Shown here piece after piece: positions 1 through 64,000 of a DNA stretch of 64,000 nt. The notes beneath the pieces are model-generated. The model was not told the DNA's origin. It worked only from the letters and a program-made list of their open reading frames with translations, and did not search any database. Source of the stretch: Acidimicrobiaceae bacterium (GTDB lineage Bacteria; Actinomycetota; Acidimicrobiia; Acidimicrobiales; Aldehydirespiratoraceae); assembly GCA_009835735.1 (NCBI GenBank), contig VXWX01000010.1, positions 21,824 through 85,823 of the forward strand, written 5' to 3'. Each line of letters opens with the position of its first letter. Position 1 is the first letter of the stretch. Position numbers and translations under genes: made by a program.

Positions 1-128
1 ACTACCCGGCGTCCGCCGGCGGGGACGCTCACTGCCTGTCCGTGCCCGTTTTCAGCTGTCGGCCCGCGCCGACTACCCGGCGTCCGCCGGCGGGGACGCT
101 CACTGCCTGTCCGTGCCCGTTTTCAGTT
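1..128. repeat. Tandem direct repeat, period 71 bp, about 1.8 copies, each with a GCGTCC/GGACGC hairpin
   Basis: actacccggcgtccgccggcggggacgctcactgcctgtccgtgcccgttttcag at 1-55 recurs at 72-126; stem gcgtcc-N8-ggacgc at 9-28. May continue beyond the window edge. Confidence 0.9.
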
Positions 129-3100
129 GTCTGTGATGTGGCCTGTGCCCGAGTTGTTGTGGGGTTGGGCGCCTTCGATGTGCACGAGTTCGAGCACCAT
201 CTTCTCGGTGCCTTCTTGTTTGTTGTCGGTGCGGGTGGGGATGCGTATGGTTGTTTGGGTCTGGCCGGGCTCGATCTCGATGAGGTCGTTGGTGAATGTG
301 TAGTCTGTGGTGTCGGCGGTCCAGTCGGCTGTGACGTAGTAGACGGTGACGGTCTCGGTGGAGGGCCGGTTGAGGCTGACGGTGAATACGAGGTCGTCGC
401 CCTCGGCGGCGGCCGCGTCGGACACAGCCAGCGTCACGGGCTTGGTCGGGTCGGCGACGTCGTTGTCGGCGACGGCGACGACCGCGGCCGACGGTGTGCC
501 GATCTCGTAGTCGGAGTCCGACAGCGAGACGACGGTGGCGGTGATCGATCCGTCGGGTTCGTCTGTGATGTCGTCGGTGGTGGCGACGGTGACGGTGGCG
601 GTGCCGGTGCTGGTGATGGTGACGGTGCGGGCGCCGGTGGAGGTGGCGTAGGCGCCGTTCTGGGTGACGGAGACCTTGACTGTCATCGGCTGCAGCGGCG
701 CGGGTTTGGCGGTGAGGGTGAAGGTGGCGGCGCCGCCCTCGGTGACGCCGGGCCCCGCGGTGATGGTGACCGAGGGTGTCGGTGGGGGCGCGTCGTCGTT
801 GATGATGTCGACCTCCACCGAGGTGGCGCCGAGTGTCAACCCTCCGTCGATGCCGGATTCATAAGGCTGGAACCAGGGGCGTCTCATCGAGATGGCGACG
901 GTGATGGTGCGGTCCTCGTTGTCGGTGTTGGGCCGAGCATAAAGTTTGAGCTTCCCGGCGGTCGCGCCGGAGCTGAGGCGGACCTCGTACTTGAAGCCGG
1001 TCTCACTCTTGCTGAGGTGGATCTTGGCGCCGGGGTCGGTGAGGGTCACACCGCTCTGGCGGGGCACTTCGAGGTTCCAGTGGGTGTCGACCTCGCCGCC
1101 GGTCACTATCAGCGGCACGGTGACCGACTCGCCTGCCTCGAGGGCGCGGTTCAAAGTGAGCGTCACATCGGTGACCCCGTTGTTCTCGGCGATCGACGCC
1201 GCGGCCGCGGAGACGCCGAGCACCACTCCGACGGTGTCGGCGTCGTCGTTGTCGGCGACGGCCACCGTGGCGGTCGCCGACGGGCCGACGATGTAGCCCG
1301 AGCCGGGCTTCAAGGTGAGGGTGACCGTCCCGTCTGCCTCGTCGACGTCGTCGTTGATGGTGCCAATGCCCACCTTGGTAAAGAGGGGGCCCTTGAAGGG
1401 GTCGGAGCCCTCGAAGCCGACCATGTCGCCGGTCTCGCTCCAAACGTAGTTCAGCGCAAGTGGGTAGTCCGGGACCGGGGTGGCGGTGATGGTGAAGTAG
1501 GCGTATCGGCCCTCGGTGATGTCGCCTGCGGAGGCGACGTTGATCACCGGAGTCCCCTCCGGCGGCGGGTCGTCGTTGTCGGCGACGGCCACGGTGGCCG
1601 ACGCCGCGGCGCCGACGGTGTAGCCGTCGCCGGCGTCGACGGTGAGCGTGACCGTGCCGTGGGGCTCGTCGATCCTGTCGTCGATGGTGTCGCCTCTCAC
1701 AACCGTGGTCGCCGCGCTCACTCTCACGGTGAGGGATTTGGAGTCGTCGTAGTATGTGAAGTCCCCGGTCTCGGTGAAGGTGACGCTCACCGTCACAGGC
1801 ACGTTCGGCGCGGGTGCGGCGGTGAGCGTGAAGCTGGTCCTGTCGCCCTCGGTGACGTCGCCGCCGGCGGTGACGGTTATCTCCGGGACCACCGCGTCGT
1901 TGTCGGCGACTTCGACGGTGGCCGACGCGGCGGCGCCGACGCTGTAGCCGCTGCCGGTGTCGACCGTCGCGGTGATCGAGCCGTCGGGTTCGTGGGTGCT
2001 GTCGTCTGTGGTGGCCACCGTGAACGTCACGCTGCCGGTGGTGGGCACCGTCACGGTGCGCGATCCGGTGGCGGTGGTGTAGCTGCCGCTCTGGGTGATG
2101 GCCACGGTGACCGACTTGGGGGCTGAGGGCTTCGGTGCGGCGGTGAGCGTGAAGCTGGCGGCCGTGCCCTCGGTGACGCCGGCTCCGGCGGTGATGGTGA
2201 CCTCGGGGTTGGCCGGGGTCGGGTCGTTGTTGGTCACGTCGATGGTGAACGTGCCCGCGCCGAGCTCTATCCCGCCGGGCACCCCCACCGCGGACGGGGC
2301 CCGAGCGCCGGTGCCGAAAGCCACCGTGATGGGCCGGTCCGCGGTGGCGGGCTCGGCGCGTCCGATGAAGGTCAAAGTGGCCACCCGGCCGCCCGAGCTG
2401 AACCGCACCGCCGAGTTGGACCCCCAGGCGGTGCGGACCACCCCCGCGCCGTTGTCGGCGCTGCGGAACTCTATGTTCCAGTGCGTGTGCGGGTCGCCCC
2501 CCGACACCGTGAACGGCACCGTCACCTGCTCGCCCGCCCCCAGCGCGCGGCTGAGAGTGATCGTGAAGGTGGTCTCGCCGTCGTCCTCAGACACCGACGC
2601 CGCCGCCGACGCCAGCGTGACCGTCACCGGCACCGGCGGATCGTCATCGTCGGCAACAGCCACCGTCGCCGACCCAGGATCGCCGACGGTGTAGCCGTCG
2701 CCGGTGTTGACCGTCGCGGTGACCGACCCGTCAGCCTCGTCCACATCGTCGTCTGTAGTGGCCACCGTGAACGTCACGCTGCCGGTGGTGGGCACCGTCA
2801 CCGTGCGCGACCCGGCGCCGGCAGTGTAGTCGCCGCTCTGGGCGACCGTCACCGTCACCGCCAGCGCCGCCTCAGGCGCAGGCGCGGCCGTCACCGTGAA
2901 CGACGCCGCGGCGCCCTCAGTGACATCGGCGCCCGCAGATATCGTGACCTCCGGGGTCGGGGGCGGGACGTCGTCGTCGGCGACCGCCACCGTGGCCGAC
3001 GACGCGTCGCCGACGGTGTAGCCGTCGCCCGCGGCGACCGTCGCGGTGACCGACCCGTCAGCCTCGTCCACCTCGTCGTCTGTAGTGGCCACGGTGAACG

Positions 3101-4290
3101 TCACGCTGCCGGTGGCGGGCACCGTCACCGTGCGCGAACCGGCGCCGGCAGTGTATTCGCCGCTCTGGGCGACCGTCACCGTCACCGCCAGCGCCGCCTC
3201 AGGCGCAGGCGCGGCCGTCACCGTGAACGACGCCGCCGTGCCCTCAGTGACATCGGCTCCCGCAGCTATCGTGACGTCGGGATTCGCCGGCGTCGCAGCG
3301 TCGTCGTCGGCCACCCCCACAGTCGCCGACGAAGGATCACCGACGATGTAGTCGCCGACCCTGTGGCCGCCCACGGTGTAGCCCCCGCCCGGCTTCACCG
3401 TCGCGGTGACCGACCCGTCAGCCTCGTTGACGCCGTCATCGACAGTCGCGACATGCACAGTAGCCGACCCAGAATCGTCGATGACCACGATACGAGTGTC
3501 CACCGACGCGAAATCGCCGCTCTGAGTCACCGCCACCTCCACCGCCCGCGCGCCCCACGACGGCGGCGGTGTGGCGTCACCGTGAACGACGCCGTGCCGC
3601 CCTCAGTCACGTCACCGCCCGCCACGACAGTGACCCTGGGCCTGGCCGGGGGATCATTGTCGCGGACCCCGAAAGACACCGTCGACCGCGCGCCGATCGT
3701 GTAACCGCTGTCAGCGACGAGAGTGGCGGAGATGACACCATCAGGCTCGTCGATGCGGTCGTCGTCGGTGTACACGCAGAGCCTGCCGACATCGTCGCCG
3801 ACACGATGGACCCGCACGGTGTGGTGGGTCACTTTCGTCCCCTTGGTGAAGCCCCCGCTAGGCCTGCTTGTGGTGTCCTCGACGTCGATGGCCTGGATGT
3901 AATCGCCGGTCTGGGTGACGGTGATATGCACCACCAGCCGAGACTCCCGCGTCGGCGGAGCCTCGGACGGCCCCACGATCAACCTGAAGCACCCAAAACC
4001 GCCCTCGACACCCGTGCGACCAGGAGTAATCAGAGTGAATTGCACCTCCGGCACATCAGGCAGAACCTCCTGCGCGCCCCCGGCGACGCCGGCCCCACCA
4101 GCACCAACCCCACAACAGCCGCCGCAACCACAACACACCACACCGCCCCAACCAAACCACGCCCACCACGGCGCCCGGTCCTGCGCCGGGCGTCGGCAGC
4201 CCAGCCAGGGGCTTCGAAGCTCATCGACCCTCGCATCGCCATGTCCCAACACCTCCAAAACACCGGGCACGCACGTCCGAGGGCCCGATC
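123..4290 (-). pseudogene. Large secreted Calx-beta-like repeat surface protein, split into three frames by two 1-nt frameshifts (pseudogene, phase-variable gene or sequencing error)
   Basis: ORF 123..3542(-) has many repeats of VTEGTAASFTVTAAP...VTFTVATTDDxxDEADGSVTATV...GYTVG..ATVAVADND; ORF 3527..4270(-) carries the preceding repeat in another frame; the signal-peptide-like RRTGRRGGRGLVGAVWCVVVAAAVVGLVLVGPASPGA lies in a third frame (ORF 4030..4410). Breaks near 3575 and in the C5 run 4077-4081. Confidence 0.8.
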
Positions 4291-4350
4291 ACCGAAGACC
4301 TTAGCGCTCATTCGAGCAGGCCGGCGCCGGCGCGGCGGTAGGCTGCGACG

Positions 4351-5040
4351 ATGTCGGTTGTCACGAGCGCGCACGGGCCCGTTGTGGTGGTGACAGTCGA
4401 CGACGGACACACCAACATCCTCACCATCGAGGTCGTCGATGAGATGCTGCGCGCTCTGCGCGCCGCGCGCGACGAGGCTCAGGCGCTGGTCATCGCGGGC
4501 CGGCCGGGATGGTTCTCAGCGGGGCTCGATCAACAGGTCTTCAGCGCCGGCGGTGGGGCTGAGAGCGAACTGATGCATGGCGCCACCGAGCTGCTTCTGC
4601 GGACGGTGGAGTTCCCCCGCCCCACGGTCATCGCTTGCACCGGCACCGCGCTCGGCGCGGGCGCCGTGTCGCTGTTGGCGTCGGACTATCGCGTCGGCAC
4701 GGCCGGCGAACACAGGATCTGCCTCAACTATGTGGATGTGGGCTCGGAGCTTCCCCCTCTGGCCCTGGCGCTGGCTCGGGGCCGGTTGTCGCCGCGGCAC
4801 CTGACGTTGGCTTGCAACACCGCGCAGACCTATTCGCCCCAGCACGCCATCGAAGCGGGCTTCCTGGATGCGGTAACCACCGGCGACACCGTCAAAGAGG
4901 CGATCACCGCGGCGACACAACTCGCCCGAAGAGTCGACCCTGAGGCCTTCGCAGCGACCCGCGCCCTCACCTGCCGCAACCTCTCTGACACCATCATCGG
5001 AACCGCCGGCGCCTTGTGGCGGATCGATCACGGCACCTGA
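4351..5040 (+). CDS. Enoyl-CoA hydratase/isomerase (crotonase) family protein
   Basis: Crotonase fold sequence, e.g. AQALVIAGRPGWFSAGLDQQVF and RPTVIACTGTALGAGAVSLLASDYRV. Confidence 0.85.
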   Translation: MSVVTSAHGPVVVVTVDDGHTNILTIEVVDEMLRALRAARDEAQALVIAGRPGWFSAGLDQQVFSAGGGAESELMHGATELLLRTVEFPRPTVIACTGTALGAGAVSLLASDYRVGTAGEHRICLNYVDVGSELPPLALALARGRLSPRHLTLACNTAQTYSPQHAIEAGFLDAVTTGDTVKEAITAATQLARRVDPEAFAATRALTCRNLSDTIIGTAGALWRIDHGT

Positions 5041-5079
5041 ACCCAACCCTCAAGCCGATCCCGCCCAGCTCGGGTGCTG

Positions 5080-5200
5080 TCACACTTCACCGTCGAGCAG
5101 CTCGCCCCGCAGCACGTCGCAGATGGCGAGCACAGCGTGCTTCGAGGCGGTGTAGGCCCCGGCGTGGAGGTGGGGCACTCCCACCCGAGTGCTCAGATCC
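5080..5200 (-). pseudogene. Remnant of a short-chain dehydrogenase (active-site region only)
   Basis: GVPHLHAGAYTASKHAVLAICDVLRGEL (YxxxK) with upstream TGSEHS in a different frame (ORF 5087..5458). Confidence 0.6.
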
Positions 5201-5469
5201 GGTGGCCATGAGCCATCCGGTCCGGGCGTCGGCGGCCATGAGGCGTCCGAAGGCCTGGAGGGTGTCATAGGGTCGCAGCGCGCACCAGCGCCACCCCACC
5301 CGAGATGTCGGGTAGGCGCCGCGGCTACCTCCGGTGGCCGGCGGCGCATCTCCTCTTGAGCCGCGGGGCGTACTGGGAGCACACTCCGCCAGCCGCCGTC
5401 GTGGCCCCGCACAAACGGCGCCCGGCGGACGGGCGTGCCCCGTGGTTCCGCACGCCACCCAGAAGCCTC

Positions 5470-5615
5470 CCTTGGGACATCGCCAGCGGGAACTCGCGGC
5501 TCAGCCCAGCCAGCTCGGGCACCGCGGTCTTCATCGTCTCCCACACGTAGGCCGGGGTGATTATCTCGTAGGCGTGGGCCAGCTGGTTGCGCGCCAGGTA
5601 CACCCGATCGCACAT
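5470..5615 (-). pseudogene. Possible HepT/DUF86-like toxin remnant
   Basis: LARNQLAHAYEIITPAYVWETMKTAVPELAGL contains an RX4HXY pattern typical of HepT/DUF86; no intact partner nucleotidyltransferase seen. Confidence 0.4.
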
Positions 5616-6008
5616 CTCTCAATATCCGCCCCAAGCTATGGATCGGGCCGTCGTTGTCCACCGCGATGCGCGCCGCCCGATGATCGGCAACCGGAAGAAA
5701 AGCCACATCACCGGTGATGGTGTTGAGCGAACGGCCTGGACAGCGTCGCCCGCCTCCCCTACGACCACACCCAAGAGCCCTCACCCAACCCGCCGACCGA
5801 GCGGCGCCGGTGCCCTCATCTTCGCTGCATGGCGCCGCGACGACAGCGATCGCAACTACAGCGATCAACACGGCCTGTAGGCGATCGCCGACAGACGGTC
5901 ATCGGATTATGCCGACGTTGACGAGCATGGCCGTTCTTGTGAACGGCCCGAGCCATAGCGCGGCCAGCAGGGAGCACCATAGGGAGCTGACTCGGTCGCC
6001 GTGACTCG

Positions 6009-6485
6009 CTAGGCGACCGCTGCCCGATTGCGAAGGCGCAGTGCTATGCCTGCCCCCATGTAGGACGCGCCGACTGCCCAGCCCCAAGTGTAAAGGATCC
6101 CCACGACCAAGTCTCCCACCATCGTCCACGTCGCCGGAAATGGCTCGAACCTGATGGGGTAGCCGAACCGCACAGGGTAGAAGGCCTCCCAGCCGCTGGG
6201 GAACCAGGATGCCCCGATGAGAGCCAGAATAACCGAGCACGGCAACAAGAAGACAGCGGCCACAGCGGTGGCCGCAGCTACTGGATGGTCTGGCGACAAC
6301 CAGCCCGCCACAAACATCACGGCCAGCAGCACTGGGAACACATAAGGCTGCGGCAACACCAAGAGGCTGACCACCACGACGACACCGCAAGCAGCCTGTC
6401 GCGCAGCGCCATGACTGCTCAGCCGCCCACCGACTGCCCGCAAGCGACGGAGCGACGACATAGCCCCAACACTAGCGAGCCCCAC
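6009..6485 (-). CDS. Hypothetical multi-pass membrane protein
   Basis: 158 aa, about four hydrophobic segments (ACGVVVVVSLLVL, VLLAVMFVAGWL, AVAAVFLLPCSVILALIGA, GDLVVGILYTWGWAVGASY). Confidence 0.55.
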   Translation of the reverse strand: MGLASVGAMSSLRRLRAVGGRLSSHGAARQAACGVVVVVSLLVLPQPYVFPVLLAVMFVAGWLSPDHPVAAATAVAAVFLLPCSVILALIGASWFPSGWEAFYPVRFGYPIRFEPFPATWTMVGDLVVGILYTWGWAVGASYMGAGIALRLRNRAAVA

Positions 6486-6618
6486 AGGACGGCCTCATCT
6501 GCAATGGAAGAAGCCAGCCACCGCTTGGACGACCCGACCGGTCGCACCGGCCGGTCCCATGTCACGCCGCCGGTACCAACTGGCTGACCGCCGCCTGTCG
6601 CCTGTCGCCTGTCGCCTC

Positions 6619-6650
6619 ACTCGACACCTGATGCACTCGACACCTGATGC
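6619..6650. repeat. 16-bp tandem direct repeat, 2 copies, next to a 7-bp (cctgtcg) microrepeat
   Basis: actcgacacctgatgc x2; gcctgtcgcctgtcgcctgtcgcct immediately upstream. Confidence 0.9.
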
Positions 6651-6698
6651 AATGTCTCAAGTAGTAACTGTCAGACATAGAAAAATCGTTTAGCCAGT

Positions 6699-7043
6699 TC
6701 AGAGGGCATATTTTGCGGGTGTTCTTGTGGAGCTGAGCACCGCGGCCCGGTTGGCCGTCTCGGCGACGTCGGTGGCGGAGTCGTTCTGGGGGAACACGAA
6801 CGGGAAGTTCCACTGGGGGTCGTAGCGCATGATCACGCGGGCCGTGCCGCCGACGCTGCGGGCGCTGATGTAGCTGCCCTGCACGTTCAGCGTCTCGACG
6901 ATCCGGGGCGTACCGCCGCTCACATCGATGCGCTGGAGCACGGTCTCGGAGCCGTCGGCGGCATCGCTCTGGGAGCGGGTGATCAGCAGCAGGCCGTCGC
7001 CGTTGATGAACAGCTCCCGTCCCCAGCCCTCGGCCACCGCCAC
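6699..7043 (-). pseudogene. Fragment of a secreted beta-propeller domain protein
   Basis: GDGLLLITRSQSDAADGSETVLQRIDVSGGTPRIVETLNVQGSYISARSVGGTARVIMRYDPQWNFPFVFPQND resembles beta-propeller (PF09826-like) proteins but is truncated at both ends. Confidence 0.55.
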
Positions 7044-7357
7044 CGAACCGGCGGTGCGGCGTGGCCTTTCGTCGCGGCGCGCCCGGCGACGCGCCTAGAA
7101 GTCAACAATGAGACGATCCTGGCTCCACTGTGGTTCCCGGGCCGGTCACCGCGCGGTCTGGCCGGCGCTTCGAGCCCGCTAGCCGGCAGGGCCATACGCG
7201 GCAGAGGCCTCCCCGGTAGCGGCCTGCGAAATCTGAGCAGACGCAACAGACAAGCGTGCGGTGTTGCGCCACAGCTGAAGCGACATCATCGACGAAACCT
7301 GAGCCACAGCAGCCGCACCCCAGTCGTCCTCGCTGGCCGCCAAAGCCGGAGCCGGCC

Positions 7358-7449
7358 GCCGCGCCCGCGCCGGGCGGGGTCGGCGGACTCGATCCGCTCG
7401 GTGTGACGGTGAAGATCCACGCCGCGCCCGCGCCGGGCGGGGTCGGCGG
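7358..7449. repeat. 29-bp GC-rich direct repeat, two exact copies (7358-7386, 7421-7449), 34-bp spacer
   Basis: gccgcgcccgcgccgggcggggtcggcgg at both sites. Confidence 0.9.
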
Positions 7450-7832
7450 TGTCACCTGTGGTGCGCGGGCGGGCCGTGGCCGCCCAGCCGGGCAGGGTCT
7501 CCGCAACTGCTGTCCGCAACTGGGCCTGACTCGTCCTACGCCGCCCAGCAACTGTCGTGTTGTTGTCGGTCGTGTTGTTATGCGGACCGCGCACTCATCG
7601 GCCCGTTTCGGGCCGGTTCGCGGCACGGCTCTCCCTCACAAGGCTCTCGGGCGTACCCAGGACCAGCTCGCGCGTCCGTGTAGGCCTGCGCCTCCTCGCC
7701 CAAACCATCACGACCCCGCAACCTAGCCGCGTCGTGTCCGATTCGCAGCGGCTGACCGAACATCCTCGCGTCAACACTGCTCTGAAACGCCACCACCCGG
7801 CCCGCTGGCCGCCAACCTTGTCTGGGTCGGGC

Positions 7833-8975
7833 TTAGAGCCCGATGCCGCCGCCGTAGCGGGTGTCTCGTCGCGGCCAGCGCGAGGTGTGGTAGTCGGGCG
7901 GGTATATGGCGTAGGGGTCGTCGTGTTCGATGTCGTCGCGGTCGAAGGGATGGATGTCGAGGTCGTCGTCTCGGTGGTCGTGGATGTCTCGGTCGTCGTC
8001 TCGGTGATCGCGGTCGTCTCGGTTGTGGGTGTGGTGTTGGTGGTGGGTGGTGCTGGCTTGTCTGAGGGCGGCTATGGCGTTTTGGATTTGGTGGGTGTAG
8101 GCGCCGGTGGTGTCTGATGCCCATCGGTTCATGTCGGCGTTCATCAACTCGATGCAGAAGCCGTACCGCTCCGGCAGTGCGGTGAGCATGTCTGAGATGA
8201 GTTGTTGTTTGTCGTGGCGGGTGGTGGGGACATCGAATTGCAGTTCGTTGGGGTTGAGGTCGCCGATGTCGGGGCCGTCGATGAGGCCTTCGAGCTCCAC
8301 TGGGGCAGGTGAGGCGGTGGAGGGCCCCTTGGTGGGGTTGTGGAAGTCCTGGTGGCTCTTGATCACATACATCTCACACACCGCCGCGGGGTCTTCGATG
8401 ACGGGCCGCAGACTGGTGAGGTCATAGAGGTCGCGCACGGTTGGGCGGCGCTGCCAGCGGGCGAGTTTCTCTGAGGCAACCTCGTCGGGGGTCATCACCG
8501 GCACCGCACAGGTGACATCGCTGCGGTAGTGGTCATGTATCGGCCGGGGCAGCAGCCTGGCCGTCACGGGCTGCTGTATCGGAACGCTTGGCGCGAAGTC
8601 GCAGGCAACGCTGAGCGGCTCGGCTATGAACGGAACGTCGATACGGACGCGGCTGTGGCGCCCCAGCGCCAGCGTGCTGTTGAGGCCGCGGCCGCGGTCG
8701 CGGATTGACATGATCCGGGTCAGTCTGTCGCGGTCGGGGGCTGCGGTGAGCGCGAAGTCCAGGTCATAGGAGATGCGCCGGTAGCGCTGCGGGTCGCAGT
8801 GGAACTTGCGCACCGCGGTGCCGCCCTTGAACACGAGACCGCCACGGGCGAAGGCGTCGTTTTCGGCCAGCGCCATCAGATACAGGTCCAACGCGGCGTC
8901 ACGGGCGACATCGCCCAGCCGCTGGGCGCTCAACCGCGGATGCAGACCCGCGATCACCCGGGGCGTCAACCCCAT
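7833..8975 (-). CDS. AbiEii-like nucleotidyltransferase toxin with a His/Asp-rich C-terminal tail
   Basis: GGLVFKGGTAVRKF...RISYDLDFAL is the AbiEii/AbiGii nucleotidyltransferase core; MTPDEVASEKLARWQRRPTVRDLYDL also typical; follows the AbiEi-like gene with a 29-bp gap. Confidence 0.85.
   Translation of the reverse strand: MGLTPRVIAGLHPRLSAQRLGDVARDAALDLYLMALAENDAFARGGLVFKGGTAVRKFHCDPQRYRRISYDLDFALTAAPDRDRLTRIMSIRDRGRGLNSTLALGRHSRVRIDVPFIAEPLSVACDFAPSVPIQQPVTARLLPRPIHDHYRSDVTCAVPVMTPDEVASEKLARWQRRPTVRDLYDLTSLRPVIEDPAAVCEMYVIKSHQDFHNPTKGPSTASPAPVELEGLIDGPDIGDLNPNELQFDVPTTRHDKQQLISDMLTALPERYGFCIELMNADMNRWASDTTGAYTHQIQNAIAALRQASTTHHQHHTHNRDDRDHRDDDRDIHDHRDDDLDIHPFDRDDIEHDDPYAIYPPDYHTSRWPRRDTRYGGGIGL
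7952..8011. repeat. 30-bp in-frame tandem repeat, 2 copies, encoding the DHRDDD-type tail of the AbiEii-like protein
   Basis: ggatgtcgaggtcgtcgtctcggtggtcgt / ggatgtctcggtcgtcgtctcggtgatcgc. Confidence 0.8.
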
Positions 8976-9004
8976 CGCTACAACCCCCCGCTACAGCGCC
9001 ATCG

Positions 9005-9898
9005 CTACAACGACGACGAGGCCGCGCTGGAGGGCTCCCCATCCCAGCACACGAAATGGCTGCCGGGGGGCTCCCAGTAGCGCTCGAAGATGTAGTCGAC
9101 CACATCGAAATCCCCGTAGGTGCGCCCGCCCCAGCGGCGGCGGGGGACACCGAACTTGTACGGGCCGCGAGCACCCCCAGGCGCCAACGCCGACAACTCG
9201 GCCGCAGCCTCAGGCTGTTCGCCGCGCCACATGATGAACGCCGCCTTCATCCACACCGACCGCGTCCGCCCCCCCAACTCGCACACCAACTCCTCGACCG
9301 CAGCGGCGCCGCACACCGCGTCAAGCCACTCGCCGACATCTTCGAAACCGAACCTCGAAGGCCGAGCCGCCATAAAGGCCACCAACGTCGCCGGCGACCA
9401 CACCGGCAGACCCTCCACGCTCCCCAACGGCGCCCGCGCCTGCCAGCGCAACAGATTGAACCCACCCAAACACCGCGGCACCAACACCCCAGCCGGCATC
9501 GCGATCGTCGGCTCCGTCGGCCTCTTGAGCCAGCCGCACACCTCCAACACAGAACGCCCCGCAACCACCGCCGGCGTCCGCGGATGAGTACGCAACCGCC
9601 CCAACAACTCATCAAAAGCCGCCGTCACATGAAACTCCCACACACCACAACGCCACACCCCCCGAGCACGCATCGGAACCAACCAGCCACCCTCACGCAA
9701 CACCCGCACCGCACGACGAGCCGCAACCTCACCGCCGCACCACACCGCCAAATCCCCCACAGTCACAACCCTCAAACCACTCGCCGCCATCGCCTCCACC
9801 ACCGACCCCAACCCCACAGGCACTTCACGCAGACCCACATCAGACCGACCCCCAGCACCCACCGGCACCCCAGCCACAGCCGCCTCAACCACCACCAC
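9005..9898 (-). CDS. AbiEi-like antitoxin/transcriptional regulator
   Basis: Winged-helix N-terminus (VTVGDLAVWCGGEVAARRAVRVLREGGWLVPMRARGVWRCG) plus typical AbiEi middle region, directly upstream of AbiEii on the same strand. Confidence 0.75.
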   Translation of the reverse strand: MVVVEAAVAGVPVGAGGRSDVGLREVPVGLGSVVEAMAASGLRVVTVGDLAVWCGGEVAARRAVRVLREGGWLVPMRARGVWRCGVWEFHVTAAFDELLGRLRTHPRTPAVVAGRSVLEVCGWLKRPTEPTIAMPAGVLVPRCLGGFNLLRWQARAPLGSVEGLPVWSPATLVAFMAARPSRFGFEDVGEWLDAVCGAAAVEELVCELGGRTRSVWMKAAFIMWRGEQPEAAAELSALAPGGARGPYKFGVPRRRWGGRTYGDFDVVDYIFERYWEPPGSHFVCWDGEPSSAASSSL

Positions 9899-10011
9899 AC
9901 CTCCTGTCGTTCCAACACCATTCTAGACGCAAACGCCGTCGCCGGGCAAGCCACCCGCCAGCCCAACCAACCCCCAGATCAAAAACACCGACATACACCG
10001 TCACCGCAACC

Positions 10012-10041
10012 GCGTTCCTCAGCGTTCGCATGCGTTCCTCG
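10012..10041 (+). repeat. Decamer repeat array A (3 GCGTTC units, 10-bp period)
   Basis: gcgttcctca gcgttcgcat gcgttcctcg; starts 10012, 10022, 10032. Confidence 0.75.
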
Positions 10042-10056
10042 GACCCCGGAGGCGTC

Positions 10057-10110
10057 GTTCGATACTCGAACACCCGGGCTGTTCAAACCGTCGAACGGCC
10101 TAGGTGTTCG
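10057..10110. promoter_or_regulatory. GTTCGA/TCGAAC operator-like inverted repeats upstream of abiEi-like gene
   Basis: GTTCGA-TAC-TCGAAC at 10057-10071, GTTCAAACCGTCGAAC at 10081-10096, half site GTTCGA at 10105-10110. Confidence 0.45.
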
Positions 10111-10491
10111 ATGGCGGCACTGCAAGTGCAAACGTGTGGTGACCAAACGACCCCACGAACGCACGCTGACGCCCCACACCCGGTCAACGACCCAGCCGCA
10201 ACAGACACCGACACCAGCATCCCGGCCCGGCATTGGACCAAGAACCGCACTCCCAACAACGAACGCAGCCTCAGCAATCCACCAGCACCCCTCGCAGAGC
10301 ACATGCCCGCCGCGCCAGGTGACCGCGGGCCGGGCCGAGCGTCTGCGGCGGGCTACAGCACCAGTGTTCTTGTCGGGCGGCTCGGTGCTTGAAGTGGCCG
10401 ATGCGACAGGGCTTCTTTGCGGCTTGCCAGTCTGTTCGGCTGTTACAACTCCGCCGCCGCTGTTCCCAGCTGGGACCCGGCCGGCCAACTC

Positions 10492-11067
10492 CTATGTCTC
10501 TTCGAGCGGATCGTCGCAAATGCGCTCGAACTCCGTGTGAGCATGGCGGACGCCGGAGACCTCCGGCAGCAGCGATGCGAAGTTCCCCCAGTTCAGGACG
10601 TGGCAGTTGTCGTAGACATCGGTCTGCTCTTCCTTGATGCCGGAGATGCCCTGTTGGTTCCAGTGGGGGGTGTGTGCACAGATCAGCAGCTTCTCGGCCT
10701 TGTCGATGGACGTTCCCCACAGCTCGTTATCGATGCCGCCCCGGTCCTGGTCATCTTGCGTCGGGTGAACGCGTCCCGTGAAGAACCGCAGCAGCGCGGT
10801 GTTGTCTTCCCACACACCGTCATCGGAGTCGGGGTTCCACCACCGGTGATCGCGGTTCGTGAACCTCGCGGCGAAGGTCTGATCGTTTGCCTTGCCGATG
10901 TAGAGCAGCGACTCGGTCCCGCTGGCTGGATGCGGGCCGTAGACCTGATAGATCCCGAAGTCCGTGCCGCCATCCATCTCCAAGACATCACCGAAGGTGT
11001 GCGGACCGCTCCATAGAAGGTGAATGCGGGTCGGTTCGCGGCGCTCGGTGTCGGGGTCTACTGTCAT
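10492..11067 (-). CDS. Stand-alone GIY-YIG-like nuclease domain protein
   Basis: FGIYQVYGPHPASGTESLLYIGKANDQTFAARF matches the GIY...YIG core arrangement. Confidence 0.65.
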   Translation of the reverse strand: MTVDPDTERREPTRIHLLWSGPHTFGDVLEMDGGTDFGIYQVYGPHPASGTESLLYIGKANDQTFAARFTNRDHRWWNPDSDDGVWEDNTALLRFFTGRVHPTQDDQDRGGIDNELWGTSIDKAEKLLICAHTPHWNQQGISGIKEEQTDVYDNCHVLNWGNFASLLPEVSGVRHAHTEFERICDDPLEET

Positions 11068-11168
11068 CGACTAACGGGTGGTTTGCGCTCGGGCGCAGTC
11101 CTCACCAGCCTCGATCATCGGTCTCAGCTTATGCCTGCGCCGGGTAGACCTACGCGTGGCCGTGATGG

Positions 11169-11193
11169 GCCCTGTCGAGCCGTTCGACAGGGC
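11169..11193. promoter_or_regulatory. Perfect 10-bp-arm hairpin in the divergent intergenic region before the ParA-like gene
   Basis: gccctgtcga-gccgt-tcgacagggc. Confidence 0.8.
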
Positions 11194-11208
11194 CGTCAGC
11201 GGCGTGGT

Positions 11209-11248
11209 GCGTTCGTTGGAGTGCCTGCGCGTTCGTGGGCGTTCCGGG
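11209..11248 (+). repeat. Decamer repeat array B (GCGTTC at 11209, 11229, 11239)
   Basis: gcgttcgttggagtgcctgcgcgttcgtgggcgttccggg. Confidence 0.75.
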
Positions 11249-11270
11249 GGCCTTCGTAGCTTGCGGGGCC

Positions 11271-12245
11271 ATGGCGACCAGATCGAACGGCCCGGTTCCC
11301 ACTGTGGTGGTGTACGGCGCTTCTGGCGGCGTGGGCACCACCACCGTGGCTGCGGCGATGGCCATGTTGACCCAGGCCAGCCACGACGGGGGCCACACCG
11401 TCCTGGTCGACTTCGACTCACGCGCCTTCGACGTGCTGGGCGAGCCGCCCTACAGCGACATCTCCGAGCCGGGGGCCACCCATCACGTCGGCGTTCATCT
11501 TGGCCTTGATGTGGTGTGCTGGCCCGGCGCCAGCTTCGATCCGATGGCTTTGCCCGGAGTGCTGGCCGCGGACCCGCAACCGGCCGGCGTGAACGCCGTA
11601 ATCGTCGACGCCGCCACGGCCAGCCCGGCTGCCATGGGGGCACTGGGCCGCCACCAGCCTGCTGCGAGGACGGTGCTCGTCACGGCGAGCACCTACCCGG
11701 CGGCGTCGGCGGCGCGGGACCACGTGGCCGCCAGCGGCGCGCACCCTGACGAGATCGTCGTGGTGGATGACTCCTCCAGGGCCTTCGGTGTGGCCCACTT
11801 CGCTACCTGGTGGCCGGCGGGCACCCAGCTGCGGGTGCTGCGACGCGACCCGGCGGTGGCCGAGGTCATCGACGCCGGGCTGTTCGGGCTCGCCTCCAGG
11901 CCCGGGGAGCGGATCTTCCCCCACGCTTTGGCGGAGCTCCAGGCCTCGGCTGTGTTGTGCGACAGCACCGATCGGCGGCGTCTGTGGGCGGCGCTGCACG
12001 CCTCGCGCCCCGACAGCCCCGCCGCGGTCCACCAGATGCGCGAGTGGACCCGACAGATCGACGGCGACCTCCCTTCGGCCACCGCTGCGGTGTCGTCCAA
12101 CGGCAGTTCGTTGCGCGCTGGCTGCGCGGTTTGTGGCGTCGAGGGCGCCGGCCACGACCCCGGCTGCCCGGCCCGAACGGCTGTGCCGGGCCGTCGTGCC
12201 CTCAGCGCCGTGGGTGACAGCCGCAACGGGCTGAGCATCGTCTGA
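11271..12245 (+). CDS. ParA/MinD-like P-loop ATPase with a C-terminal zinc-knuckle-like tail
   Basis: Walker A VVVYGASGGVGTTTVAAAMAM; tail CAVCGVEGAGHDPGC. Confidence 0.7.
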   Translation: MATRSNGPVPTVVVYGASGGVGTTTVAAAMAMLTQASHDGGHTVLVDFDSRAFDVLGEPPYSDISEPGATHHVGVHLGLDVVCWPGASFDPMALPGVLAADPQPAGVNAVIVDAATASPAAMGALGRHQPAARTVLVTASTYPAASAARDHVAASGAHPDEIVVVDDSSRAFGVAHFATWWPAGTQLRVLRRDPAVAEVIDAGLFGLASRPGERIFPHALAELQASAVLCDSTDRRRLWAALHASRPDSPAAVHQMREWTRQIDGDLPSATAAVSSNGSSLRAGCAVCGVEGAGHDPGCPARTAVPGRRALSAVGDSRNGLSIV

Positions 12246-12318
12246 CGGGCCGCACAGGGGCTGCTGAAGGCCTCTTCGTGGTCTGCGACCTCGCTGCGGA
12301 CGGGCTCGTCTGCTGGCT

Positions 12319-12369
12319 GCGTTCGTGAGCGTTCATGAGCGTTCCTGGTGCGTTCGTGGGCGTTCGGGG
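12319..12369 (+). repeat. Decamer repeat array C (5 GCGTTC units, 10-11-bp period)
   Basis: gcgttcgtga gcgttcatga gcgttcctggt gcgttcgtgg gcgttcgggg; starts 12319, 12329, 12339, 12350, 12360. Confidence 0.85.
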
Positions 12370-12423
12370 TGCTGGTGCACGGTGAGGGTCGATACCGCAG
12401 CCCAGCGGAGAGGAGCACCCCTG

Positions 12424-12846
12424 ATGGGCACCAACGGAAGCCGAGGCCACCTCCACAACGGCTCTGGGACCGCCGACTGGGCGGTCTGCGACACTGAGGA
12501 GCTGGAGGGGTCGGTGCTCGTGCAGGACCCGGCGGGGCCGGAGCTCCCGCCGTCGGTGATCGCCCCTGAGGGCTGGATGGCGGCCTGGGCGAACCGGTTC
12601 GACCCGGCTGCGCCCGACGCCGGCGAGGACCTGGCGGTGGCTTGGGACCCTGAGCGGGTGGCGCAGGTGGCGATGACGCTTGAGCCTGTCACCGCCGCTG
12701 AGGAGACGGCGCTGGCCGAGACGGGCTGGCAGCGGCTGCGAGTGGACAGCCATGAGGTGTGGGCGAGGACCCCCGAGGCGGCCCAGCTAGAGATCGAGTC
12801 CCGGCGGCGGCACCCGTCGTCGCGGTCGATGGGGATCGGGCTGTGA
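12424..12846 (+). CDS. Hypothetical island protein ending in SRSMGIGL
   Basis: Open frame MGTNGSRGHLHNG...SSRSMGIGL, preceded by repeat array C; no family recognised. Confidence 0.6.
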   Translation: MGTNGSRGHLHNGSGTADWAVCDTEELEGSVLVQDPAGPELPPSVIAPEGWMAAWANRFDPAAPDAGEDLAVAWDPERVAQVAMTLEPVTAAEETALAETGWQRLRVDSHEVWARTPEAAQLEIESRRRHPSSRSMGIGL

Positions 12847-12922
12847 GCGCCGCGGCGATCATCGTCGCCGGCGTGGAACTGGCCGGCCCCGATGATGGCC
12901 CCCAGCGGGCCCGCTGCTGCCG

Positions 12923-13324
12923 GTGACTGGCCCCCAGCACCGCCACCGCAGCACCGCGGTGGTGCCGGTCAGCATCGAGGGTCTCGGCGACGAGGTGGTC
13001 ACCGTCACCCCTGCGACCGCTCTGCGCTGGTACGGCTCCCAGGAGCGCGGCCAGCGCCACGGAGCGGTACAGGGCTTCGACATCACCGACTGCGCCGCCC
13101 AGCTGGCGGCCGCATCGATGCTGGGCCGGCGCAGCATCTGGTACCGCCGGATTGACGCTTGGTGCTTCGAGGTAGGCCCGCTGTCTCGTGGGCGGCGCCT
13201 CGCCGGCTATGTGGGCGTTGTGGGCGAACCCCCCGAGGCGTGCCTCGGGGTGCAGGAGTGCGCCGACGCGGTCACCGAGCGCCTAGAGGCAGCCCGCCGC
13301 AGCACCGGCCGCGCCGGCCGCTAG
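12923..13324 (+). CDS. Hypothetical protein
   Basis: 133-aa ORF following the previous gene; no family recognised. Confidence 0.5.
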   Translation: MTGPQHRHRSTAVVPVSIEGLGDEVVTVTPATALRWYGSQERGQRHGAVQGFDITDCAAQLAAASMLGRRSIWYRRIDAWCFEVGPLSRGRRLAGYVGVVGEPPEACLGVQECADAVTERLEAARRSTGRAGR

Positions 13325-13351
13325 AGCCGGCTCTGGCGCCGGGGGCATCGG

Positions 13352-13918
13352 TCACATGTCAGTGGTGAGGTCTAGGTTGTGAGACGACGGAGGGGACCCG
13401 CCAGCGGCCAGCTGATCGAAGCGAGCCACGGTGGCTCCGTCGGGGACCTCGACGCGTTCGGTGCCGCCGGTGCCGGCCCGCGACGCCACCGCGTAGCGTT
13501 GCAGGTAGGAAATCACCGCCTCTGTGGAGGCGTCGAAGGCGGCCTCGATCTGTTTGCGGGTGTCGTCATCGGAGACCGCCCACGCCACCGAGACGCTCTT
13601 GGGCACGCTGTAGGTCATGTCATAGGCCGACATGGCCTTGCGCCGGCGTCTCACCCCCAACGCGTCGGTGTAGCGGCCGGCGGGGTTGTATCTCCGGCCG
13701 AGTTGCTCGCCGGTGCCGGGATCCAAACAGGCCAGCACAGCCCGCAGCGCCGCCGAGGTGACGAGGGAGCCCTCGGTGACGTTCATCGCCCCGCGGGAGG
13801 CCCATCGGCCCGGTTTCTCGCCGGAGTCGGTGTAGTAGCCCTCGCGGCCAGACGCCCGGCCGGTGTAGTAGTCGGCGTGAGCGACCCCGATCTTCCCGAT
13901 GGACAAGACCACGGCCAC
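13352..13918 (-). pseudogene. Truncated MobF (TrwC/TraA-type) relaxase N-terminus
   Basis: VLSIGKIGVAHADYYTGRASGREGYYTDSGEKPGRWASRGA...AYDMTYSVPKSVSVAWAVSDD is the TrwC relaxase N-terminus; stops at 188 aa before any HxHxH or helicase region. Confidence 0.75.
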
Positions 13919-13938
13919 AGACAGTGCCCCAAGGCCGC

Positions 13939-14023
13939 GAACGCTCAGGAACGCACCAGCGCGAACGCTCAGGAACTCTCACGAACGCACCCAAGACGAC
14001 ACTCAGCAACGCTGGGGAACGCA
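13939..14023 (-). repeat. Decamer repeat array D (inverted orientation: GAACGC on +)
   Basis: gaacgc at 13939, 13949, 13963, 13983, 14018 with degenerate units at 13973 (gaactc) and 14008 (caacgc). Confidence 0.75.
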
Positions 14024-14073
14024 CCCCCTCGGACCCTGCTGGTCACCCGGGCGAACCCATCCGGGCGTGGCGC

Positions 14074-14238
14074 TCAGATTCCGATGCCGTCTCGGCGCTG
14101 GTCCCGTGGGGTGTCGACGAGGGTCCGGCCGTCGGGACCGAGGTATTCGCAGGGGATCTCCATAAGCCGCTCCTCGGCTTTAGCGGCCCGCTCGACGTCT
14201 GGTTCTCTGTTCGGCTGTTCGAGGCTCCAGATCACCAC
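14074..14238 (-). CDS. Small ORF ending in RRDGIGI, upstream of the relaxase remnant
   Basis: Translation from GTG: VVIWSLEQPNREPDVERAAKAEERLMEIPCEYLGPDGRTLVDTPRDQRRDGIGI*; not in the supplied ORF list, read from the sequence. Confidence 0.5.
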   Translation of the reverse strand: MVIWSLEQPNREPDVERAAKAEERLMEIPCEYLGPDGRTLVDTPRDQRRDGIGI

Positions 14239-14582
14239 CCGGCTGCGAACGCAAGCGGCGGGGGCGTCGCTGAGTGAGAGTGATCGCCGAACTGACGGCA
14301 GTGGCGTCCGAACCCGATGGCCTCCTGCTGGCGGTGAAGGGCCACCGGCGTGATCCTTGGCACAAGAGGATCACTTACTCGACGGGGAGGACACCACCCA
14401 AAGCGGGGACTTGGAGCCAAAGATCCCCAAGCTGTGTAAGGGTAGCTTCCAGCCGTCGGTGCTTGAGCCGCGCCGTCGCGGCGATCGATGGGACTGCTGT
14501 CTGTCTGTCTGTGCTGTCGTGGTAGGTATGCCCGACCTGAAGGGCCGACCTCGAGGGCCACGTCCGAGCCTAGAGTCGTGGG

Positions 14583-15551
14583 GTGCGCTGCTCGGAGTGC
14601 GATGAGGGCATTGGGCTCGCAGGGCCGTTCTCGGCGCCCCCACGCACCCGGATCCTGAGACTGGCCGCGGTCGGTCTTGCCCGGGTGATCGACGGCGCGG
14701 CCTGGGTCGGCTCACGCCTTCCTGGCTGGCTGGCCCACGCGCTGGCCGAGATCGCAGGCAACATCCAGTGGGCGCTGAGACCCAACAGGCGCAGGCAGTT
14801 GGCGTTCAACCTGTGCCATGCGGTGTCGCAGCCGCCCGACGATCGCGAGGTCGGTCGGCTGGTGCGCGAGGTAATGGTCAACGAGTCCCATGCCGCCGCC
14901 GACCTGCTGTGGGCCATCGGCCGGCCCCAGGAGTTCCTCGACACCGTCGTCTACAAGGACTGGCACCACGTGCAGGAGGCGGTCAACCAGGGCCGAGGCC
15001 TGATACTAGCCGGAACCCACCTCGGAGGATGGGAGGTGGCCACCGCGATCCCCGGCGCCAGGGTGCCGGTGCCGACCAATGTGATCGTGGCCGACAACTG
15101 GATCGCGTGGGCCATCGAGCACGTGAGGGCCTCGGTCGGGTTGAGGATCATGTATCGCCAGGTCGCGGCGTTGCGCAGCGTGAGGCGGCTTCAGGCCGGC
15201 GAGGCGGTGCTGCTGCTGGGCGACAACAGCGAGCTTGCCGGGCACACCCACCGGGTTCGCTTCTTGGACAGCGAGGTCCAGATGGCCGCAGGAGTAGCCG
15301 CGCTGGCCCGGCTGGCAGGCTCCCCGATCATCTCGTTCACGGTGCTGCCGCTGGGCCCGCGCCGCTGGCAGGCCGCGATGGACGCCCCCATCGACCCTCC
15401 ACGGGCTGAGTCGGGCAGACAGGGCGAACAGGCCGTTCTGCAGCAACTGGCGGACCGCTGGTCCCAAGCGATCACAACCAACCCGGGACACTGGGCGATG
15501 GCCACCCCACTCCATTGGCTCGACAGCTCCCTGGACACGTCGCGGGAATGA
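14583..15551 (+). CDS. LpxL/HtrB-like lysophospholipid (or PIM) acyltransferase
   Basis: GRGLILAGTHLGGWEVA...VLLLGDNSELAGHTHRVRFLDSEVQMAAGVAALARLAGSPIISF, LPLAT family pattern. Confidence 0.8.
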   Translation: MRCSECDEGIGLAGPFSAPPRTRILRLAAVGLARVIDGAAWVGSRLPGWLAHALAEIAGNIQWALRPNRRRQLAFNLCHAVSQPPDDREVGRLVREVMVNESHAAADLLWAIGRPQEFLDTVVYKDWHHVQEAVNQGRGLILAGTHLGGWEVATAIPGARVPVPTNVIVADNWIAWAIEHVRASVGLRIMYRQVAALRSVRRLQAGEAVLLLGDNSELAGHTHRVRFLDSEVQMAAGVAALARLAGSPIISFTVLPLGPRRWQAAMDAPIDPPRAESGRQGEQAVLQQLADRWSQAITTNPGHWAMATPLHWLDSSLDTSRE

Positions 15552-15675
15552 GCCCGGCTCGAGTCGCCATCGGTCCCGTGCGTTGGGCGGCTACCACAAC
15601 GTGCGTCGACAGAGGTCCTCCTCGGTGTCCTCGCCGATGGAGGCGCTTCTGACGTGTGTAGTGGGTCGAACTCTC

Positions 15676-15681
15676 TATAAT
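15676..15681 (+). promoter_or_regulatory. Candidate -10 element (TATAAT) upstream of hpnH
   Basis: tctcTATAATgtcgcg about 47 nt upstream of the HpnH ATG; no convincing -35. Confidence 0.3.
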
Positions 15682-15727
15682 GTCGCGCGCGCAAGACTAG
15701 GTGATCGAAGGAACGGACTCGGCGCGT

Positions 15728-16750
15728 ATGGGGCTTCCCGCAGCACAGGCGTGGACGGTGGCGTCGTATGTGCTCAAACAGCGGTTGAGGGGCCGGGAGC
15801 GCTACCCGCTGGTGCTGATGCTCGAGCCGGTGCTGCGCTGCAACCTGGCCTGCGCCGGGTGCGGCAAGATCCAGTACCCGCCCCATGTGCTGAGACGGGC
15901 CCTCACCGTCGAGCAGTGCCTGGCCGCGGTCGAGGAGTGCGGGGCGCCGGTGGTGAGCATCCCCGGCGGTGAGCCGCTGCTGTACCCCCACATCGGCGAG
16001 TTGGTGCACGAGCTGACGAGCCGCAACAAGTACGTCTATTTGTGCACCAACGCGATCCGCCTGAAGCAGAAGCTCGAGGAGGGCGTGTTCGAGCCCTCCA
16101 AGCGGCTCAGCTTCAGCGTCCACATGGACGGCCTGCGGGCCGAGCACGACCTGTCGGTGTGCCGCGACGGTGTGTACGACATCGCGGTGGACGCCATCGG
16201 TGAGGCGCTGCGGCGCGGCTTCCGGGTGACCACCAACACCACGCTGTTCAACACGGCCGAGCCCATGCGGGTGCGCGACTTCTTCGACGCCATGATGGAT
16301 CTCGGAGTGGAGGGCATGATGGTGTCGCCCGGCTACAGCTACGACGCCGCCCCCGACCAGGACTCGTTCCTGGAGCGTGAGAAGACGGTCGAGCTGTTCT
16401 CGGCCATCATGGAGGGCAAGCCCAAGCGCTGGCGGTTCAACCAGTCGCCGCTGTTCCTGCAGTTCCTGATGGGCAAGCGGGATTACGAGTGCACACCGTG
16501 GGGCAACCCGCTGTACACGATCTTCGGGTGGCAGCGGCCCTGCTACCTGCTCCAGGACGGCTACGCCGCGACGTTCTCCGAGCTCATGGACGACACCCAG
16601 TGGGAGCAGTACGGGCGCAGCAGCGGCAACCCCAGCTGCCAGGACTGCATGGTGCACTGCGGCTACGAGCCCTCGGCCGTGCACGCCACCTTCAGCTCCT
16701 GGCGGGGACTGCGCGACAGCGCGGTCGCAACCGTAACCGGCCGGCTCTAG
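15728..16750 (+). CDS. hpnH: Hopanoid biosynthesis radical SAM protein HpnH (adenosyl hopene synthase)
   Basis: LVLMLEPVLRCNLACAGCGKIQYP (CxxxCxxC) and SIPGGEPLLYPHIGELV; hopanoid gene neighbourhood. Confidence 0.93.
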   Translation: MGLPAAQAWTVASYVLKQRLRGRERYPLVLMLEPVLRCNLACAGCGKIQYPPHVLRRALTVEQCLAAVEECGAPVVSIPGGEPLLYPHIGELVHELTSRNKYVYLCTNAIRLKQKLEEGVFEPSKRLSFSVHMDGLRAEHDLSVCRDGVYDIAVDAIGEALRRGFRVTTNTTLFNTAEPMRVRDFFDAMMDLGVEGMMVSPGYSYDAAPDQDSFLEREKTVELFSAIMEGKPKRWRFNQSPLFLQFLMGKRDYECTPWGNPLYTIFGWQRPCYLLQDGYAATFSELMDDTQWEQYGRSSGNPSCQDCMVHCGYEPSAVHATFSSWRGLRDSAVATVTGRL

Positions 16751-16755
16751 AGGCC

Positions 16756-17091
16756 ATGAGCGCGTCCGACGGCGGCGCCGGCGACGGCGGCGACGAGATC
16801 GCGGCTCTGGTGGAGCGGGCGTTCCACTACCGCGGCGACGTCACCGTGCGCACCGCGGCTGGCGTCGAGGTCGTCGGGTACCTGTTCAACCGCAACGACC
16901 GGGGGGAGGATCGGTGCGCGCAGCTCTTCGAGACCGGGACCGGCCGCGAGGTAGCCATCGCCTACCGCGACATCCGCGACGTGCTGTTCACCGGGCGTGA
17001 CACCGCCGCGCCCAGACAGGACACCGGTGCGCCCGGACCGGTAGGCGGCAGCGACCCCGAGGCACCGGGGCGGACGGCCACGACGCCTTGA
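16756..17091 (+). CDS. Hypothetical small protein in the hopanoid operon
   Basis: MSASDGGAGDGGDEIAALVERAFHYRGDVTVRTAAGVEVVGYLFNRN...; starts 5 nt after the hpnH stop; its stop overlaps the hpnG start. Confidence 0.7.
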   Translation: MSASDGGAGDGGDEIAALVERAFHYRGDVTVRTAAGVEVVGYLFNRNDRGEDRCAQLFETGTGREVAIAYRDIRDVLFTGRDTAAPRQDTGAPGPVGGSDPEAPGRTATTP

Positions 17092-17906
17092 CCACCCACC
17101 GGTCGGCTCGCGGTGGCGTGCTGGTGGTCGCACCGACGCGCCGGGAACTCGGCGGCCTCTCCCGCCGCGGCGGAAGGCTCGCTGCAGCGGGCCGGCCCGG
17201 CCGCGGACGCCGGCCGGCTAACGTTGGGCGGGTCGCCGTGGTAGGGATCGGGCGTGCTGCGGGACCGCGCACCGCAGCCATGCTCGACGCCGAGCCGAAG
17301 GCGGTGCTGGTTTCGCTCGGGTTCGCCGGCGGGCTAGACCCCGCCCTGAGGCCAGGTGACCTCGTTGTCGCTGGCACGTACCGCCACGGCGACGGTGAGA
17401 CCGTCGGCGACGCTAATCTTGCTGCCCGCGTCTCGATCCTGCTGGTGTGCCTCGGAATCGCCGCGCCCGCCGGAGTGGTGCTCACCACCGACGAGCCGCT
17501 GCTCACGCCCGACTCCAAGCAGCGGGCTCGCGCCGGCGGCGACCACCTGGTGGTGGACATGGAGGGCTACTGGATCGCCGGCGCCGCCCAGGCCCGGGGC
17601 GTGCCCCATATCGGGCTGCACTGCGTAGTCGACGAGGCTGATGTCGCTCTCCCCGACTTCGTGTCCAGAGTGGCCACGGCTCCTCATAGAAGAGAGTGGA
17701 TCCACGCCCTCGGCGCGCTGAGATCGGTGGGCGCCGCCCGAGATCTCTCCATCCTGGCACGAAGGGCTCGAACCGCAGGTTGGGCTTTACAAGAAGCCGC
17801 CTGGGCTGTCCTTGAGGCCGTCGCCGACGGAGCCCTCCCCGGTGGCGCACACGTCGCGCCCGAGAGCCCGTCCACTTCAACTATGCCTCCGTCCGGGGGC
17901 CGGTGA
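17088..17906 (+). CDS. hpnG: HpnG-like adenosylhopane nucleosidase/phosphorylase
   Basis: MTP-nucleosidase-like sequence (AVLVSLGFAGGLDPALRPGDLVVAG, VVDMEGYWIAGAAQARGVPHIGLHCVVDEAD) between hpnH and hpnA; TTG start. Confidence 0.8.
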   Translation: MTTHRSARGGVLVVAPTRRELGGLSRRGGRLAAAGRPGRGRRPANVGRVAVVGIGRAAGPRTAAMLDAEPKAVLVSLGFAGGLDPALRPGDLVVAGTYRHGDGETVGDANLAARVSILLVCLGIAAPAGVVLTTDEPLLTPDSKQRARAGGDHLVVDMEGYWIAGAAQARGVPHIGLHCVVDEADVALPDFVSRVATAPHRREWIHALGALRSVGAARDLSILARRARTAGWALQEAAWAVLEAVADGALPGGAHVAPESPSTSTMPPSGGR

Positions 17907-18949
17907 TGGCCCGGCTGTTGGTGACCGGCGGCTCGGGGTTCATCGGGGGCCATGTGGTGACCGCGGCGCTGCGCCGGGGCCACCACGTCGTCGCCCTGAC
18001 CCGGGACGGGGCCTCGCCCGGGCCGGCCCATCCGCGGCTGGTCGTCGTATCGGGAGACGTGCGCGACCCCGAAACGGTGCGGCACGCCGCGGAGGGCTGC
18101 GACGCCGTGCTGCATGTGGCCGGGCTCTACACCTTCGACCCGGCCCGAGCCGCAGAGATGCTCGAAGTCAACGCGCAGGGAACCCGCAACGTCATGGAGT
18201 GCGCCCTCGCGGCCGGCGTGGCGCGCATCGTTTACACGGGCACGGTGGGAACGACCGACTTCTCGGTCCGAAACACCGGTCGCCTCCCCAACGAGGACGA
18301 CGTGGCCGGACCCGGCGCCGAGATGGGGCCCTACAAGCGCTCCAAACTCGAGGCCGAGCGCATCGTGGCCGAGATGGCGGCTCAGGGTGCTCCCATCGTC
18401 ACCGTCTGCCCGACCGCGCCGGTGGGGCCCGGCGACCACAAGCCGACGCCGACGGGACGCATCGTCGTCGACTTCATGCGCGGCCGGATGTTCGCCTACG
18501 TCGAGACCGGGCTGAACTTCGTGCACGTCAGCGACGTCGCCGAGGGCCACCTGCTGGCGCTGGAACGGGGACGCGACGGTGCCCGCTACCTGCTGGGCAG
18601 CCGCGACGGCAACCTCACGCTGGCGCAGGCCTTCGGCATCCTGTCCGGGATCACCGGCCGGCGGGCGCCCCGGGTGCGGGTGCCCTGCGCGGTGGCAGTG
18701 GGATTCGCCCACGCCACCGCAGTCGTCTGCCGGGCGTTGCGCCGGCCCCCGCTGGTCGGCCCCGAAGCGGCCCGGATGGCCTCGACGCCGATGTGGGTGG
18801 ACCCGTCGCGCAGTGTCGCCGAGCTGGGCCTCCCCCAGACGCCGGTCGCCGAGGCGTTCCGGGAAGCCGTCGACTGGTTCGCCTACCACGGCTACGCCAA
18901 CGCCCCCCGAAGCGCAGTCGCCGCCGGCTCAACGGCCGGGCGGACCTAG
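17906..18949 (+). CDS. hpnA: HpnA hopanoid-associated sugar epimerase (extended SDR)
   Basis: LLVTGGSGFIGGHVVTAALRRGHHVVALTR...ALAAGVARIVYTGTVGT...GPYKRSKLEAE. Confidence 0.85.
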   Translation: MARLLVTGGSGFIGGHVVTAALRRGHHVVALTRDGASPGPAHPRLVVVSGDVRDPETVRHAAEGCDAVLHVAGLYTFDPARAAEMLEVNAQGTRNVMECALAAGVARIVYTGTVGTTDFSVRNTGRLPNEDDVAGPGAEMGPYKRSKLEAERIVAEMAAQGAPIVTVCPTAPVGPGDHKPTPTGRIVVDFMRGRMFAYVETGLNFVHVSDVAEGHLLALERGRDGARYLLGSRDGNLTLAQAFGILSGITGRRAPRVRVPCAVAVGFAHATAVVCRALRRPPLVGPEAARMASTPMWVDPSRSVAELGLPQTPVAEAFREAVDWFAYHGYANAPRSAVAAGSTAGRT

Positions 18950-18956
18950 CACCGCC

Positions 18957-21122
18957 ATGATGGACAACCATCAGGCTCACCAGAGCGTCCGCGAGGCGGT
19001 GGAGCGCACCCAGCAGTACTTCCTGCGCACCCAGCGCGATGACGGCTGCTGGTGGGGGGAGCTCGAGTCCAACCCCACCATCGAGGCCGAGTACATCATG
19101 CTCACCCGCTTCCTCGGATCCGACGAGGGCGACCGGACCGGACGGGTGGCCGCCGACATCCGCCGCCGCCAGCAGCCCGACGGCTCCTGGCGCATGTACT
19201 TCGGCGCGCCCGGAGACCTCAGCACCACCATCGAGTGCTACTTCGCCCTCAAGCTGGCCGGCGACCCGCCCGACGCGCCCCACATGGCCCAGGCCCGGGC
19301 CTTCATCATCGAGAACGGCGGCATCCCCAAATCCCGGGTGTTCACCAAGATCTGGCTGGCCCTGTTCGGTCAATGGGACTGGAGGGCGACCCCGTCCATG
19401 CCCCCCGAGATCATGCTGCTGCCGAAGTGGGCGCCCTTCAACATCTACCGGTTCTCCAGCTGGGCCCGGGCCACCATCGTGCCGATGACCATCGTGTTGA
19501 CCCTCAAACCGACCCGCCCGCCGCCCGCCGGCGCCGGGATCGAGGAGCTGCGCCGCGACGGCCCCGAAGCGCTGGCCGTGTCGCGTTTCAAGCCCAACCC
19601 GCTGTCGGTGCAGGGCGGGTTCCTGCTCATGGACCGCGCCCTGCGCCTGTGGCGGGGGCTGCGCCTGGTCCCCGGCCGCAGGCGGGCGCTGCGGGCCGCG
19701 GTCGACTGGATCGTCTCGCACCAGGAGGGCGACGGCTCGTGGGGCGGCATCCAGCCGCCGTGGGTGTACTCGCTGATCGCGTTGAGCGCCCTCGGACACC
19801 CGCTCGACCATCCCGTGCTGGCCAAGGGGCTCCAGGGCTTCCGCAACGAGTGGAGCCTGCCGTCGCCCGACGGCGCCGCGCTGAGGGTCCAGGCCTGCCT
19901 GTCGCCCGCATGGGACACCGCGCTGGCCATGCGCGGGCTGATGGACTCCGGAGTGTCCCCCGACCACCCCGCCATCCAGCGGGCCGCCGAATGGCTGGTG
20001 GGCAAGGAGGTGCGCTACGCGGGCGACTGGGCGGTCAAGAGGCCCCACCTCGAGCCCAGCGGCTGGGCCTTCGGGTTCGACAACGTCAACTACCCCGACA
20101 TCGACGACTCGTCAGTGATCGTCGCCAACCTCGCCCTCACCAACCTCGCCGACCGGGCCAGCGACTCGGCCAAGGAGGCCACCATCGACCGCGCCGTGGA
20201 CTGGCTCACCGGAATGCAGTCCTCCAACGGCGGTTGGGCCGCCTTCGACTACAACAACGACTCCCGCTCGGTCACCAAGATCCCGTTCGCCGACTTCGGA
20301 GAGGTGCTCGACCCGCCCAGCGCCGACATCACCGCCCACATGCTCGAGATGTACGGGATCCTCGGCTACTCACGGTGGCATCCAGCGGTGAGGCGGGGAC
20401 TCCACTACCTGTGGCAGCAACAGGAACCCGACGGCTCCTGGTTCGGGCGGTGGGGAGTGAACTACCTGTACGGGACCGGTGCCGTGCTCCCCGCGCTGGA
20501 GGCCCTCGGCGTCGACATGGCCCAGCCCGCGGTGCGCAAGGCCGTGCAGTGGCTCGTCGACACCCAGAACCCCGACGGCGGATGGGGCGAAACGTGCGAG
20601 AGCTATGTGGACCCCACCCTCAGCGGCCAAGGCGACAGCACCGCCTCCCAGACCGCCTGGGCCCTCATCGCGCTCATCGCCGCCGGCGAAGCGGCCGGCG
20701 AGCCCGTCACCAGAGGCATCGAGTTCCTGGTGGCCACCCAGCAGGCCGACGGCACCTGGGACGAGCCGCAGTTCACCGGCACCGGCTTCCCAGGCTACGG
20801 CCACGGCGACAGGCCCACCAAGAAGGGGGCTCCCGCCGACAGCCTCCAGGGCGCAGAGATGGGCGCCGCCTTCATGATCAACTACCACCTGTACCGGAAC
20901 TACTTCCCGCTGTGGGCCCTGGGCCGCTACCTCGCAGCAGTCGCACCGAGAGTCGCCCAAGCCGTACCCCTAGGGCGCACCGAGACCGAAACAGACAAGT
21001 CACCCAACGCCATACAAGAGGTGATTGACTTACCTACAGGACCTAGCCGCCGGGCACGGCGCCAGCGATCACCAATGGGAAGTCATCGCGCAGTTCACCG
21101 ACCTACAGCACCGCCCCCTTGA
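18957..21122 (+). CDS. shc: Squalene-hopene cyclase
   Basis: Catalytic DxDD (NYPDIDDSSV) and multiple QW repeats (QEPDGSWFGRWGVNYLYGTG; QNPDGGWGE). Confidence 0.95.
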   Translation: MMDNHQAHQSVREAVERTQQYFLRTQRDDGCWWGELESNPTIEAEYIMLTRFLGSDEGDRTGRVAADIRRRQQPDGSWRMYFGAPGDLSTTIECYFALKLAGDPPDAPHMAQARAFIIENGGIPKSRVFTKIWLALFGQWDWRATPSMPPEIMLLPKWAPFNIYRFSSWARATIVPMTIVLTLKPTRPPPAGAGIEELRRDGPEALAVSRFKPNPLSVQGGFLLMDRALRLWRGLRLVPGRRRALRAAVDWIVSHQEGDGSWGGIQPPWVYSLIALSALGHPLDHPVLAKGLQGFRNEWSLPSPDGAALRVQACLSPAWDTALAMRGLMDSGVSPDHPAIQRAAEWLVGKEVRYAGDWAVKRPHLEPSGWAFGFDNVNYPDIDDSSVIVANLALTNLADRASDSAKEATIDRAVDWLTGMQSSNGGWAAFDYNNDSRSVTKIPFADFGEVLDPPSADITAHMLEMYGILGYSRWHPAVRRGLHYLWQQQEPDGSWFGRWGVNYLYGTGAVLPALEALGVDMAQPAVRKAVQWLVDTQNPDGGWGETCESYVDPTLSGQGDSTASQTAWALIALIAAGEAAGEPVTRGIEFLVATQQADGTWDEPQFTGTGFPGYGHGDRPTKKGAPADSLQGAEMGAAFMINYHLYRNYFPLWALGRYLAAVAPRVAQAVPLGRTETETDKSPNAIQEVIDLPTGPSRRARRQRSPMGSHRAVHRPTAPPP

Positions 21123-21278
21123 CGACGCCCTGCGCCTGTTCAAGTTGCCGTCGCCTGTGCCGATCCCGAGTCGGTACTGGCGCGCAATCAGAATGCGATC
21201 CGGACCTGGTGGCCGAGCGGTGAAGCCTCCGGCCCGCCGACATCTTCGCGGCATGCGCTTTGGCGGCGGACGCCGGAG

Positions 21279-22013
21279 CTAGTCGATAAGGCCTTCTGCA
21301 GTTGCCTTGTGCACGCCGGCGGCTCGGCCTGACACCCCGAGCTTGTCCCACAGCCTGGAAAGTTCGCGGTACATCGAGCGCTCTGAGTAGCCCATCTCCG
21401 ACGCCACGTCCGAGATCGCCGCCCCCGATGCGAGCTTCCCCAGCATCAGCCGCTCAGAGGCCTTCAGGGATTGAGGCGCCTCAGCATCAAGATACAGCTT
21501 CACCGCGACACAGGCGTCCTTCAGCCTGCGAGTGCCGCCCTTGGTGGTCAACGCAGCCAAGGCGTCCCAGTGGACAACCCTTGGAATGTCAGCCATCAGC
21601 TCCGGAGACACCGCCAGACCTGATCGGTCCGGCCGAGGCTCGCCCGACGCCAGCCAGTCCTCGATCGCGTCGGCAGCCTCGCGCATGTAGGCGGTGACGA
21701 TCGCCCAGTCCTCGGCCAACTCCGCGGGGATCAAACCCCCTGCCATGGCACTCAAGCTGTCACGGAACAGCTTTGCGATATCGCGCTGATATGTCCACGG
21801 CAAAGACTCGTTGTAGACGTGGACTGCCTCGCGGTGGTACTCGGCCCCCCAAGGCTCGCTGTGGGGGCCCTCGGGCACCCCGAAGCGATAACACTCCGAC
21901 ATGGCGTTAACGCCTCCGACCATACGACCACAAGCCAGACGGACACGCGCCAAAGCCAGACCTTCGCGCAGTTCGACGCCCACGGCGCCCACAATAGCCA
22001 GCAGGCAAACCAC
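21279..22013 (-). CDS. LuxR-type HTH domain protein
   Basis: C-terminal HTH ERLMLGKLASGAAISDVASEMGYSERSMYRELSRLWDKLGVSGRAAGVHKATAEGLID; start may be 21902. Confidence 0.65.
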   Translation of the reverse strand: MVCLLAIVGAVGVELREGLALARVRLACGRMVGGVNAMSECYRFGVPEGPHSEPWGAEYHREAVHVYNESLPWTYQRDIAKLFRDSLSAMAGGLIPAELAEDWAIVTAYMREAADAIEDWLASGEPRPDRSGLAVSPELMADIPRVVHWDALAALTTKGGTRRLKDACVAVKLYLDAEAPQSLKASERLMLGKLASGAAISDVASEMGYSERSMYRELSRLWDKLGVSGRAAGVHKATAEGLID

Positions 22014-22276
22014 ATTGCATAGAAGCAGACGGGACCACGAGCCTCACCCGGTATAGCGCAGGCTCTGGGGCTGCCCCTGGGTGTCGCGCGGTCCGGACAA
22101 TTGAAATCTCAAGCACATCACTACAGCATCCAAACACAATCTCCGATACTCTCGATACATGACCGCTGATTCATCCGCCGGTGACGGGCAGCGTCCCACC
22201 AACAGATACAACAGGCGCACCCGGCGAAGCTGCTGAGCGATGCGTGAAGTGTTGAGCGGCTGGTTCGGGCCGGTCG

Positions 22277-22609
22277 TTGACAGCGGCGGCCGCCGGGTCC
22301 GCTTCCGGGTTAGCCGCCCAGTACTCGCGCTGTACGCCGCTCAGTTCGACACGACCCACCACCACGACACCCACCGCATCTGCCGACGGCATCTACGAGA
22401 TCGACGCGTGCTGGTCAGCCGATCGCAGCCGCTACTACGTCGTAATCGGCGGCGTTGATGCCCGCGCCTACTGCGAAGTCCACATGACCCTCGAGGGGCG
22501 CCGCACCGGCGACTGGGGCAACGACTACTGGGGCGGAGGCCGAACCCAGGTCACCATCGACGTGCTCGTCCAACACGAAGCCGACGGCTACGAAGTCGAA
22601 TGTTCATGA
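22277..22609 (+). CDS. Hypothetical protein
   Basis: GIYEIDACWSADRSRYYVVIGGVDARAYCEVHMTLEGRRTG..; start uncertain. Confidence 0.4.
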   Translation: MTAAAAGSASGLAAQYSRCTPLSSTRPTTTTPTASADGIYEIDACWSADRSRYYVVIGGVDARAYCEVHMTLEGRRTGDWGNDYWGGGRTQVTIDVLVQHEADGYEVECS

Positions 22610-22797
22610 TGGCTGCTGCTGATCGGACAGGAACCATGCCTCGCACACCCGACGACCGCAGATGGGACGGCTGGGACGTCCCCGACTACCAGCCCACCGA
22701 AGACGAACTCAACGAACCCGTCGTCATCGACGCACCTACTCCCGAATCACTCGGCGAAGCACTCATGCGGCACAAGCCACGCCGCAAGAACCGATGA
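22600..22797 (+). CDS. Hypothetical small protein
   Basis: 65-aa ORF overlapping the previous ORF; MPRTPDDRRWDGWDVPDYQPTEDELNEPVVIDAP. Confidence 0.45.
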   Translation: MFMMAAADRTGTMPRTPDDRRWDGWDVPDYQPTEDELNEPVVIDAPTPESLGEALMRHKPRRKNR

Positions 22798-22827
22798 CCC
22801 GCTGCATCGAAGCTAGAACTCGGTGAA

Positions 22828-23061
22828 ATGGTCTCCGACGGCCAAGGCGGCATGGTGCCGGCCGACAACGTGGACGAACACGGCCAATGCACCAACGAAG
22901 CCCATCCGGACCTCACGATCTGTATACGCTGCGCCCGCTTCTACGCATCCGACGCGTTGGTTAGCTGGGATGAGCGTCGATCCCCAACGGTGACGATCTT
23001 GGCACCATCCGATATAGGCCCCCGATACTGTCAGCACGCGAGATCCATCGGATTCTTGTGA
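22828..23061 (+). CDS. Putative small Cys-rich protein
   Basis: C-x11-CIRC ... YCQH arrangement in 77 aa. Confidence 0.35.
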   Translation: MVSDGQGGMVPADNVDEHGQCTNEAHPDLTICIRCARFYASDALVSWDERRSPTVTILAPSDIGPRYCQHARSIGFL

Positions 23062-23409
23062 CCTATGTGATTGAGCAGTAGTGCATTGGCGTGCAACCCC
23101 ACGCCCTGGCCTCGGACGCGCGCTGAAGGAAGCTGTCGGCTAACCGAACCGGGCGTGCCTATTGCATGCTCCCATTGCAGCGCTGCCCAGCGAGCGCCTG
23201 TCGACTTCAGGGACTTCTCCTGATCTGCCAGTCGCGCCATTCGTCTGCGTCACAGCACAGAATGACCGAGTGTGTCGACTAGTCGAGGACGTGGCTCGGT
23301 CCAACATCTGCGGCGTCCCATACTGCGTCGTTGTGTCGCAGGTAATCCACTCCAAATCGTCTAGTCCGGCATGCCTCAAGAAGTACATCCCGTCGGCTCT
23401 GCCCCCGAC

Positions 23410-24570
23410 CTATGCGATGTAGTCGTTCCATTGCTGCATCAGCGTGCGGCGGCGCTCGAGCATGTCAGAGCGAGCGTATGCGCCCTCGACGCCCGCAACG
23501 GCGTGGCCCAGTGCCATCTCGGCGAGGTCTCGGGGCACGCCGGCATCTGAGCACCACGAACGGAACGTGGCTCGCAGCCCGTGCGCTGAGCTTGGGATAT
23601 CGAGGTCGCGCAGCAGCTTCACGTAGGTGTTCTCTGACACCGCTCGCCCCGTCACCGGCGACGGGAACACCAGCGCGTCGACGGTGGTGCCGTTGCGGGC
23701 TTCGGTGAGCACCTCAACAGCTCGTTTGCTGAGTGGCACGCGGAACTGTGTGCTGGTCTTGTAGCGGGCTGCGGGGATGGTCCACACCGCGGTGTCGAGG
23801 TCGAACTCGTCCCAGGTGGCACAGCGGACCTCGCCGGGTCGGGTCGCGGTCAAAGCCAGCAGCTCAAGAGCCAGCTTGGTGGCTGCGGCTGCGGCTGATG
23901 CGCGGACCATTTGGAGCGCGTAGGGGAGGTCGCTGTGGTGCAGCGCCCGCTGGTGGTTGGTGCGGTGGCGCAGTTTGGGCATCGCGGCCACAGCCGCCGC
24001 GGTGGGGTCGCTCTCTCGTAGGCCGCGGCCCATCGCGTATTTCATGGTGGTGGAGATCCGTTGTGCGGTTCTGCGGGCGAGTTCGGGGCGGTCCCACACC
24101 CGGTCAAGCACCGCCACCACATCGGCTGCGGCCACCTCTGCGACTGGCATCGGCCCGATCGTGGCGTCGATGTGGTTCGCCAGCAGTGACCGCCACGACT
24201 GTTCGGTGTTGCTGGTGGGCTTCCAGTTGGTGCGGTGCAACTCGATCACCGACACCATCGCGTCTGAGAAGGTCACCGCGTGGCGTCGGCGCGGGTCGCG
24301 TCCCTCCTCCACGGCCTGGCGGTTGGCCAGCGCCCGCTCACGCGCCAGCGCCAACGACACCGCCGGATAGGCGCCCAGCCCGAGGCTCACGACCCGGCCC
24401 CCGATGCGGATGCGCTGGGCCCAGGTCTTTGACCAGCGGCCGTTCACGGTCGGCTTCACCAGTAGGCTCAGCCCATGTCCGCCTCTGCCGTCTCCGTAGC
24501 GACCGGCCCGGTTGATGGTGCGCACGAAGGCCGCGGTCAGCACCTTCGGACGGGAGGAACTCGAACTCAT
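23410..24570 (-). CDS. Tyrosine recombinase / phage-type (P4-like) integrase
   Basis: N-terminal DUF4102-like (GHGLSLLVKPTVNGRWSKTWAQRIRIGGRVVSLGLGAYPAVSLALARERA) and catalytic region (LTATRPGEVRCATWDEFD...HGLRATFRSWCSDAGVPRDLAEMALGHA). Confidence 0.95.
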   Translation of the reverse strand: MSSSSSRPKVLTAAFVRTINRAGRYGDGRGGHGLSLLVKPTVNGRWSKTWAQRIRIGGRVVSLGLGAYPAVSLALARERALANRQAVEEGRDPRRRHAVTFSDAMVSVIELHRTNWKPTSNTEQSWRSLLANHIDATIGPMPVAEVAAADVVAVLDRVWDRPELARRTAQRISTTMKYAMGRGLRESDPTAAAVAAMPKLRHRTNHQRALHHSDLPYALQMVRASAAAAATKLALELLALTATRPGEVRCATWDEFDLDTAVWTIPAARYKTSTQFRVPLSKRAVEVLTEARNGTTVDALVFPSPVTGRAVSENTYVKLLRDLDIPSSAHGLRATFRSWCSDAGVPRDLAEMALGHAVAGVEGAYARSDMLERRRTLMQQWNDYIA

Positions 24571-24758
24571 GGCTACCCTTCATGTTACCACTTTTCGTCT
24601 GGCATTGTACGCTACAGCGTGGCACACGCCGGCACAAACACATGGGCATTAAATACCTCTGACGTGGGCTTTGACCTCCTACTTTTAGCCCGTCACAGCC
24701 CGGCATGGCACCACCTGTCACAGTAGGGTATGAGTCCTGTCTCGGGCTCAGAAGAGAC

Positions 24759-24808
24759 CTGGTTCGGAACCAGCCCCCTGAACCGTGGTCCAATGGTGGA
24801 ACAGGTTC
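24759..24808 (+). promoter_or_regulatory. Two GTTC/GAAC palindromes upstream of an SDR gene
   Basis: CTGGTTC-G-GAACCAG at 24759-24773; GAAC-AG-GTTC at 24799-24808. Confidence 0.5.
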
Positions 24809-24842
24809 TGTGTTCTTCTGACGAAGAGAAACGAGATCATCA

Positions 24843-25810
24843 TGCCGCGGAAGAAACTCGCAATCGATGAGGCGACCCGTTCGAAGGACCTCACTGGCAA
24901 GACCTACATCGTTACCGGCGCGAACTCCGGCATCGGCCTCGAGACCACCCGCCAGCTCGTGAAGCAGGCGGGCCATGTGGTCATGGCCTGCCGCCGGACC
25001 GAGGCCGCCGAGGAGGCGGCTCGGAGCTTCGCCGGCCTCCGCGGAACGTATGAGGTCATGCGGCTCGACCTCGCTGACCTCCAGTCGGTTCGCGAGTTCG
25101 TCGCCGCGTTCACCGCCAAGCACGACCGCCTCGACGGGCTCGCGTGCAACGCCGGCATGGTGAACATGCGCGGTGACCTCCAGTGCACCAAGGACGGATT
25201 CGAGTCGACCATCGGAGTGAGCTACTTCGGCCACTTCCTGCTGACCGAACTCCTCCTCGACACACTCCAGGCGACCGCGCCCTCGCGAATGGCGATCGTG
25301 TCGTCGGTCGTCCACGCCGGAAGCCCCAGGAACCGGCCGCAGCTGGTACTCGACGACCTCAACTACGAGCGGCGCGACTTCAGCAACATGCGTGCCTACG
25401 GCGAGGCGAAGGTGGCGACGGTCCTCTACGCCAGGGAACTCGCCGAGCGGCTGACGGGCACCGGCGTCTCGACGTTCTCTGTCCACCCCGGATGGGCCCG
25501 TTCCAACTTCGGGTCGGGCGGCAGCCTGCCGATGCGCGTCGCCATGACGATCATGCGCCCTTTGACCCGGTTGGTGTCCGACAGCAACGAGGAGTCGGCC
25601 CAGACGACAATCCACTGCCTCTTGTCGGACGACGCACCCCGGCACTCCGGCGCCTACTTCAGCCAGTGGAGCATCCTCTACCGCGACAAGGAGTGCCGGG
25701 CTGGCGGCTGGCCCATGGAGACCCCGAACCCGAACGCCAAGAACATGGACACCGCACGGCGGCTAGTCGCCATCAGCTACGACCTCGTCGGGCTGGCCAA
25801 GCCCTCATGA
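24843..25810 (+). CDS. Short-chain dehydrogenase (retinol-dehydrogenase-like SDR)
   Basis: DLTGKTYIVTGANSGIGLETTRQLV, NAGMV; start at MPRKKLAID. Confidence 0.85.
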
Positions 25811-25878
25811 CCTAGCCGGGATCACGGACTATCGAATGGCCCAGTTGAAGGGGGCTCACCCCGCGGCTGGGATGCGGG

Positions 25879-26658
25879 TCACGCTGGCACCGTCGATAGC
25901 AAGGCCGCGGCGAAGGCGGACGCGGTCGCTTCCAGGGGCACTCTGCCGTTCTGGATGACCTCGACTCGCGACGCGTTCATGTGCAGCTGCAGGACTGCTG
26001 TGTGCGGGCTGGCGAAAGGATCAGCGCTGTGTTCGACGAGCGTCACGGGACAGCGGACCCGGTTGGCGACGTTCTCCATCCGGTACCGTCCGACGGCTCG
26101 ATGGCCCGCTGCAGGGTCGTCCGCTCGAAGAGCGTCACTGACGAACCGGGTCAGCTGATCGGTGCTGCCGCCATAGAAGGGCGCTCGCTGGTTCCACAGG
26201 TCCAGCAGATGTGAGCCGTCCGACCGGGGCTCCACGGTGTCGATCGGCTGCTTGCCGGCCCGACGCGCCCGCTCGGTGCCATCGATCCACGGCGTCGATG
26301 ACAGGACCAAGCGATCGACGAGATGGGGATGGCGGGCCGCCAGCTCGACGGCCACTACCCCGCCGGTGTGATGGCCGCACACCGGCATCGGGCTGCGGCC
26401 CGACTGCTCGATGACAGCTGCCGCCGCGGCGGCGTAGTTCTCGATCGACGGTCCGTCCGGATGCTGGTCGGAGGAACCCATGCCTGGGAGGTCCATCGCG
26501 ATCAAGTGGAGGCGGTCTTCCAGCGCGATCATCACTTCGCGGAACTCGTCCCAGCTTCTCGGAGTCTGGTGGAGCAGCAGCACGCACGGGCCCCGGCCCG
26601 CCTCTGCCACGTGGATCTGGCCTGACGGTCCGTCGATGTAGCGCCTGACGATGCTCAT
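25879..26658 (-). CDS. Alpha/beta hydrolase fold protein with GHHTGG at the nucleophile elbow
   Basis: VLLLHQTPRSWDEFREVM..., VCGHHTGGVVAVELAARHPHLVDRLVLSS. Confidence 0.85.
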   Translation of the reverse strand: MSIVRRYIDGPSGQIHVAEAGRGPCVLLLHQTPRSWDEFREVMIALEDRLHLIAMDLPGMGSSDQHPDGPSIENYAAAAAAVIEQSGRSPMPVCGHHTGGVVAVELAARHPHLVDRLVLSSTPWIDGTERARRAGKQPIDTVEPRSDGSHLLDLWNQRAPFYGGSTDQLTRFVSDALRADDPAAGHRAVGRYRMENVANRVRCPVTLVEHSADPFASPHTAVLQLHMNASRVEVIQNGRVPLEATASAFAAALLSTVPA

Positions 26659-26661
26659 CGC

Positions 26662-27516
26662 CTACGGGTGCGATGCGATGAAGTCGATGCTGAGGCGGTT
26701 GTACTCCTCGGCGTGCTCGTGCTGGGGCCAGTGTCCGCAGTTGTTGAAGATCTTCAGCTCAGACCCCTCGACAAGCTCGTGCATCCTCTGAGCTTCGGGC
26801 ACGTCGCCGAAGGGGTTCTGGCTGCCCCAGACGATCAGCGTGGGAGCGGCGATGCGTTGCAGGCGCTCGGGTCGCATGAGGTTGCGCTGGCGGACGTCCA
26901 TCTCTTGCAGGCACAGCAGGTTGTGGAGGTTCTGCTGGAACTCGGACTGGTGGTAGATGCGGTAGCGGATCTCGACCAGCTCCTCCGAGACGTCCCGCTC
27001 GCCGTCGTGCATCAGCAGATGCAGGCGGTCACGGGTCAGGGCGACATCGTCTTCAAGGGCGGCTCTGGTCGTGGTGGCCTTGATGCGTTCCATCACCTCG
27101 GGATTGGCCTTGGTGCCTCCCGCCGCCACGAGCTGAAGAGTCTGGACCCGATCGGGCTGCTCGCTGGCCAGCCATCCGGCTGTCCATCCGCCCAGCGACT
27201 CGCCGACGAGATGGGCTCGAGCGATGCCCATCGCGTCGAGATAGCCGACCAGGTGCTCCACGTACCGTGGGATCTCGTAGGGGTAGTCGGGCTTGGCCGT
27301 GTACCCGTGGCCGAGGGCGTCGATGGCGTGGCAGCGCAGACCGGCGGAGACATGGGGCACGAAGTTACGGGAGAAGGCCTCCAAGTGGCCGCTGGTCCCG
27401 TGGAGGAACACCACGTCGGCCCCTTCACCCGCGATGAGCGCCCTCGTCGGCACGCCGGCGGCTTCGACGGTCCTCACCTCGAAGTCGATTCCGGTCAGAT
27501 CAGTCCAAACGGTCAC
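26662..27516 (-). CDS. Alpha/beta hydrolase (meta-cleavage-product-hydrolase-like)
   Basis: DVVFLHGTSGHLEAFSRNFVP...AHLVGESLGGWTAGWLA...NNCGHWPQHEHAEEYN; GTG start at 27516. Confidence 0.8.
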   Translation of the reverse strand: MTVWTDLTGIDFEVRTVEAAGVPTRALIAGEGADVVFLHGTSGHLEAFSRNFVPHVSAGLRCHAIDALGHGYTAKPDYPYEIPRYVEHLVGYLDAMGIARAHLVGESLGGWTAGWLASEQPDRVQTLQLVAAGGTKANPEVMERIKATTTRAALEDDVALTRDRLHLLMHDGERDVSEELVEIRYRIYHQSEFQQNLHNLLCLQEMDVRQRNLMRPERLQRIAAPTLIVWGSQNPFGDVPEAQRMHELVEGSELKIFNNCGHWPQHEHAEEYNRLSIDFIASHP

Positions 27517-28474
27517 GGTCGTCCTCCTGTTCGCTCGACGGATCGTCGGGGGTGAAGACGGCGACGGCCATGCCGGTGAGCCATTCCGGCACGGCCGCAT
27601 AGGACAGAACGTCGCCTTTGGCCGAGCCGACCGCGGCTCGCATGGCCAGCCACGCCCTGATCTCATTGCCGCCGTTGCCGGCCGCGGCTACGAGTGCTCG
27701 GTTGCCGAGCTGCTGGGCGAACGTCTCGTGTTCGCCGGCGACCAGGCTGGCCAGGAACGCCTGGTCGAAACCGCTGTTGATGACGGCGGGCGAATCGAGG
27801 ATGATCCGGCGCCGGCGCGACTCGTTCGTGGACCAGCCGGTGCGGGCCTGCCGCCACGACTCGACGAGGAACCGGTCGTCGTCGGTGCTGGGGCTCGACC
27901 AGTCGGGGAAGGGCAGCGTGTGGCTGAGGCCGCCCGTGGCGATCATCACCACTCGCCTGTCGCCCGGCAGGGCGTGGGCGGCGGACCTGAGCGCGTGTCC
28001 GAACCGGCAGGTCCTGAGCAGGGTCGGCAGTGGCGGTGCGAAGACGTTGATGACGACGGCCACCACGGGAACGCCTTCAGGCAACAGGTACTGGATGGCG
28101 TGGCTGATGCCGTGGTCCACCATCAGCTCGGTGGAGAAGGCCATGTCGATTCCACCGTCGACGAGCCGCTCGCAGAGTCGCAGCGCGGCCGGCGGGTCGG
28201 TGATCTGCGGGCCGGCCGGAGTGCCGTGCTCGCCCGTGCCGATCAGGTCCCCCACCCCGATCGTGAAAGCGGGCATGAGGTCCAGGCCCGTGCCTCTGAA
28301 GTGGTTGGAGCCGACTATCACCGCGAGGTCCGGGGCCCGATGTTCGAGCCGCCCGCTGGCGTCGCTCAGGGCGTCGCGGAATTGACGGGCCCGGTCGAGG
28401 TGGGCCACCTCGTCCCAGCGGGTGTTCATGAGAGTGGTGTGCGACGCGCCCACACCGAGCACGACCCGGCTCAT
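27500..28474 (-). CDS. Class III (LigB-type) extradiol ring-cleavage dioxygenase family protein
   Basis: GVGASHTTLMNTRW..., DLAVIVGSNHFR..., MVDHGISHAIQYLLP..., VMIATGGLSHTLP. Confidence 0.8.
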   Translation of the reverse strand: MSRVVLGVGASHTTLMNTRWDEVAHLDRARQFRDALSDASGRLEHRAPDLAVIVGSNHFRGTGLDLMPAFTIGVGDLIGTGEHGTPAGPQITDPPAALRLCERLVDGGIDMAFSTELMVDHGISHAIQYLLPEGVPVVAVVINVFAPPLPTLLRTCRFGHALRSAAHALPGDRRVVMIATGGLSHTLPFPDWSSPSTDDDRFLVESWRQARTGWSTNESRRRRIILDSPAVINSGFDQAFLASLVAGEHETFAQQLGNRALVAAAGNGGNEIRAWLAMRAAVGSAKGDVLSYAAVPEWLTGMAVAVFTPDDPSSEQEDDRDRLD

Positions 28475-29733
28475 GTGTCGCCTCCGAAGTAGCCGAAGAC
28501 GGTCCGGATGAGGAGGCGCGACAGGGCGACCTGGTCGCTGGGCGCGACCGCGTTCATGCCGTACTGGAAGTCGACGTCGACGCCGGGCTTGGAGACCTTG
28601 GGAAGGCCGACCCGCGCCGTGGGGATGCCGCTGGCGCGGAGGATATTGGCGTCCGTGGCACCGGACAGGCCCCGTACCGGCTGGTGCAGCCGGCCGGTCT
28701 CGGCCTCCCAGGCCTTGACAGCCGCCTGCACGACCGGCTCCGAGGGGTCGGTGCAGGTGCCACCGATCGCAACCGTGCGGGTCACGGTGGCGTCGATGCC
28801 GGCGGCAGTCGCTCGCCGGCCGACGCGTTCTGCCAGCGCCCGCTCGGCTGAGTCGGCATCGACTCCGGGCGGGATGCGGAGATCAACCGTGAACTCACAT
28901 GTGCAGCCGGTGAACGCGGCCGCGGAAGGGTCTCCACCTCGGACTGCGGCCACGATGCCCTGCGGCCGGTTGAACTCATCGGATCGAGCCTCGGCCCATT
29001 CTTCGATCCAGGACTCCAGGTCGAGGATCAGGTCGGCGGCGTCGGCGATGGCGCTGCGGTATGCGAGCAGGTGGCGGCTGCCGGCATACGTGTGGATGCC
29101 CGACACCCGCACGGTGAACCAGGCCAGGCCGACCTCGCTCCACGACACCGCCCAGCCGGACTTGGCGATCACGGCCGCGTCCGGGCGGACGGCGTCGATG
29201 AGCGCCTCGCACCCCGCGCCGTGGCCGTCCCGCAGGTGCGGCGCACGCCGGTTCACCGGCATGCCCAGGCATCCGAAGCCGGCGATGACCCGGCCCGGCA
29301 GGTCGGCTCCGGCGGACAAGAGCGCTTCGACCGCCATGAGCACACATGCGGCATGGCCCTTGGGGTTCTGAGCACCCAACCCAACCATCCAGCCGTGCTC
29401 TTGACGGGCTTCAGGCTCCATGTCGGGTCGGGCCTGCGGGCTGGCCCAGGGGAGGCCCAGATCCGGATCCCCCGCGGTGAGCGTGTCGATCGGCGAGTAC
29501 AGCAGCAGCGACGGGCCGCACCCGTCCGATCCCAGGACGCCCCAGGAGTTGGCCGCATTGGCATCGAGCCACTGGGTGCGGCCCTGCATGCCGACCGCGT
29601 TGAGCGACTCCGCTATCTGCGCGGCTAGGGCACCTTCTTCGCCCGTCGGCGAAGGCGTGGCGACGAGCATCCCGGTGAGCTCGCGCAGCCGGGACGCCGA
29701 CACCCGGTCGAGGGCGTCGTCGAGCGCGCTCAT
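28471..29733 (-). CDS. M20 family metallo-hydrolase (deacetylase/deacylase-like)
   Basis: LTGMLVATPSPTGEEGALAAQIAESLNAVG..., GLGAQNPKGHAACVLMAVEALL; start could be as far upstream as 29865. Confidence 0.75.
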   Translation of the reverse strand: MSALDDALDRVSASRLRELTGMLVATPSPTGEEGALAAQIAESLNAVGMQGRTQWLDANAANSWGVLGSDGCGPSLLLYSPIDTLTAGDPDLGLPWASPQARPDMEPEARQEHGWMVGLGAQNPKGHAACVLMAVEALLSAGADLPGRVIAGFGCLGMPVNRRAPHLRDGHGAGCEALIDAVRPDAAVIAKSGWAVSWSEVGLAWFTVRVSGIHTYAGSRHLLAYRSAIADAADLILDLESWIEEWAEARSDEFNRPQGIVAAVRGGDPSAAAFTGCTCEFTVDLRIPPGVDADSAERALAERVGRRATAAGIDATVTRTVAIGGTCTDPSEPVVQAAVKAWEAETGRLHQPVRGLSGATDANILRASGIPTARVGLPKVSKPGVDVDFQYGMNAVAPSDQVALSRLLIRTVFGYFGGDT

Positions 29734-29824
29734 GGCTGCGATGGCGGTCGCACGGATCCGATCCAGGTGCCGGTGGTCCTGGTGAGGAGACGCACGAACA
29801 GCCGCATCAGGAAGGACAAGGGGT

Positions 29825-30718
29825 TCATGACACGTCGGTGACACCCGGCCGGTCGGCCTGGTCAAGGAAGCCGGCGACCACCGAGTGGAAGTGCTGGGGG
29901 CGTTCCTCCTGCAGATGGTGAGACGCCTTGTCCATCACGTAGAGCTGGCCGTGCTCGATCATGCTGGCCAGCATCAGCGGGTAGTCGGGAGTGAGGAAGG
30001 CGTCGTGCATGCCCCAGGCGAACAGCACCGGGCAGCGGATGGCGCCCAGTTCGGCGGTGAGGTCCTGCCACTCGCCCCTGGGGCTGTCGCTGCGGGCGGC
30101 GAGGCTCATCTCCTCGGTATCGATGGACTGCCGGTAGCGGCGCTCGACGGTCTCGTCGGGGATGGCGTCGGGGTCGTACCACTCCAGTGCCGCCATCAGC
30201 GCCCGCATCTTGGCCTCGGTGGGGCCCTCGCCGCCGAAGTAGGCATCGCGAGCTCTCCGACCCCTTCGGCCACCTTCGGGCAGCGGCGCCAACGGCCCCC
30301 TGAACACCGGCATCGACCCGGTCACGACCAGCGACCGGACGTTGTGCTGGTGCTTGGCGGCCAGATTCAAGGCGATGGAGCCGCCCCAGGAGTTGCACAC
30401 GAAGTCGGCCCGAGGCACGCCCAGCGCCGCCAGCAGGTCCGAGATGGTGCGGGCGTGGAAGTCCCACATGGGGCCGCGGATAGTGCGCTTGTCGGACTGG
30501 CCGTACTGGAGCAGGTCCACGAGATGGCAGACCCGGTCAGCCGCGAACAGCGGGGCCACCGCTCCGAAGTCGGTCCAGGCCGTGCAGCCCGGCCCGCCGC
30601 CGTGCAGGAACACGGTCGGCGGTCCGGCGTCGCCCAAGGTGATCACGTGGTATGCGACGCCTCCGGCGTCGACCATGCGGCCCGCGGGCTCAGGCCCGAT
30701 CGGCTCAGGACCGATCAT
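29825..30718 (-). CDS. Alpha/beta hydrolase, BphD/MhpC-like
   Basis: TVFLHGGGPGCTAWTDFGAV..., FVCNSWGGSIALNLAAKH (nucleophile elbow), DKASHHLQEERPQHF. Confidence 0.8.
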   Translation of the reverse strand: MIGPEPIGPEPAGRMVDAGGVAYHVITLGDAGPPTVFLHGGGPGCTAWTDFGAVAPLFAADRVCHLVDLLQYGQSDKRTIRGPMWDFHARTISDLLAALGVPRADFVCNSWGGSIALNLAAKHQHNVRSLVVTGSMPVFRGPLAPLPEGGRRGRRARDAYFGGEGPTEAKMRALMAALEWYDPDAIPDETVERRYRQSIDTEEMSLAARSDSPRGEWQDLTAELGAIRCPVLFAWGMHDAFLTPDYPLMLASMIEHGQLYVMDKASHHLQEERPQHFHSVVAGFLDQADRPGVTDVS

Positions 30719-31865
30719 TGCCCACCGCCTCCTCCACCAGTCGGCGCCATTCGATCAGCGAGATGTCGGGCCGGTAGAGCCGCTCAGGCGGGGCGTCGGT
30801 CTCGGCCACCATCCAATGGTCCTGGCGGGAGAACTGGCCGTGGAACAGCCACCGGATCCCGGCCAGGTACTTGAAGTAGAACAGGGCTCTGGCCAAGCCG
30901 GTCTTGAACTGGACCATGACACCCACGTACTTGGTGCGCCCGGCCTCGATCGGGACGTAGAACTCGTAGTGGATGAACTGCGGGTAGGCGATCCGGAGCA
31001 TCCCCGGCACGGCTAGCGAGGCGAAGCCGGGGAACTCCTGGGACAGGATGTACGGGTCGTTGCGCCTGGCTCCTCCGGTGTTGCCAAGCATCGAGCCCTG
31101 GCGCTGCTTGGGCTTGATCTTCCACCAGCGGTGGTTGGACCAGGTGCCGAGGTCACCGAAGTCGGCCTCCCAGTGGCGCTCGTCCTCCACCCGATAGAGC
31201 CATCGTCCGTGGCGCTCGATGTGAATCTTGTTCCAGGTGGGCATGACCTTGAAGGTCCTCCACCACGATGTGCGGTGCAGGTACTTGGCGTGGCCCTCGT
31301 CGAACCCGTTCTCGGCGAACAGGCGCCAGTCGCCATCGCGGTCCTCGATGCGTCCACCGACGGCGTACGGCGGCGGATCGACAAGTTCCTCGGGCAGTTG
31401 CTCGGCCAGTGGATGGGGCTCGGCGTCGCCCACGAACACCCAGACGAGCCCCACGGCTTCGGCCGTCGGGTAGGTGCGCACCGCGGCCTTGCCGCACATG
31501 GGTGAGTCAGGACCGTCGGTGATCACCGCCACCAGCTCGCCGTCTCTCAACCGGTAGGTCCAGCCGTGGTACGGGCACGAGACGGTTCCCGGAAACTCCT
31601 GGGTGCCCTGGCTGAGCTTGACACCGCGGTGAAGGCAGCGGTCGTGCAGGGCGTACACCGACCCTCCTAGGCCTCGCTGCAGGACGATGTCGTGCCCGCA
31701 AACCCGCCGGGCCACCGGCGAGTCGGAGACCTCGTTGGCCCACAGGATCGGGTACCAGTAGCCCTCCAGGCCCGAGGCCGCCGCGTCGTAGGTGGGCCAG
31801 GTCGACCAGTCGGCACGTCCAGTCGACCTCCTGGCCTCCTCGGAGCTTCTGTGAGCGGCTGCCAT
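30705..31865 (-). CDS. Rieske [2Fe-2S] aromatic ring-hydroxylating oxygenase, alpha subunit
   Basis: Rieske motif DRCLHRGVKLSQG...CPYHGWTYRL. Confidence 0.9.
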   Translation of the reverse strand: MAAAHRSSEEARRSTGRADWSTWPTYDAAASGLEGYWYPILWANEVSDSPVARRVCGHDIVLQRGLGGSVYALHDRCLHRGVKLSQGTQEFPGTVSCPYHGWTYRLRDGELVAVITDGPDSPMCGKAAVRTYPTAEAVGLVWVFVGDAEPHPLAEQLPEELVDPPPYAVGGRIEDRDGDWRLFAENGFDEGHAKYLHRTSWWRTFKVMPTWNKIHIERHGRWLYRVEDERHWEADFGDLGTWSNHRWWKIKPKQRQGSMLGNTGGARRNDPYILSQEFPGFASLAVPGMLRIAYPQFIHYEFYVPIEAGRTKYVGVMVQFKTGLARALFYFKYLAGIRWLFHGQFSRQDHWMVAETDAPPERLYRPDISLIEWRRLVEEAVGNDRS

Positions 31866-31881
31866 CAGTGGTATGCGGCCC

Positions 31882-33246
31882 CTACAGGCCGGGAGCCTTC
31901 GTGTGGTGGTCGGTTCTGCGCTGGAAGGCTTCGCCCACCGCTGCCAGGGTGCGGTCGGCGAAAGGCCGCCCGATGATCTGGAAGCCGATCGGCATCCCGT
32001 CGCCGGCGAACCCGCCGGGGAGGGCGATCGCCGGCAGTCCCGCGGCGTTGACCGGGAACGTGAACTGTGTCGTCGCGGGGATCAGCGGGACACCGCCGAG
32101 TTCGACCGCGCCGTGGTCGAGCACCTGGTTGGGGTTGACGGGGGCGACGATCAAGTCGACGCCCTGTTCGTCGAACACGTCGAGGTAGGCGCGCTCGAAC
32201 GACATCCGTTGGGCTTGGGCGGCGGCCAGCGCGGTACCCGGGATCGCAGCTCCGGAATCCATGATCGCCCGAGGCTCCTCGCCGATCAGCTCGTTGCTGG
32301 AGGACCGCAACTCCTCCAGCAGGGCGGCCGACTCGGCGAACACGATGGCCGCGCCCGCGTCAAAGTGCTTCGCGGTGTGGGGCACCCGCACGGTACGCAC
32401 CTCGGCCACCACGGATCCGAGCACGTCGACGGCCTCCTCCAGTACCGCCCGCACCTCGGGATCGGTCTCGAACCCGTCGAAGAAGTCCTCGTCGGGAACT
32501 CCCAGCACGAGGGTGCCGGGCGTCTCCGCGGGCGCGAGCGCGGTCTTGGCCGAGTACGGATCCAACCGGGAGAAGCCGGCCATGACGTCGAGCAGCACCC
32601 CGCAGTCGGCGGCCGTGCGGGCCATCGGGCCGACGGTGTCGTAGGTCCAGGAGATGAGATGGACGCCGTCTCGCGGTACCGCGCCCCGGGTGGTCTTGAT
32701 GCCGGTCGTGCCGCAGCAGTTCGACGGGATCCGCACCGACCCCCCGGTGTCGGTTCCCAGCGCGCCGAACACCTGGCGGGCAGCCAGGCTGGCCGCGCTT
32801 CCCCCCGACGACCCGCCCGTCATCCGCTGGGAGTTCCATGGATTGCGCGACGCCGGGCACGACACGCCGTAGGCCAGCTCATGGGTGTTGGTCTTTCCCA
32901 CGATGACTGCTCCGGCGTCGCGCAGGCGGCTGACCACGGTCGCGTCGGCGTCGGGCGTGAAGCCTCTGAGTGCGTCGCAGTTGGCTTCCGTGGCCACCCC
33001 CTGGGTGAAGAAGAGGTCCTTGAGCGCGACCGGGACTCCGTGAAGGGGGCCACCAACCTCGCCCCGGTCGAGGCGGGCCGCGTCTGCTCGGGCCGCGTCG
33101 GCCTGGACCGACGCGAACGCCCCGACCGCCGGGTCGGTCTGCTCGATCCGGGCCAGGGACGCCTCCAGCAGTTCGGAGGCGGTCACCGTCTTGGACCTCA
33201 CCGCTTCGGCCGCCTCGGTGAGGCTCATCTGTGTCAGGTCGGTCAT
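31882..33246 (-). CDS. Amidase signature family hydrolase
   Basis: PLHGVPVALKDLFFTQGVATEANC..., MTGGSSGGSAASLAARQVFGALGTDTGGSVRIPSNCCGTTGIKTTRGAVP. Confidence 0.92.
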   Translation of the reverse strand: MTDLTQMSLTEAAEAVRSKTVTASELLEASLARIEQTDPAVGAFASVQADAARADAARLDRGEVGGPLHGVPVALKDLFFTQGVATEANCDALRGFTPDADATVVSRLRDAGAVIVGKTNTHELAYGVSCPASRNPWNSQRMTGGSSGGSAASLAARQVFGALGTDTGGSVRIPSNCCGTTGIKTTRGAVPRDGVHLISWTYDTVGPMARTAADCGVLLDVMAGFSRLDPYSAKTALAPAETPGTLVLGVPDEDFFDGFETDPEVRAVLEEAVDVLGSVVAEVRTVRVPHTAKHFDAGAAIVFAESAALLEELRSSSNELIGEEPRAIMDSGAAIPGTALAAAQAQRMSFERAYLDVFDEQGVDLIVAPVNPNQVLDHGAVELGGVPLIPATTQFTFPVNAAGLPAIALPGGFAGDGMPIGFQIIGRPFADRTLAAVGEAFQRRTDHHTKAPGL

Positions 33247-33276
33247 GGGATTCCTTCCTTTCTTCGTGCCGCTCTC

Positions 33277-33963
33277 TCAGATCAACAACCGCCGAGCGAC
33301 TCGCGCCGCCAGGTCGGGGTCGGAGGCCGGTCCGCTGTCGACGATCTCGCCCTTCTCAAGGACGATGAAGCGGTCGGCGAGCCGCTTGGCCAGCTCGAGG
33401 TGCTGCTCGATGAGGAGCACTCCCCGCCCCGCATCTCGCGCCGATTCGATGTGATCGCCCAACAGGGCGACGTTGGAGGGCTGCAAACCCTCGGTGGGCT
33501 CGTCCATCACCAGCAGCGACGCGTCCGTGGACAGCGCGATGGCGGCGGCGAGCATCTTCTGCTCGCCGCCCGACAGTGTTCCCGTCCTCTGGGAGCCGCG
33601 CCCGGACAGCGCTGGACCGAACGCGTCGAGCATCCGATCGTGGCTCTCGGAACCGAAGCCGCTGAGGCGAAGGTTGTCGCTGACCGTGAGCGCGCCGAAC
33701 AGGGCCCGCTCCTGGAAGGTCGCACGCAGCCCGGCCCGCACCCGCCGCGAGGGCGGCATCCGGGTGATGTCGACACCGTCGAGGTGCAGAGCGCCTCCGG
33801 TGGAGCGCAGCACACCGAGAACGGTCCTCACCAGCGTGGTCTTGCCCGCGCCGTTGCGGCCCACCAGCGCGACGATCTCGCCGCTCGACACGGTGAGGCT
33901 CACGCCGTGAAGCACCGGCACCGTGCCGTAGCCGGAGCGCAGGTCGGTGGCTTCGAGGCGCAT
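33277..33963 (-). CDS. ABC transporter ATPase, LivF/UrtE-like
   Basis: ALVGRNGAGKTTLVRTVLG; LSGGEQKMLAAAIALSTDASLLVMDEPTEGLQP. Confidence 0.93.
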   Translation of the reverse strand: MRLEATDLRSGYGTVPVLHGVSLTVSSGEIVALVGRNGAGKTTLVRTVLGVLRSTGGALHLDGVDITRMPPSRRVRAGLRATFQERALFGALTVSDNLRLSGFGSESHDRMLDAFGPALSGRGSQRTGTLSGGEQKMLAAAIALSTDASLLVMDEPTEGLQPSNVALLGDHIESARDAGRGVLLIEQHLELAKRLADRFIVLEKGEIVDSGPASDPDLAARVARRLLI

Positions 33964-35702
33964 CAGCGGTCGACTCCGCCGTACACGGCCACCACTTCGG
34001 GGGCGTTCTCGACCTCGGCCACGGTTCCGTCGGCCAGCAGTGATCCCCTTGCCAGCACGGTCACCCGGTCCGCCACTGCCCGGATGAACGCCATGTCGTG
34101 CTCAACGATCAGCACCGGCAGCCCGTAGTCGGTGTGCACCTCCCGCAGGAGCTCGGCCGCCGCGAGGCTCTCCGCCGCTGTCATGCCGGCGGTCGGCTCG
34201 TCGAGCAGCAGGACGCGGCAATGCCCCGCCATCGCCATGGCGATCTCCAGCCACTGCTTGTCGCCGTGTGAGAGCCCCCCGGCACCGGAGCCGGCCCGTG
34301 CGTCGAGACCGGTGCGCTCCAGTATCCGCAGCGATGCCTGCGGCACCGGGGCCTCCCAGGCAGCGAAGGTCAGTCGCCAGGGCGAGGGGTCGGCTCCCCA
34401 GGCCGCCACCGCGATGTTCTCGGCCACCGACAGCGAACCGATGACCTGGGGCGACTGGAACTTGCGGCTCACGCCGTGGCGGGCGAACTCCCAGGCTTTC
34501 AGCCCTGTGCAGTCCCGTCTGAGCATGGTGATCGAGCCGTTCTGGCAGTCCTGCTGGCCGCAGAGGATGTCCAGGAGGGTGGACTTGCCCGCGCCGTTGG
34601 GGCCGATGAGGCAGCGCAGCTCCGGTTCGTCCATGGTGAGGGTGACGTTGTCGAGGACCTTGAAGAACCCGAAGGTCTTGTCCACGCCGGTGGCCTCGAA
34701 CACCGCTGAACCGCTGCCGGCGGCGATGGTGGGGGCGGTGGCCGACAGCGGCAGGTCGCGGCTGCGCCTCGGTGGGCGTCCCGCCATTCTCAGGAGGCTG
34801 GGGACCAGCCCTTCGGGGACGAGGGCCACCGCCGCGACGAAGATCACGCCGGTGGCCAGGGTCCAGTACTGCAGCCACACGTCGGCGAGGGTCGCCGTGG
34901 CGAAGTTGATGGCCAAGGTGCCGATGACGGGTCCGATGATCGTTCCCCGACCGCCGACGAGCGTCCACAGCACCACGTTGGTGGCGAGGGCGAAGCCGAA
35001 GATCTGGGGAGACACGAAGCCGGTCCGGTGCACGTAGAGGGCGCCGGCCAGGCCGGCTACGGCCCCTCCGACGGTGAAGACCCACACCTTGAGGGCAACG
35101 GTGTCGTAGCCCAGCGCCTCCATGCGGCGCTCGTTGTCGCGGATGCCGATGAGCACCGCTCCGATGGGCCTGCTCACCAACAGACCTACGCATGTGATGA
35201 CGAGGACGGCCACGACCGAGATGAACAGGTCCTGGGCGCTGTCGGACCACTCCGACCCGAATGCGGTGATGCGTGGGATGTCGGTCAGGCCGTTGAAACC
35301 GCCGGTCACGTCGCGCCACTGCTCCGCGACCTGCTCGAGGGTGAGCGACAGCACCAGGGTCAACAGCCCGATTACGACCGGTGTGGGCCGGCGCCGGAAC
35401 GCGGCGATACCGACACCGGCCGCGACGGTCGCGCCGACCAGCGTCCCCACCAGCAGCGCGGGCAGGGTCAGGGCCGGTGCGGCCGCGGCCATTCGGGCGG
35501 TGGTGTAGGCCGCGATCCCGAAGGGCAGCAGTTGGCCCAGCGAGAGGATCCCCGCGTAACCCCAGACCAGGTCGAGGCTGACGGCTAGCACGGCGAGGCT
35601 CAGGAACAGCGATAGCTGCCCGGCCCGGAAGTCACCCAGAGTGACGCTGGCGACGGCCGCGGCCACCGCCGCGGTCGCGCCGTAGCTGAGGGGCCGCTTC
35701 AC
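33963..35702 (-). CDS. Fused branched-chain/amide ABC permease-ATPase (LivM-LivG / UrtC-UrtD type)
   Basis: N-terminal LivM permease (GTG start, VKRPLSYGATAA) continuing in frame into an ATPase (CLIGPNGAGKSTLLDILCGQ; GLSHGDKQWLEIAMAM). Confidence 0.88.
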   Translation of the reverse strand: MKRPLSYGATAAVAAAVASVTLGDFRAGQLSLFLSLAVLAVSLDLVWGYAGILSLGQLLPFGIAAYTTARMAAAAPALTLPALLVGTLVGATVAAGVGIAAFRRRPTPVVIGLLTLVLSLTLEQVAEQWRDVTGGFNGLTDIPRITAFGSEWSDSAQDLFISVVAVLVITCVGLLVSRPIGAVLIGIRDNERRMEALGYDTVALKVWVFTVGGAVAGLAGALYVHRTGFVSPQIFGFALATNVVLWTLVGGRGTIIGPVIGTLAINFATATLADVWLQYWTLATGVIFVAAVALVPEGLVPSLLRMAGRPPRRSRDLPLSATAPTIAAGSGSAVFEATGVDKTFGFFKVLDNVTLTMDEPELRCLIGPNGAGKSTLLDILCGQQDCQNGSITMLRRDCTGLKAWEFARHGVSRKFQSPQVIGSLSVAENIAVAAWGADPSPWRLTFAAWEAPVPQASLRILERTGLDARAGSGAGGLSHGDKQWLEIAMAMAGHCRVLLLDEPTAGMTAAESLAAAELLREVHTDYGLPVLIVEHDMAFIRAVADRVTVLARGSLLADGTVAEVENAPEVVAVYGGVDR

Positions 35703-36553
35703 GCCACCGCTCCGGCCGGTGTGGGCCGCCGGAACTGAAGGACCAGCACCGCCAGCGCCAGGGACGCGATCTGGGCCCACACCGCGTCGTAGAAGTGGAT
35801 GACACCCGTCTGGACCGCGGCCACGGCCAGCGCGCCCACCGCCACGCCCCAGAGCCGGTTGTAGCCCCCGACGATCACCACCAGGAAGGCGCCCGGGAGA
35901 TAGGCGAGACCGGCCTGCGGCTCGACGGCACCCAGCGGCGCCACCAGCGCTCCGGCTATCCCTGCTGTGGCGGCGCCCACACCGAACGCGCAGAGGTTGG
36001 TCATCCCGGTGCGGATGCCCGCCGATTCGGCCAGGTCGCGATCGGCGACGATGGCCCGCACCACCAAGCCGAAACGGGACCGGGTGAACGCCAACAGGGT
36101 GGCCGCCACAATCACGGCTGCGATCGCGATGAGCAGGTAGCGGTATGTCGGGAACAGGACGCCGAAGGCCCTTGTTGCGCCCGGTACCGGGTTGGGGACG
36201 CTCTGGAAGTCCTTGCTGAACACCAGCTCGGCGATCTGGCGGAGGCACACCGACAGCCCGAACGTGGCCAGGATCGTCAGCTCGGGCTGGCGATGAATAC
36301 GCCGGATCAGGCCCACCTCGATAACCACGCCCAACACGAACAGCACGACCGCGGCCAGCGGCACGCTCAGCCAGTGGTTGAGCCCGACGGTGTGCACTAC
36401 GTAGGCGACGTAGGCGCCGAGCATCACGAACTCGCCGTGGGCGAGGTTGATCACGCCCATGAGGCCGAAGACGATTCCGAGTCCGAGCGCGACGATGGCG
36501 AGGATCGCGAAGAGGCTGACGCCATTCAGCAGTTCGAGTGTCAGCGCGTCCAA
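35699..36553 (-). CDS. LivH/UrtB-like ABC permease
   Basis: GLGIVFGLMGVINLAHGEFVMLGAYVAY. Confidence 0.92.
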   Translation of the reverse strand: MDALTLELLNGVSLFAILAIVALGLGIVFGLMGVINLAHGEFVMLGAYVAYVVHTVGLNHWLSVPLAAVVLFVLGVVIEVGLIRRIHRQPELTILATFGLSVCLRQIAELVFSKDFQSVPNPVPGATRAFGVLFPTYRYLLIAIAAVIVAATLLAFTRSRFGLVVRAIVADRDLAESAGIRTGMTNLCAFGVGAATAGIAGALVAPLGAVEPQAGLAYLPGAFLVVIVGGYNRLWGVAVGALAVAAVQTGVIHFYDAVWAQIASLALAVLVLQFRRPTPAGAVA

Positions 36554-36589
36554 GTGCTCTCGTTCCGGTTTGTGGGGCGCTCAGGGTCT

Positions 36590-36633
36590 GAGTCGGTGCG
36601 GGCGCTGGAAGAAGACTGCGCCCGCACCGACTC
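36590..36633 (-). terminator. Strong intercistronic hairpin between the substrate-binding-protein gene and its permease gene
   Basis: gagtcggtgcgggcgc-tggaagaagact-gcgcccgcaccgactc: 16-bp perfect arms, 12-nt loop. Confidence 0.85.
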
Positions 36634-36665
36634 TCAACCGGCTGCGACGAAGGCCCTACTTGGGG

Positions 36666-38057
36666 CTAGGCCGGGTCGCAGGTCTCGTCGGGCTCCACCG
36701 AGGCGAACGACTGCACGATCAGCTGCGAGCCGTCGGCCTGTATCTCAGCCACGTAGATGGGCTGGGCCAGATGACGGCTGCCGGTGATCGATATGTCTCC
36801 GGTCGGTGTGGTCATCGACAGACCCTCCATGGCGGCCGCCACCGCTGCGGTGTCGGTGGTTCCCGCTGCATTGGCTGCGGCCGCATACAGCAGCGCGGCG
36901 TCGTAGATGTGGGAGCTGAACGTCATGTGGGGAGGCGCGTCCGCTCCGAAGCGCTCGAAGTAGCGGCCCACGAACGCGTTGTTTAGGGCGCTGTCGACCT
37001 CCTTGAAGTAGCCGAGGGTGACCCGCATGCCTGCGGTGACCGCCGGTCCCATCGCTCCCAGGACGTTCTCCTCATAGATATTCGCCAGTCTCGGGATGGC
37101 GTCCTGGCCGATGCCGAAGTCCACTGCCTGGGTCTCGAAGGCGATGGCGTCGCCGCCTACAAGCGCTGGGAAGATCAGGTCAGCGCCAGATCCTGCGATG
37201 ATCTGGGCAACCGACGAGAAGTCTTGAGTGCCCAGCGGGACGTACTCCTCGCCGACCACCTCGCCGCCGGCCGCCTCGATGTACTGGCGAGCCCACTCGA
37301 AGCTGCGGCGGGGCCACACGTAGTCGTTGCCGAGCAGGAACCAGGTCTGGCCGCCGGTCTGCTCCATCATCCACGGGATCACGGGCGCAAGTTGCTGGCT
37401 GGGCACCTCGCCGGTGTTGAACATCACCGAAGAGCACTCGCCGCCCTCGTACAGGGCCGCGTAGATGTAGAGGACATTGGCGTCCTCCGCCAGCGGCTTG
37501 GCGGCCTGGCGCGTCGCGCTCGAGTGGGTGCCGAGGACCACGTCGACGTTGTCGGAGTCGATCAGCTGCTCCATGGCCTGCCGGCCGACGGCAGGATCGG
37601 TGGCGTCGTCGGCCAGGTACGTCTCCACGGGCCGGCCGTTGATGCCTCCGGCCGCGTTGATGTCCTCTTCGATGAATTCGGCGATGTTGGAAGTGGGCGG
37701 ACCGAAGAGGCCGGCCGGACCGCTGTTCGAGAACAGGATCCCGATGCGCACGGGCTCTCCCGAAGGCTCGGCCGGCTCCTGCGGCTCAGGCTCGTCGGGC
37801 GCCTCGGTGGTCTCAGGCTCGGGAGCCTCGGTCGTCTCCGGCTCGTCGGGTTCCGGCACCTCGGGAGCCTCGGTCGTCTCGGGCTCGGGTGCTTCCTCTG
37901 AGTCGGTGGATTCGGCGCCCGTGTCGGTCGCGGCCGGAGCATCCGGGGTCCCGTCGTCATCTTCTCCGCAGGCCGCGGCGACTAGAGCAAGGAGCGCGAC
38001 GAGCGCGGCCACGAACCACAAGCGAGACCGCGAGCGGGAGTCCTGTATTGTTCTCAT
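36666..38057 (-). CDS. UrtA/AmiC-like lipoprotein substrate-binding protein with acidic EPETTEAPE linker
   Basis: Lipobox LALVAAACGE; VRIGILFSNSGPAGLFGPPTSNIAEFIEEDINAAGGINGRPVETYLADDATDPAVG. Confidence 0.92.
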   Translation of the reverse strand: MRTIQDSRSRSRLWFVAALVALLALVAAACGEDDDGTPDAPAATDTGAESTDSEEAPEPETTEAPEVPEPDEPETTEAPEPETTEAPDEPEPQEPAEPSGEPVRIGILFSNSGPAGLFGPPTSNIAEFIEEDINAAGGINGRPVETYLADDATDPAVGRQAMEQLIDSDNVDVVLGTHSSATRQAAKPLAEDANVLYIYAALYEGGECSSVMFNTGEVPSQQLAPVIPWMMEQTGGQTWFLLGNDYVWPRRSFEWARQYIEAAGGEVVGEEYVPLGTQDFSSVAQIIAGSGADLIFPALVGGDAIAFETQAVDFGIGQDAIPRLANIYEENVLGAMGPAVTAGMRVTLGYFKEVDSALNNAFVGRYFERFGADAPPHMTFSSHIYDAALLYAAAANAAGTTDTAAVAAAMEGLSMTTPTGDISITGSRHLAQPIYVAEIQADGSQLIVQSFASVEPDETCDPA

Positions 38058-38166
38058 AACAAAGCCCTCCTATATGTGAGCAGTTATTGACATATTGTCG
38101 GATAGGAGGGGCGCGGTCAAGTCTCGAAAGGTCACCCGCCGGCGACGGGCAACCGGTGCCGGCAAG

Positions 38167-39606
38167 TCAGGACGCTTGGGTGGCGGCCGGGAGTTCGTCC
38201 AGGACCCGCACGCCAGAACGGGTCGCTTCGCCCAGCAGCAGCGACTCGAGGGAGCCGCCCAGGGTGCAGCGCCGAGGACCGTTGAACCTGGATCTGCGCA
38301 GGCCGCTCAGCAGTGCGGTCGGCTCCACTCCCCCGCCGGCCCGGCACGAGCGGGCCCAGGTGTGGATCGCTTCGTACACGCCCTCCGCGGCTGCCGAGAC
38401 CGGCGGTGAGCAGGACCCGAACCGGTCCGAGTAGCGCCGGAGGAACTCGCGGTTCTCCGAGGTGTCGAGCGCGACGAAGTAGCCCAGCGCGTTCCAGGTG
38501 CCCTCACCGGACTCGCCGAGATGCTCGACCACGGCGTCGTCCATGAGCGGGGCGAACGTTCGGATGCTGTCTCTGAGGCCGGATGCCGCGAAGTCGCGCT
38601 GGAAGCCGACATGGTCCTGGCCGACGAAGCTCGACACCACGTGGTCGACACCGCTCCGCTGGATGGCTGCCAGCAGCGGTTCGAAATTCTGCGATCCCAA
38701 CGGCAGGTAGCCCTCACCGGCGACATGGCCGTCCATGCGTTCGATGACGGCCCTCGCTGTCGCGCCGACCGCTCGGGGCCACGAGTAGTCGTTGCCGGCC
38801 AGGAACCAGCGGGACCCGCCCGTCTGTGCCGCCATGAGCGGCAGGGCCCGGTGGAGCTGATCCATCGGCGTCTCGCCGAAGCGGACGAGCAGTGGATGTT
38901 CTGCGGTCGGCTCACTGGTCGGCGTGTAGAGATACGGGATGCCCTTCGCTACCGCCATGGGAGCGGTGACCGCGTAAGTGGCCGAGGAGTGCATCCCGAT
39001 CACGGCGGCCAGACCCGGTGTGCGGCACAGGCGGCGCATGGCGATCGCGCCTACGCCTGGGTCGGTGGCGTCATCGCCTACGACCAGTCTGACGGCTCGG
39101 CCCATCACACCACCGTCGGCGTTGATCTCCTCGACAGCGAGCTGTGCGCAGTTCGCAGTCGAGCGGCCCAGGATCCCCGCAGGACCTGACAGGGAGATCA
39201 GGAGCCCAAGAGGCACCTCCCACCATCCCGTCTCGTAGCCGCCGAGCAGCCCCAACTCAGCGCCGAGGCGAGCCACTTCGACGTCATCGATCGTCACACG
39301 TACCCGCAGCCGTGTGCCCCCGCTGTCCAACGGGTCGAAGCGGCAAACGACACGGCCCGCCCACGGTGTCTCGTGCATCAGGTCGATACGACGGTTCGGC
39401 TGGCACGAGAGCACCCGGGCCGTCCCCGGCGACCGGGCCAGGCCGCCGAGGGGAAGCGCCAGGCGGACCAGTGAACCGGGCCTCAGCAGGGGTGCCTCAG
39501 ACCCGAACAGCCACCCGACGGCCGCGTCGCCCTGGCCGAAGAGCGCGAACAGTTCGCTGGGGCAGGCCTCCAGCCGGAGTTCGTTGTTGAGGATGAGCTC
39601 ACCCAT
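38167..39606 (-). CDS. SRPBCC-like domain fused to a UrtA/AmiC-like ligand-binding domain (no signal peptide)
   Basis: N-term ELILNNELRLEACPSELFALFGQGDAAVGWLFG...RVLSCQPNRRIDLMHETPWAGRVVCRFDPLDSGGTRLRVRVTIDD, then PLGLLISLSGPAGILGRSTANCAQLAVEEINADGGVMGRAVRLVVGDDATDPGVG. Confidence 0.75.
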   Translation of the reverse strand: MGELILNNELRLEACPSELFALFGQGDAAVGWLFGSEAPLLRPGSLVRLALPLGGLARSPGTARVLSCQPNRRIDLMHETPWAGRVVCRFDPLDSGGTRLRVRVTIDDVEVARLGAELGLLGGYETGWWEVPLGLLISLSGPAGILGRSTANCAQLAVEEINADGGVMGRAVRLVVGDDATDPGVGAIAMRRLCRTPGLAAVIGMHSSATYAVTAPMAVAKGIPYLYTPTSEPTAEHPLLVRFGETPMDQLHRALPLMAAQTGGSRWFLAGNDYSWPRAVGATARAVIERMDGHVAGEGYLPLGSQNFEPLLAAIQRSGVDHVVSSFVGQDHVGFQRDFAASGLRDSIRTFAPLMDDAVVEHLGESGEGTWNALGYFVALDTSENREFLRRYSDRFGSCSPPVSAAAEGVYEAIHTWARSCRAGGGVEPTALLSGLRRSRFNGPRRCTLGGSLESLLLGEATRSGVRVLDELPAATQAS

Positions 39607-39616
39607 GAGACCGCGT

Positions 39617-39982
39617 CTAGGCGCTGCGCTCTTCGACTCGGCCAGCAGGGGTGTCCTCCGAGGTGGCCGCGCCCTGCACGGCCGACGCGAGCTGCTCCAA
39701 GGAGTTCTGGTACACGGAGGTGAGGAAGGCCACCACCGCGTCTGCCGGGGTAGGGGTGACCGAGTAGTGCCGGAACCGGCCGTCGCGGCGCTCTGCCACC
39801 AGCCCGGCGAGGCGGAGAATACGCAGGTGCGACGACACGGCGGTACGTCCCAACGAGTCGAAATGCGCGGCGATCTCGCCCGCGGTCAACTCCTCATGCT
39901 CGCCGATCAGGCTGAGGATGGCCCGTCGGGTGGGGTCGGCGAGAGCCGAGAAGATGGCGTCACTGTCGGAGGGGGCCATCAC
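39617..39982 (-). CDS. ArsR family transcriptional regulator
   Basis: DAIFSALADPTRRAILSLIGEHEELTAGEIAAHFDSLGRTAVSSHLRILRLAGLVAERRDGRFRHYSV. Confidence 0.93.
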   Translation of the reverse strand: MMAPSDSDAIFSALADPTRRAILSLIGEHEELTAGEIAAHFDSLGRTAVSSHLRILRLAGLVAERRDGRFRHYSVTPTPADAVVAFLTSVYQNSLEQLASAVQGAATSEDTPAGRVEERSA

Positions 39983-40143
39983 GCCTCCTGTGTCTGCTTG
40001 TCAATACTTGCGCACACATACTGTCACACTGTCGATCAGCCCGTCCTGTGATCCGGCGAACGCCTCAGGCTGAGTTCGTGCTTTTTTACGGGAATTATAT
40101 ACGAAGGTTGCGAAATGGCGTACCCCGGTGGTAGAGTGAAGCC

Positions 40144-41151
40144 ATGAACACCGAGGTAGAGACACATAAAGCACCCGGCCGGAGCCACCGGCAGGGTATC
40201 GATCTGATCGAGTTGATGGACCGCTTCGACAGCGACGACGCGGCCCGTGTCTGGTTCGAGTCGATCATCTGGCCCGACGGCCGCATCTGCGGTCACTGCG
40301 ACTCGACGAACACCATCGAGGCGGTGCATCGGTCGATGCCCTACCGGTGCCGCGACTGCTCGGGCTACTTCTCGGTCAAGACCGGCACCGCTATTGAGTC
40401 GTCCAAGATCGGGCTGCGCAAGTGGGCCATCGCCATCTACCTCGAACTGACCAGCCTCAAAGGCGTCAGCTCCATGAAGCTGCACCGAGACCTAGGAGTG
40501 ACTCAGAAGACGGCGTGGTACATGCTGCACCGCATCCGCGAGAGCTTCGCAGTCCTCGCCGACGTCGTGGCGATGCAAGGCCCGATAGAGGTGGACACCA
40601 CCTACATCGGCGGCCTGGAGAAGAACAAGCACGCCAACAAGAAGCTCCGCGCCGGTCGCGGACCCGTCGGCAAGGCCGCAGTGATCGGTGCAGCCGACCG
40701 AGCCACCGGCAAGGTCACCGCCGCGGTCGTCGACGCCGAGACAGCCGCCACCGCGGACGCGTTCCTAGCGGACCACGCAGCCGAAGGCGCGGCCGTCTAC
40801 ACCGACGAAGCCAGCGCCTACCAGCATCTGCCGAACCACGAAGCGGTCAGCCACTCAGCGGGCGAGTACGTCAAGTACCTCGACGGGGTGAACATCGACA
40901 CCAACGCCGTCGAGTCGCTGTGGTCCACGATCAAGCGAGCCCACAAAGGCGTCTACCACCACCTGTCAGCCAAGCACCTGCAGCGCTACATCGACAGCTT
41001 CGCAGCGAAGCGCAACATCCGCGACGCCGACACGGCGGACCAGATGGCCGCTGTAGTGGCGTCGATGTTCGGCCGACACATCACCTACCGGGAACTGGTC
41101 GGGGCGCCTCAGCCGCTCGGCCAGACGCAACTAGCGCTCGAACCCTGGTAG
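40144..41151 (+). CDS. IS1595-family (ISXO2-like) DDE transposase
   Basis: N-terminal zinc ribbon (CGHC...YRCRDCSGYFSVKTGT), GPIEVDTTYIGG, VYTDEASAY, NIDTNAVESLWSTIKR. Confidence 0.95.
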   Translation: MNTEVETHKAPGRSHRQGIDLIELMDRFDSDDAARVWFESIIWPDGRICGHCDSTNTIEAVHRSMPYRCRDCSGYFSVKTGTAIESSKIGLRKWAIAIYLELTSLKGVSSMKLHRDLGVTQKTAWYMLHRIRESFAVLADVVAMQGPIEVDTTYIGGLEKNKHANKKLRAGRGPVGKAAVIGAADRATGKVTAAVVDAETAATADAFLADHAAEGAAVYTDEASAYQHLPNHEAVSHSAGEYVKYLDGVNIDTNAVESLWSTIKRAHKGVYHHLSAKHLQRYIDSFAAKRNIRDADTADQMAAVVASMFGRHITYRELVGAPQPLGQTQLALEPW

Positions 41152-41173
41152 ACCTCAGCCGCCGAGGGGTCGC

Positions 41174-41425
41174 TCAAATGCCCAAATGGTCCTCGATCTT
41201 GTCGAGACGCCGGTTGTTTAGTATCTGCCGCTGAACAATCGACGACTGCGCGAACTCGATGCTGTCCAAGCGCGTCTCAACACCCGATACGCGCTCTGAG
41301 ACCTGCCCAAGCTCTTGCTCGATGCGGTCTAGTTGCTCACGGATCTGGCGCTGCCCGTCCGCAACGCTGGCAAGCAACTGATAAACCTGATCGATTGTGT
41401 GTTCTTCCACAGCCTTTTGCACCAC
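41174..41425 (-). CDS. Small coiled-coil protein (IS cargo)
   Basis: IREQLDRIEQELGQVSERVSGVETRLDSIEFAQSS heptad-like pattern. Confidence 0.55.
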   Translation of the reverse strand: MVQKAVEEHTIDQVYQLLASVADGQRQIREQLDRIEQELGQVSERVSGVETRLDSIEFAQSSIVQRQILNNRRLDKIEDHLGI

Positions 41426-41562
41426 CCTACTTTGCTGGCTGGTTCGACTGTAGCGCTCGCCGCGCGGGGCGCGGCCACACCGGGCTTGTCGGCGCGCCTC
41501 CGTGGTGTCTTATGGTGCTGGTTGCCGTGCAGCATCGCAGGCTCAGCCGGAGCCCGCTTCAA

Positions 41563-41664
41563 GACCTAGCCGCCCGAGAACGGGGCTTGTCGTCATGGTT
41601 CCCTTCGGGGCTAGGTCACAAGGTGTTGCACGGCAAACGACACCCCGACTCTCCGAAGGGAACC
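41563..41664 (+). promoter_or_regulatory. Structured 5' leader of the SLH gene with two overlapping inverted repeats, one covering the Shine-Dalgarno
   Basis: gacctagc (41563-41570)/gctaggtc (41610-41617) and ggttcccttcgg (41597-41608)/ccgaagggaacc (41653-41664); ATG at 41668. Confidence 0.6.
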
Positions 41665-41667
41665 ACC

Positions 41668-42483
41668 ATGCGCCGACTCATCTCAGTCGCCCTAATCGTT
41701 GTCGCCGTGCTCGTTGTAGGCGGCACCGTGGCCGCCCAGAGCGTGCAGCGCTTCTCGGACGTGCCCGCGAACCATCCAGCAGCCGAAGCCATCGAGTGGG
41801 CTGCGGTGTCGGGGGTGACCGTCGGTTACGGCGATGGCACGTTCCGGCCCGAGGTGCCGCTGTCGAAACAGCATGCGGTGATCTTCATGGAACGCTTCTA
41901 CGACGACATCCTCGGAGCCGAATCCTCACCCGATTTCACTCGCGGCGACATGATGATGGTGCTGCACAACATGTCCGGCCCGACCAACATCGAGCCCGAC
42001 GACGCTCTCGGCGACGCGTTCGATCTGGTGACGTTGCCGCCGACCACCTCCATCTACGGCGTCAATCTGCAATATGACGGCGGGGTGCGGCTCATTCTGT
42101 CCGCCACCCAGTTGCTTGGCCCTGAGAACCGCAGGCCGTCGGGTGGGTGGCTGCGGCTCATCTGCTCAACCACGACGGGGTGGGCATGGTTGGCGACGTT
42201 CGACATCGGAGGTGCGGACGCTGTTCTGCCGCAACTCTATGAGGGCCTCAACATCCGTGTGGACGGCGGTGCGTGGCGGGGGTTGCGCACCACCCAGAGC
42301 CAAGCACCAGGCCGGCCCCCGGCCCATGACAGTTGGGAGGTCACCGACGCCGATGCGCTGATGTCGGTGATCGTCGCCGGAGCGACGCTCGAGGTGCAGG
42401 TGCTCAACAACAAGGGTGCCGTCTTTGATGTCTCGGAGTTGCGGCTGTTCCGCGACTTCGTGCCCGACCGGTGCCGATGGTGA
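41668..42483 (+). CDS. Secreted SLH-domain protein (IS cargo)
   Basis: Signal peptide MRRLISVALIVVAVLVVGGTVAAQS; SLH-like FSDVPANHPAAEAIEWAAVSGVTVGYGDGTFRPEVPLSKQHAVIFMERF. Confidence 0.8.
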   Translation: MRRLISVALIVVAVLVVGGTVAAQSVQRFSDVPANHPAAEAIEWAAVSGVTVGYGDGTFRPEVPLSKQHAVIFMERFYDDILGAESSPDFTRGDMMMVLHNMSGPTNIEPDDALGDAFDLVTLPPTTSIYGVNLQYDGGVRLILSATQLLGPENRRPSGGWLRLICSTTTGWAWLATFDIGGADAVLPQLYEGLNIRVDGGAWRGLRTTQSQAPGRPPAHDSWEVTDADALMSVIVAGATLEVQVLNNKGAVFDVSELRLFRDFVPDRCRW

Positions 42484-42511
42484 CTTCCCACAGGTACGGG
42501 CTGCTATGCTT

Positions 42512-42527
42512 CCGTACAGATGTACGG
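42512..42527. promoter_or_regulatory. Operator-like palindrome upstream of a 44-aa ORF
   Basis: CCGTACA-GA-TGTACGG. Confidence 0.45.
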
Positions 42528-42546
42528 CGCGAGAAGGGAGACTTCG

Positions 42547-42681
42547 ATGAGCACCAAGAAGCGTGAGCACAAGCGACGGTCAATGCCGTCGCCGGTACTC
42601 CAACAGGATGCCGAAGCGACACCAGAACAGGTAGCTGCGGCGTTGCTTCGTCGCACCGCGAAGCCTCAGGCGTCGGGCTAG
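42547..42681 (+). CDS. Small basic protein (44 aa, IS cargo)
   Basis: MSTKKREHKRRSMPSPVLQQDAEATPEQVAAALLRRTAKPQASG*, preceded by agaagggag; read from the sequence. Confidence 0.5.
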   Translation: MSTKKREHKRRSMPSPVLQQDAEATPEQVAAALLRRTAKPQASG

Positions 42682-42699
42682 AGCGGTCACACGACCAGG

Positions 42700-44184
42700 C
42701 TACCGGCCACCGACCCGCTCGCAACCTTCGTATATAATCCCCTTTTTTACCTTGCCCAGCGACGTGCGCGGCAGGTCGTCGACGAAGATCCACTCTCGTG
42801 GCCGCTTGTAGACCGCAAGCCGCTGCCCGCACCATTGCTCGAGGGTCGCCGCATCGGGCAGCGCCCCGGCTTCAGGGACTATGTAGGCCGCCGGCACCTC
42901 GCCCCAGCGCTGGTCGGGCCGTCCGATGACGGCTGCCTGGGCCACCGCGGGATGTTCGCCCAGTACCCGCTCCACCTCCGCGGGATAGACGTTCTCCCCG
43001 CCGGAGATGATGAGCTCGCGGACGCGGCCGGTGATGTAGACGAATCCGTCTTCGTCGAGGCGGCCGACATCCCCGGTCCGGTACCACCCGCCCGCGAAGG
43101 CTCGGGCTGTTTCGTCGGGACGGTTCCAGTAGTGGGTGAACAGGTTGGGCCCCCGCAGCCACAGCTCCCCCGTCCGGCCCGGCGCGACGTCGGCTCCAGC
43201 GGCGTCGACGAGCCGTAGCTGGCAGTGCTGTGCGGGTCGACCGCATGAGCCGATCCGATCCGCGTCGCCGTAGCCGAGGACGACCGCGGTCGGGCCGGTC
43301 TCGGTCGACCCATAGACCTGCACGACCCGCACGCCGTAGGCGTTGAAGCGCCGGATGAGTTCTTCGGGAACGATCGAGGACCCGCAGTTGAGAGCACCGA
43401 GGGAGCTGAGGTCTTCGGGGGTCAGCGCGCCGCAGCCCAGTAGGGCCTCCATGGCCGTCGGCACGAGCAACAGGTGCGTCGGTCGATGGCGGCGCAGGAT
43501 CGCCACGAGGCCGTCGGGATCGAACCTCTCGGCCAGCACGACCGCGCCGCCGGCAAAGAGGCAGGGGACGGTCTGGATGTTGAGCCCGCCGACATGGAAC
43601 AGCGGCAGGACCGAGGCGACGACCGAGCCGGTGCCGAACCCCTCGTGAGCCACCCCGTTCAACACGGTGTAGTGGAGCGACCGCTGCGTCAGCACCGCAC
43701 CCTTGGGCGTGCCGGTCGTGCCCGATGTGTAGACCAGCAGCAAGGGGTGCTCCGGTGCGCCCTTCTCCTGAGCGCCCGGTACGGCGTCGAGAGCCTGAGC
43801 GGCGAAGGCATCAAGATCTTCTGGTTCGGTGCCGGCACGGCGGAGCAGGTCCTCAAGGGCCGGCTCGGCCAAGACTACGGACGGCTCGCAGTCCCCAAGC
43901 TGGAAGCGAACCTCGGGAGCGGTCAGCCGGTTGTTGACAGGAACCAGGATCGCTCCCACGTGGGCGCAGGCGAAGAGCAGTTCCAGCATTTCAACGCGAT
44001 TGAGGGCGCACACCGCCACGCGGTCGCCCACATCCACGTCGCGGCTGCGAAGTTGCGCCGCCATGCCTCGAACTCGGGCAGCCAACCCGGCATAAGTGAC
44101 CTGCCCGCGATCGCTGACGACGGCCGTGCGCTGCGGCGTCCACTGGGCCCAGTGATCGATCCAGCCGAAGATGCTCGCTCTCAT
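42700..44184 (-). CDS. AMP-dependent acyl-CoA synthetase/ligase; C-terminal tail replaced by IS sequence
   Basis: LLLVYTSGTTGTPKGAVLTQ; YRTGDVGRLDEDGFVYITGR; DLPRTSLGKVKK followed by IS-encoded GIIYEGCERVGGR. Confidence 0.93.
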   Translation of the reverse strand: MRASIFGWIDHWAQWTPQRTAVVSDRGQVTYAGLAARVRGMAAQLRSRDVDVGDRVAVCALNRVEMLELLFACAHVGAILVPVNNRLTAPEVRFQLGDCEPSVVLAEPALEDLLRRAGTEPEDLDAFAAQALDAVPGAQEKGAPEHPLLLVYTSGTTGTPKGAVLTQRSLHYTVLNGVAHEGFGTGSVVASVLPLFHVGGLNIQTVPCLFAGGAVVLAERFDPDGLVAILRRHRPTHLLLVPTAMEALLGCGALTPEDLSSLGALNCGSSIVPEELIRRFNAYGVRVVQVYGSTETGPTAVVLGYGDADRIGSCGRPAQHCQLRLVDAAGADVAPGRTGELWLRGPNLFTHYWNRPDETARAFAGGWYRTGDVGRLDEDGFVYITGRVRELIISGGENVYPAEVERVLGEHPAVAQAAVIGRPDQRWGEVPAAYIVPEAGALPDAATLEQWCGQRLAVYKRPREWIFVDDLPRTSLGKVKKGIIYEGCERVGGR

Positions 44185-44207
44185 CGCCGGGCCGCGCCCA
44201 AGAGCTG

Positions 44208-44675
44208 CTATTCCATCCGGGCGAGCGCCACCGACAGGACGGCGTCGATGATCTTGCTGTACCCGGTGCAGCGGCAGAGATTGCCGGCCAAGCCTTCACG
44301 TATGGCGGCACCGTCCGGTTCCACGCCGTCGCGCAGCAGCTGTTCGGCGGCCACAACCATGCCCGGAGTGCAGAACCCGCACTGGGCGGCGCCGTGGGTG
44401 ACGAAGGCCTCCTGCAGGTCGTTCATCATCCGCCCGCGTCCCGCGATCCCCTCGATGGTGGTGATTTCGGCACCGTCGATCTGTCCGACGGTCTGCAGGC
44501 ACGACACCACCGATCTACCGTCGACGATCACGGTGCATGCGCCGCAGTCGCCGGTGAGGCATCCCCACTTCGTGCCGATCAGGTGGAGTTGCCCGCGCAG
44601 CACCGACAGCAAGGTGTCGGACGGATCAACCGGCCGGACCACGGGATCGCCGTTGACGGTGATGCTGATCCTCAT
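44208..44675 (-). CDS. Molybdenum hydroxylase (xanthine dehydrogenase family) [2Fe-2S] small subunit
   Basis: GCLTGDCGACTVIVDGRSVVSC; CGFCTPGMV; NLCRCTGY. Confidence 0.95.
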   Translation of the reverse strand: MRISITVNGDPVVRPVDPSDTLLSVLRGQLHLIGTKWGCLTGDCGACTVIVDGRSVVSCLQTVGQIDGAEITTIEGIAGRGRMMNDLQEAFVTHGAAQCGFCTPGMVVAAEQLLRDGVEPDGAAIREGLAGNLCRCTGYSKIIDAVLSVALARME

Positions 44676-45607
44676 GCCCTCGCCCCCGAGGAAGCCGCGG
44701 CCGGCGCCCGACCGTTCACCGGAGCCAGCCCACCCGGCCACAGCCCTGCGGCCCTGGCGTGGGCGATCGACAGGGCCCTCGCTGCCAGCACCCCGGCGAC
44801 GTGGCGGCGATGCTCGGCCGTTCCGCGGGTGTCGCTGATCGGTTCGCATGCGGCCGACGCGGCCGCGCTCACTGCGCCGAGTCGCTCGGTTGTGGGTGGC
44901 GCGCCGGCCAGCAGCGATTCGAGTCCGGGTACCAGCACCGCGGTGGGTGCGACTGCGCCGAGCGCCACCCGCGCCTCCTGGACTGCTGCCTCGCGGCCCG
45001 TTCTGTCAGTCAGGACCCAGGCAGCGACGCCAACTCCGGCGAGATCCATCGCCCAGCGGACCGTCTGGCGCAGATAGCACGAGCCGCTGAGGGCAGGAGC
45101 CCGCAGGCGCACGTTCGTCAGGATCTCGCCGGTCCCCAGGATCGTGGTCCGGGGTCCGGTGGCGAAGTCAGCGACAGCCTGCCGACGCTCGCCGTTAGGG
45201 CCCTGGATCGCCGCGACGGCGTCGTGAACCATCAGCGGCGGCGCCAGTTCAGCGGCTGGAGAGGCGGTGCAGAGATTCCCGCCCAGCGTGGCCATGTTGC
45301 GGATCTGCACCGAGCCGAGGACCCTGGCCGCCTCGGCCAGAGCCGAGGCTCGGACGATGACCGCCGGATCGGATTCGATCTCCCTGACAGTGGCCGTCGC
45401 GCCGAGGTGCAGCTCGTCGCCATCCCAGCGAACGCCCCGGAGTTCGTCGATTCCGGTCACGTCCACCAGCGGCGCCTGGGGATCGGCGCGACCGAGCCGG
45501 CGGTCGATCACCAGATCGGTGCCGCCCGCGATGACCACCGCCTCCGGATTGCCGGCCAGGAATGCCACGGCCTCTCGCACCGACCCCGGCCGGTAGTAGC
45601 CGTTCAC
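44672..45607 (-). CDS. Molybdenum hydroxylase FAD-binding medium subunit
   Basis: AVVIAGGTDLVID; VQIRNMATLGGNLCTASPAAELAPPLM; GTG start. Confidence 0.92.
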   Translation of the reverse strand: MNGYYRPGSVREAVAFLAGNPEAVVIAGGTDLVIDRRLGRADPQAPLVDVTGIDELRGVRWDGDELHLGATATVREIESDPAVIVRASALAEAARVLGSVQIRNMATLGGNLCTASPAAELAPPLMVHDAVAAIQGPNGERRQAVADFATGPRTTILGTGEILTNVRLRAPALSGSCYLRQTVRWAMDLAGVGVAAWVLTDRTGREAAVQEARVALGAVAPTAVLVPGLESLLAGAPPTTERLGAVSAAASAACEPISDTRGTAEHRRHVAGVLAARALSIAHARAAGLWPGGLAPVNGRAPAAASSGARA

Positions 45608-47928
45608 CGTGCGTTCTCGTCCGGCACGGGATGCGGGTGCTTGTCCACATGGGAGCGCTCGCCGGTCTCGATCCATCGGCGCAGCCTCCAGGGCCGGATC
45701 GGATAGGACCGGGGCCGCACCCCTACCGCGTCGGCCACTGCGTTGGCGATCGCCGCGGGGGGAAGAATGATCCCTCCCTCGCCGATCCCCTTGGCACCGA
45801 AGGGTCCGAGTTCGTCGGCGGTCTCGATGAGGGTCACATCGATCGGTGGGGCGTCCATGGCGGTGGGCATGCCGTAGTCGTGGAGGTTCGGCGCCGGGAA
45901 CCGGCCGTCCTCCACGGGGAGTTCCTCGCTCAGCGCGAGGCCGACGCCCATGACCGCGCCGCCCTCGATCTGGCCCTCGCAGCTCATGGGGTTGATGGCC
46001 CGTCCCACGTCGTGCGCGGCCCACAGCCCGAGGACCCGCACCATCCCGGTGTCCGGGTCGACCTCGACCTCGGCCACATGAGCCCCGAAGCCGTAACTGG
46101 CGGAGATGTTGCCGATGTGGTTCTCGTCCTGGCGCTGGGTGGGTGGGTCATAGAAGGCAGAGGTCATGATGATCGAGCTGCCCTCTCGCAGCAGCCGCCG
46201 GCGCACGGCCTTCTCGTAGCGCAGGGTTGCGGTGGGCTCTCCGGGCACCGAGATGACCCCGTCCCGGATGGTGAGCGACCGGGCCGGACGGTCGAGCACC
46301 TCTGCTGCCGCCTCCAGGAGCTCGTCGCGGGCCTTGGCCGCGGCCATGCGGGCCGCGTTGCCGGCGACGAAGGTGGTACGGCTGGCGTGAACGCCCACAT
46401 CCCAGGGCTTGACGTCGGTGTCGTCGTGGCTGACGCTGACCGCTTCGAGCGGCACCCCCAGCGTCTCAGCCACGATCATGGCGAGCGCCGTCTCGGAACC
46501 CTGCCCGAGTTCCGAGGATCCGGAGATGAGGGCGACTCGTCCCGAGTCGTCGATCTTGATCATGGCCCCGCAGCCGTCCGATCCGTAGATGCGGGCACCG
46601 CCGCCGACGTGCACATACGCCGCCGCGCCGAGCCCCCGGTGCTGGCTGCGCATCCGGCCGCGGCGCTGGTCCCAGCCGGACTTGCGTCTCACCGTCTCCA
46701 GGCACTCACTGAGCCCGCAGGACGTGATCTCCAGGCCTTGGGGGGTCACGTCGCCGGGGCGGTTGGCGTTCTTGAGCCTCAGGTCCATCGGGTCCATGCC
46801 CAGGGCGTCGGCCAGTTCCTCCATCTGCTGCTCGACTGCGAATGTGGCCTGGGGATTGCCGAAGCCCCTCACCGAGCCGCCGTAGTTCTTGTTGGTGTAG
46901 ACGACTTTGGCGGCCAGCCGCGACGTGCCGACCCGGTACATGGAGGTGACGGTGTTCATCGCCACCAGCAGCGCGTGCGAGCCCCAGGCGTTGTAGGCGC
47001 CATTGTCGGAGACGACCTCGGCGTGGCGAAACTGCAGGGTGCCGTCGGCGGCGGCGCCCGTTCGCAGCCGGAAGTGGATCGGCTGGCGGGTGCGGGTGCC
47101 GGTGAACTCTTCCTCGCGGCTCATGGCCAGCTTGACCGGACGCCCGGCAGCCCTGGCGAGCATCACCGCGATGAAGTCGTGGGCGTCGATGTCGATCTTG
47201 CCGCCGAAGCTCCCGCCTACTGGGGGCTGCCTCACGGTGACGCGCCGCCAGTCCAGTCCGAGGCAGTCGGCCAGCTCCTTGCGGTACATGAACACCATGT
47301 GCACCGGGCTGATGACCTCCAGGTGGCCGTCAGCATCGAAGCCAGCGATGACCACATGCGTCTCGATCGGCGCGGGAGCCGCCTGAGGGCTCGAGTAGCT
47401 GCCACTCACGATCACCGCCGACCGCCGCTCGGCCTCGGCCAGATCGCCGGTCTGGAAGTTCCACTCCATTGACACGTTGCCTTCGATGTCGAGCTCGTCG
47501 TGGATCCGGGGAGCGCCCGGTTGCAGGGCTTCGAAGGGATCGTCCACGGCGGGCAGCAACTCGTACTCCACGCTGATCAGGTCGAGGGCGCTCTGGGCGG
47601 TCGCCGCGTCCACGGCGGCGACGGCGGCCACCTCGTCCCCGACGCAGCGGACTACCCGGTCCTTGAGCGGGATGTTGTCGTGGCCGTACCCGAACGGTCG
47701 CTGGGTGACGTTGCCGGCGTGGACCACCGCATAGACGCCCGGGACGGCTTCCGCCGCGGAGGCGTCGACGCTCAGGATCCGGGCATGGGGATACGGGCTG
47801 CGCTTGATGGCCCCGGCCAGCAGCCCGCTCATCTTCAGGTCGTCGGCGTAGGTGGTGCGCCCTGTGACCTTGTCGGGAGCATCGAGTTTCGGGATCCGCT
47901 TGCCCACGACTGCGTAGTCGGACCGCAT
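45604..47928 (-). CDS. Molybdenum hydroxylase large (Mo-binding) subunit, xanthine dehydrogenase/aldehyde oxidase family
   Basis: DKVTGRTTYADDLKMSGLLAGAIKRSPYPHARI; PPVGGSFGGK; GSVRGFGNPQATFAVEQQMEELA. Confidence 0.93.
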   Translation of the reverse strand: MRSDYAVVGKRIPKLDAPDKVTGRTTYADDLKMSGLLAGAIKRSPYPHARILSVDASAAEAVPGVYAVVHAGNVTQRPFGYGHDNIPLKDRVVRCVGDEVAAVAAVDAATAQSALDLISVEYELLPAVDDPFEALQPGAPRIHDELDIEGNVSMEWNFQTGDLAEAERRSAVIVSGSYSSPQAAPAPIETHVVIAGFDADGHLEVISPVHMVFMYRKELADCLGLDWRRVTVRQPPVGGSFGGKIDIDAHDFIAVMLARAAGRPVKLAMSREEEFTGTRTRQPIHFRLRTGAAADGTLQFRHAEVVSDNGAYNAWGSHALLVAMNTVTSMYRVGTSRLAAKVVYTNKNYGGSVRGFGNPQATFAVEQQMEELADALGMDPMDLRLKNANRPGDVTPQGLEITSCGLSECLETVRRKSGWDQRRGRMRSQHRGLGAAAYVHVGGGARIYGSDGCGAMIKIDDSGRVALISGSSELGQGSETALAMIVAETLGVPLEAVSVSHDDTDVKPWDVGVHASRTTFVAGNAARMAAAKARDELLEAAAEVLDRPARSLTIRDGVISVPGEPTATLRYEKAVRRRLLREGSSIIMTSAFYDPPTQRQDENHIGNISASYGFGAHVAEVEVDPDTGMVRVLGLWAAHDVGRAINPMSCEGQIEGGAVMGVGLALSEELPVEDGRFPAPNLHDYGMPTAMDAPPIDVTLIETADELGPFGAKGIGEGGIILPPAAIANAVADAVGVRPRSYPIRPWRLRRWIETGERSHVDKHPHPVPDENAR

Positions 47929-48012
47929 TGACCGGCGAGTATGTTTCAATATGTAGTGACATGTCAAACTTATTGCGCCGCGGTCGACCGGGTGTGCCGT
48001 GCGCGTTGAGCC

Positions 48013-50046
48013 GTGGCTGAGACTCCGGACCTGAACCCGCTATTCCTGCCCCGGTCAGTGGCGGTGTACGGCGCTTCTACCCGGGATCCGTCCAGACTCG
48101 GGAACCGCCTGCTGCGCAATGCCATCGGTTCGGCATTGGACAAGGTGAGGGTGATCAGCCCGACCTCTGGCACCGCTGAGGGGCTACGCACCACTCGTTC
48201 ACTGGCCGGTGGTGTGGACCTGGCGTTGATCTCCGTGCCGGCGGTGTCCGTGGAGGCCGCCATGAATGACGCCGCGGCCGGAGGCGCACGGGCCGCGATC
48301 GTGCTGACGTCCGGTTTCGCCGAGACAGGCCAGGAGGGTCGGGCTGCTCAAGAACGGCTCCGAGCAATCGCTTCCGGAGCGGGAATGCGGTTCCTGGGCC
48401 CCAACTGCATGGGGGTGATCAGCCGGCTGGACGGCGGGCGGTGGATGAACGGCTCCTACTTCTGGGACGTCGACCTCGCGCCGGGCGGGGTGACCATGCT
48501 CAGCCAGTCCGGCGCGTTCGGCGGCATGTTCCTCGCGGAGATGAGCCGGAGGGGTCTGGGAGTCTGCCGGTTCGCCAGCCTCGGCAATGCTGCCGACGTT
48601 GACGAGACACAGGTCTTGCGGTGGCTCGCCCAGGACGACCAGACCAGGGTCATCGGCCTCTTCGCGGAGGCGCTGTCCGGAGGCCGCGGCTTCGTTGAGA
48701 CAGTGAGTTCGATATCGGCCCAGAGACCGGTAGTGGTGCTGAAGGCCGGCAAGACAGCCACCGGCGCCCGGGCCGCCATCAGCCACACCGGCTCCATCGC
48801 CGGCGCCCACGGAGCGGCGGCGGCCGCACTCAGGCGAGCAGGCGCGATGGAGGCGCAGACGGCCGACGAGTTCTTCGACCTGCTGGCAGTGGCCGCCTCC
48901 CCCATGCATCCCCCCGCCGGTCCGCGACTAGCCGTCGTGACGATCTCGGGGGGACCGTCAGTGCTGGCCGCCGACGAGGCAGAACGGCTGGGCCTCGTCC
49001 TGCCACGGCTGGCTGACTCGACGCTGAGGGCCCTCAAGGCCGTCGTGCCCTCGTTCGCCGCGACCGGCAACCCTGTCGATCTCACCCCTCAATGCCCACC
49101 TGAGGCGTACGCGCCCGCTGTGAATGCGGTCTACCGCGACCCGACCGTCGACGGAGTTGTGGTGATCGACTGCGGCCTCGACGTCGTAGAGCTCGCTGAC
49201 GGCGTGGCCGCAGCCCACAAGCACACCGGCAAGCCGACGGTGGCATTCACAACCGACACGCCCATCGTGTCCGGGAGGCTCGCGGCGGCCGGTGTACCCC
49301 TGCTGCCCTCGCCCGAACGGGCGGTGAGAGCCTTCGCGTCACTGATGCGACGATCGCCGAGACAGCGCTCGATGCGCGGGACGGGCCGACCGGAGCCCGA
49401 AGCAAGCACAGCTGAGCCCCGAGACCTCACGGCTCTGACGGAATGGGAGTCCAAGCAGAGGCTGCGCGGCCTTCCCCTGGTTCCGGAGCGTCGGACCAGA
49501 TCGCCGGCCGAAGCCGCCCGCGCCGTCGCGGAGCTGCGAGCCCCGCTCGTCGCGAAGGCCTCCGGCGTCGCCCACAAGTCGGAACAAGGCCTAGTGAGGT
49601 TGGACCTGTCCCCCGAAGAGGTTCTCGACGTCTGGCAGGAGCTTGCCGACACAGGCGACGGGGCCGTCCTCGTTGCCGAGTTCATCCGAGGCGAGCTGGA
49701 ACTCGTTGTCGGTGGTCTTCGCGATCCGCACTTCGGGCCGGCCGTCACGATCGGGCTGGGAGGCACAGCGGCCGAGATCCTCGACGACACCGTCACCGTC
49801 CTCGTCCCGCCCGAGCCGGGAGAGGTCGAGTCCGCGGTCAGGGCGCTCAAGGGTGCTCCGCTGCTCCACGGCTACCGGGGCGCCAACCCCCTAGACCTCG
49901 ACGCGCTCGAGGCAATCGTCCAAGCCGTGGCCGACGCCCTCGACAAGCAGGACGAGATCATCGAGATCGACTGCAACCCCGTGATCATCTGCGGAGGCTC
50001 TCCGAGAGTCGCAGACGCCCTAGTGGTCATCAGACGCTCTGATTAA
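48013..50046 (+). CDS. ADP-forming acyl-CoA synthetase (CoA-binding + ATP-grasp)
   Basis: LFLPRSVAVYGASTRDPSRLGNRLLRN; FLGPNCMGV; LSQSGAFGG; AISHTGSIAG; PLVAKASGVAHKSEQGLVRLDL. Confidence 0.9.
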   Translation: MAETPDLNPLFLPRSVAVYGASTRDPSRLGNRLLRNAIGSALDKVRVISPTSGTAEGLRTTRSLAGGVDLALISVPAVSVEAAMNDAAAGGARAAIVLTSGFAETGQEGRAAQERLRAIASGAGMRFLGPNCMGVISRLDGGRWMNGSYFWDVDLAPGGVTMLSQSGAFGGMFLAEMSRRGLGVCRFASLGNAADVDETQVLRWLAQDDQTRVIGLFAEALSGGRGFVETVSSISAQRPVVVLKAGKTATGARAAISHTGSIAGAHGAAAAALRRAGAMEAQTADEFFDLLAVAASPMHPPAGPRLAVVTISGGPSVLAADEAERLGLVLPRLADSTLRALKAVVPSFAATGNPVDLTPQCPPEAYAPAVNAVYRDPTVDGVVVIDCGLDVVELADGVAAAHKHTGKPTVAFTTDTPIVSGRLAAAGVPLLPSPERAVRAFASLMRRSPRQRSMRGTGRPEPEASTAEPRDLTALTEWESKQRLRGLPLVPERRTRSPAEAARAVAELRAPLVAKASGVAHKSEQGLVRLDLSPEEVLDVWQELADTGDGAVLVAEFIRGELELVVGGLRDPHFGPAVTIGLGGTAAEILDDTVTVLVPPEPGEVESAVRALKGAPLLHGYRGANPLDLDALEAIVQAVADALDKQDEIIEIDCNPVIICGGSPRVADALVVIRRSD

Positions 50047-50109
50047 TAATTCAACTAGTTGATACATCTTGAGAAGGCTTGCTCCCTTCTCGGGCTCCCC
50101 AGCGTCCCG

Positions 50110-50910
50110 TCAGCGGGCCAGGCGGGTTGACACGCGGCCCAGCGGACCCAGGTCGGCGGACACCTCGGCGCCGGGGCCGACCGGCCTCATCGGGCCGAGC
50201 GACCCGGTCATGAGGCACTCACCTGCTCGCAGGGGCGTGCCGCGCTCGCACATCACATCGGCCAGCCACACCGCGGCGTTCAGCGGGTTGCCGAGGCACG
50301 CAGCGCCGGTTCCTGTAGCGGCGAGTTCACCGTTGATCGTCATGCTCATCTCGATGTCCCGCAGGTCCACGGCTTCGAGGCTCACCGGACGGGTACCCAC
50401 CACATAGAGCCCGCAGCTGGCGTTGTCGGCGACGGTGTCGACGATGGTGATGTCCCACCCCGAGATGCGGCTGTCGACGATCTCCAGCGCAGGCAGCACA
50501 TAGGCCGTCGCGTCGATGACGTCCACCACGCAGTGTCCGTCCTTGTCAAGGTCACGGTCGATGACCAGCGCCACCTCGGCCTCGACCCGGGGCTGCAGCA
50601 GCCGGCCCGCCTCGATGTCGGCGCCGTCAGCCAGGCACATATCAGCGAACAGAACGCCATAGTCGGGCTGGTCCACGCCCAGCTGCTCCTGCACCACCTT
50701 GGCCGTGAGTCCGATCTTGTGGCCGCTCACCCGGCGGCCGGCGGCCACATCCAGCTCGACATTGTGCTGCTGCACTGCATAGGCGGCATCAACATCGGTC
50801 GATGTACCCAACACCTCGCGAACGGGGTCGCACGGCACACCGGTCTCCGCCGCTGTACGCAACTGATCCGCCGCGGCCTCAACCAGCTCCAGACTCATGC
50901 CTTCCATCAC
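50110..50910 (-). CDS. 2-keto-4-pentenoate hydratase (MhpD-like)
   Basis: AYAVQQHNVELDVAAGRRVSGHKIGLTAKVVQEQLGVDQPDYGVLFADM; VEAEVALVIDRDL. Confidence 0.92.
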   Translation of the reverse strand: MMEGMSLELVEAAADQLRTAAETGVPCDPVREVLGTSTDVDAAYAVQQHNVELDVAAGRRVSGHKIGLTAKVVQEQLGVDQPDYGVLFADMCLADGADIEAGRLLQPRVEAEVALVIDRDLDKDGHCVVDVIDATAYVLPALEIVDSRISGWDITIVDTVADNASCGLYVVGTRPVSLEAVDLRDIEMSMTINGELAATGTGAACLGNPLNAAVWLADVMCERGTPLRAGECLMTGSLGPMRPVGPGAEVSADLGPLGRVSTRLAR

Positions 50911-50947
50911 TCCCGCACCGGCCGGGTCACCCTGTCCCGGAGCGCAC

Positions 50948-51925
50948 TCAACCCGGGGAGCGGGTGATCTGGGCGGCGAGTGCCAGGTCCTCGGCCGCAG
51001 TGTTGAGATCGTTGACCGACACCTGGAACTCGTCGATCCTGTGGGCGTCCATCAGCGCCTTCAGCTCTGAACGGCACTCGTCCACCGATCCCGAGATCAC
51101 GAAGGCGTCGACCCAGTCGTCGAGCACGAAGCGGGCCGCAGCCCCGGGCCCGCCCTCGGAGAGGCCCCGGCGGATGGACGCCTCGGTCCGGGCGTCCAGG
51201 CCGATCCGGGCCTTGATGTGGTCGGGGGAATCCACAAGACGGAACGTCAAGGCAGCCCGGGCTGCCTCGCGGGCCCGATCCGTCGTGGCCAGGATGGTCA
51301 TGTAGCACAGCCTCGGGCGGGGACGGCCGTGCTCCTCGGCAGCCGCGCGGATCGCCCCGATGTGCTCGCCGATCAGCTCCTTGTGGACGAACGACAGGAT
51401 GAAACCGTCGGCCAACTCTCCCGCCAGCCGCATCACCCTCGGGCCGCGCCCGGCCAGCCAGACGGGAATGTCGGGCCGGCCGTAGCCGAGGCGGGCTCGG
51501 CGGAACCCGCCAGCCACACCGGTGTGATCGACGGTCTCGCCCGACCACAGCGCCCGGCTGGTCGTCACCAGCTCCCGCATGGCCGCGATCGGCGACCGGC
51601 GTTCGATGGCCAGCGCGGTGAGCGTGAGGGCCCCGCCCGCTCCGATCCCCAGCGCGGCCCGCCCACCGGAGGCCTCGTCCAGCGTGGCGACCGCCGCGGC
51701 GGTCATGCCCGGATGGCGGGTGTAGGCGTTGGTGATGCCGGTGCCGACCTCCACCGAGCTTGTAGCCGCGGCGACCGCGCCCAAGGTCACCCAGCACTCC
51801 CTGGCCGCCAGACCCTCGTCGGGGATCCACACCCGGCTGCACCCCAGCGCCTCGGCGGCCACTGCGGCATTCACGACCTGGTCGACCGGTCCCTCGGGCA
51901 TCACCATGCAAGCCAGCTCAACCAC
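50948..51925 (-). CDS. LLM-class flavin-dependent oxidoreductase (luciferase-like)
   Basis: ALGCSRVWIPDEGLAARECWVTLGAVAAATSSVEVGTGITNAYTRHP; RPDIPVWLAGRGPRVMRLAGELADGFI. Confidence 0.88.
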   Translation of the reverse strand: MVELACMVMPEGPVDQVVNAAVAAEALGCSRVWIPDEGLAARECWVTLGAVAAATSSVEVGTGITNAYTRHPGMTAAAVATLDEASGGRAALGIGAGGALTLTALAIERRSPIAAMRELVTTSRALWSGETVDHTGVAGGFRRARLGYGRPDIPVWLAGRGPRVMRLAGELADGFILSFVHKELIGEHIGAIRAAAEEHGRPRPRLCYMTILATTDRAREAARAALTFRLVDSPDHIKARIGLDARTEASIRRGLSEGGPGAAARFVLDDWVDAFVISGSVDECRSELKALMDAHRIDEFQVSVNDLNTAAEDLALAAQITRSPG

Positions 51926-51987
51926 CGCGCCGACAATAGAGGCGCCCGGTCGGAACTGTGCGAACCGCGGTCTGCCATGCTCTATAC

Positions 51988-52752
51988 ATGGAGTTGGCAG
52001 GACGGGTCGCGTTGGTTACCGGCGGCGCCCACCGGGTGGGGCGAGCCATCGCTCTGGAGCTCGCGGCGGCAGGCGCCGGTGTGGCCATCGCATACCACCG
52101 GTCCGGGGATCGGGCCACCGAGACGGTCACCGAGTTGCGCAGCTGCGGTGTAGACGCCGGCGCATTCAAGGCCGATCTGGCCGTGCCGGCCGAAGCCGCC
52201 GAACTCGCTGAAGCCGTCGCCGGCCGACTGGGACCCATCGACGCCCTGGTCAACAGCGCGTCGTGGTTCGCCCGCGACGAGTTCCCCACCGGCGACACCG
52301 ACACCTGGTACCGAACCCTCGACGTGGTGCTCCACGGGCCGTTCCATCTCACCAACGCCGTCGCGCCGTCGATGCTCGAGCGGGGCGGCGGGGCGATCGT
52401 CAACATCGTGGACCTGTCGGCCTGGCAGCCGTGGCCCGGCCGCGCCGCCCACAGCGTGGCCAAGGCCGCGCTGCTGGCCCTGACCCGCCAGGTGGCGGTG
52501 GAGCTCGCCCCGACCGTGCGCTGCAACGCGGTAGCGCTCGGCCCGACGATCGCGCCCGCCAAGTTCGGGCCCGATCAGGTCGAGAGACTGAGACGGCGCA
52601 CGCTGCTCGGCCGCTGGAGCGGAGGTACCGAAGCCGGAAGGGCCGTGCGTTACCTCCTCGAAGCGGGGGCGGTCACCGGCGAGTGCCTGACTGTCGACGG
52701 CGGCGAGCAGTACGGCCACGTGCGCGACCGCTTCACCGACACCGCCGGCTGA
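51988..52752 (+). CDS. SDR family oxidoreductase with HSVAK in place of YxxxK
   Basis: GRVALVTGGAHRVGRAIALEL; NSASWF; GRAAHSVAKAALLALTRQVAVELAP. Confidence 0.85.
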   Translation: MELAGRVALVTGGAHRVGRAIALELAAAGAGVAIAYHRSGDRATETVTELRSCGVDAGAFKADLAVPAEAAELAEAVAGRLGPIDALVNSASWFARDEFPTGDTDTWYRTLDVVLHGPFHLTNAVAPSMLERGGGAIVNIVDLSAWQPWPGRAAHSVAKAALLALTRQVAVELAPTVRCNAVALGPTIAPAKFGPDQVERLRRRTLLGRWSGGTEAGRAVRYLLEAGAVTGECLTVDGGEQYGHVRDRFTDTAG

Positions 52753-52764
52753 GAGCGACGAGGG

Positions 52765-54318
52765 TCAGGTCCCGGTGGAGCGGCCCCTGAGGATGTCGTC
52801 GTATCCCCGGATCAGGGTGTGCTCGGTCTCCTGCACATCCTCGGGGCTGGCCGCGAAATAGCCGGTCGCCATCCCCATGTCGGACGCGGCGTCCAGGTAC
52901 TCGGGCACGCTCGACAGGTACAGGCAGTCGTAGAGGTCCACCGACATCACCCGGCGGGTCGCCTCGAACAGCGACCGCTCGGGAAGCACAGCTCCCACAT
53001 CGCCGCTCACCAGCCACGACGACACAGAGTCCTCCAGCTCGGCCATGCGCCTCAACCGCAGCCCCCACTCTCGGGGCTGGTTGCCGACCGCCGCCACCGG
53101 CAGGCTCCGGCTGGCGACCCGGTCGAGGAACTGGTGCAGGCCCGGCACCAGCTTGAACGACGACAGGTAGCGGGTCTCCACGTCCCGGCCGATCGGACCG
53201 AGCCCGAGGTCGCTCCAGAACTCCTCGGCGGTGAGCCTGCCCAGCACCAGCATGCGATGCCGGTCGCGGATCAGCTCCGGATCGATGTCGGGGTTCTCGC
53301 CCAGGATCACCGGCAGCAGCAGGCCCTCCCGAGGGTCGGTGGGCCGCACGATCACACCGTGCACGTCCACCACCAGCAGGCGCAGCAGGCGCTTGCGGGG
53401 GCGGCTGGCCTCCGCCTCCCGGGCCGCAACCCGCTGTTGGCGGCGCCGCGTGGCCCGGCGGCCACGTCCCCGGGGAGCGCGCAGCAGTGCCACCAACCTG
53501 GCGACGATCACGCCCAGCAGCACTGCACCGAAGACGATGCCGGCCACCCGGGCGATGTTGAGCCACAGCGGCGCCAAGGTGTCGGAGATCATCGTGGAGG
53601 CGCCCACTCTCACCGGCTGGTCCCCGTAGGAGAAACGCCAAGTGGCCGTGGAGCCGTCGACCGCGGGCGACAGCTCCCCCATCGCGTCCTCGAGCTCCCC
53701 CTCTGCCCCGAAGGCAGACGAAGAGGCGTCGAAGGCCTCGTCGGAGTCGATCAGCGTCAACAGGAACTCGAAGCCCAGCGAGTCCGCGGGGGTGCCGGCC
53801 TCCGCGATCAGATCCTGAAGCGGGCGCCCGAAGGGCTGACCCTCGAAGATCGCGGCGAGCGCGTCATCGCTGAAATCGTCCAGCGGCGGGGTCGGATTGA
53901 TGTCGGCCTGGAAGCGGTAGGAGGTCTCAGCGAACGAGCGGGTCTGCTCCAGGACCACGCCGGTGAAGATCACATCCTTGCCGGCCAGCTCCTCGAGGAC
54001 CTGGGGCAGCTGCGCGGCCGACTCGAACCGCTTGACCGCCCGGATCTGCACACCGCCGTCGGCGCGGAACAAGGGGCCCTCCACCGCCCATCCGGCGTCC
54101 CGCGCATCGTCGAGGCGCAGCCCTCCGGCCAGTTCAGGGACGCGGGACACCGCCACCGCGTCGGCGTTGAACACCACCGTCACCGTGCCCGAGCCGACAT
54201 CCTCCACCTCGACGTGCACGCTGGTGTCGACCCGGCAAGCCGCGACCAGCAACGCCAGCCCAAGGACCAGCACGGCCGATCGCAACACCGCAACCGCACG
54301 CCGACGCTGTGCGGCCAT
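52765..54318 (-). CDS. LppM-like lipoprotein domain fused via TM segment to a cytosolic HAD-like domain
   Basis: Lipobox ALLVAACRV; LWLNIARVAGIVFGAVLLGVIVARLVALL TM; RLLVVDVHGVIVRPTDPREGLLLPVILGENPDIDPELIRDRHRMLVLGRLTAEEFWSDLGL HAD-like. Confidence 0.7.
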   Translation of the reverse strand: MAAQRRRAVAVLRSAVLVLGLALLVAACRVDTSVHVEVEDVGSGTVTVVFNADAVAVSRVPELAGGLRLDDARDAGWAVEGPLFRADGGVQIRAVKRFESAAQLPQVLEELAGKDVIFTGVVLEQTRSFAETSYRFQADINPTPPLDDFSDDALAAIFEGQPFGRPLQDLIAEAGTPADSLGFEFLLTLIDSDEAFDASSSAFGAEGELEDAMGELSPAVDGSTATWRFSYGDQPVRVGASTMISDTLAPLWLNIARVAGIVFGAVLLGVIVARLVALLRAPRGRGRRATRRRQQRVAAREAEASRPRKRLLRLLVVDVHGVIVRPTDPREGLLLPVILGENPDIDPELIRDRHRMLVLGRLTAEEFWSDLGLGPIGRDVETRYLSSFKLVPGLHQFLDRVASRSLPVAAVGNQPREWGLRLRRMAELEDSVSSWLVSGDVGAVLPERSLFEATRRVMSVDLYDCLYLSSVPEYLDAASDMGMATGYFAASPEDVQETEHTLIRGYDDILRGRSTGT

Positions 54319-54365
54319 GGCCCTGGTCCCCCGACCCAATCTCAGCTGCCCCCGGAAGGGGAAGC

Positions 54366-56897
54366 CTAGAAGTGGCCCTCGCCGGCGGTCGGCTCCAGTT
54401 CGGGCTCGGGAGGCTCGAATCCCTCGATGGCGCGGAACACGATCACCTTCTTGCCCTCTTCGAGCGGATCGTCCTCCACGTCGACGATGACTATCTCTCC
54501 GGCCCGGAACTCCTTGTGCAGCAGCCGTTCCGACAGCGGATCCTCCACCAGCCGCTGGATGGCCCGGCGCAGCGGCCGCGCCCCCAGCGTGGGGTCGTAC
54601 CCGGTGGCGGCGAGGTAGTCCTTGGACGCGTCGGTCAGCTCCAGGCCCATGCCCTGACCGGCCAGTTGGTCGGCGGTGCGCACGATCATCAGGTCGACGA
54701 TGCGGCGCACCTCCTCCTGGGTCAGCTCGTGGAACACGATCACGTCGTCGATCCGGTTGAGGAACTCGGGCCGGAAGTGCTGCTTGAGCGCATCCTGAAC
54801 CTTGGACTTCATCCGCTCGTAGGTGACCCGCTCGTCGGCCTTGGTGAAGCCCAGGTTGGCCTTGCGCAGATCGGCGGTGCCCAGGTTGGACGTCATGATC
54901 AGCACCGTGTTGCGGAAGTCCACCGAACGGCCGTGGCTGTCGGTCAGGCGGCCCTCCTCGAGGATCTGCAGCAGGGTGTTGAACACATCAGGGTGGGCCT
55001 TCTCGATCTCGTCGAACAGCACCACCGAGAACGGCTTGCGCCTGACCCGCTCGGTGAGCTGGCCGCCCTCCTCGTAGCCCACGTAGCCCGGCGGCGAGCC
55101 GATCAGGCGGCTGACCGTGTGCTTCTGCATGTACTCGGACATGTCCAGAGCGATGAGGGAGTCCTCGTTGCCGAATAGGAACTCGGCCAGGGTCTTGGCC
55201 AGCTCGGTCTTGCCCACGCCCGAGGGGCCCAGGAAGATGAACGAGCCGCTCGGCCGCTTGGGATCCTTGAGGCCGGCCCGGGTGCGGCGGATGGCCTGCG
55301 AGACGGCGGAGATGGCGTCGTGCTGGGACACCACCCGCTTGTGCATCTCGTCCTCCATGCGCAGCAGCTTCTTGGTCTCCTCCTCGGTGAGCTTGTAGAC
55401 CGGGATACCAGTCCACAGCGACAGCACCTCGGCGATGGCCTCCTCGTCGACCTCGTCGAAGAGGTCGACCCCGGACGCCTTGGCCTCGCCCTCGAGGGTC
55501 TCGCGACGAGCCAGGAGCTCCTTCTCCTTGTCGCGCAGCTCGCCGGCGTCCTCGAAGCGCTGGGCGTCCACCGCGTCCTTCTTGCGGGAGATCACCTCGG
55601 CCAGCTCCGCCTCGAGCTCCTTGAACTGCGGCGGCGTGGACATGCGCTTCATGCGCAGGCGCGACCCGGCCTCGTCGATCAGATCGATGGCCTTGTCGGG
55701 CAGATGCCGGTCGGAGATGTAGCGGTCGGCGAGGTTGGCCGCGGCCACCAGCGCCTGGTCGGTGATGGTGACCCGGTGATGGGACTCGTAGCGGTCGCGC
55801 AGGCCCTTGAGGATCTCGATGGTGTGGGCCACGGTCGGCTCGTCCACGACCACCTTCTGGAAGCGGCGCTCCAGCGCGGCGTCCTTCTCCAGGTGCTTGC
55901 GGTACTCGTCGAGGGTGGTGGCCCCGATCGTCTGGAGCTCGCCCCGGGCCAGCATGGGCTTGAGGATCGAGGCCGCGTCTATGGCGCCCTCGGCCGCGCC
56001 CGCGCCGACGAGGGTGTGGATCTCGTCGATGAACAGGATGATGTCGCCCCGGCTCTGGATCTCCTTGAGGACCTTCTTGAGCCTCTCCTCGAAGTCGCCC
56101 CGGTAGCGACTTCCCGCGACCAGCGCACCCAGGTCGAGGGTGTAGAGCTGGCGGTCGCGGAGGGTCTCGGGCACATCGTCGGAGGCGATGGACTGGGCCA
56201 GACCCTCCACGATCGCGGTCTTGCCCACGCCCGGCTCGCCCACCAGCACCGGGTTGTTCTTGGTGCGCCTCGAGAGGATCTGCATGACCCGCTCGGACTC
56301 CCGGCCCCTGCCGATCACCGGGTCGAGGGCCTTCTCGCGGGCGAGCTGGGTGAGGTTCCGGCCGAACTGGTCGAGCACGTGCGAGCCCGAGGACGACTCG
56401 CCGCTGCCCCCGCCGGTGGTGGCGCCGGGCTTATCGCCTGGAGCCGATCCCGAGACACCGCCGTAGGCCGACAGCAGTTGGATGACCTGCTCGCGCACCC
56501 GCGCCAGGTCGGCGCCCAGCTTCACCAGGACCTGCGCGGCGACGCCCTCGCCCTCGCGGATCAACCCGAGCAGGATGTGCTCGGTGCCGATGTAGTTGTG
56601 GCCGAGTTGCAGAGCCTCGCGCAGGCTGAGTTCGAGAACCTTCTTGGCCCTGGGCGTGAACGGGATGTGGCCGCTGGGAGAGCTGCCGCCCTGGCCGATG
56701 ATCTCCTCGACCTGGCCCCGCACCGACTCAAGGCTGATGCCGAGGGACTCCAGGGCCTTGGCCGCGACCCCCTCGCCCTCGTGGATGAGGCCGAGAAGGA
56801 TGTGCTCGGTGCCGATGTAGTTGTGGTTGAGGAGGCGCGCCTCTTCCTGGGCCAGAACCACGACGCGACGTGCCCTGTCGGTGAACCGCTCAAACAT
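54366..56897 (-). CDS. clpC: ATP-dependent Clp protease ATP-binding subunit ClpC
   Basis: [37 protein letters not shown]; two AAA+ modules; UVR-like central region. Confidence 0.97.
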
Positions 56898-57043
56898 CGC
56901 ATACACCTCCTGGCCAGTTGGGCTGCCTTCCCGCGGTCAGTGTAACCCGGACCCGTGACATGAGTTGCGTCGCCGAGGCAGCCCAGACCGTGACATTCGC
57001 CACGCCGCGCCCACGGCCGCGCGGTCCCCATTACCCTCGCGAT

Positions 57044-58039
57044 GTGGCCAACACCTCGCCGTTCGCTCTGCTGCCGTGCCTAGAGGACGACCTGCGGCGT
57101 GTCGAGGAGGAGCTGCTCAGGGCCGCCACGGCCCCCGACGACTTCGTCACCGAGTTGGCCCAGCATCTGATCACGGTCGGCGGGAAACTGGTCCGGCCCG
57201 GCTTCTGCCTCGCCTCGTCGCTGGTGTGCGACGCCGCGCCGAGGAGATCGTCCGATGCCGCGGTGCGGGGCGGTGCCTCGGTCGAACTGGTCCACATCGG
57301 CTCGCTCTATCACGACGACGTCATGGACGAGGCCACGACCCGGCGCTCGGTGGCCAGCGTCAACGCACAGTGGGGCAACCTGCGGGCCATCCTGGCCGGC
57401 GACTACCTGCTGGGGAGGGCCTCCGCCATGGCGGCCTCGCTCGGGGCCGAGGTCGCGGAACTGCTGGCCGAGGCGATCACCCAGCTCTGCGAGGGCCAGA
57501 TCATCGAACTCGAGAACGGCTACGACACCGAGCGCAACGAGCAGCGCTACGAGAAGGCCGTATCGGGCAAGACCGCCGCGCTGCTGTCCATCTCCTGCCG
57601 GATCGGGGCCACGGTGGGTGACGTGCCCCGGGCTGTGGTGGAGGCGCTCGGAGAATTCGGCTTCTCCTACGGCATGGCCTTCCAGATCGTCGACGACATC
57701 CTGGACCTGGTGGCCACCGAGTCGCAGCTGGGCAAACCGACCGGCAACGACCTGGCCGAGGGCACCTACACGCTTCCGGTCATCCGGGCGCTGGCCGACC
57801 CGGCGACGGGCGACGAGCTGCGCTCGATCCTCGGACGGCCCATCGACGCCGCGGCCCGCGACCGGGCCGCTCAGCTGGTCCGGTCCACCAGCGGTGTGGA
57901 CGAGGCCCGCGACACCGCCCGCATGTGGGCCGACAAGGCCCAGGCCGCGCTCACGTCGTTGCCCGACACCCCCGCCACCGCCGTGCTGCGCCTGGCGGCC
58001 GACCGTCTGACCGCAACCCCCGCCCTAATCGCCGGCTAG
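57044..58039 (+). CDS. Polyprenyl (trans-isoprenyl) diphosphate synthase
   Basis: GGKLVRPGFCL, HIGSLYHDDVMDEATTRR, FQIVDDILDLV; GTG start at 57044. Confidence 0.92.
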   Translation: MANTSPFALLPCLEDDLRRVEEELLRAATAPDDFVTELAQHLITVGGKLVRPGFCLASSLVCDAAPRRSSDAAVRGGASVELVHIGSLYHDDVMDEATTRRSVASVNAQWGNLRAILAGDYLLGRASAMAASLGAEVAELLAEAITQLCEGQIIELENGYDTERNEQRYEKAVSGKTAALLSISCRIGATVGDVPRAVVEALGEFGFSYGMAFQIVDDILDLVATESQLGKPTGNDLAEGTYTLPVIRALADPATGDELRSILGRPIDAAARDRAAQLVRSTSGVDEARDTARMWADKAQAALTSLPDTPATAVLRLAADRLTATPALIAG

Positions 58040-58054
58040 CCCGGCGAATCCGAC

Positions 58055-59470
<1,416 letters not shown>

Positions 59471-59558
59471 CGGGGTGCCGCTTCGATGCGGGCGGACTTC
59501 AGCAAGCGGCCCACCGCATGGGTGGCGAAGCTGCAGCGCATTCGCCGGCGAAGGTCGC

Positions 59559-60356
59559 TCATCGGTCCTGGTTTCGCTCGTAGACGATGCGCAGGCCGTG
59601 CAGGGTCAGGAACGGCTCGACGTGCTCGATCGTCTGCGAGATGGGGGCGATCGCGTAGGCCAGACCGCCGGTGGCTACGACGTTGGCCTCGCCCAACTCG
59701 GCCAGGAAGCGGGCGTTCATGCCGTCGATCATGGCAGTGAACCCGTACAGGGCGCCGGACTGGATGGACTCGACAGTGGTCTTGCCGATCACACTGCGGG
59801 GCTCGACCAGCTCGACCGCGCCGAGGGCGGCGGCCCGGCCGATGAGCGCATCCAGGCTGATCTCGATGCCGGGTGCGATGGCGCCTCCCATGAAGGCTCC
59901 GTCGGCCGAAATGACGTCGAAGTTGTTGCCGGTGCCGAAGTCGACCACGATGGTGGGGCCGCCGTAGAGGTCGTAGGCCGCCACTGCGTTGGCGATCCGG
60001 TCGGCGCCGACCTCCTTGGGGTTGTCGTAGTGGATCGGCATGCCGGTCTTGACGCCCGGCCCGACTACCACGGGTGAGAATCCGAGCTGGCGCCGCACCA
60101 TCTCCCGCAAGCCTGCGAGCAGTCGGGGCACGCCCGAGCAGATGGAAACCCCGGTGACATCACTGTCGAAGTCGATGTCGATCACATGGAGCAGCGACCT
60201 GATCACCACGCCGAGCTCGTCGGCCGTGCGACTCGGGTCGGTGGAGAGCCTCCAGTGGTCGACCAGCCCGTCCGCCGCGGCCGAACCGTGGACCGCGCCC
60301 GGGTCGTAGATGCCGACGACGGTCTGGGTGTTGCCGACATCGATAGCAAGCAGCAC
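59559..60356 (-). CDS. coaX: Type III pantothenate kinase
   Basis: [51 protein letters not shown]. Confidence 0.95.
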
Positions 60357-60504
60357 CGCCGCAGGATACGGCGGATCGGCCCGAGGCCGAGCGGGCAGGC
60401 GAGCAAATCGGGTTCATACGGGCGAGGCCGTGGCCCGAGCGGCCCGTGAGCGCAGCGAACAAGAGCGGGAAACACCCCGCCCCGACGCGACGGGCTTGCG
60501 CCGC

Positions 60505-61374
60505 TCAGCCGGCGCGGCAGCCGGTGTTGTCTATCAGGCGGGCCTTGCCGAACCGGACGGCCACCAGCAGCCGAACATCGCCTCGCAATGGTCCGTCCGC
60601 AACGAGGGTGGACGACGGCACCGCCGCGGTGTAGTCGATCTCCGCCAGCGGGGCGGTGGCGATCATCGAGGCCATCTCGGCTTCAACCGCCGTGGGGTCG
60701 GTCTCACCTGACTGCACCAGGGCCGCTCCGGCCTCGAGGGCGCGGCGCAGCACCGGAGCCTGGCTGCGCTCAGCCTCGCTCAAGTATGCGTTCCGGCTGG
60801 AGAGGGCGAGCCCGTCGGACTCCCGCACGGTGGAACAGCCCACCACCCGCACCGGCAGCGACAGGTCCGCGGCCATGCGGCTCACGATCGTGAGCTGCTG
60901 GAAGTCCTTCTCACCGAAGTAGGCCGAGCACTCGCCCACGATCGAGAACAGCTTGGCCACGACGGTGGCGACCCCGTCGAAGTGACCGGGGCGGGATGCG
61001 CCGCACAGCATGTCGGCAAGCTTCCCCAGGCGCACGGTGGTCACCACCGGCTCGGGGTACATCTCGCGGGTGTCGGGAACGAACACGAGGTCGGCGCCGG
61101 CCTTCGCGCACATCTCGAGATCACGGTCCAGATCCCGGGGGTAGTCGTCGAAGTCCTCGCCCGGATTGAACTGCAGGGGGTTGACGAAGATCGACACCAC
61201 CACAACGTCGTTCTCGGCCCGGGCCCGCTCGACCAGGGAACAGTGCCCCGAGTGGAGGAAGCCCATCGTGGGCACGAGCCCGACGGTGCGGCCCGCCGCT
61301 CGGGCCTCAGCAAGCCGGACGCGTAGACCGCGGATCGTGACCTCGCATTCGGGAGTGGGGCGACTGGTGCTCAT
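60505..61374 (-). CDS. panC: Pantoate--beta-alanine ligase
   Basis: VGLVPTMGFLHSGHCSLVERARAENDVVVVSIFVNPLQFNPGEDFDDYPRDL; YFGEKDFQQL. Confidence 0.97.
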   Translation of the reverse strand: MSTSRPTPECEVTIRGLRVRLAEARAAGRTVGLVPTMGFLHSGHCSLVERARAENDVVVVSIFVNPLQFNPGEDFDDYPRDLDRDLEMCAKAGADLVFVPDTREMYPEPVVTTVRLGKLADMLCGASRPGHFDGVATVVAKLFSIVGECSAYFGEKDFQQLTIVSRMAADLSLPVRVVGCSTVRESDGLALSSRNAYLSEAERSQAPVLRRALEAGAALVQSGETDPTAVEAEMASMIATAPLAEIDYTAAVPSSTLVADGPLRGDVRLLVAVRFGKARLIDNTGCRAG

Positions 61375-62093
61375 GCCTGTTCCGCGAGACGGCGGGCCTG
61401 CTGGCAGAGTGCCTCGTATGCGGCCCGCTCGTCGGGGCCGATCGCTTCCAGGTGCCGCCTGATCGTCTCGGTGTCGCCCCGGGCCGCGGGGCCGGTGAGG
61501 GCCGCGGCCGGACCCAACTCGTCGACGTTGGCCACGGTGGCTCCGACCAGGTCCATGAGGGCCGCGAAGGGCACTCCGGCCACCGAAGCGATGCGCTCGG
61601 CCTGGCCGAGGAGCGCCACCAGATGGTTGGAGGCCACCACCGCGGCCGCGTGGTAGGCGGACCGGTCGGCGTCGGCCACCTCGAACGCACGCCCGCCTAG
61701 ATCGGCGACGACCTGCCGGACGATCGGATCGCCCGCCACCGCGAACCACCCGCCCGCGAGCAGGCGTCGAGCGCCGACAGCAGCGTCCGGCAGCGCCACC
61801 AAGGGATGCAGAGCTGCCGGCCGCGGGTGCCCGGCGACGGCATCAAGACCGAGCGACCCGGCGAGGTGGGCCACCGCCGCGGTCGCAGCGGGTTCGATTG
61901 CGGCCGACACCTCTGCCACGGCGTTGTCGGGAGTGGCGATCAGCACCAGATCCACTCCGGCGGCGGCCCCCGATAGGGCGTCAGGCGTAGCCGACCGGCC
62001 CAGGATGGGGTGCAGGTGCCAGCCGACTTCGGTCAGGGCGGCAGCCATGGCTCCGCCCGCCCGGCCGCCGCCGATGATCCGAACCGACCGCAC
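61371..62093 (-). CDS. Rossmann-like/DUF2520 domain protein
   Basis: VRIIGGGRAGGAMAAALTEVGW; ALHPLVALPD; adjacent to panC with a 4-nt overlap. Confidence 0.85.
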   Translation of the reverse strand: MRSVRIIGGGRAGGAMAAALTEVGWHLHPILGRSATPDALSGAAAGVDLVLIATPDNAVAEVSAAIEPAATAAVAHLAGSLGLDAVAGHPRPAALHPLVALPDAAVGARRLLAGGWFAVAGDPIVRQVVADLGGRAFEVADADRSAYHAAAVVASNHLVALLGQAERIASVAGVPFAALMDLVGATVANVDELGPAAALTGPAARGDTETIRRHLEAIGPDERAAYEALCQQARRLAEQA

Positions 62094-62095
62094 CG

Positions 62096-62578
62096 TTATA
62101 CGTCTAGGGGTCCGAGGTTGACGATGCCGTCAGCGGCTCCGGGTACATAGCCGTCGGGCAGCAGGTCGGGACCCACGTCCGCGAGGGGCACGAGCACGAA
62201 GTCCCGCTCATGCATGCGAGGATGCGGAACGACGAGGTCGGGCGTGCTCACACGCTCGCCGTCGATCCACAGCAAGTCCGCGTCGAGGGTGCGAGGCCCC
62301 CAGCGCACCACCCTCACCCGGCCTGCCTCGAGTTCTCTGGCCCGGCACTGGGCCAGCAGCTCCTGAGCACTGGCCGCGGTCCGAAGCCTGACCACCATGT
62401 TGAGGTACGCCCCCTGCTCCGGACCGCCCACCGGCTTGGTCTCGTACACGTCGGAGACCCCGTCGACGTCGTCGAACCCGTCCACCGCGCCCCGCAGGTA
62501 GGCCATCCGGTCTCCCAGGTTGGACCCCAGCGCCACGAACACCCTCCGAGTCGGCCCTCCATGATCCGGTGCGGTCAT
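62096..62578 (-). CDS. folK: 2-amino-4-hydroxy-6-hydroxymethyldihydropteridine diphosphokinase
   Basis: VALGSNLGDRMAYLRGAVDGF; RWGPRTLDADLLWIDG; VPHPRMHERDFVLVPLADV. Confidence 0.96.
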   Translation of the reverse strand: MTAPDHGGPTRRVFVALGSNLGDRMAYLRGAVDGFDDVDGVSDVYETKPVGGPEQGAYLNMVVRLRTAASAQELLAQCRARELEAGRVRVVRWGPRTLDADLLWIDGERVSTPDLVVPHPRMHERDFVLVPLADVGPDLLPDGYVPGAADGIVNLGPLDV

Positions 62579-63078
62579 GAGGCGGGCTTGAGCTGCTGGG
62601 CCATCGACACGATCTCACGAGCCATGGGACCGAGCTCGCGCTCCAGCAGCCGCTCGGCAATGGTGATGGCCTCGGGGCCGGTGTCGACCAGGCCCGACCA
62701 CAGCAGGTAGCCCGCCACCACACCCGACACCCGGTCCCCGATTGAATCGTGGTGGAGCACCACCCGCTGGTCGGTCGAGCGGTCCCGGATCGTGGTCAGA
62801 ATCTGCTCGAGACGCTCGGCGCCGTCGCCGGGCTCCGAGAAGGGCAGGTGGGCATAGGCCAGCCCGTGCTCGTCGTAGTCGTGGAGGTTGTAGGGAATCG
62901 ACGTGATGCTCACGATCAAGCCGATCTCGTTGCGGCTCAGCCAGATGATCTCCTCGACGCGCCGCACCCGCCGGTGGCCGACGCCATAGCCGCCGGGCCG
63001 CTCGCACACGCCGAAGCGATCGGTGATGATCCACCGGAAGCCCCGAGGCTCGATCCCTTCCGACCACTTGCTGCTCAT
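62575..63078 (-). CDS. Dual-specificity-phosphatase-like protein lacking the catalytic Cys
   Basis: PTP loop region reads VVLHHDSIGDRVSGVVAGYLLW (HH in place of HC; Arg retained). Confidence 0.55.
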   Translation of the reverse strand: MSSKWSEGIEPRGFRWIITDRFGVCERPGGYGVGHRRVRRVEEIIWLSRNEIGLIVSITSIPYNLHDYDEHGLAYAHLPFSEPGDGAERLEQILTTIRDRSTDQRVVLHHDSIGDRVSGVVAGYLLWSGLVDTGPEAITIAERLLERELGPMAREIVSMAQQLKPAS

Positions 63079-63644
63079 GCATCTTCCAGATCGAAGAGAT
63101 GCACCGAGGGCAGCTCCCGGTAGCGCTCGCCCACATCCAGCCCGTAACCCACCAGCCAGTCGGCCGGAACGGAGAATCCGACGTAGCGGATGCCCTCGGT
63201 GCGAGCGTCCTCCCGCACGAGCAGGGCGCACATCTCGAAGCTGGCCGGACGCCTGGCCCTCAACAACTCGGCCAGGTAGTCGGTGGTGAGGCCGGAGTCG
63301 ACTATGTCCTCCACCAGCACGACGTGACGGTCCCGCACGTCGGTGTCGAGATCCTTGATGATGCGGACCACTCCGCTGGACTCGGTGCTGAGTCCGTAGG
63401 AGGACACGGCCATGAAGTCGATCTCGACCGGCAGGTCGATCGCCCGGGCCAAGTCGCTCATGAACACGAAGGCGCCCTTGAGAACGCCGACCAGCAACGG
63501 GGGACGACCCTGGTAGTCGGCCGTGATCTCGGCACCGATCGCCTCCACGCGGGCTCGCAGCTCCTCGGGAGTGATGATGGCGCGCCCGACCGACCCCGGC
63601 GGCTTCGGCATCTGCGCCGCGGGCTGCTCCGGCGCCAAGCTCAT
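63075..63644 (-). CDS. hpt: Hypoxanthine phosphoribosyltransferase
   Basis: LVGVLKGAFVFMSDLARAI; VRIIKDLDTDVRDRHVVLVEDIVDSGLTTDYL. Confidence 0.96.
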   Translation of the reverse strand: MSLAPEQPAAQMPKPPGSVGRAIITPEELRARVEAIGAEITADYQGRPPLLVGVLKGAFVFMSDLARAIDLPVEIDFMAVSSYGLSTESSGVVRIIKDLDTDVRDRHVVLVEDIVDSGLTTDYLAELLRARRPASFEMCALLVREDARTEGIRYVGFSVPADWLVGYGLDVGERYRELPSVHLFDLEDA

Positions 63645-63683
63645 CCTCGCACCATACCGGGCGCTGCCCGGGCCTCTACGGGG

Positions 63684-64000
63684 TCAATCCGGCGGTTGGT
63701 CCCGATGTCGGGGCTCGATGCGGAGGCGGCCCGCAGTGCGGGCCACTCGATGACCTCCGGTGATCTCGGTCGCGATGCCGCGACCCGCCGCGACGTCTAG
63801 CACCCGGCCGATCGAGGCGGCCGTCGGGGCCGAGCCGACGGCCTCAGCGATCCAGCTCCTCAGCGCCTCGGCCGCCACCGCTCGCGGTGCGGCGGCGAGG
63901 GCGGCCGCGCTGGTGGGATCGATCTCTGCAGCCAACCCGGCGATCACGTCCAGCGCTTGGGAGGCCAGATCGGCGTGGCGATTCAGAAGGGGAACCGGGT
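63684..64000 (-). CDS. tilS: tRNA(Ile)-lysidine synthase C-terminal part (truncated by window end)
   Basis: Frame open to the edge (...TRFPLLNRHADLASQALDVIAGLAAEIDP); C-terminus VLDVAAGRGIATEITGGHRVARTAGRLRI; adjacent to hpt. Confidence 0.75.
   Translation of the reverse strand, partial: PVPLLNRHADLASQALDVIAGLAAEIDPTSAAALAAAPRAVAAEALRSWIAEAVGSAPTAASIGRVLDVAAGRGIATEITGGHRVARTAGRLRIEPRHRDQPPD

Follow-up and report, generated by a model that had tools for sequence, protein, structure and literature searches.

A dispersed MOBF-type oriT-like element with helically phased GCGTTC arrays and its probable part in flank exchange among defence loci of Acidimicrobiia

A short array of GCGTTC decamers in the window (the whole stretch of DNA analysed here, 64,000 nucleotides from an Acidimicrobiaceae bacterium) proved to form the left arm of an element that spans about 150 bp (10012-10162) and occurs in dispersed copies. 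That the copies of this element are MOBF-type oriT-like sites with a repeat plan like that of R388 is well supported by their sequences. We consider it fairly likely that these oriT-like sites, with their stbDR-like arrays, have undergone relaxase-mediated exchange of their flanks at the nic among defence loci, and the copies would then probably be relaxase-mediated exchange points for defence modules.

A sequence-only reading of the window had described four arrays of GCGTTC-like units, phased at about 10 bp, near the starts of four genes. All four arrays were found in place:

10012..10041, plus strand: array A, three perfect GCGTTC decamers at steps of 10 and 10
11209..11248, plus strand: array B, three perfect units and a degenerate AGTGCC at 11219, on a lattice of 10
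12319..12369, plus strand: array C, five perfect decamers at steps of 10, 10, 11 and 10, upstream of gene 12424
13939..14022, minus strand: array D, five perfect units at steps of 34, 20, 14 and 10, directly upstream of the relaxase gene

Two degenerate units, GCGTTGCTGA and GAGTTCCTGA, also belong to array D. The phasing lies far above Markov expectation: GCGTTC occurs in the window in seven pairs with a spacing of exactly 10 bp and in two triples, while 200 third-order Markov sequences contained on average 0.01 such pairs, never more than one, and no triples. In the 3.29-Mb genome there are 16 pairs of the form GCGTTCnnnnGCGTTC, and a reversed-pattern control gave none. All 16 lie in or beside elements, on contigs C29, C123 and C149, so the motif is not common and periodic genome-wide. 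Among GCGTTC spacings of 6-15 bp at all loci, 85 of 110 are exactly 10 bp, and the decamer consensus over the same loci is GCGTTC[G/C][T/C]G[A/G]. The arrays are kept in orthologous elements as well: array B, together with its spacer, a TAGCTT or TAGTCT -10-like box and the ParA-like ATG, at five further loci of the genus, array C whole in genome G014, and array D immediately before the relaxase gene in each of the three genomes that carry one (that of the window, G010 and G014). The proposal of an element-wide, helically phased motif that occurs at several loci of the element and is restricted to it was thus borne out. For array A this reading had to be revised. It had been placed upstream of the AbiEi-like gene, and we considered it as an AbiEi operator. 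It is instead the left arm of the oriT-like site, and most copies of the array have no abiE gene next to them and lie beside unrelated genes. The parts of the element that follow array A are:

10057..10071, no strand: palindrome GTTCGATACTCGAAC of the type I middle region, kept in type I copies and replaced by other middle sequence in type II
10081..10096, no strand: second, imperfect palindrome GTTCAAACCGTCGAAC, about two turns beyond the first
10117..10129, plus strand: hairpin GCACT-GCA-AGTGC, equivalent of the IR2 beside a MOBF nic site
10130..10139, plus strand: AAACGTGT^GG, with the proposed nic between 10137 and 10138
10154..10162, minus strand: right arm CACGAACGC (GCGTTCGTG on the minus strand), facing array A, inward

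The opposing arm, the palindromes and the hairpin-nic core did not figure in the sequence-only reading. Between the two arms of the element lie the two palindromes and the conserved hairpin-nic core GGCACTGCAAGTGCAAACGTGTGG. The middle region comes in two types: type I carries GTTCGATnnTCGAAC palindromes, and in type II their place is taken by another palindromic sequence of similar length. A search with the core found four copies in the source genome and 20 in 8 of 16 genomes of the same genus, and no copies in reversed controls. Weaker copies were added by profile search, and a further copy turned up upstream of a ParA-like gene in G003 C14. This brings the total to 28, spread over at least 8 of the 16 same-genus genomes and three other MAGs.

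The core hardly varies between copies. The proximal hairpin arm AGTGC is identical in 27 of 27 copies, while the loop and the distal arm vary and hairpin potential is retained in most copies. GTGT and GG are likewise fixed in all 27, and GTGT^G thus fits the pattern of GTGT plus purine. In total, 15 positions, AGTGCAA[A/G]CGTGT^GG, are constant save for one A/G column. Discovery of the copies via the core pattern would bias this conservation. The genus scan, however, tolerated two mismatches at any position, and an HMM that was trained on the left arm and blind to the core led to the core at 14-15 of 15 positions after every full-length arm. TrwC specificity is known to require only the proximal IR2 arm and nucleotides 17-25, of which 22-25 read GTGT in the majority of MOBF plasmids, followed by a purine at nucleotide 26 (PMC4176350). 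The invariant positions follow this map, and by this pattern of constraint the core can be assigned to the MOBF nic sites.

The arrangement resembles the TrwC nic site in the oriT of R388 in several respects. In both, a hairpin is followed by a single-stranded stretch and then by the nic, the proximal arm and the single-stranded stretch are conserved with a free loop, GTGT precedes a purine as in most MOBF plasmids, and a TrwC-family relaxase is present, here in related genomes. The two proximal arms also have GTGC in common. The distance from hairpin to nic differs, with 9 nucleotides in R388 and 8 here. Furthermore, unlike R388, the present genomes carry many chromosomal copies each, with arrays on both sides of a nic at which cleavage is predicted from sequence. 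An Iamia plasmid with the nearest plasmid relaxase (MOBF, about 35% identical) gave no similar nic site above shuffled background in a crude scan.

A relaxase gene lies about 3.3 kb from the oriT-like site of the window, and the two are not adjacent:

13379..13414, plus strand: first 12 codons only of a methylase-like gene, 36 nt identical to the gene in G014, then divergent
13414..13918, minus strand: N-terminal fragment of a TrwC (MOBF) relaxase (Pfam TrwC 1.1e-30; ORF 13352-13918)

The fragment keeps both Tyr pairs and is cut before the HUH histidines. Comparison with the intact gene of G010 places the junction at 13414, where the relaxase is joined to codon 12 of the methylase-like gene and the HUH half is lost; the methylase-like gene has at least 1179 aa in G014, with an Eco57I match below the Pfam cut-off. 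The intact relaxase of G010 (1663 aa) contains relaxase, helicase and DnaG/Toprim primase domains and carries the TrwC tyrosine pairs (YY..YY) as well as the HUH histidines. Since the gene of the window is truncated, the relaxase here would need to be supplied in trans, and the same would hold for genomes without the gene, which is present in 3 of the 16 genomes of the genus, the source genome included. An unsystematic look identified no type IV secretion genes. Elements that carry an oriT and rely on a relaxase in trans are known from the iOriT and the staphylococcal oriT mimics, for which relaxase-mediated recombination at oriT is suspected (PMC11389934, PMC8136818). The present copies differ from these hitchers in that many sites per chromosome lie among defence modules and flanks have been exchanged repeatedly at the nic.

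This exchange became visible when the 1.5-kb left and right flanks of the copies were aligned separately. Four left-shared and four right-shared exchanges between copies were found. The window and G014 C9 have a common right flank (98% over 1500 bp) and unrelated left flanks, whereas G014 C9 and G010 C34 have the left flank in common (98.5%) and not the right one. The copy at C123:18255 combines the left flank of G010 C34 (99.7%) with the right flank of G010 C5 (98.4% over 378 bp). Only the right flank is common to G010 C39 and G002 C104 and to G006 C40 and G003 C8, and only the left flank to C149 and G010 C39. Sequence identity drops at the core, and seven of the eight exchanges bracket the nic. 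The exception is the pair of the window and G010 C4, in which the flanks past the element are alike and the element itself has diverged, so this exchange is not confined to the core. For right-shared pairs, the nearest mismatches on the left side are at -23, -17, -16 and -15, for left-shared pairs those on the right side are at +3, +11 and +12, and the interval common to the seven exchanges is about -14 to +3. This is close to the minimal oriT of TrwC, which recombines and integrates at oriTs down to 14+3 bp around the nic (PMC3264647). Probably, then, a MOBF relaxase, in cis or in trans, has joined sequence 5' of one nic to sequence 3' of a different one; such joining could take place during the termination of transfer or in oriT-oriT recombination, and it would turn the sites into exchange points for defence modules.

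Relaxase-mediated module exchange is the best current reading of these breakpoints, with homologous recombination as its main rival. According to the latter, the copies are oriT-like remnants of several related integrated conjugative elements, and their flanks were swapped by recombination between the repeats and not by a relaxase. The copies share up to about 150 bp, which is enough for RecA, relaxase genes are rare and that of the window is broken, and one exchange is not limited to the core. RecA crossovers would however be expected across the arms as well, and the identity of right-shared pairs drops to background immediately left of the core: it is 0.45-0.49 in the interval -60..-24 for three of the four pairs, while the right side is mostly high. 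We therefore regard homologous recombination as unlikely, though it deserves to be taken seriously.

Defence genes are found on the flanks of the copies. In the window the left flank contains:

7833..9898, minus strand: AbiEii/AbiEi-like toxin-antitoxin pair (AbiEii 2.1e-14; AbiEi_1 0.0069, below cut-off)

AbiE-type pairs are often found on left flanks. Right flanks carry Hma (HmaA, B, C), Wadjet (JetA, JetC, on the reverse strand), DISARM-like genes with Vsr, GmrSD, methylase systems and CRISPR I-G. The genus has 12 Cas7g loci, and 5 of them have an element copy at a distance of about 7 kb or less. These figures describe the neighbourhoods of the copies alone. From them a wider scheme can be drawn, which we put forward tentatively and are slightly inclined to doubt: in sponge-associated Acidimicrobiia, a conjugative relaxase would join half-sites of several chromosomal MOBF nic sites in a cassette-like manner and so swap whole anti-phage modules (CRISPR I-G, Hma, Wadjet, DISARM, GmrSD, AbiE) between loci and strains, with the GCGTTC arrays as platform for relaxosome and regulator. 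How defence islands are assembled and unrelated systems are swapped is largely unexplained beyond elements borne by integrases or transposases, and precise exchange at relaxase nic sites would, if true, offer a defined and testable route for such swaps. It would also mean that chromosomes in nature are shaped by site-specific recombination at oriT, which until now has mainly been seen with TrwC in the laboratory and suspected for staphylococcal plasmids. In addition, the copies supply candidate oriT sequences for Acidimicrobiia, for which the literature searched contained no description.

The same neighbourhoods could also be explained by a shared promoter or operator, with the defence operons under one regulator and the arrays as its activator or repressor sites. 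Many right-flank operons do run outward from the element on the core strand, and arrays B and C abut -10-like boxes. Wadjet and a gene for 191 aa on right flanks run in the opposite direction, though, the distance to the first gene varies from about 0.3 to more than 1 kb, and a regulon predicts neither a conserved hairpin-nic core nor flank exchange at this place, which makes this explanation quite improbable. Genes for P4-type integrases are found 3-13 kb from several copies, and together with the precision of the exchanges they might indicate res-, dif- or att-like sites at which a serine or tyrosine recombinase shuffles defence cassettes, with no tie to conjugation. There is a precedent in IncA/C plasmids, in which a recombination hot spot first taken for the oriT proved to be a res-like site (PMC5587640). 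In the present case the integrase genes are not adjacent to the sites, the core has no inverted recombinase arms around a spacer, its invariance tracks the TrwC map, and the sites are linked by common arrays to the genes of the relaxase and the ParA-like protein. Such recombinase sites are accordingly highly improbable.

The preferred reading is that of oriT-like sites served by a MOBF relaxase. The decamer arrays occur in the site itself, with its plan of inward-facing GCGTTC arrays, phased palindromes and then hairpin and putative nic site (AGTGC-AAACGTGT^GG), and also over promoter regions: array B at that of the ParA-like gene, array C at that of gene 12424 and array D at that of the TrwC relaxase. 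The genes of interest between arrays B and D are:

11271..12245, plus strand: ParA-like protein, 324 aa, sub-threshold CbiA/ParA matches
12424..12846, plus strand: 140-aa protein, candidate array binder, no Pfam match, AlphaFold2 mean pLDDT 38
12923..13324, plus strand: 133-aa protein, candidate array binder, no Pfam match, AlphaFold2 mean pLDDT 39

Array B ends 22 bp before the ParA-like ATG, beside the TAGCTT box (11257-11262), and in several copies it lies with the ParA-like start to the right of the nic, i.e. in the leading region. This is reminiscent of R388, where stbABC enters first, stbB (ParA superfamily) adjoins oriT, and 9-bp repeats occur every 11 bp (2-nt spacing) at the stbABC promoter, with fewer copies at other promoters (PMC3098194). 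Both systems have short direct repeats with a pitch of roughly one turn, bound by StbA in R388, beside the oriT or oriT-like site and at a leading-region promoter, that of the stb operon with its ParA-superfamily gene in R388 and that of the ParA-like gene here. Further promoters of the element carry fewer of them. The stbDRs consist of 9+2 bp (TTGCATCAT), in contrast to the 10-bp pitch and the GCGTTCSYGR unit here, and here arrays are found within the oriT-like site and before the relaxase gene as well. By analogy with StbA on the stbDRs, probably one putative DNA-binding protein coats the one-turn-phased decamers, and this coating would probably tie relaxosome assembly, segregation and transcription together.

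A StbA homologue was not recognised, and neither candidate binder had a Pfam match. Their AlphaFold2 models were built from two-sequence alignments and are unusable; relatives of the two proteins are few. In the ParA-like protein, identical in G014 and present elsewhere as truncated remnants (the genes at the further array B loci are mostly truncated), other residues stand in place of the conserved Walker A lysines (GASGGVGTT). This makes an ordinary ParA/ParB partition pair doubtful, and the protein would at most be a relative. As the sequence-only reading had noted, no ParB gene was recognised among the window ORFs tested. Of its suggestion of an iteron or centromere system, the link to partition and conjugation stands, since it fits StbA and the stbDRs, whereas a conventional ParA/ParB system is put in doubt by the missing lysines. 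That the arrays are replication-origin iterons or a centromere of the classical, ParB-bound kind is barely probable: helically pitched direct repeats next to a ParA-like gene would suit this, and centromeres of the pB171 type use decamer repeats, but no Rep was recognised either, and the arrays occur in several chromosomal copies, at oriT-like sites and at the relaxase gene. NAH7, with ParB/parS and ParR, provides a case of partition-type proteins that bind repeats both at oriT and at promoters for conjugation (PMC12421886); the sequences and proteins are proteobacterial, and the likeness drawn to the arrays here is one of plan.

The copies in named records are mostly from Acidimicrobiia MAGs. 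Many of these are SB06xx bins, which we take to be sponge-associated. The element is also present on one contig labelled Chloroflexi (one copy) and on one labelled Gammaproteobacteria (two copies), which may be mis-binned. Outside the genus, the 15-bp core was found in one of 199 genomes drawn from the order, with a right flank that resembles that of the Sva0996 copy and without the left arm. Matches of the core pattern in IMG/VR (L060, L061) were set aside as chance, as the rest of the element is missing and they apparently lie inside a phage gene, and plasmid database searches with the element and with the stretch from ParA to relaxase gave no match. Where two copies are neighbours on one contig, the pair is divergent in eight of eight cases, with the nic sites facing outward. 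This orientation led us to consider the element ends as terminal inverted repeats of a small transposon, a reading that was rejected because the segments between the pairs vary in size and content and exchange takes place at the core and not at the outer ends.

In the same-genus genome G010, the relaxase gene (L066:10346-15337) encodes a single protein of 1663 aa, a fusion of TrwC relaxase, helicase and DnaG/Toprim primase, and adjoins a hopanoid-type gene cluster. Hopanoid-type genes are also located next to the relaxase in the window (14583-21122): an acyltransferase, and a radical SAM and a squalene-hopene cyclase-like gene, the latter two being assigned by eye and the acyltransferase not. 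Gene order here is similar in the window, G010 and G014. The AbiE pair adjoins a large Calx-beta repeat protein (window 123-3542), over which the long antisense ORFs look spurious.

The 191-aa gene located right of nic (window 10492-11067) gave no match in a Pfam search and was found again in this position at other copies of the oriT-like element (G014, G010 contig C5). Related P4-type integrases lie within 3-13 kb of element copies.

Window 10492-11067: 191-aa gene right of nic, GIY-YIG-like by eye
Window 23410-24570: P4-type integrase
L067:16543-17715: P4-type integrase
L071:4475-5686: P4-type integrase

Element copies L051 and L056 sit on contigs labelled Chloroflexi and Gammaproteobacteria, reflecting either wide transfer or mis-binning. 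In G003 contig C8 (L072, about 9609-9659, minus strand), the left arm is duplicated in tandem. Locus L077, from a genome of another family, carries the nic core without the left arm, and its right flank is similar to that of the Sva0996 copy.
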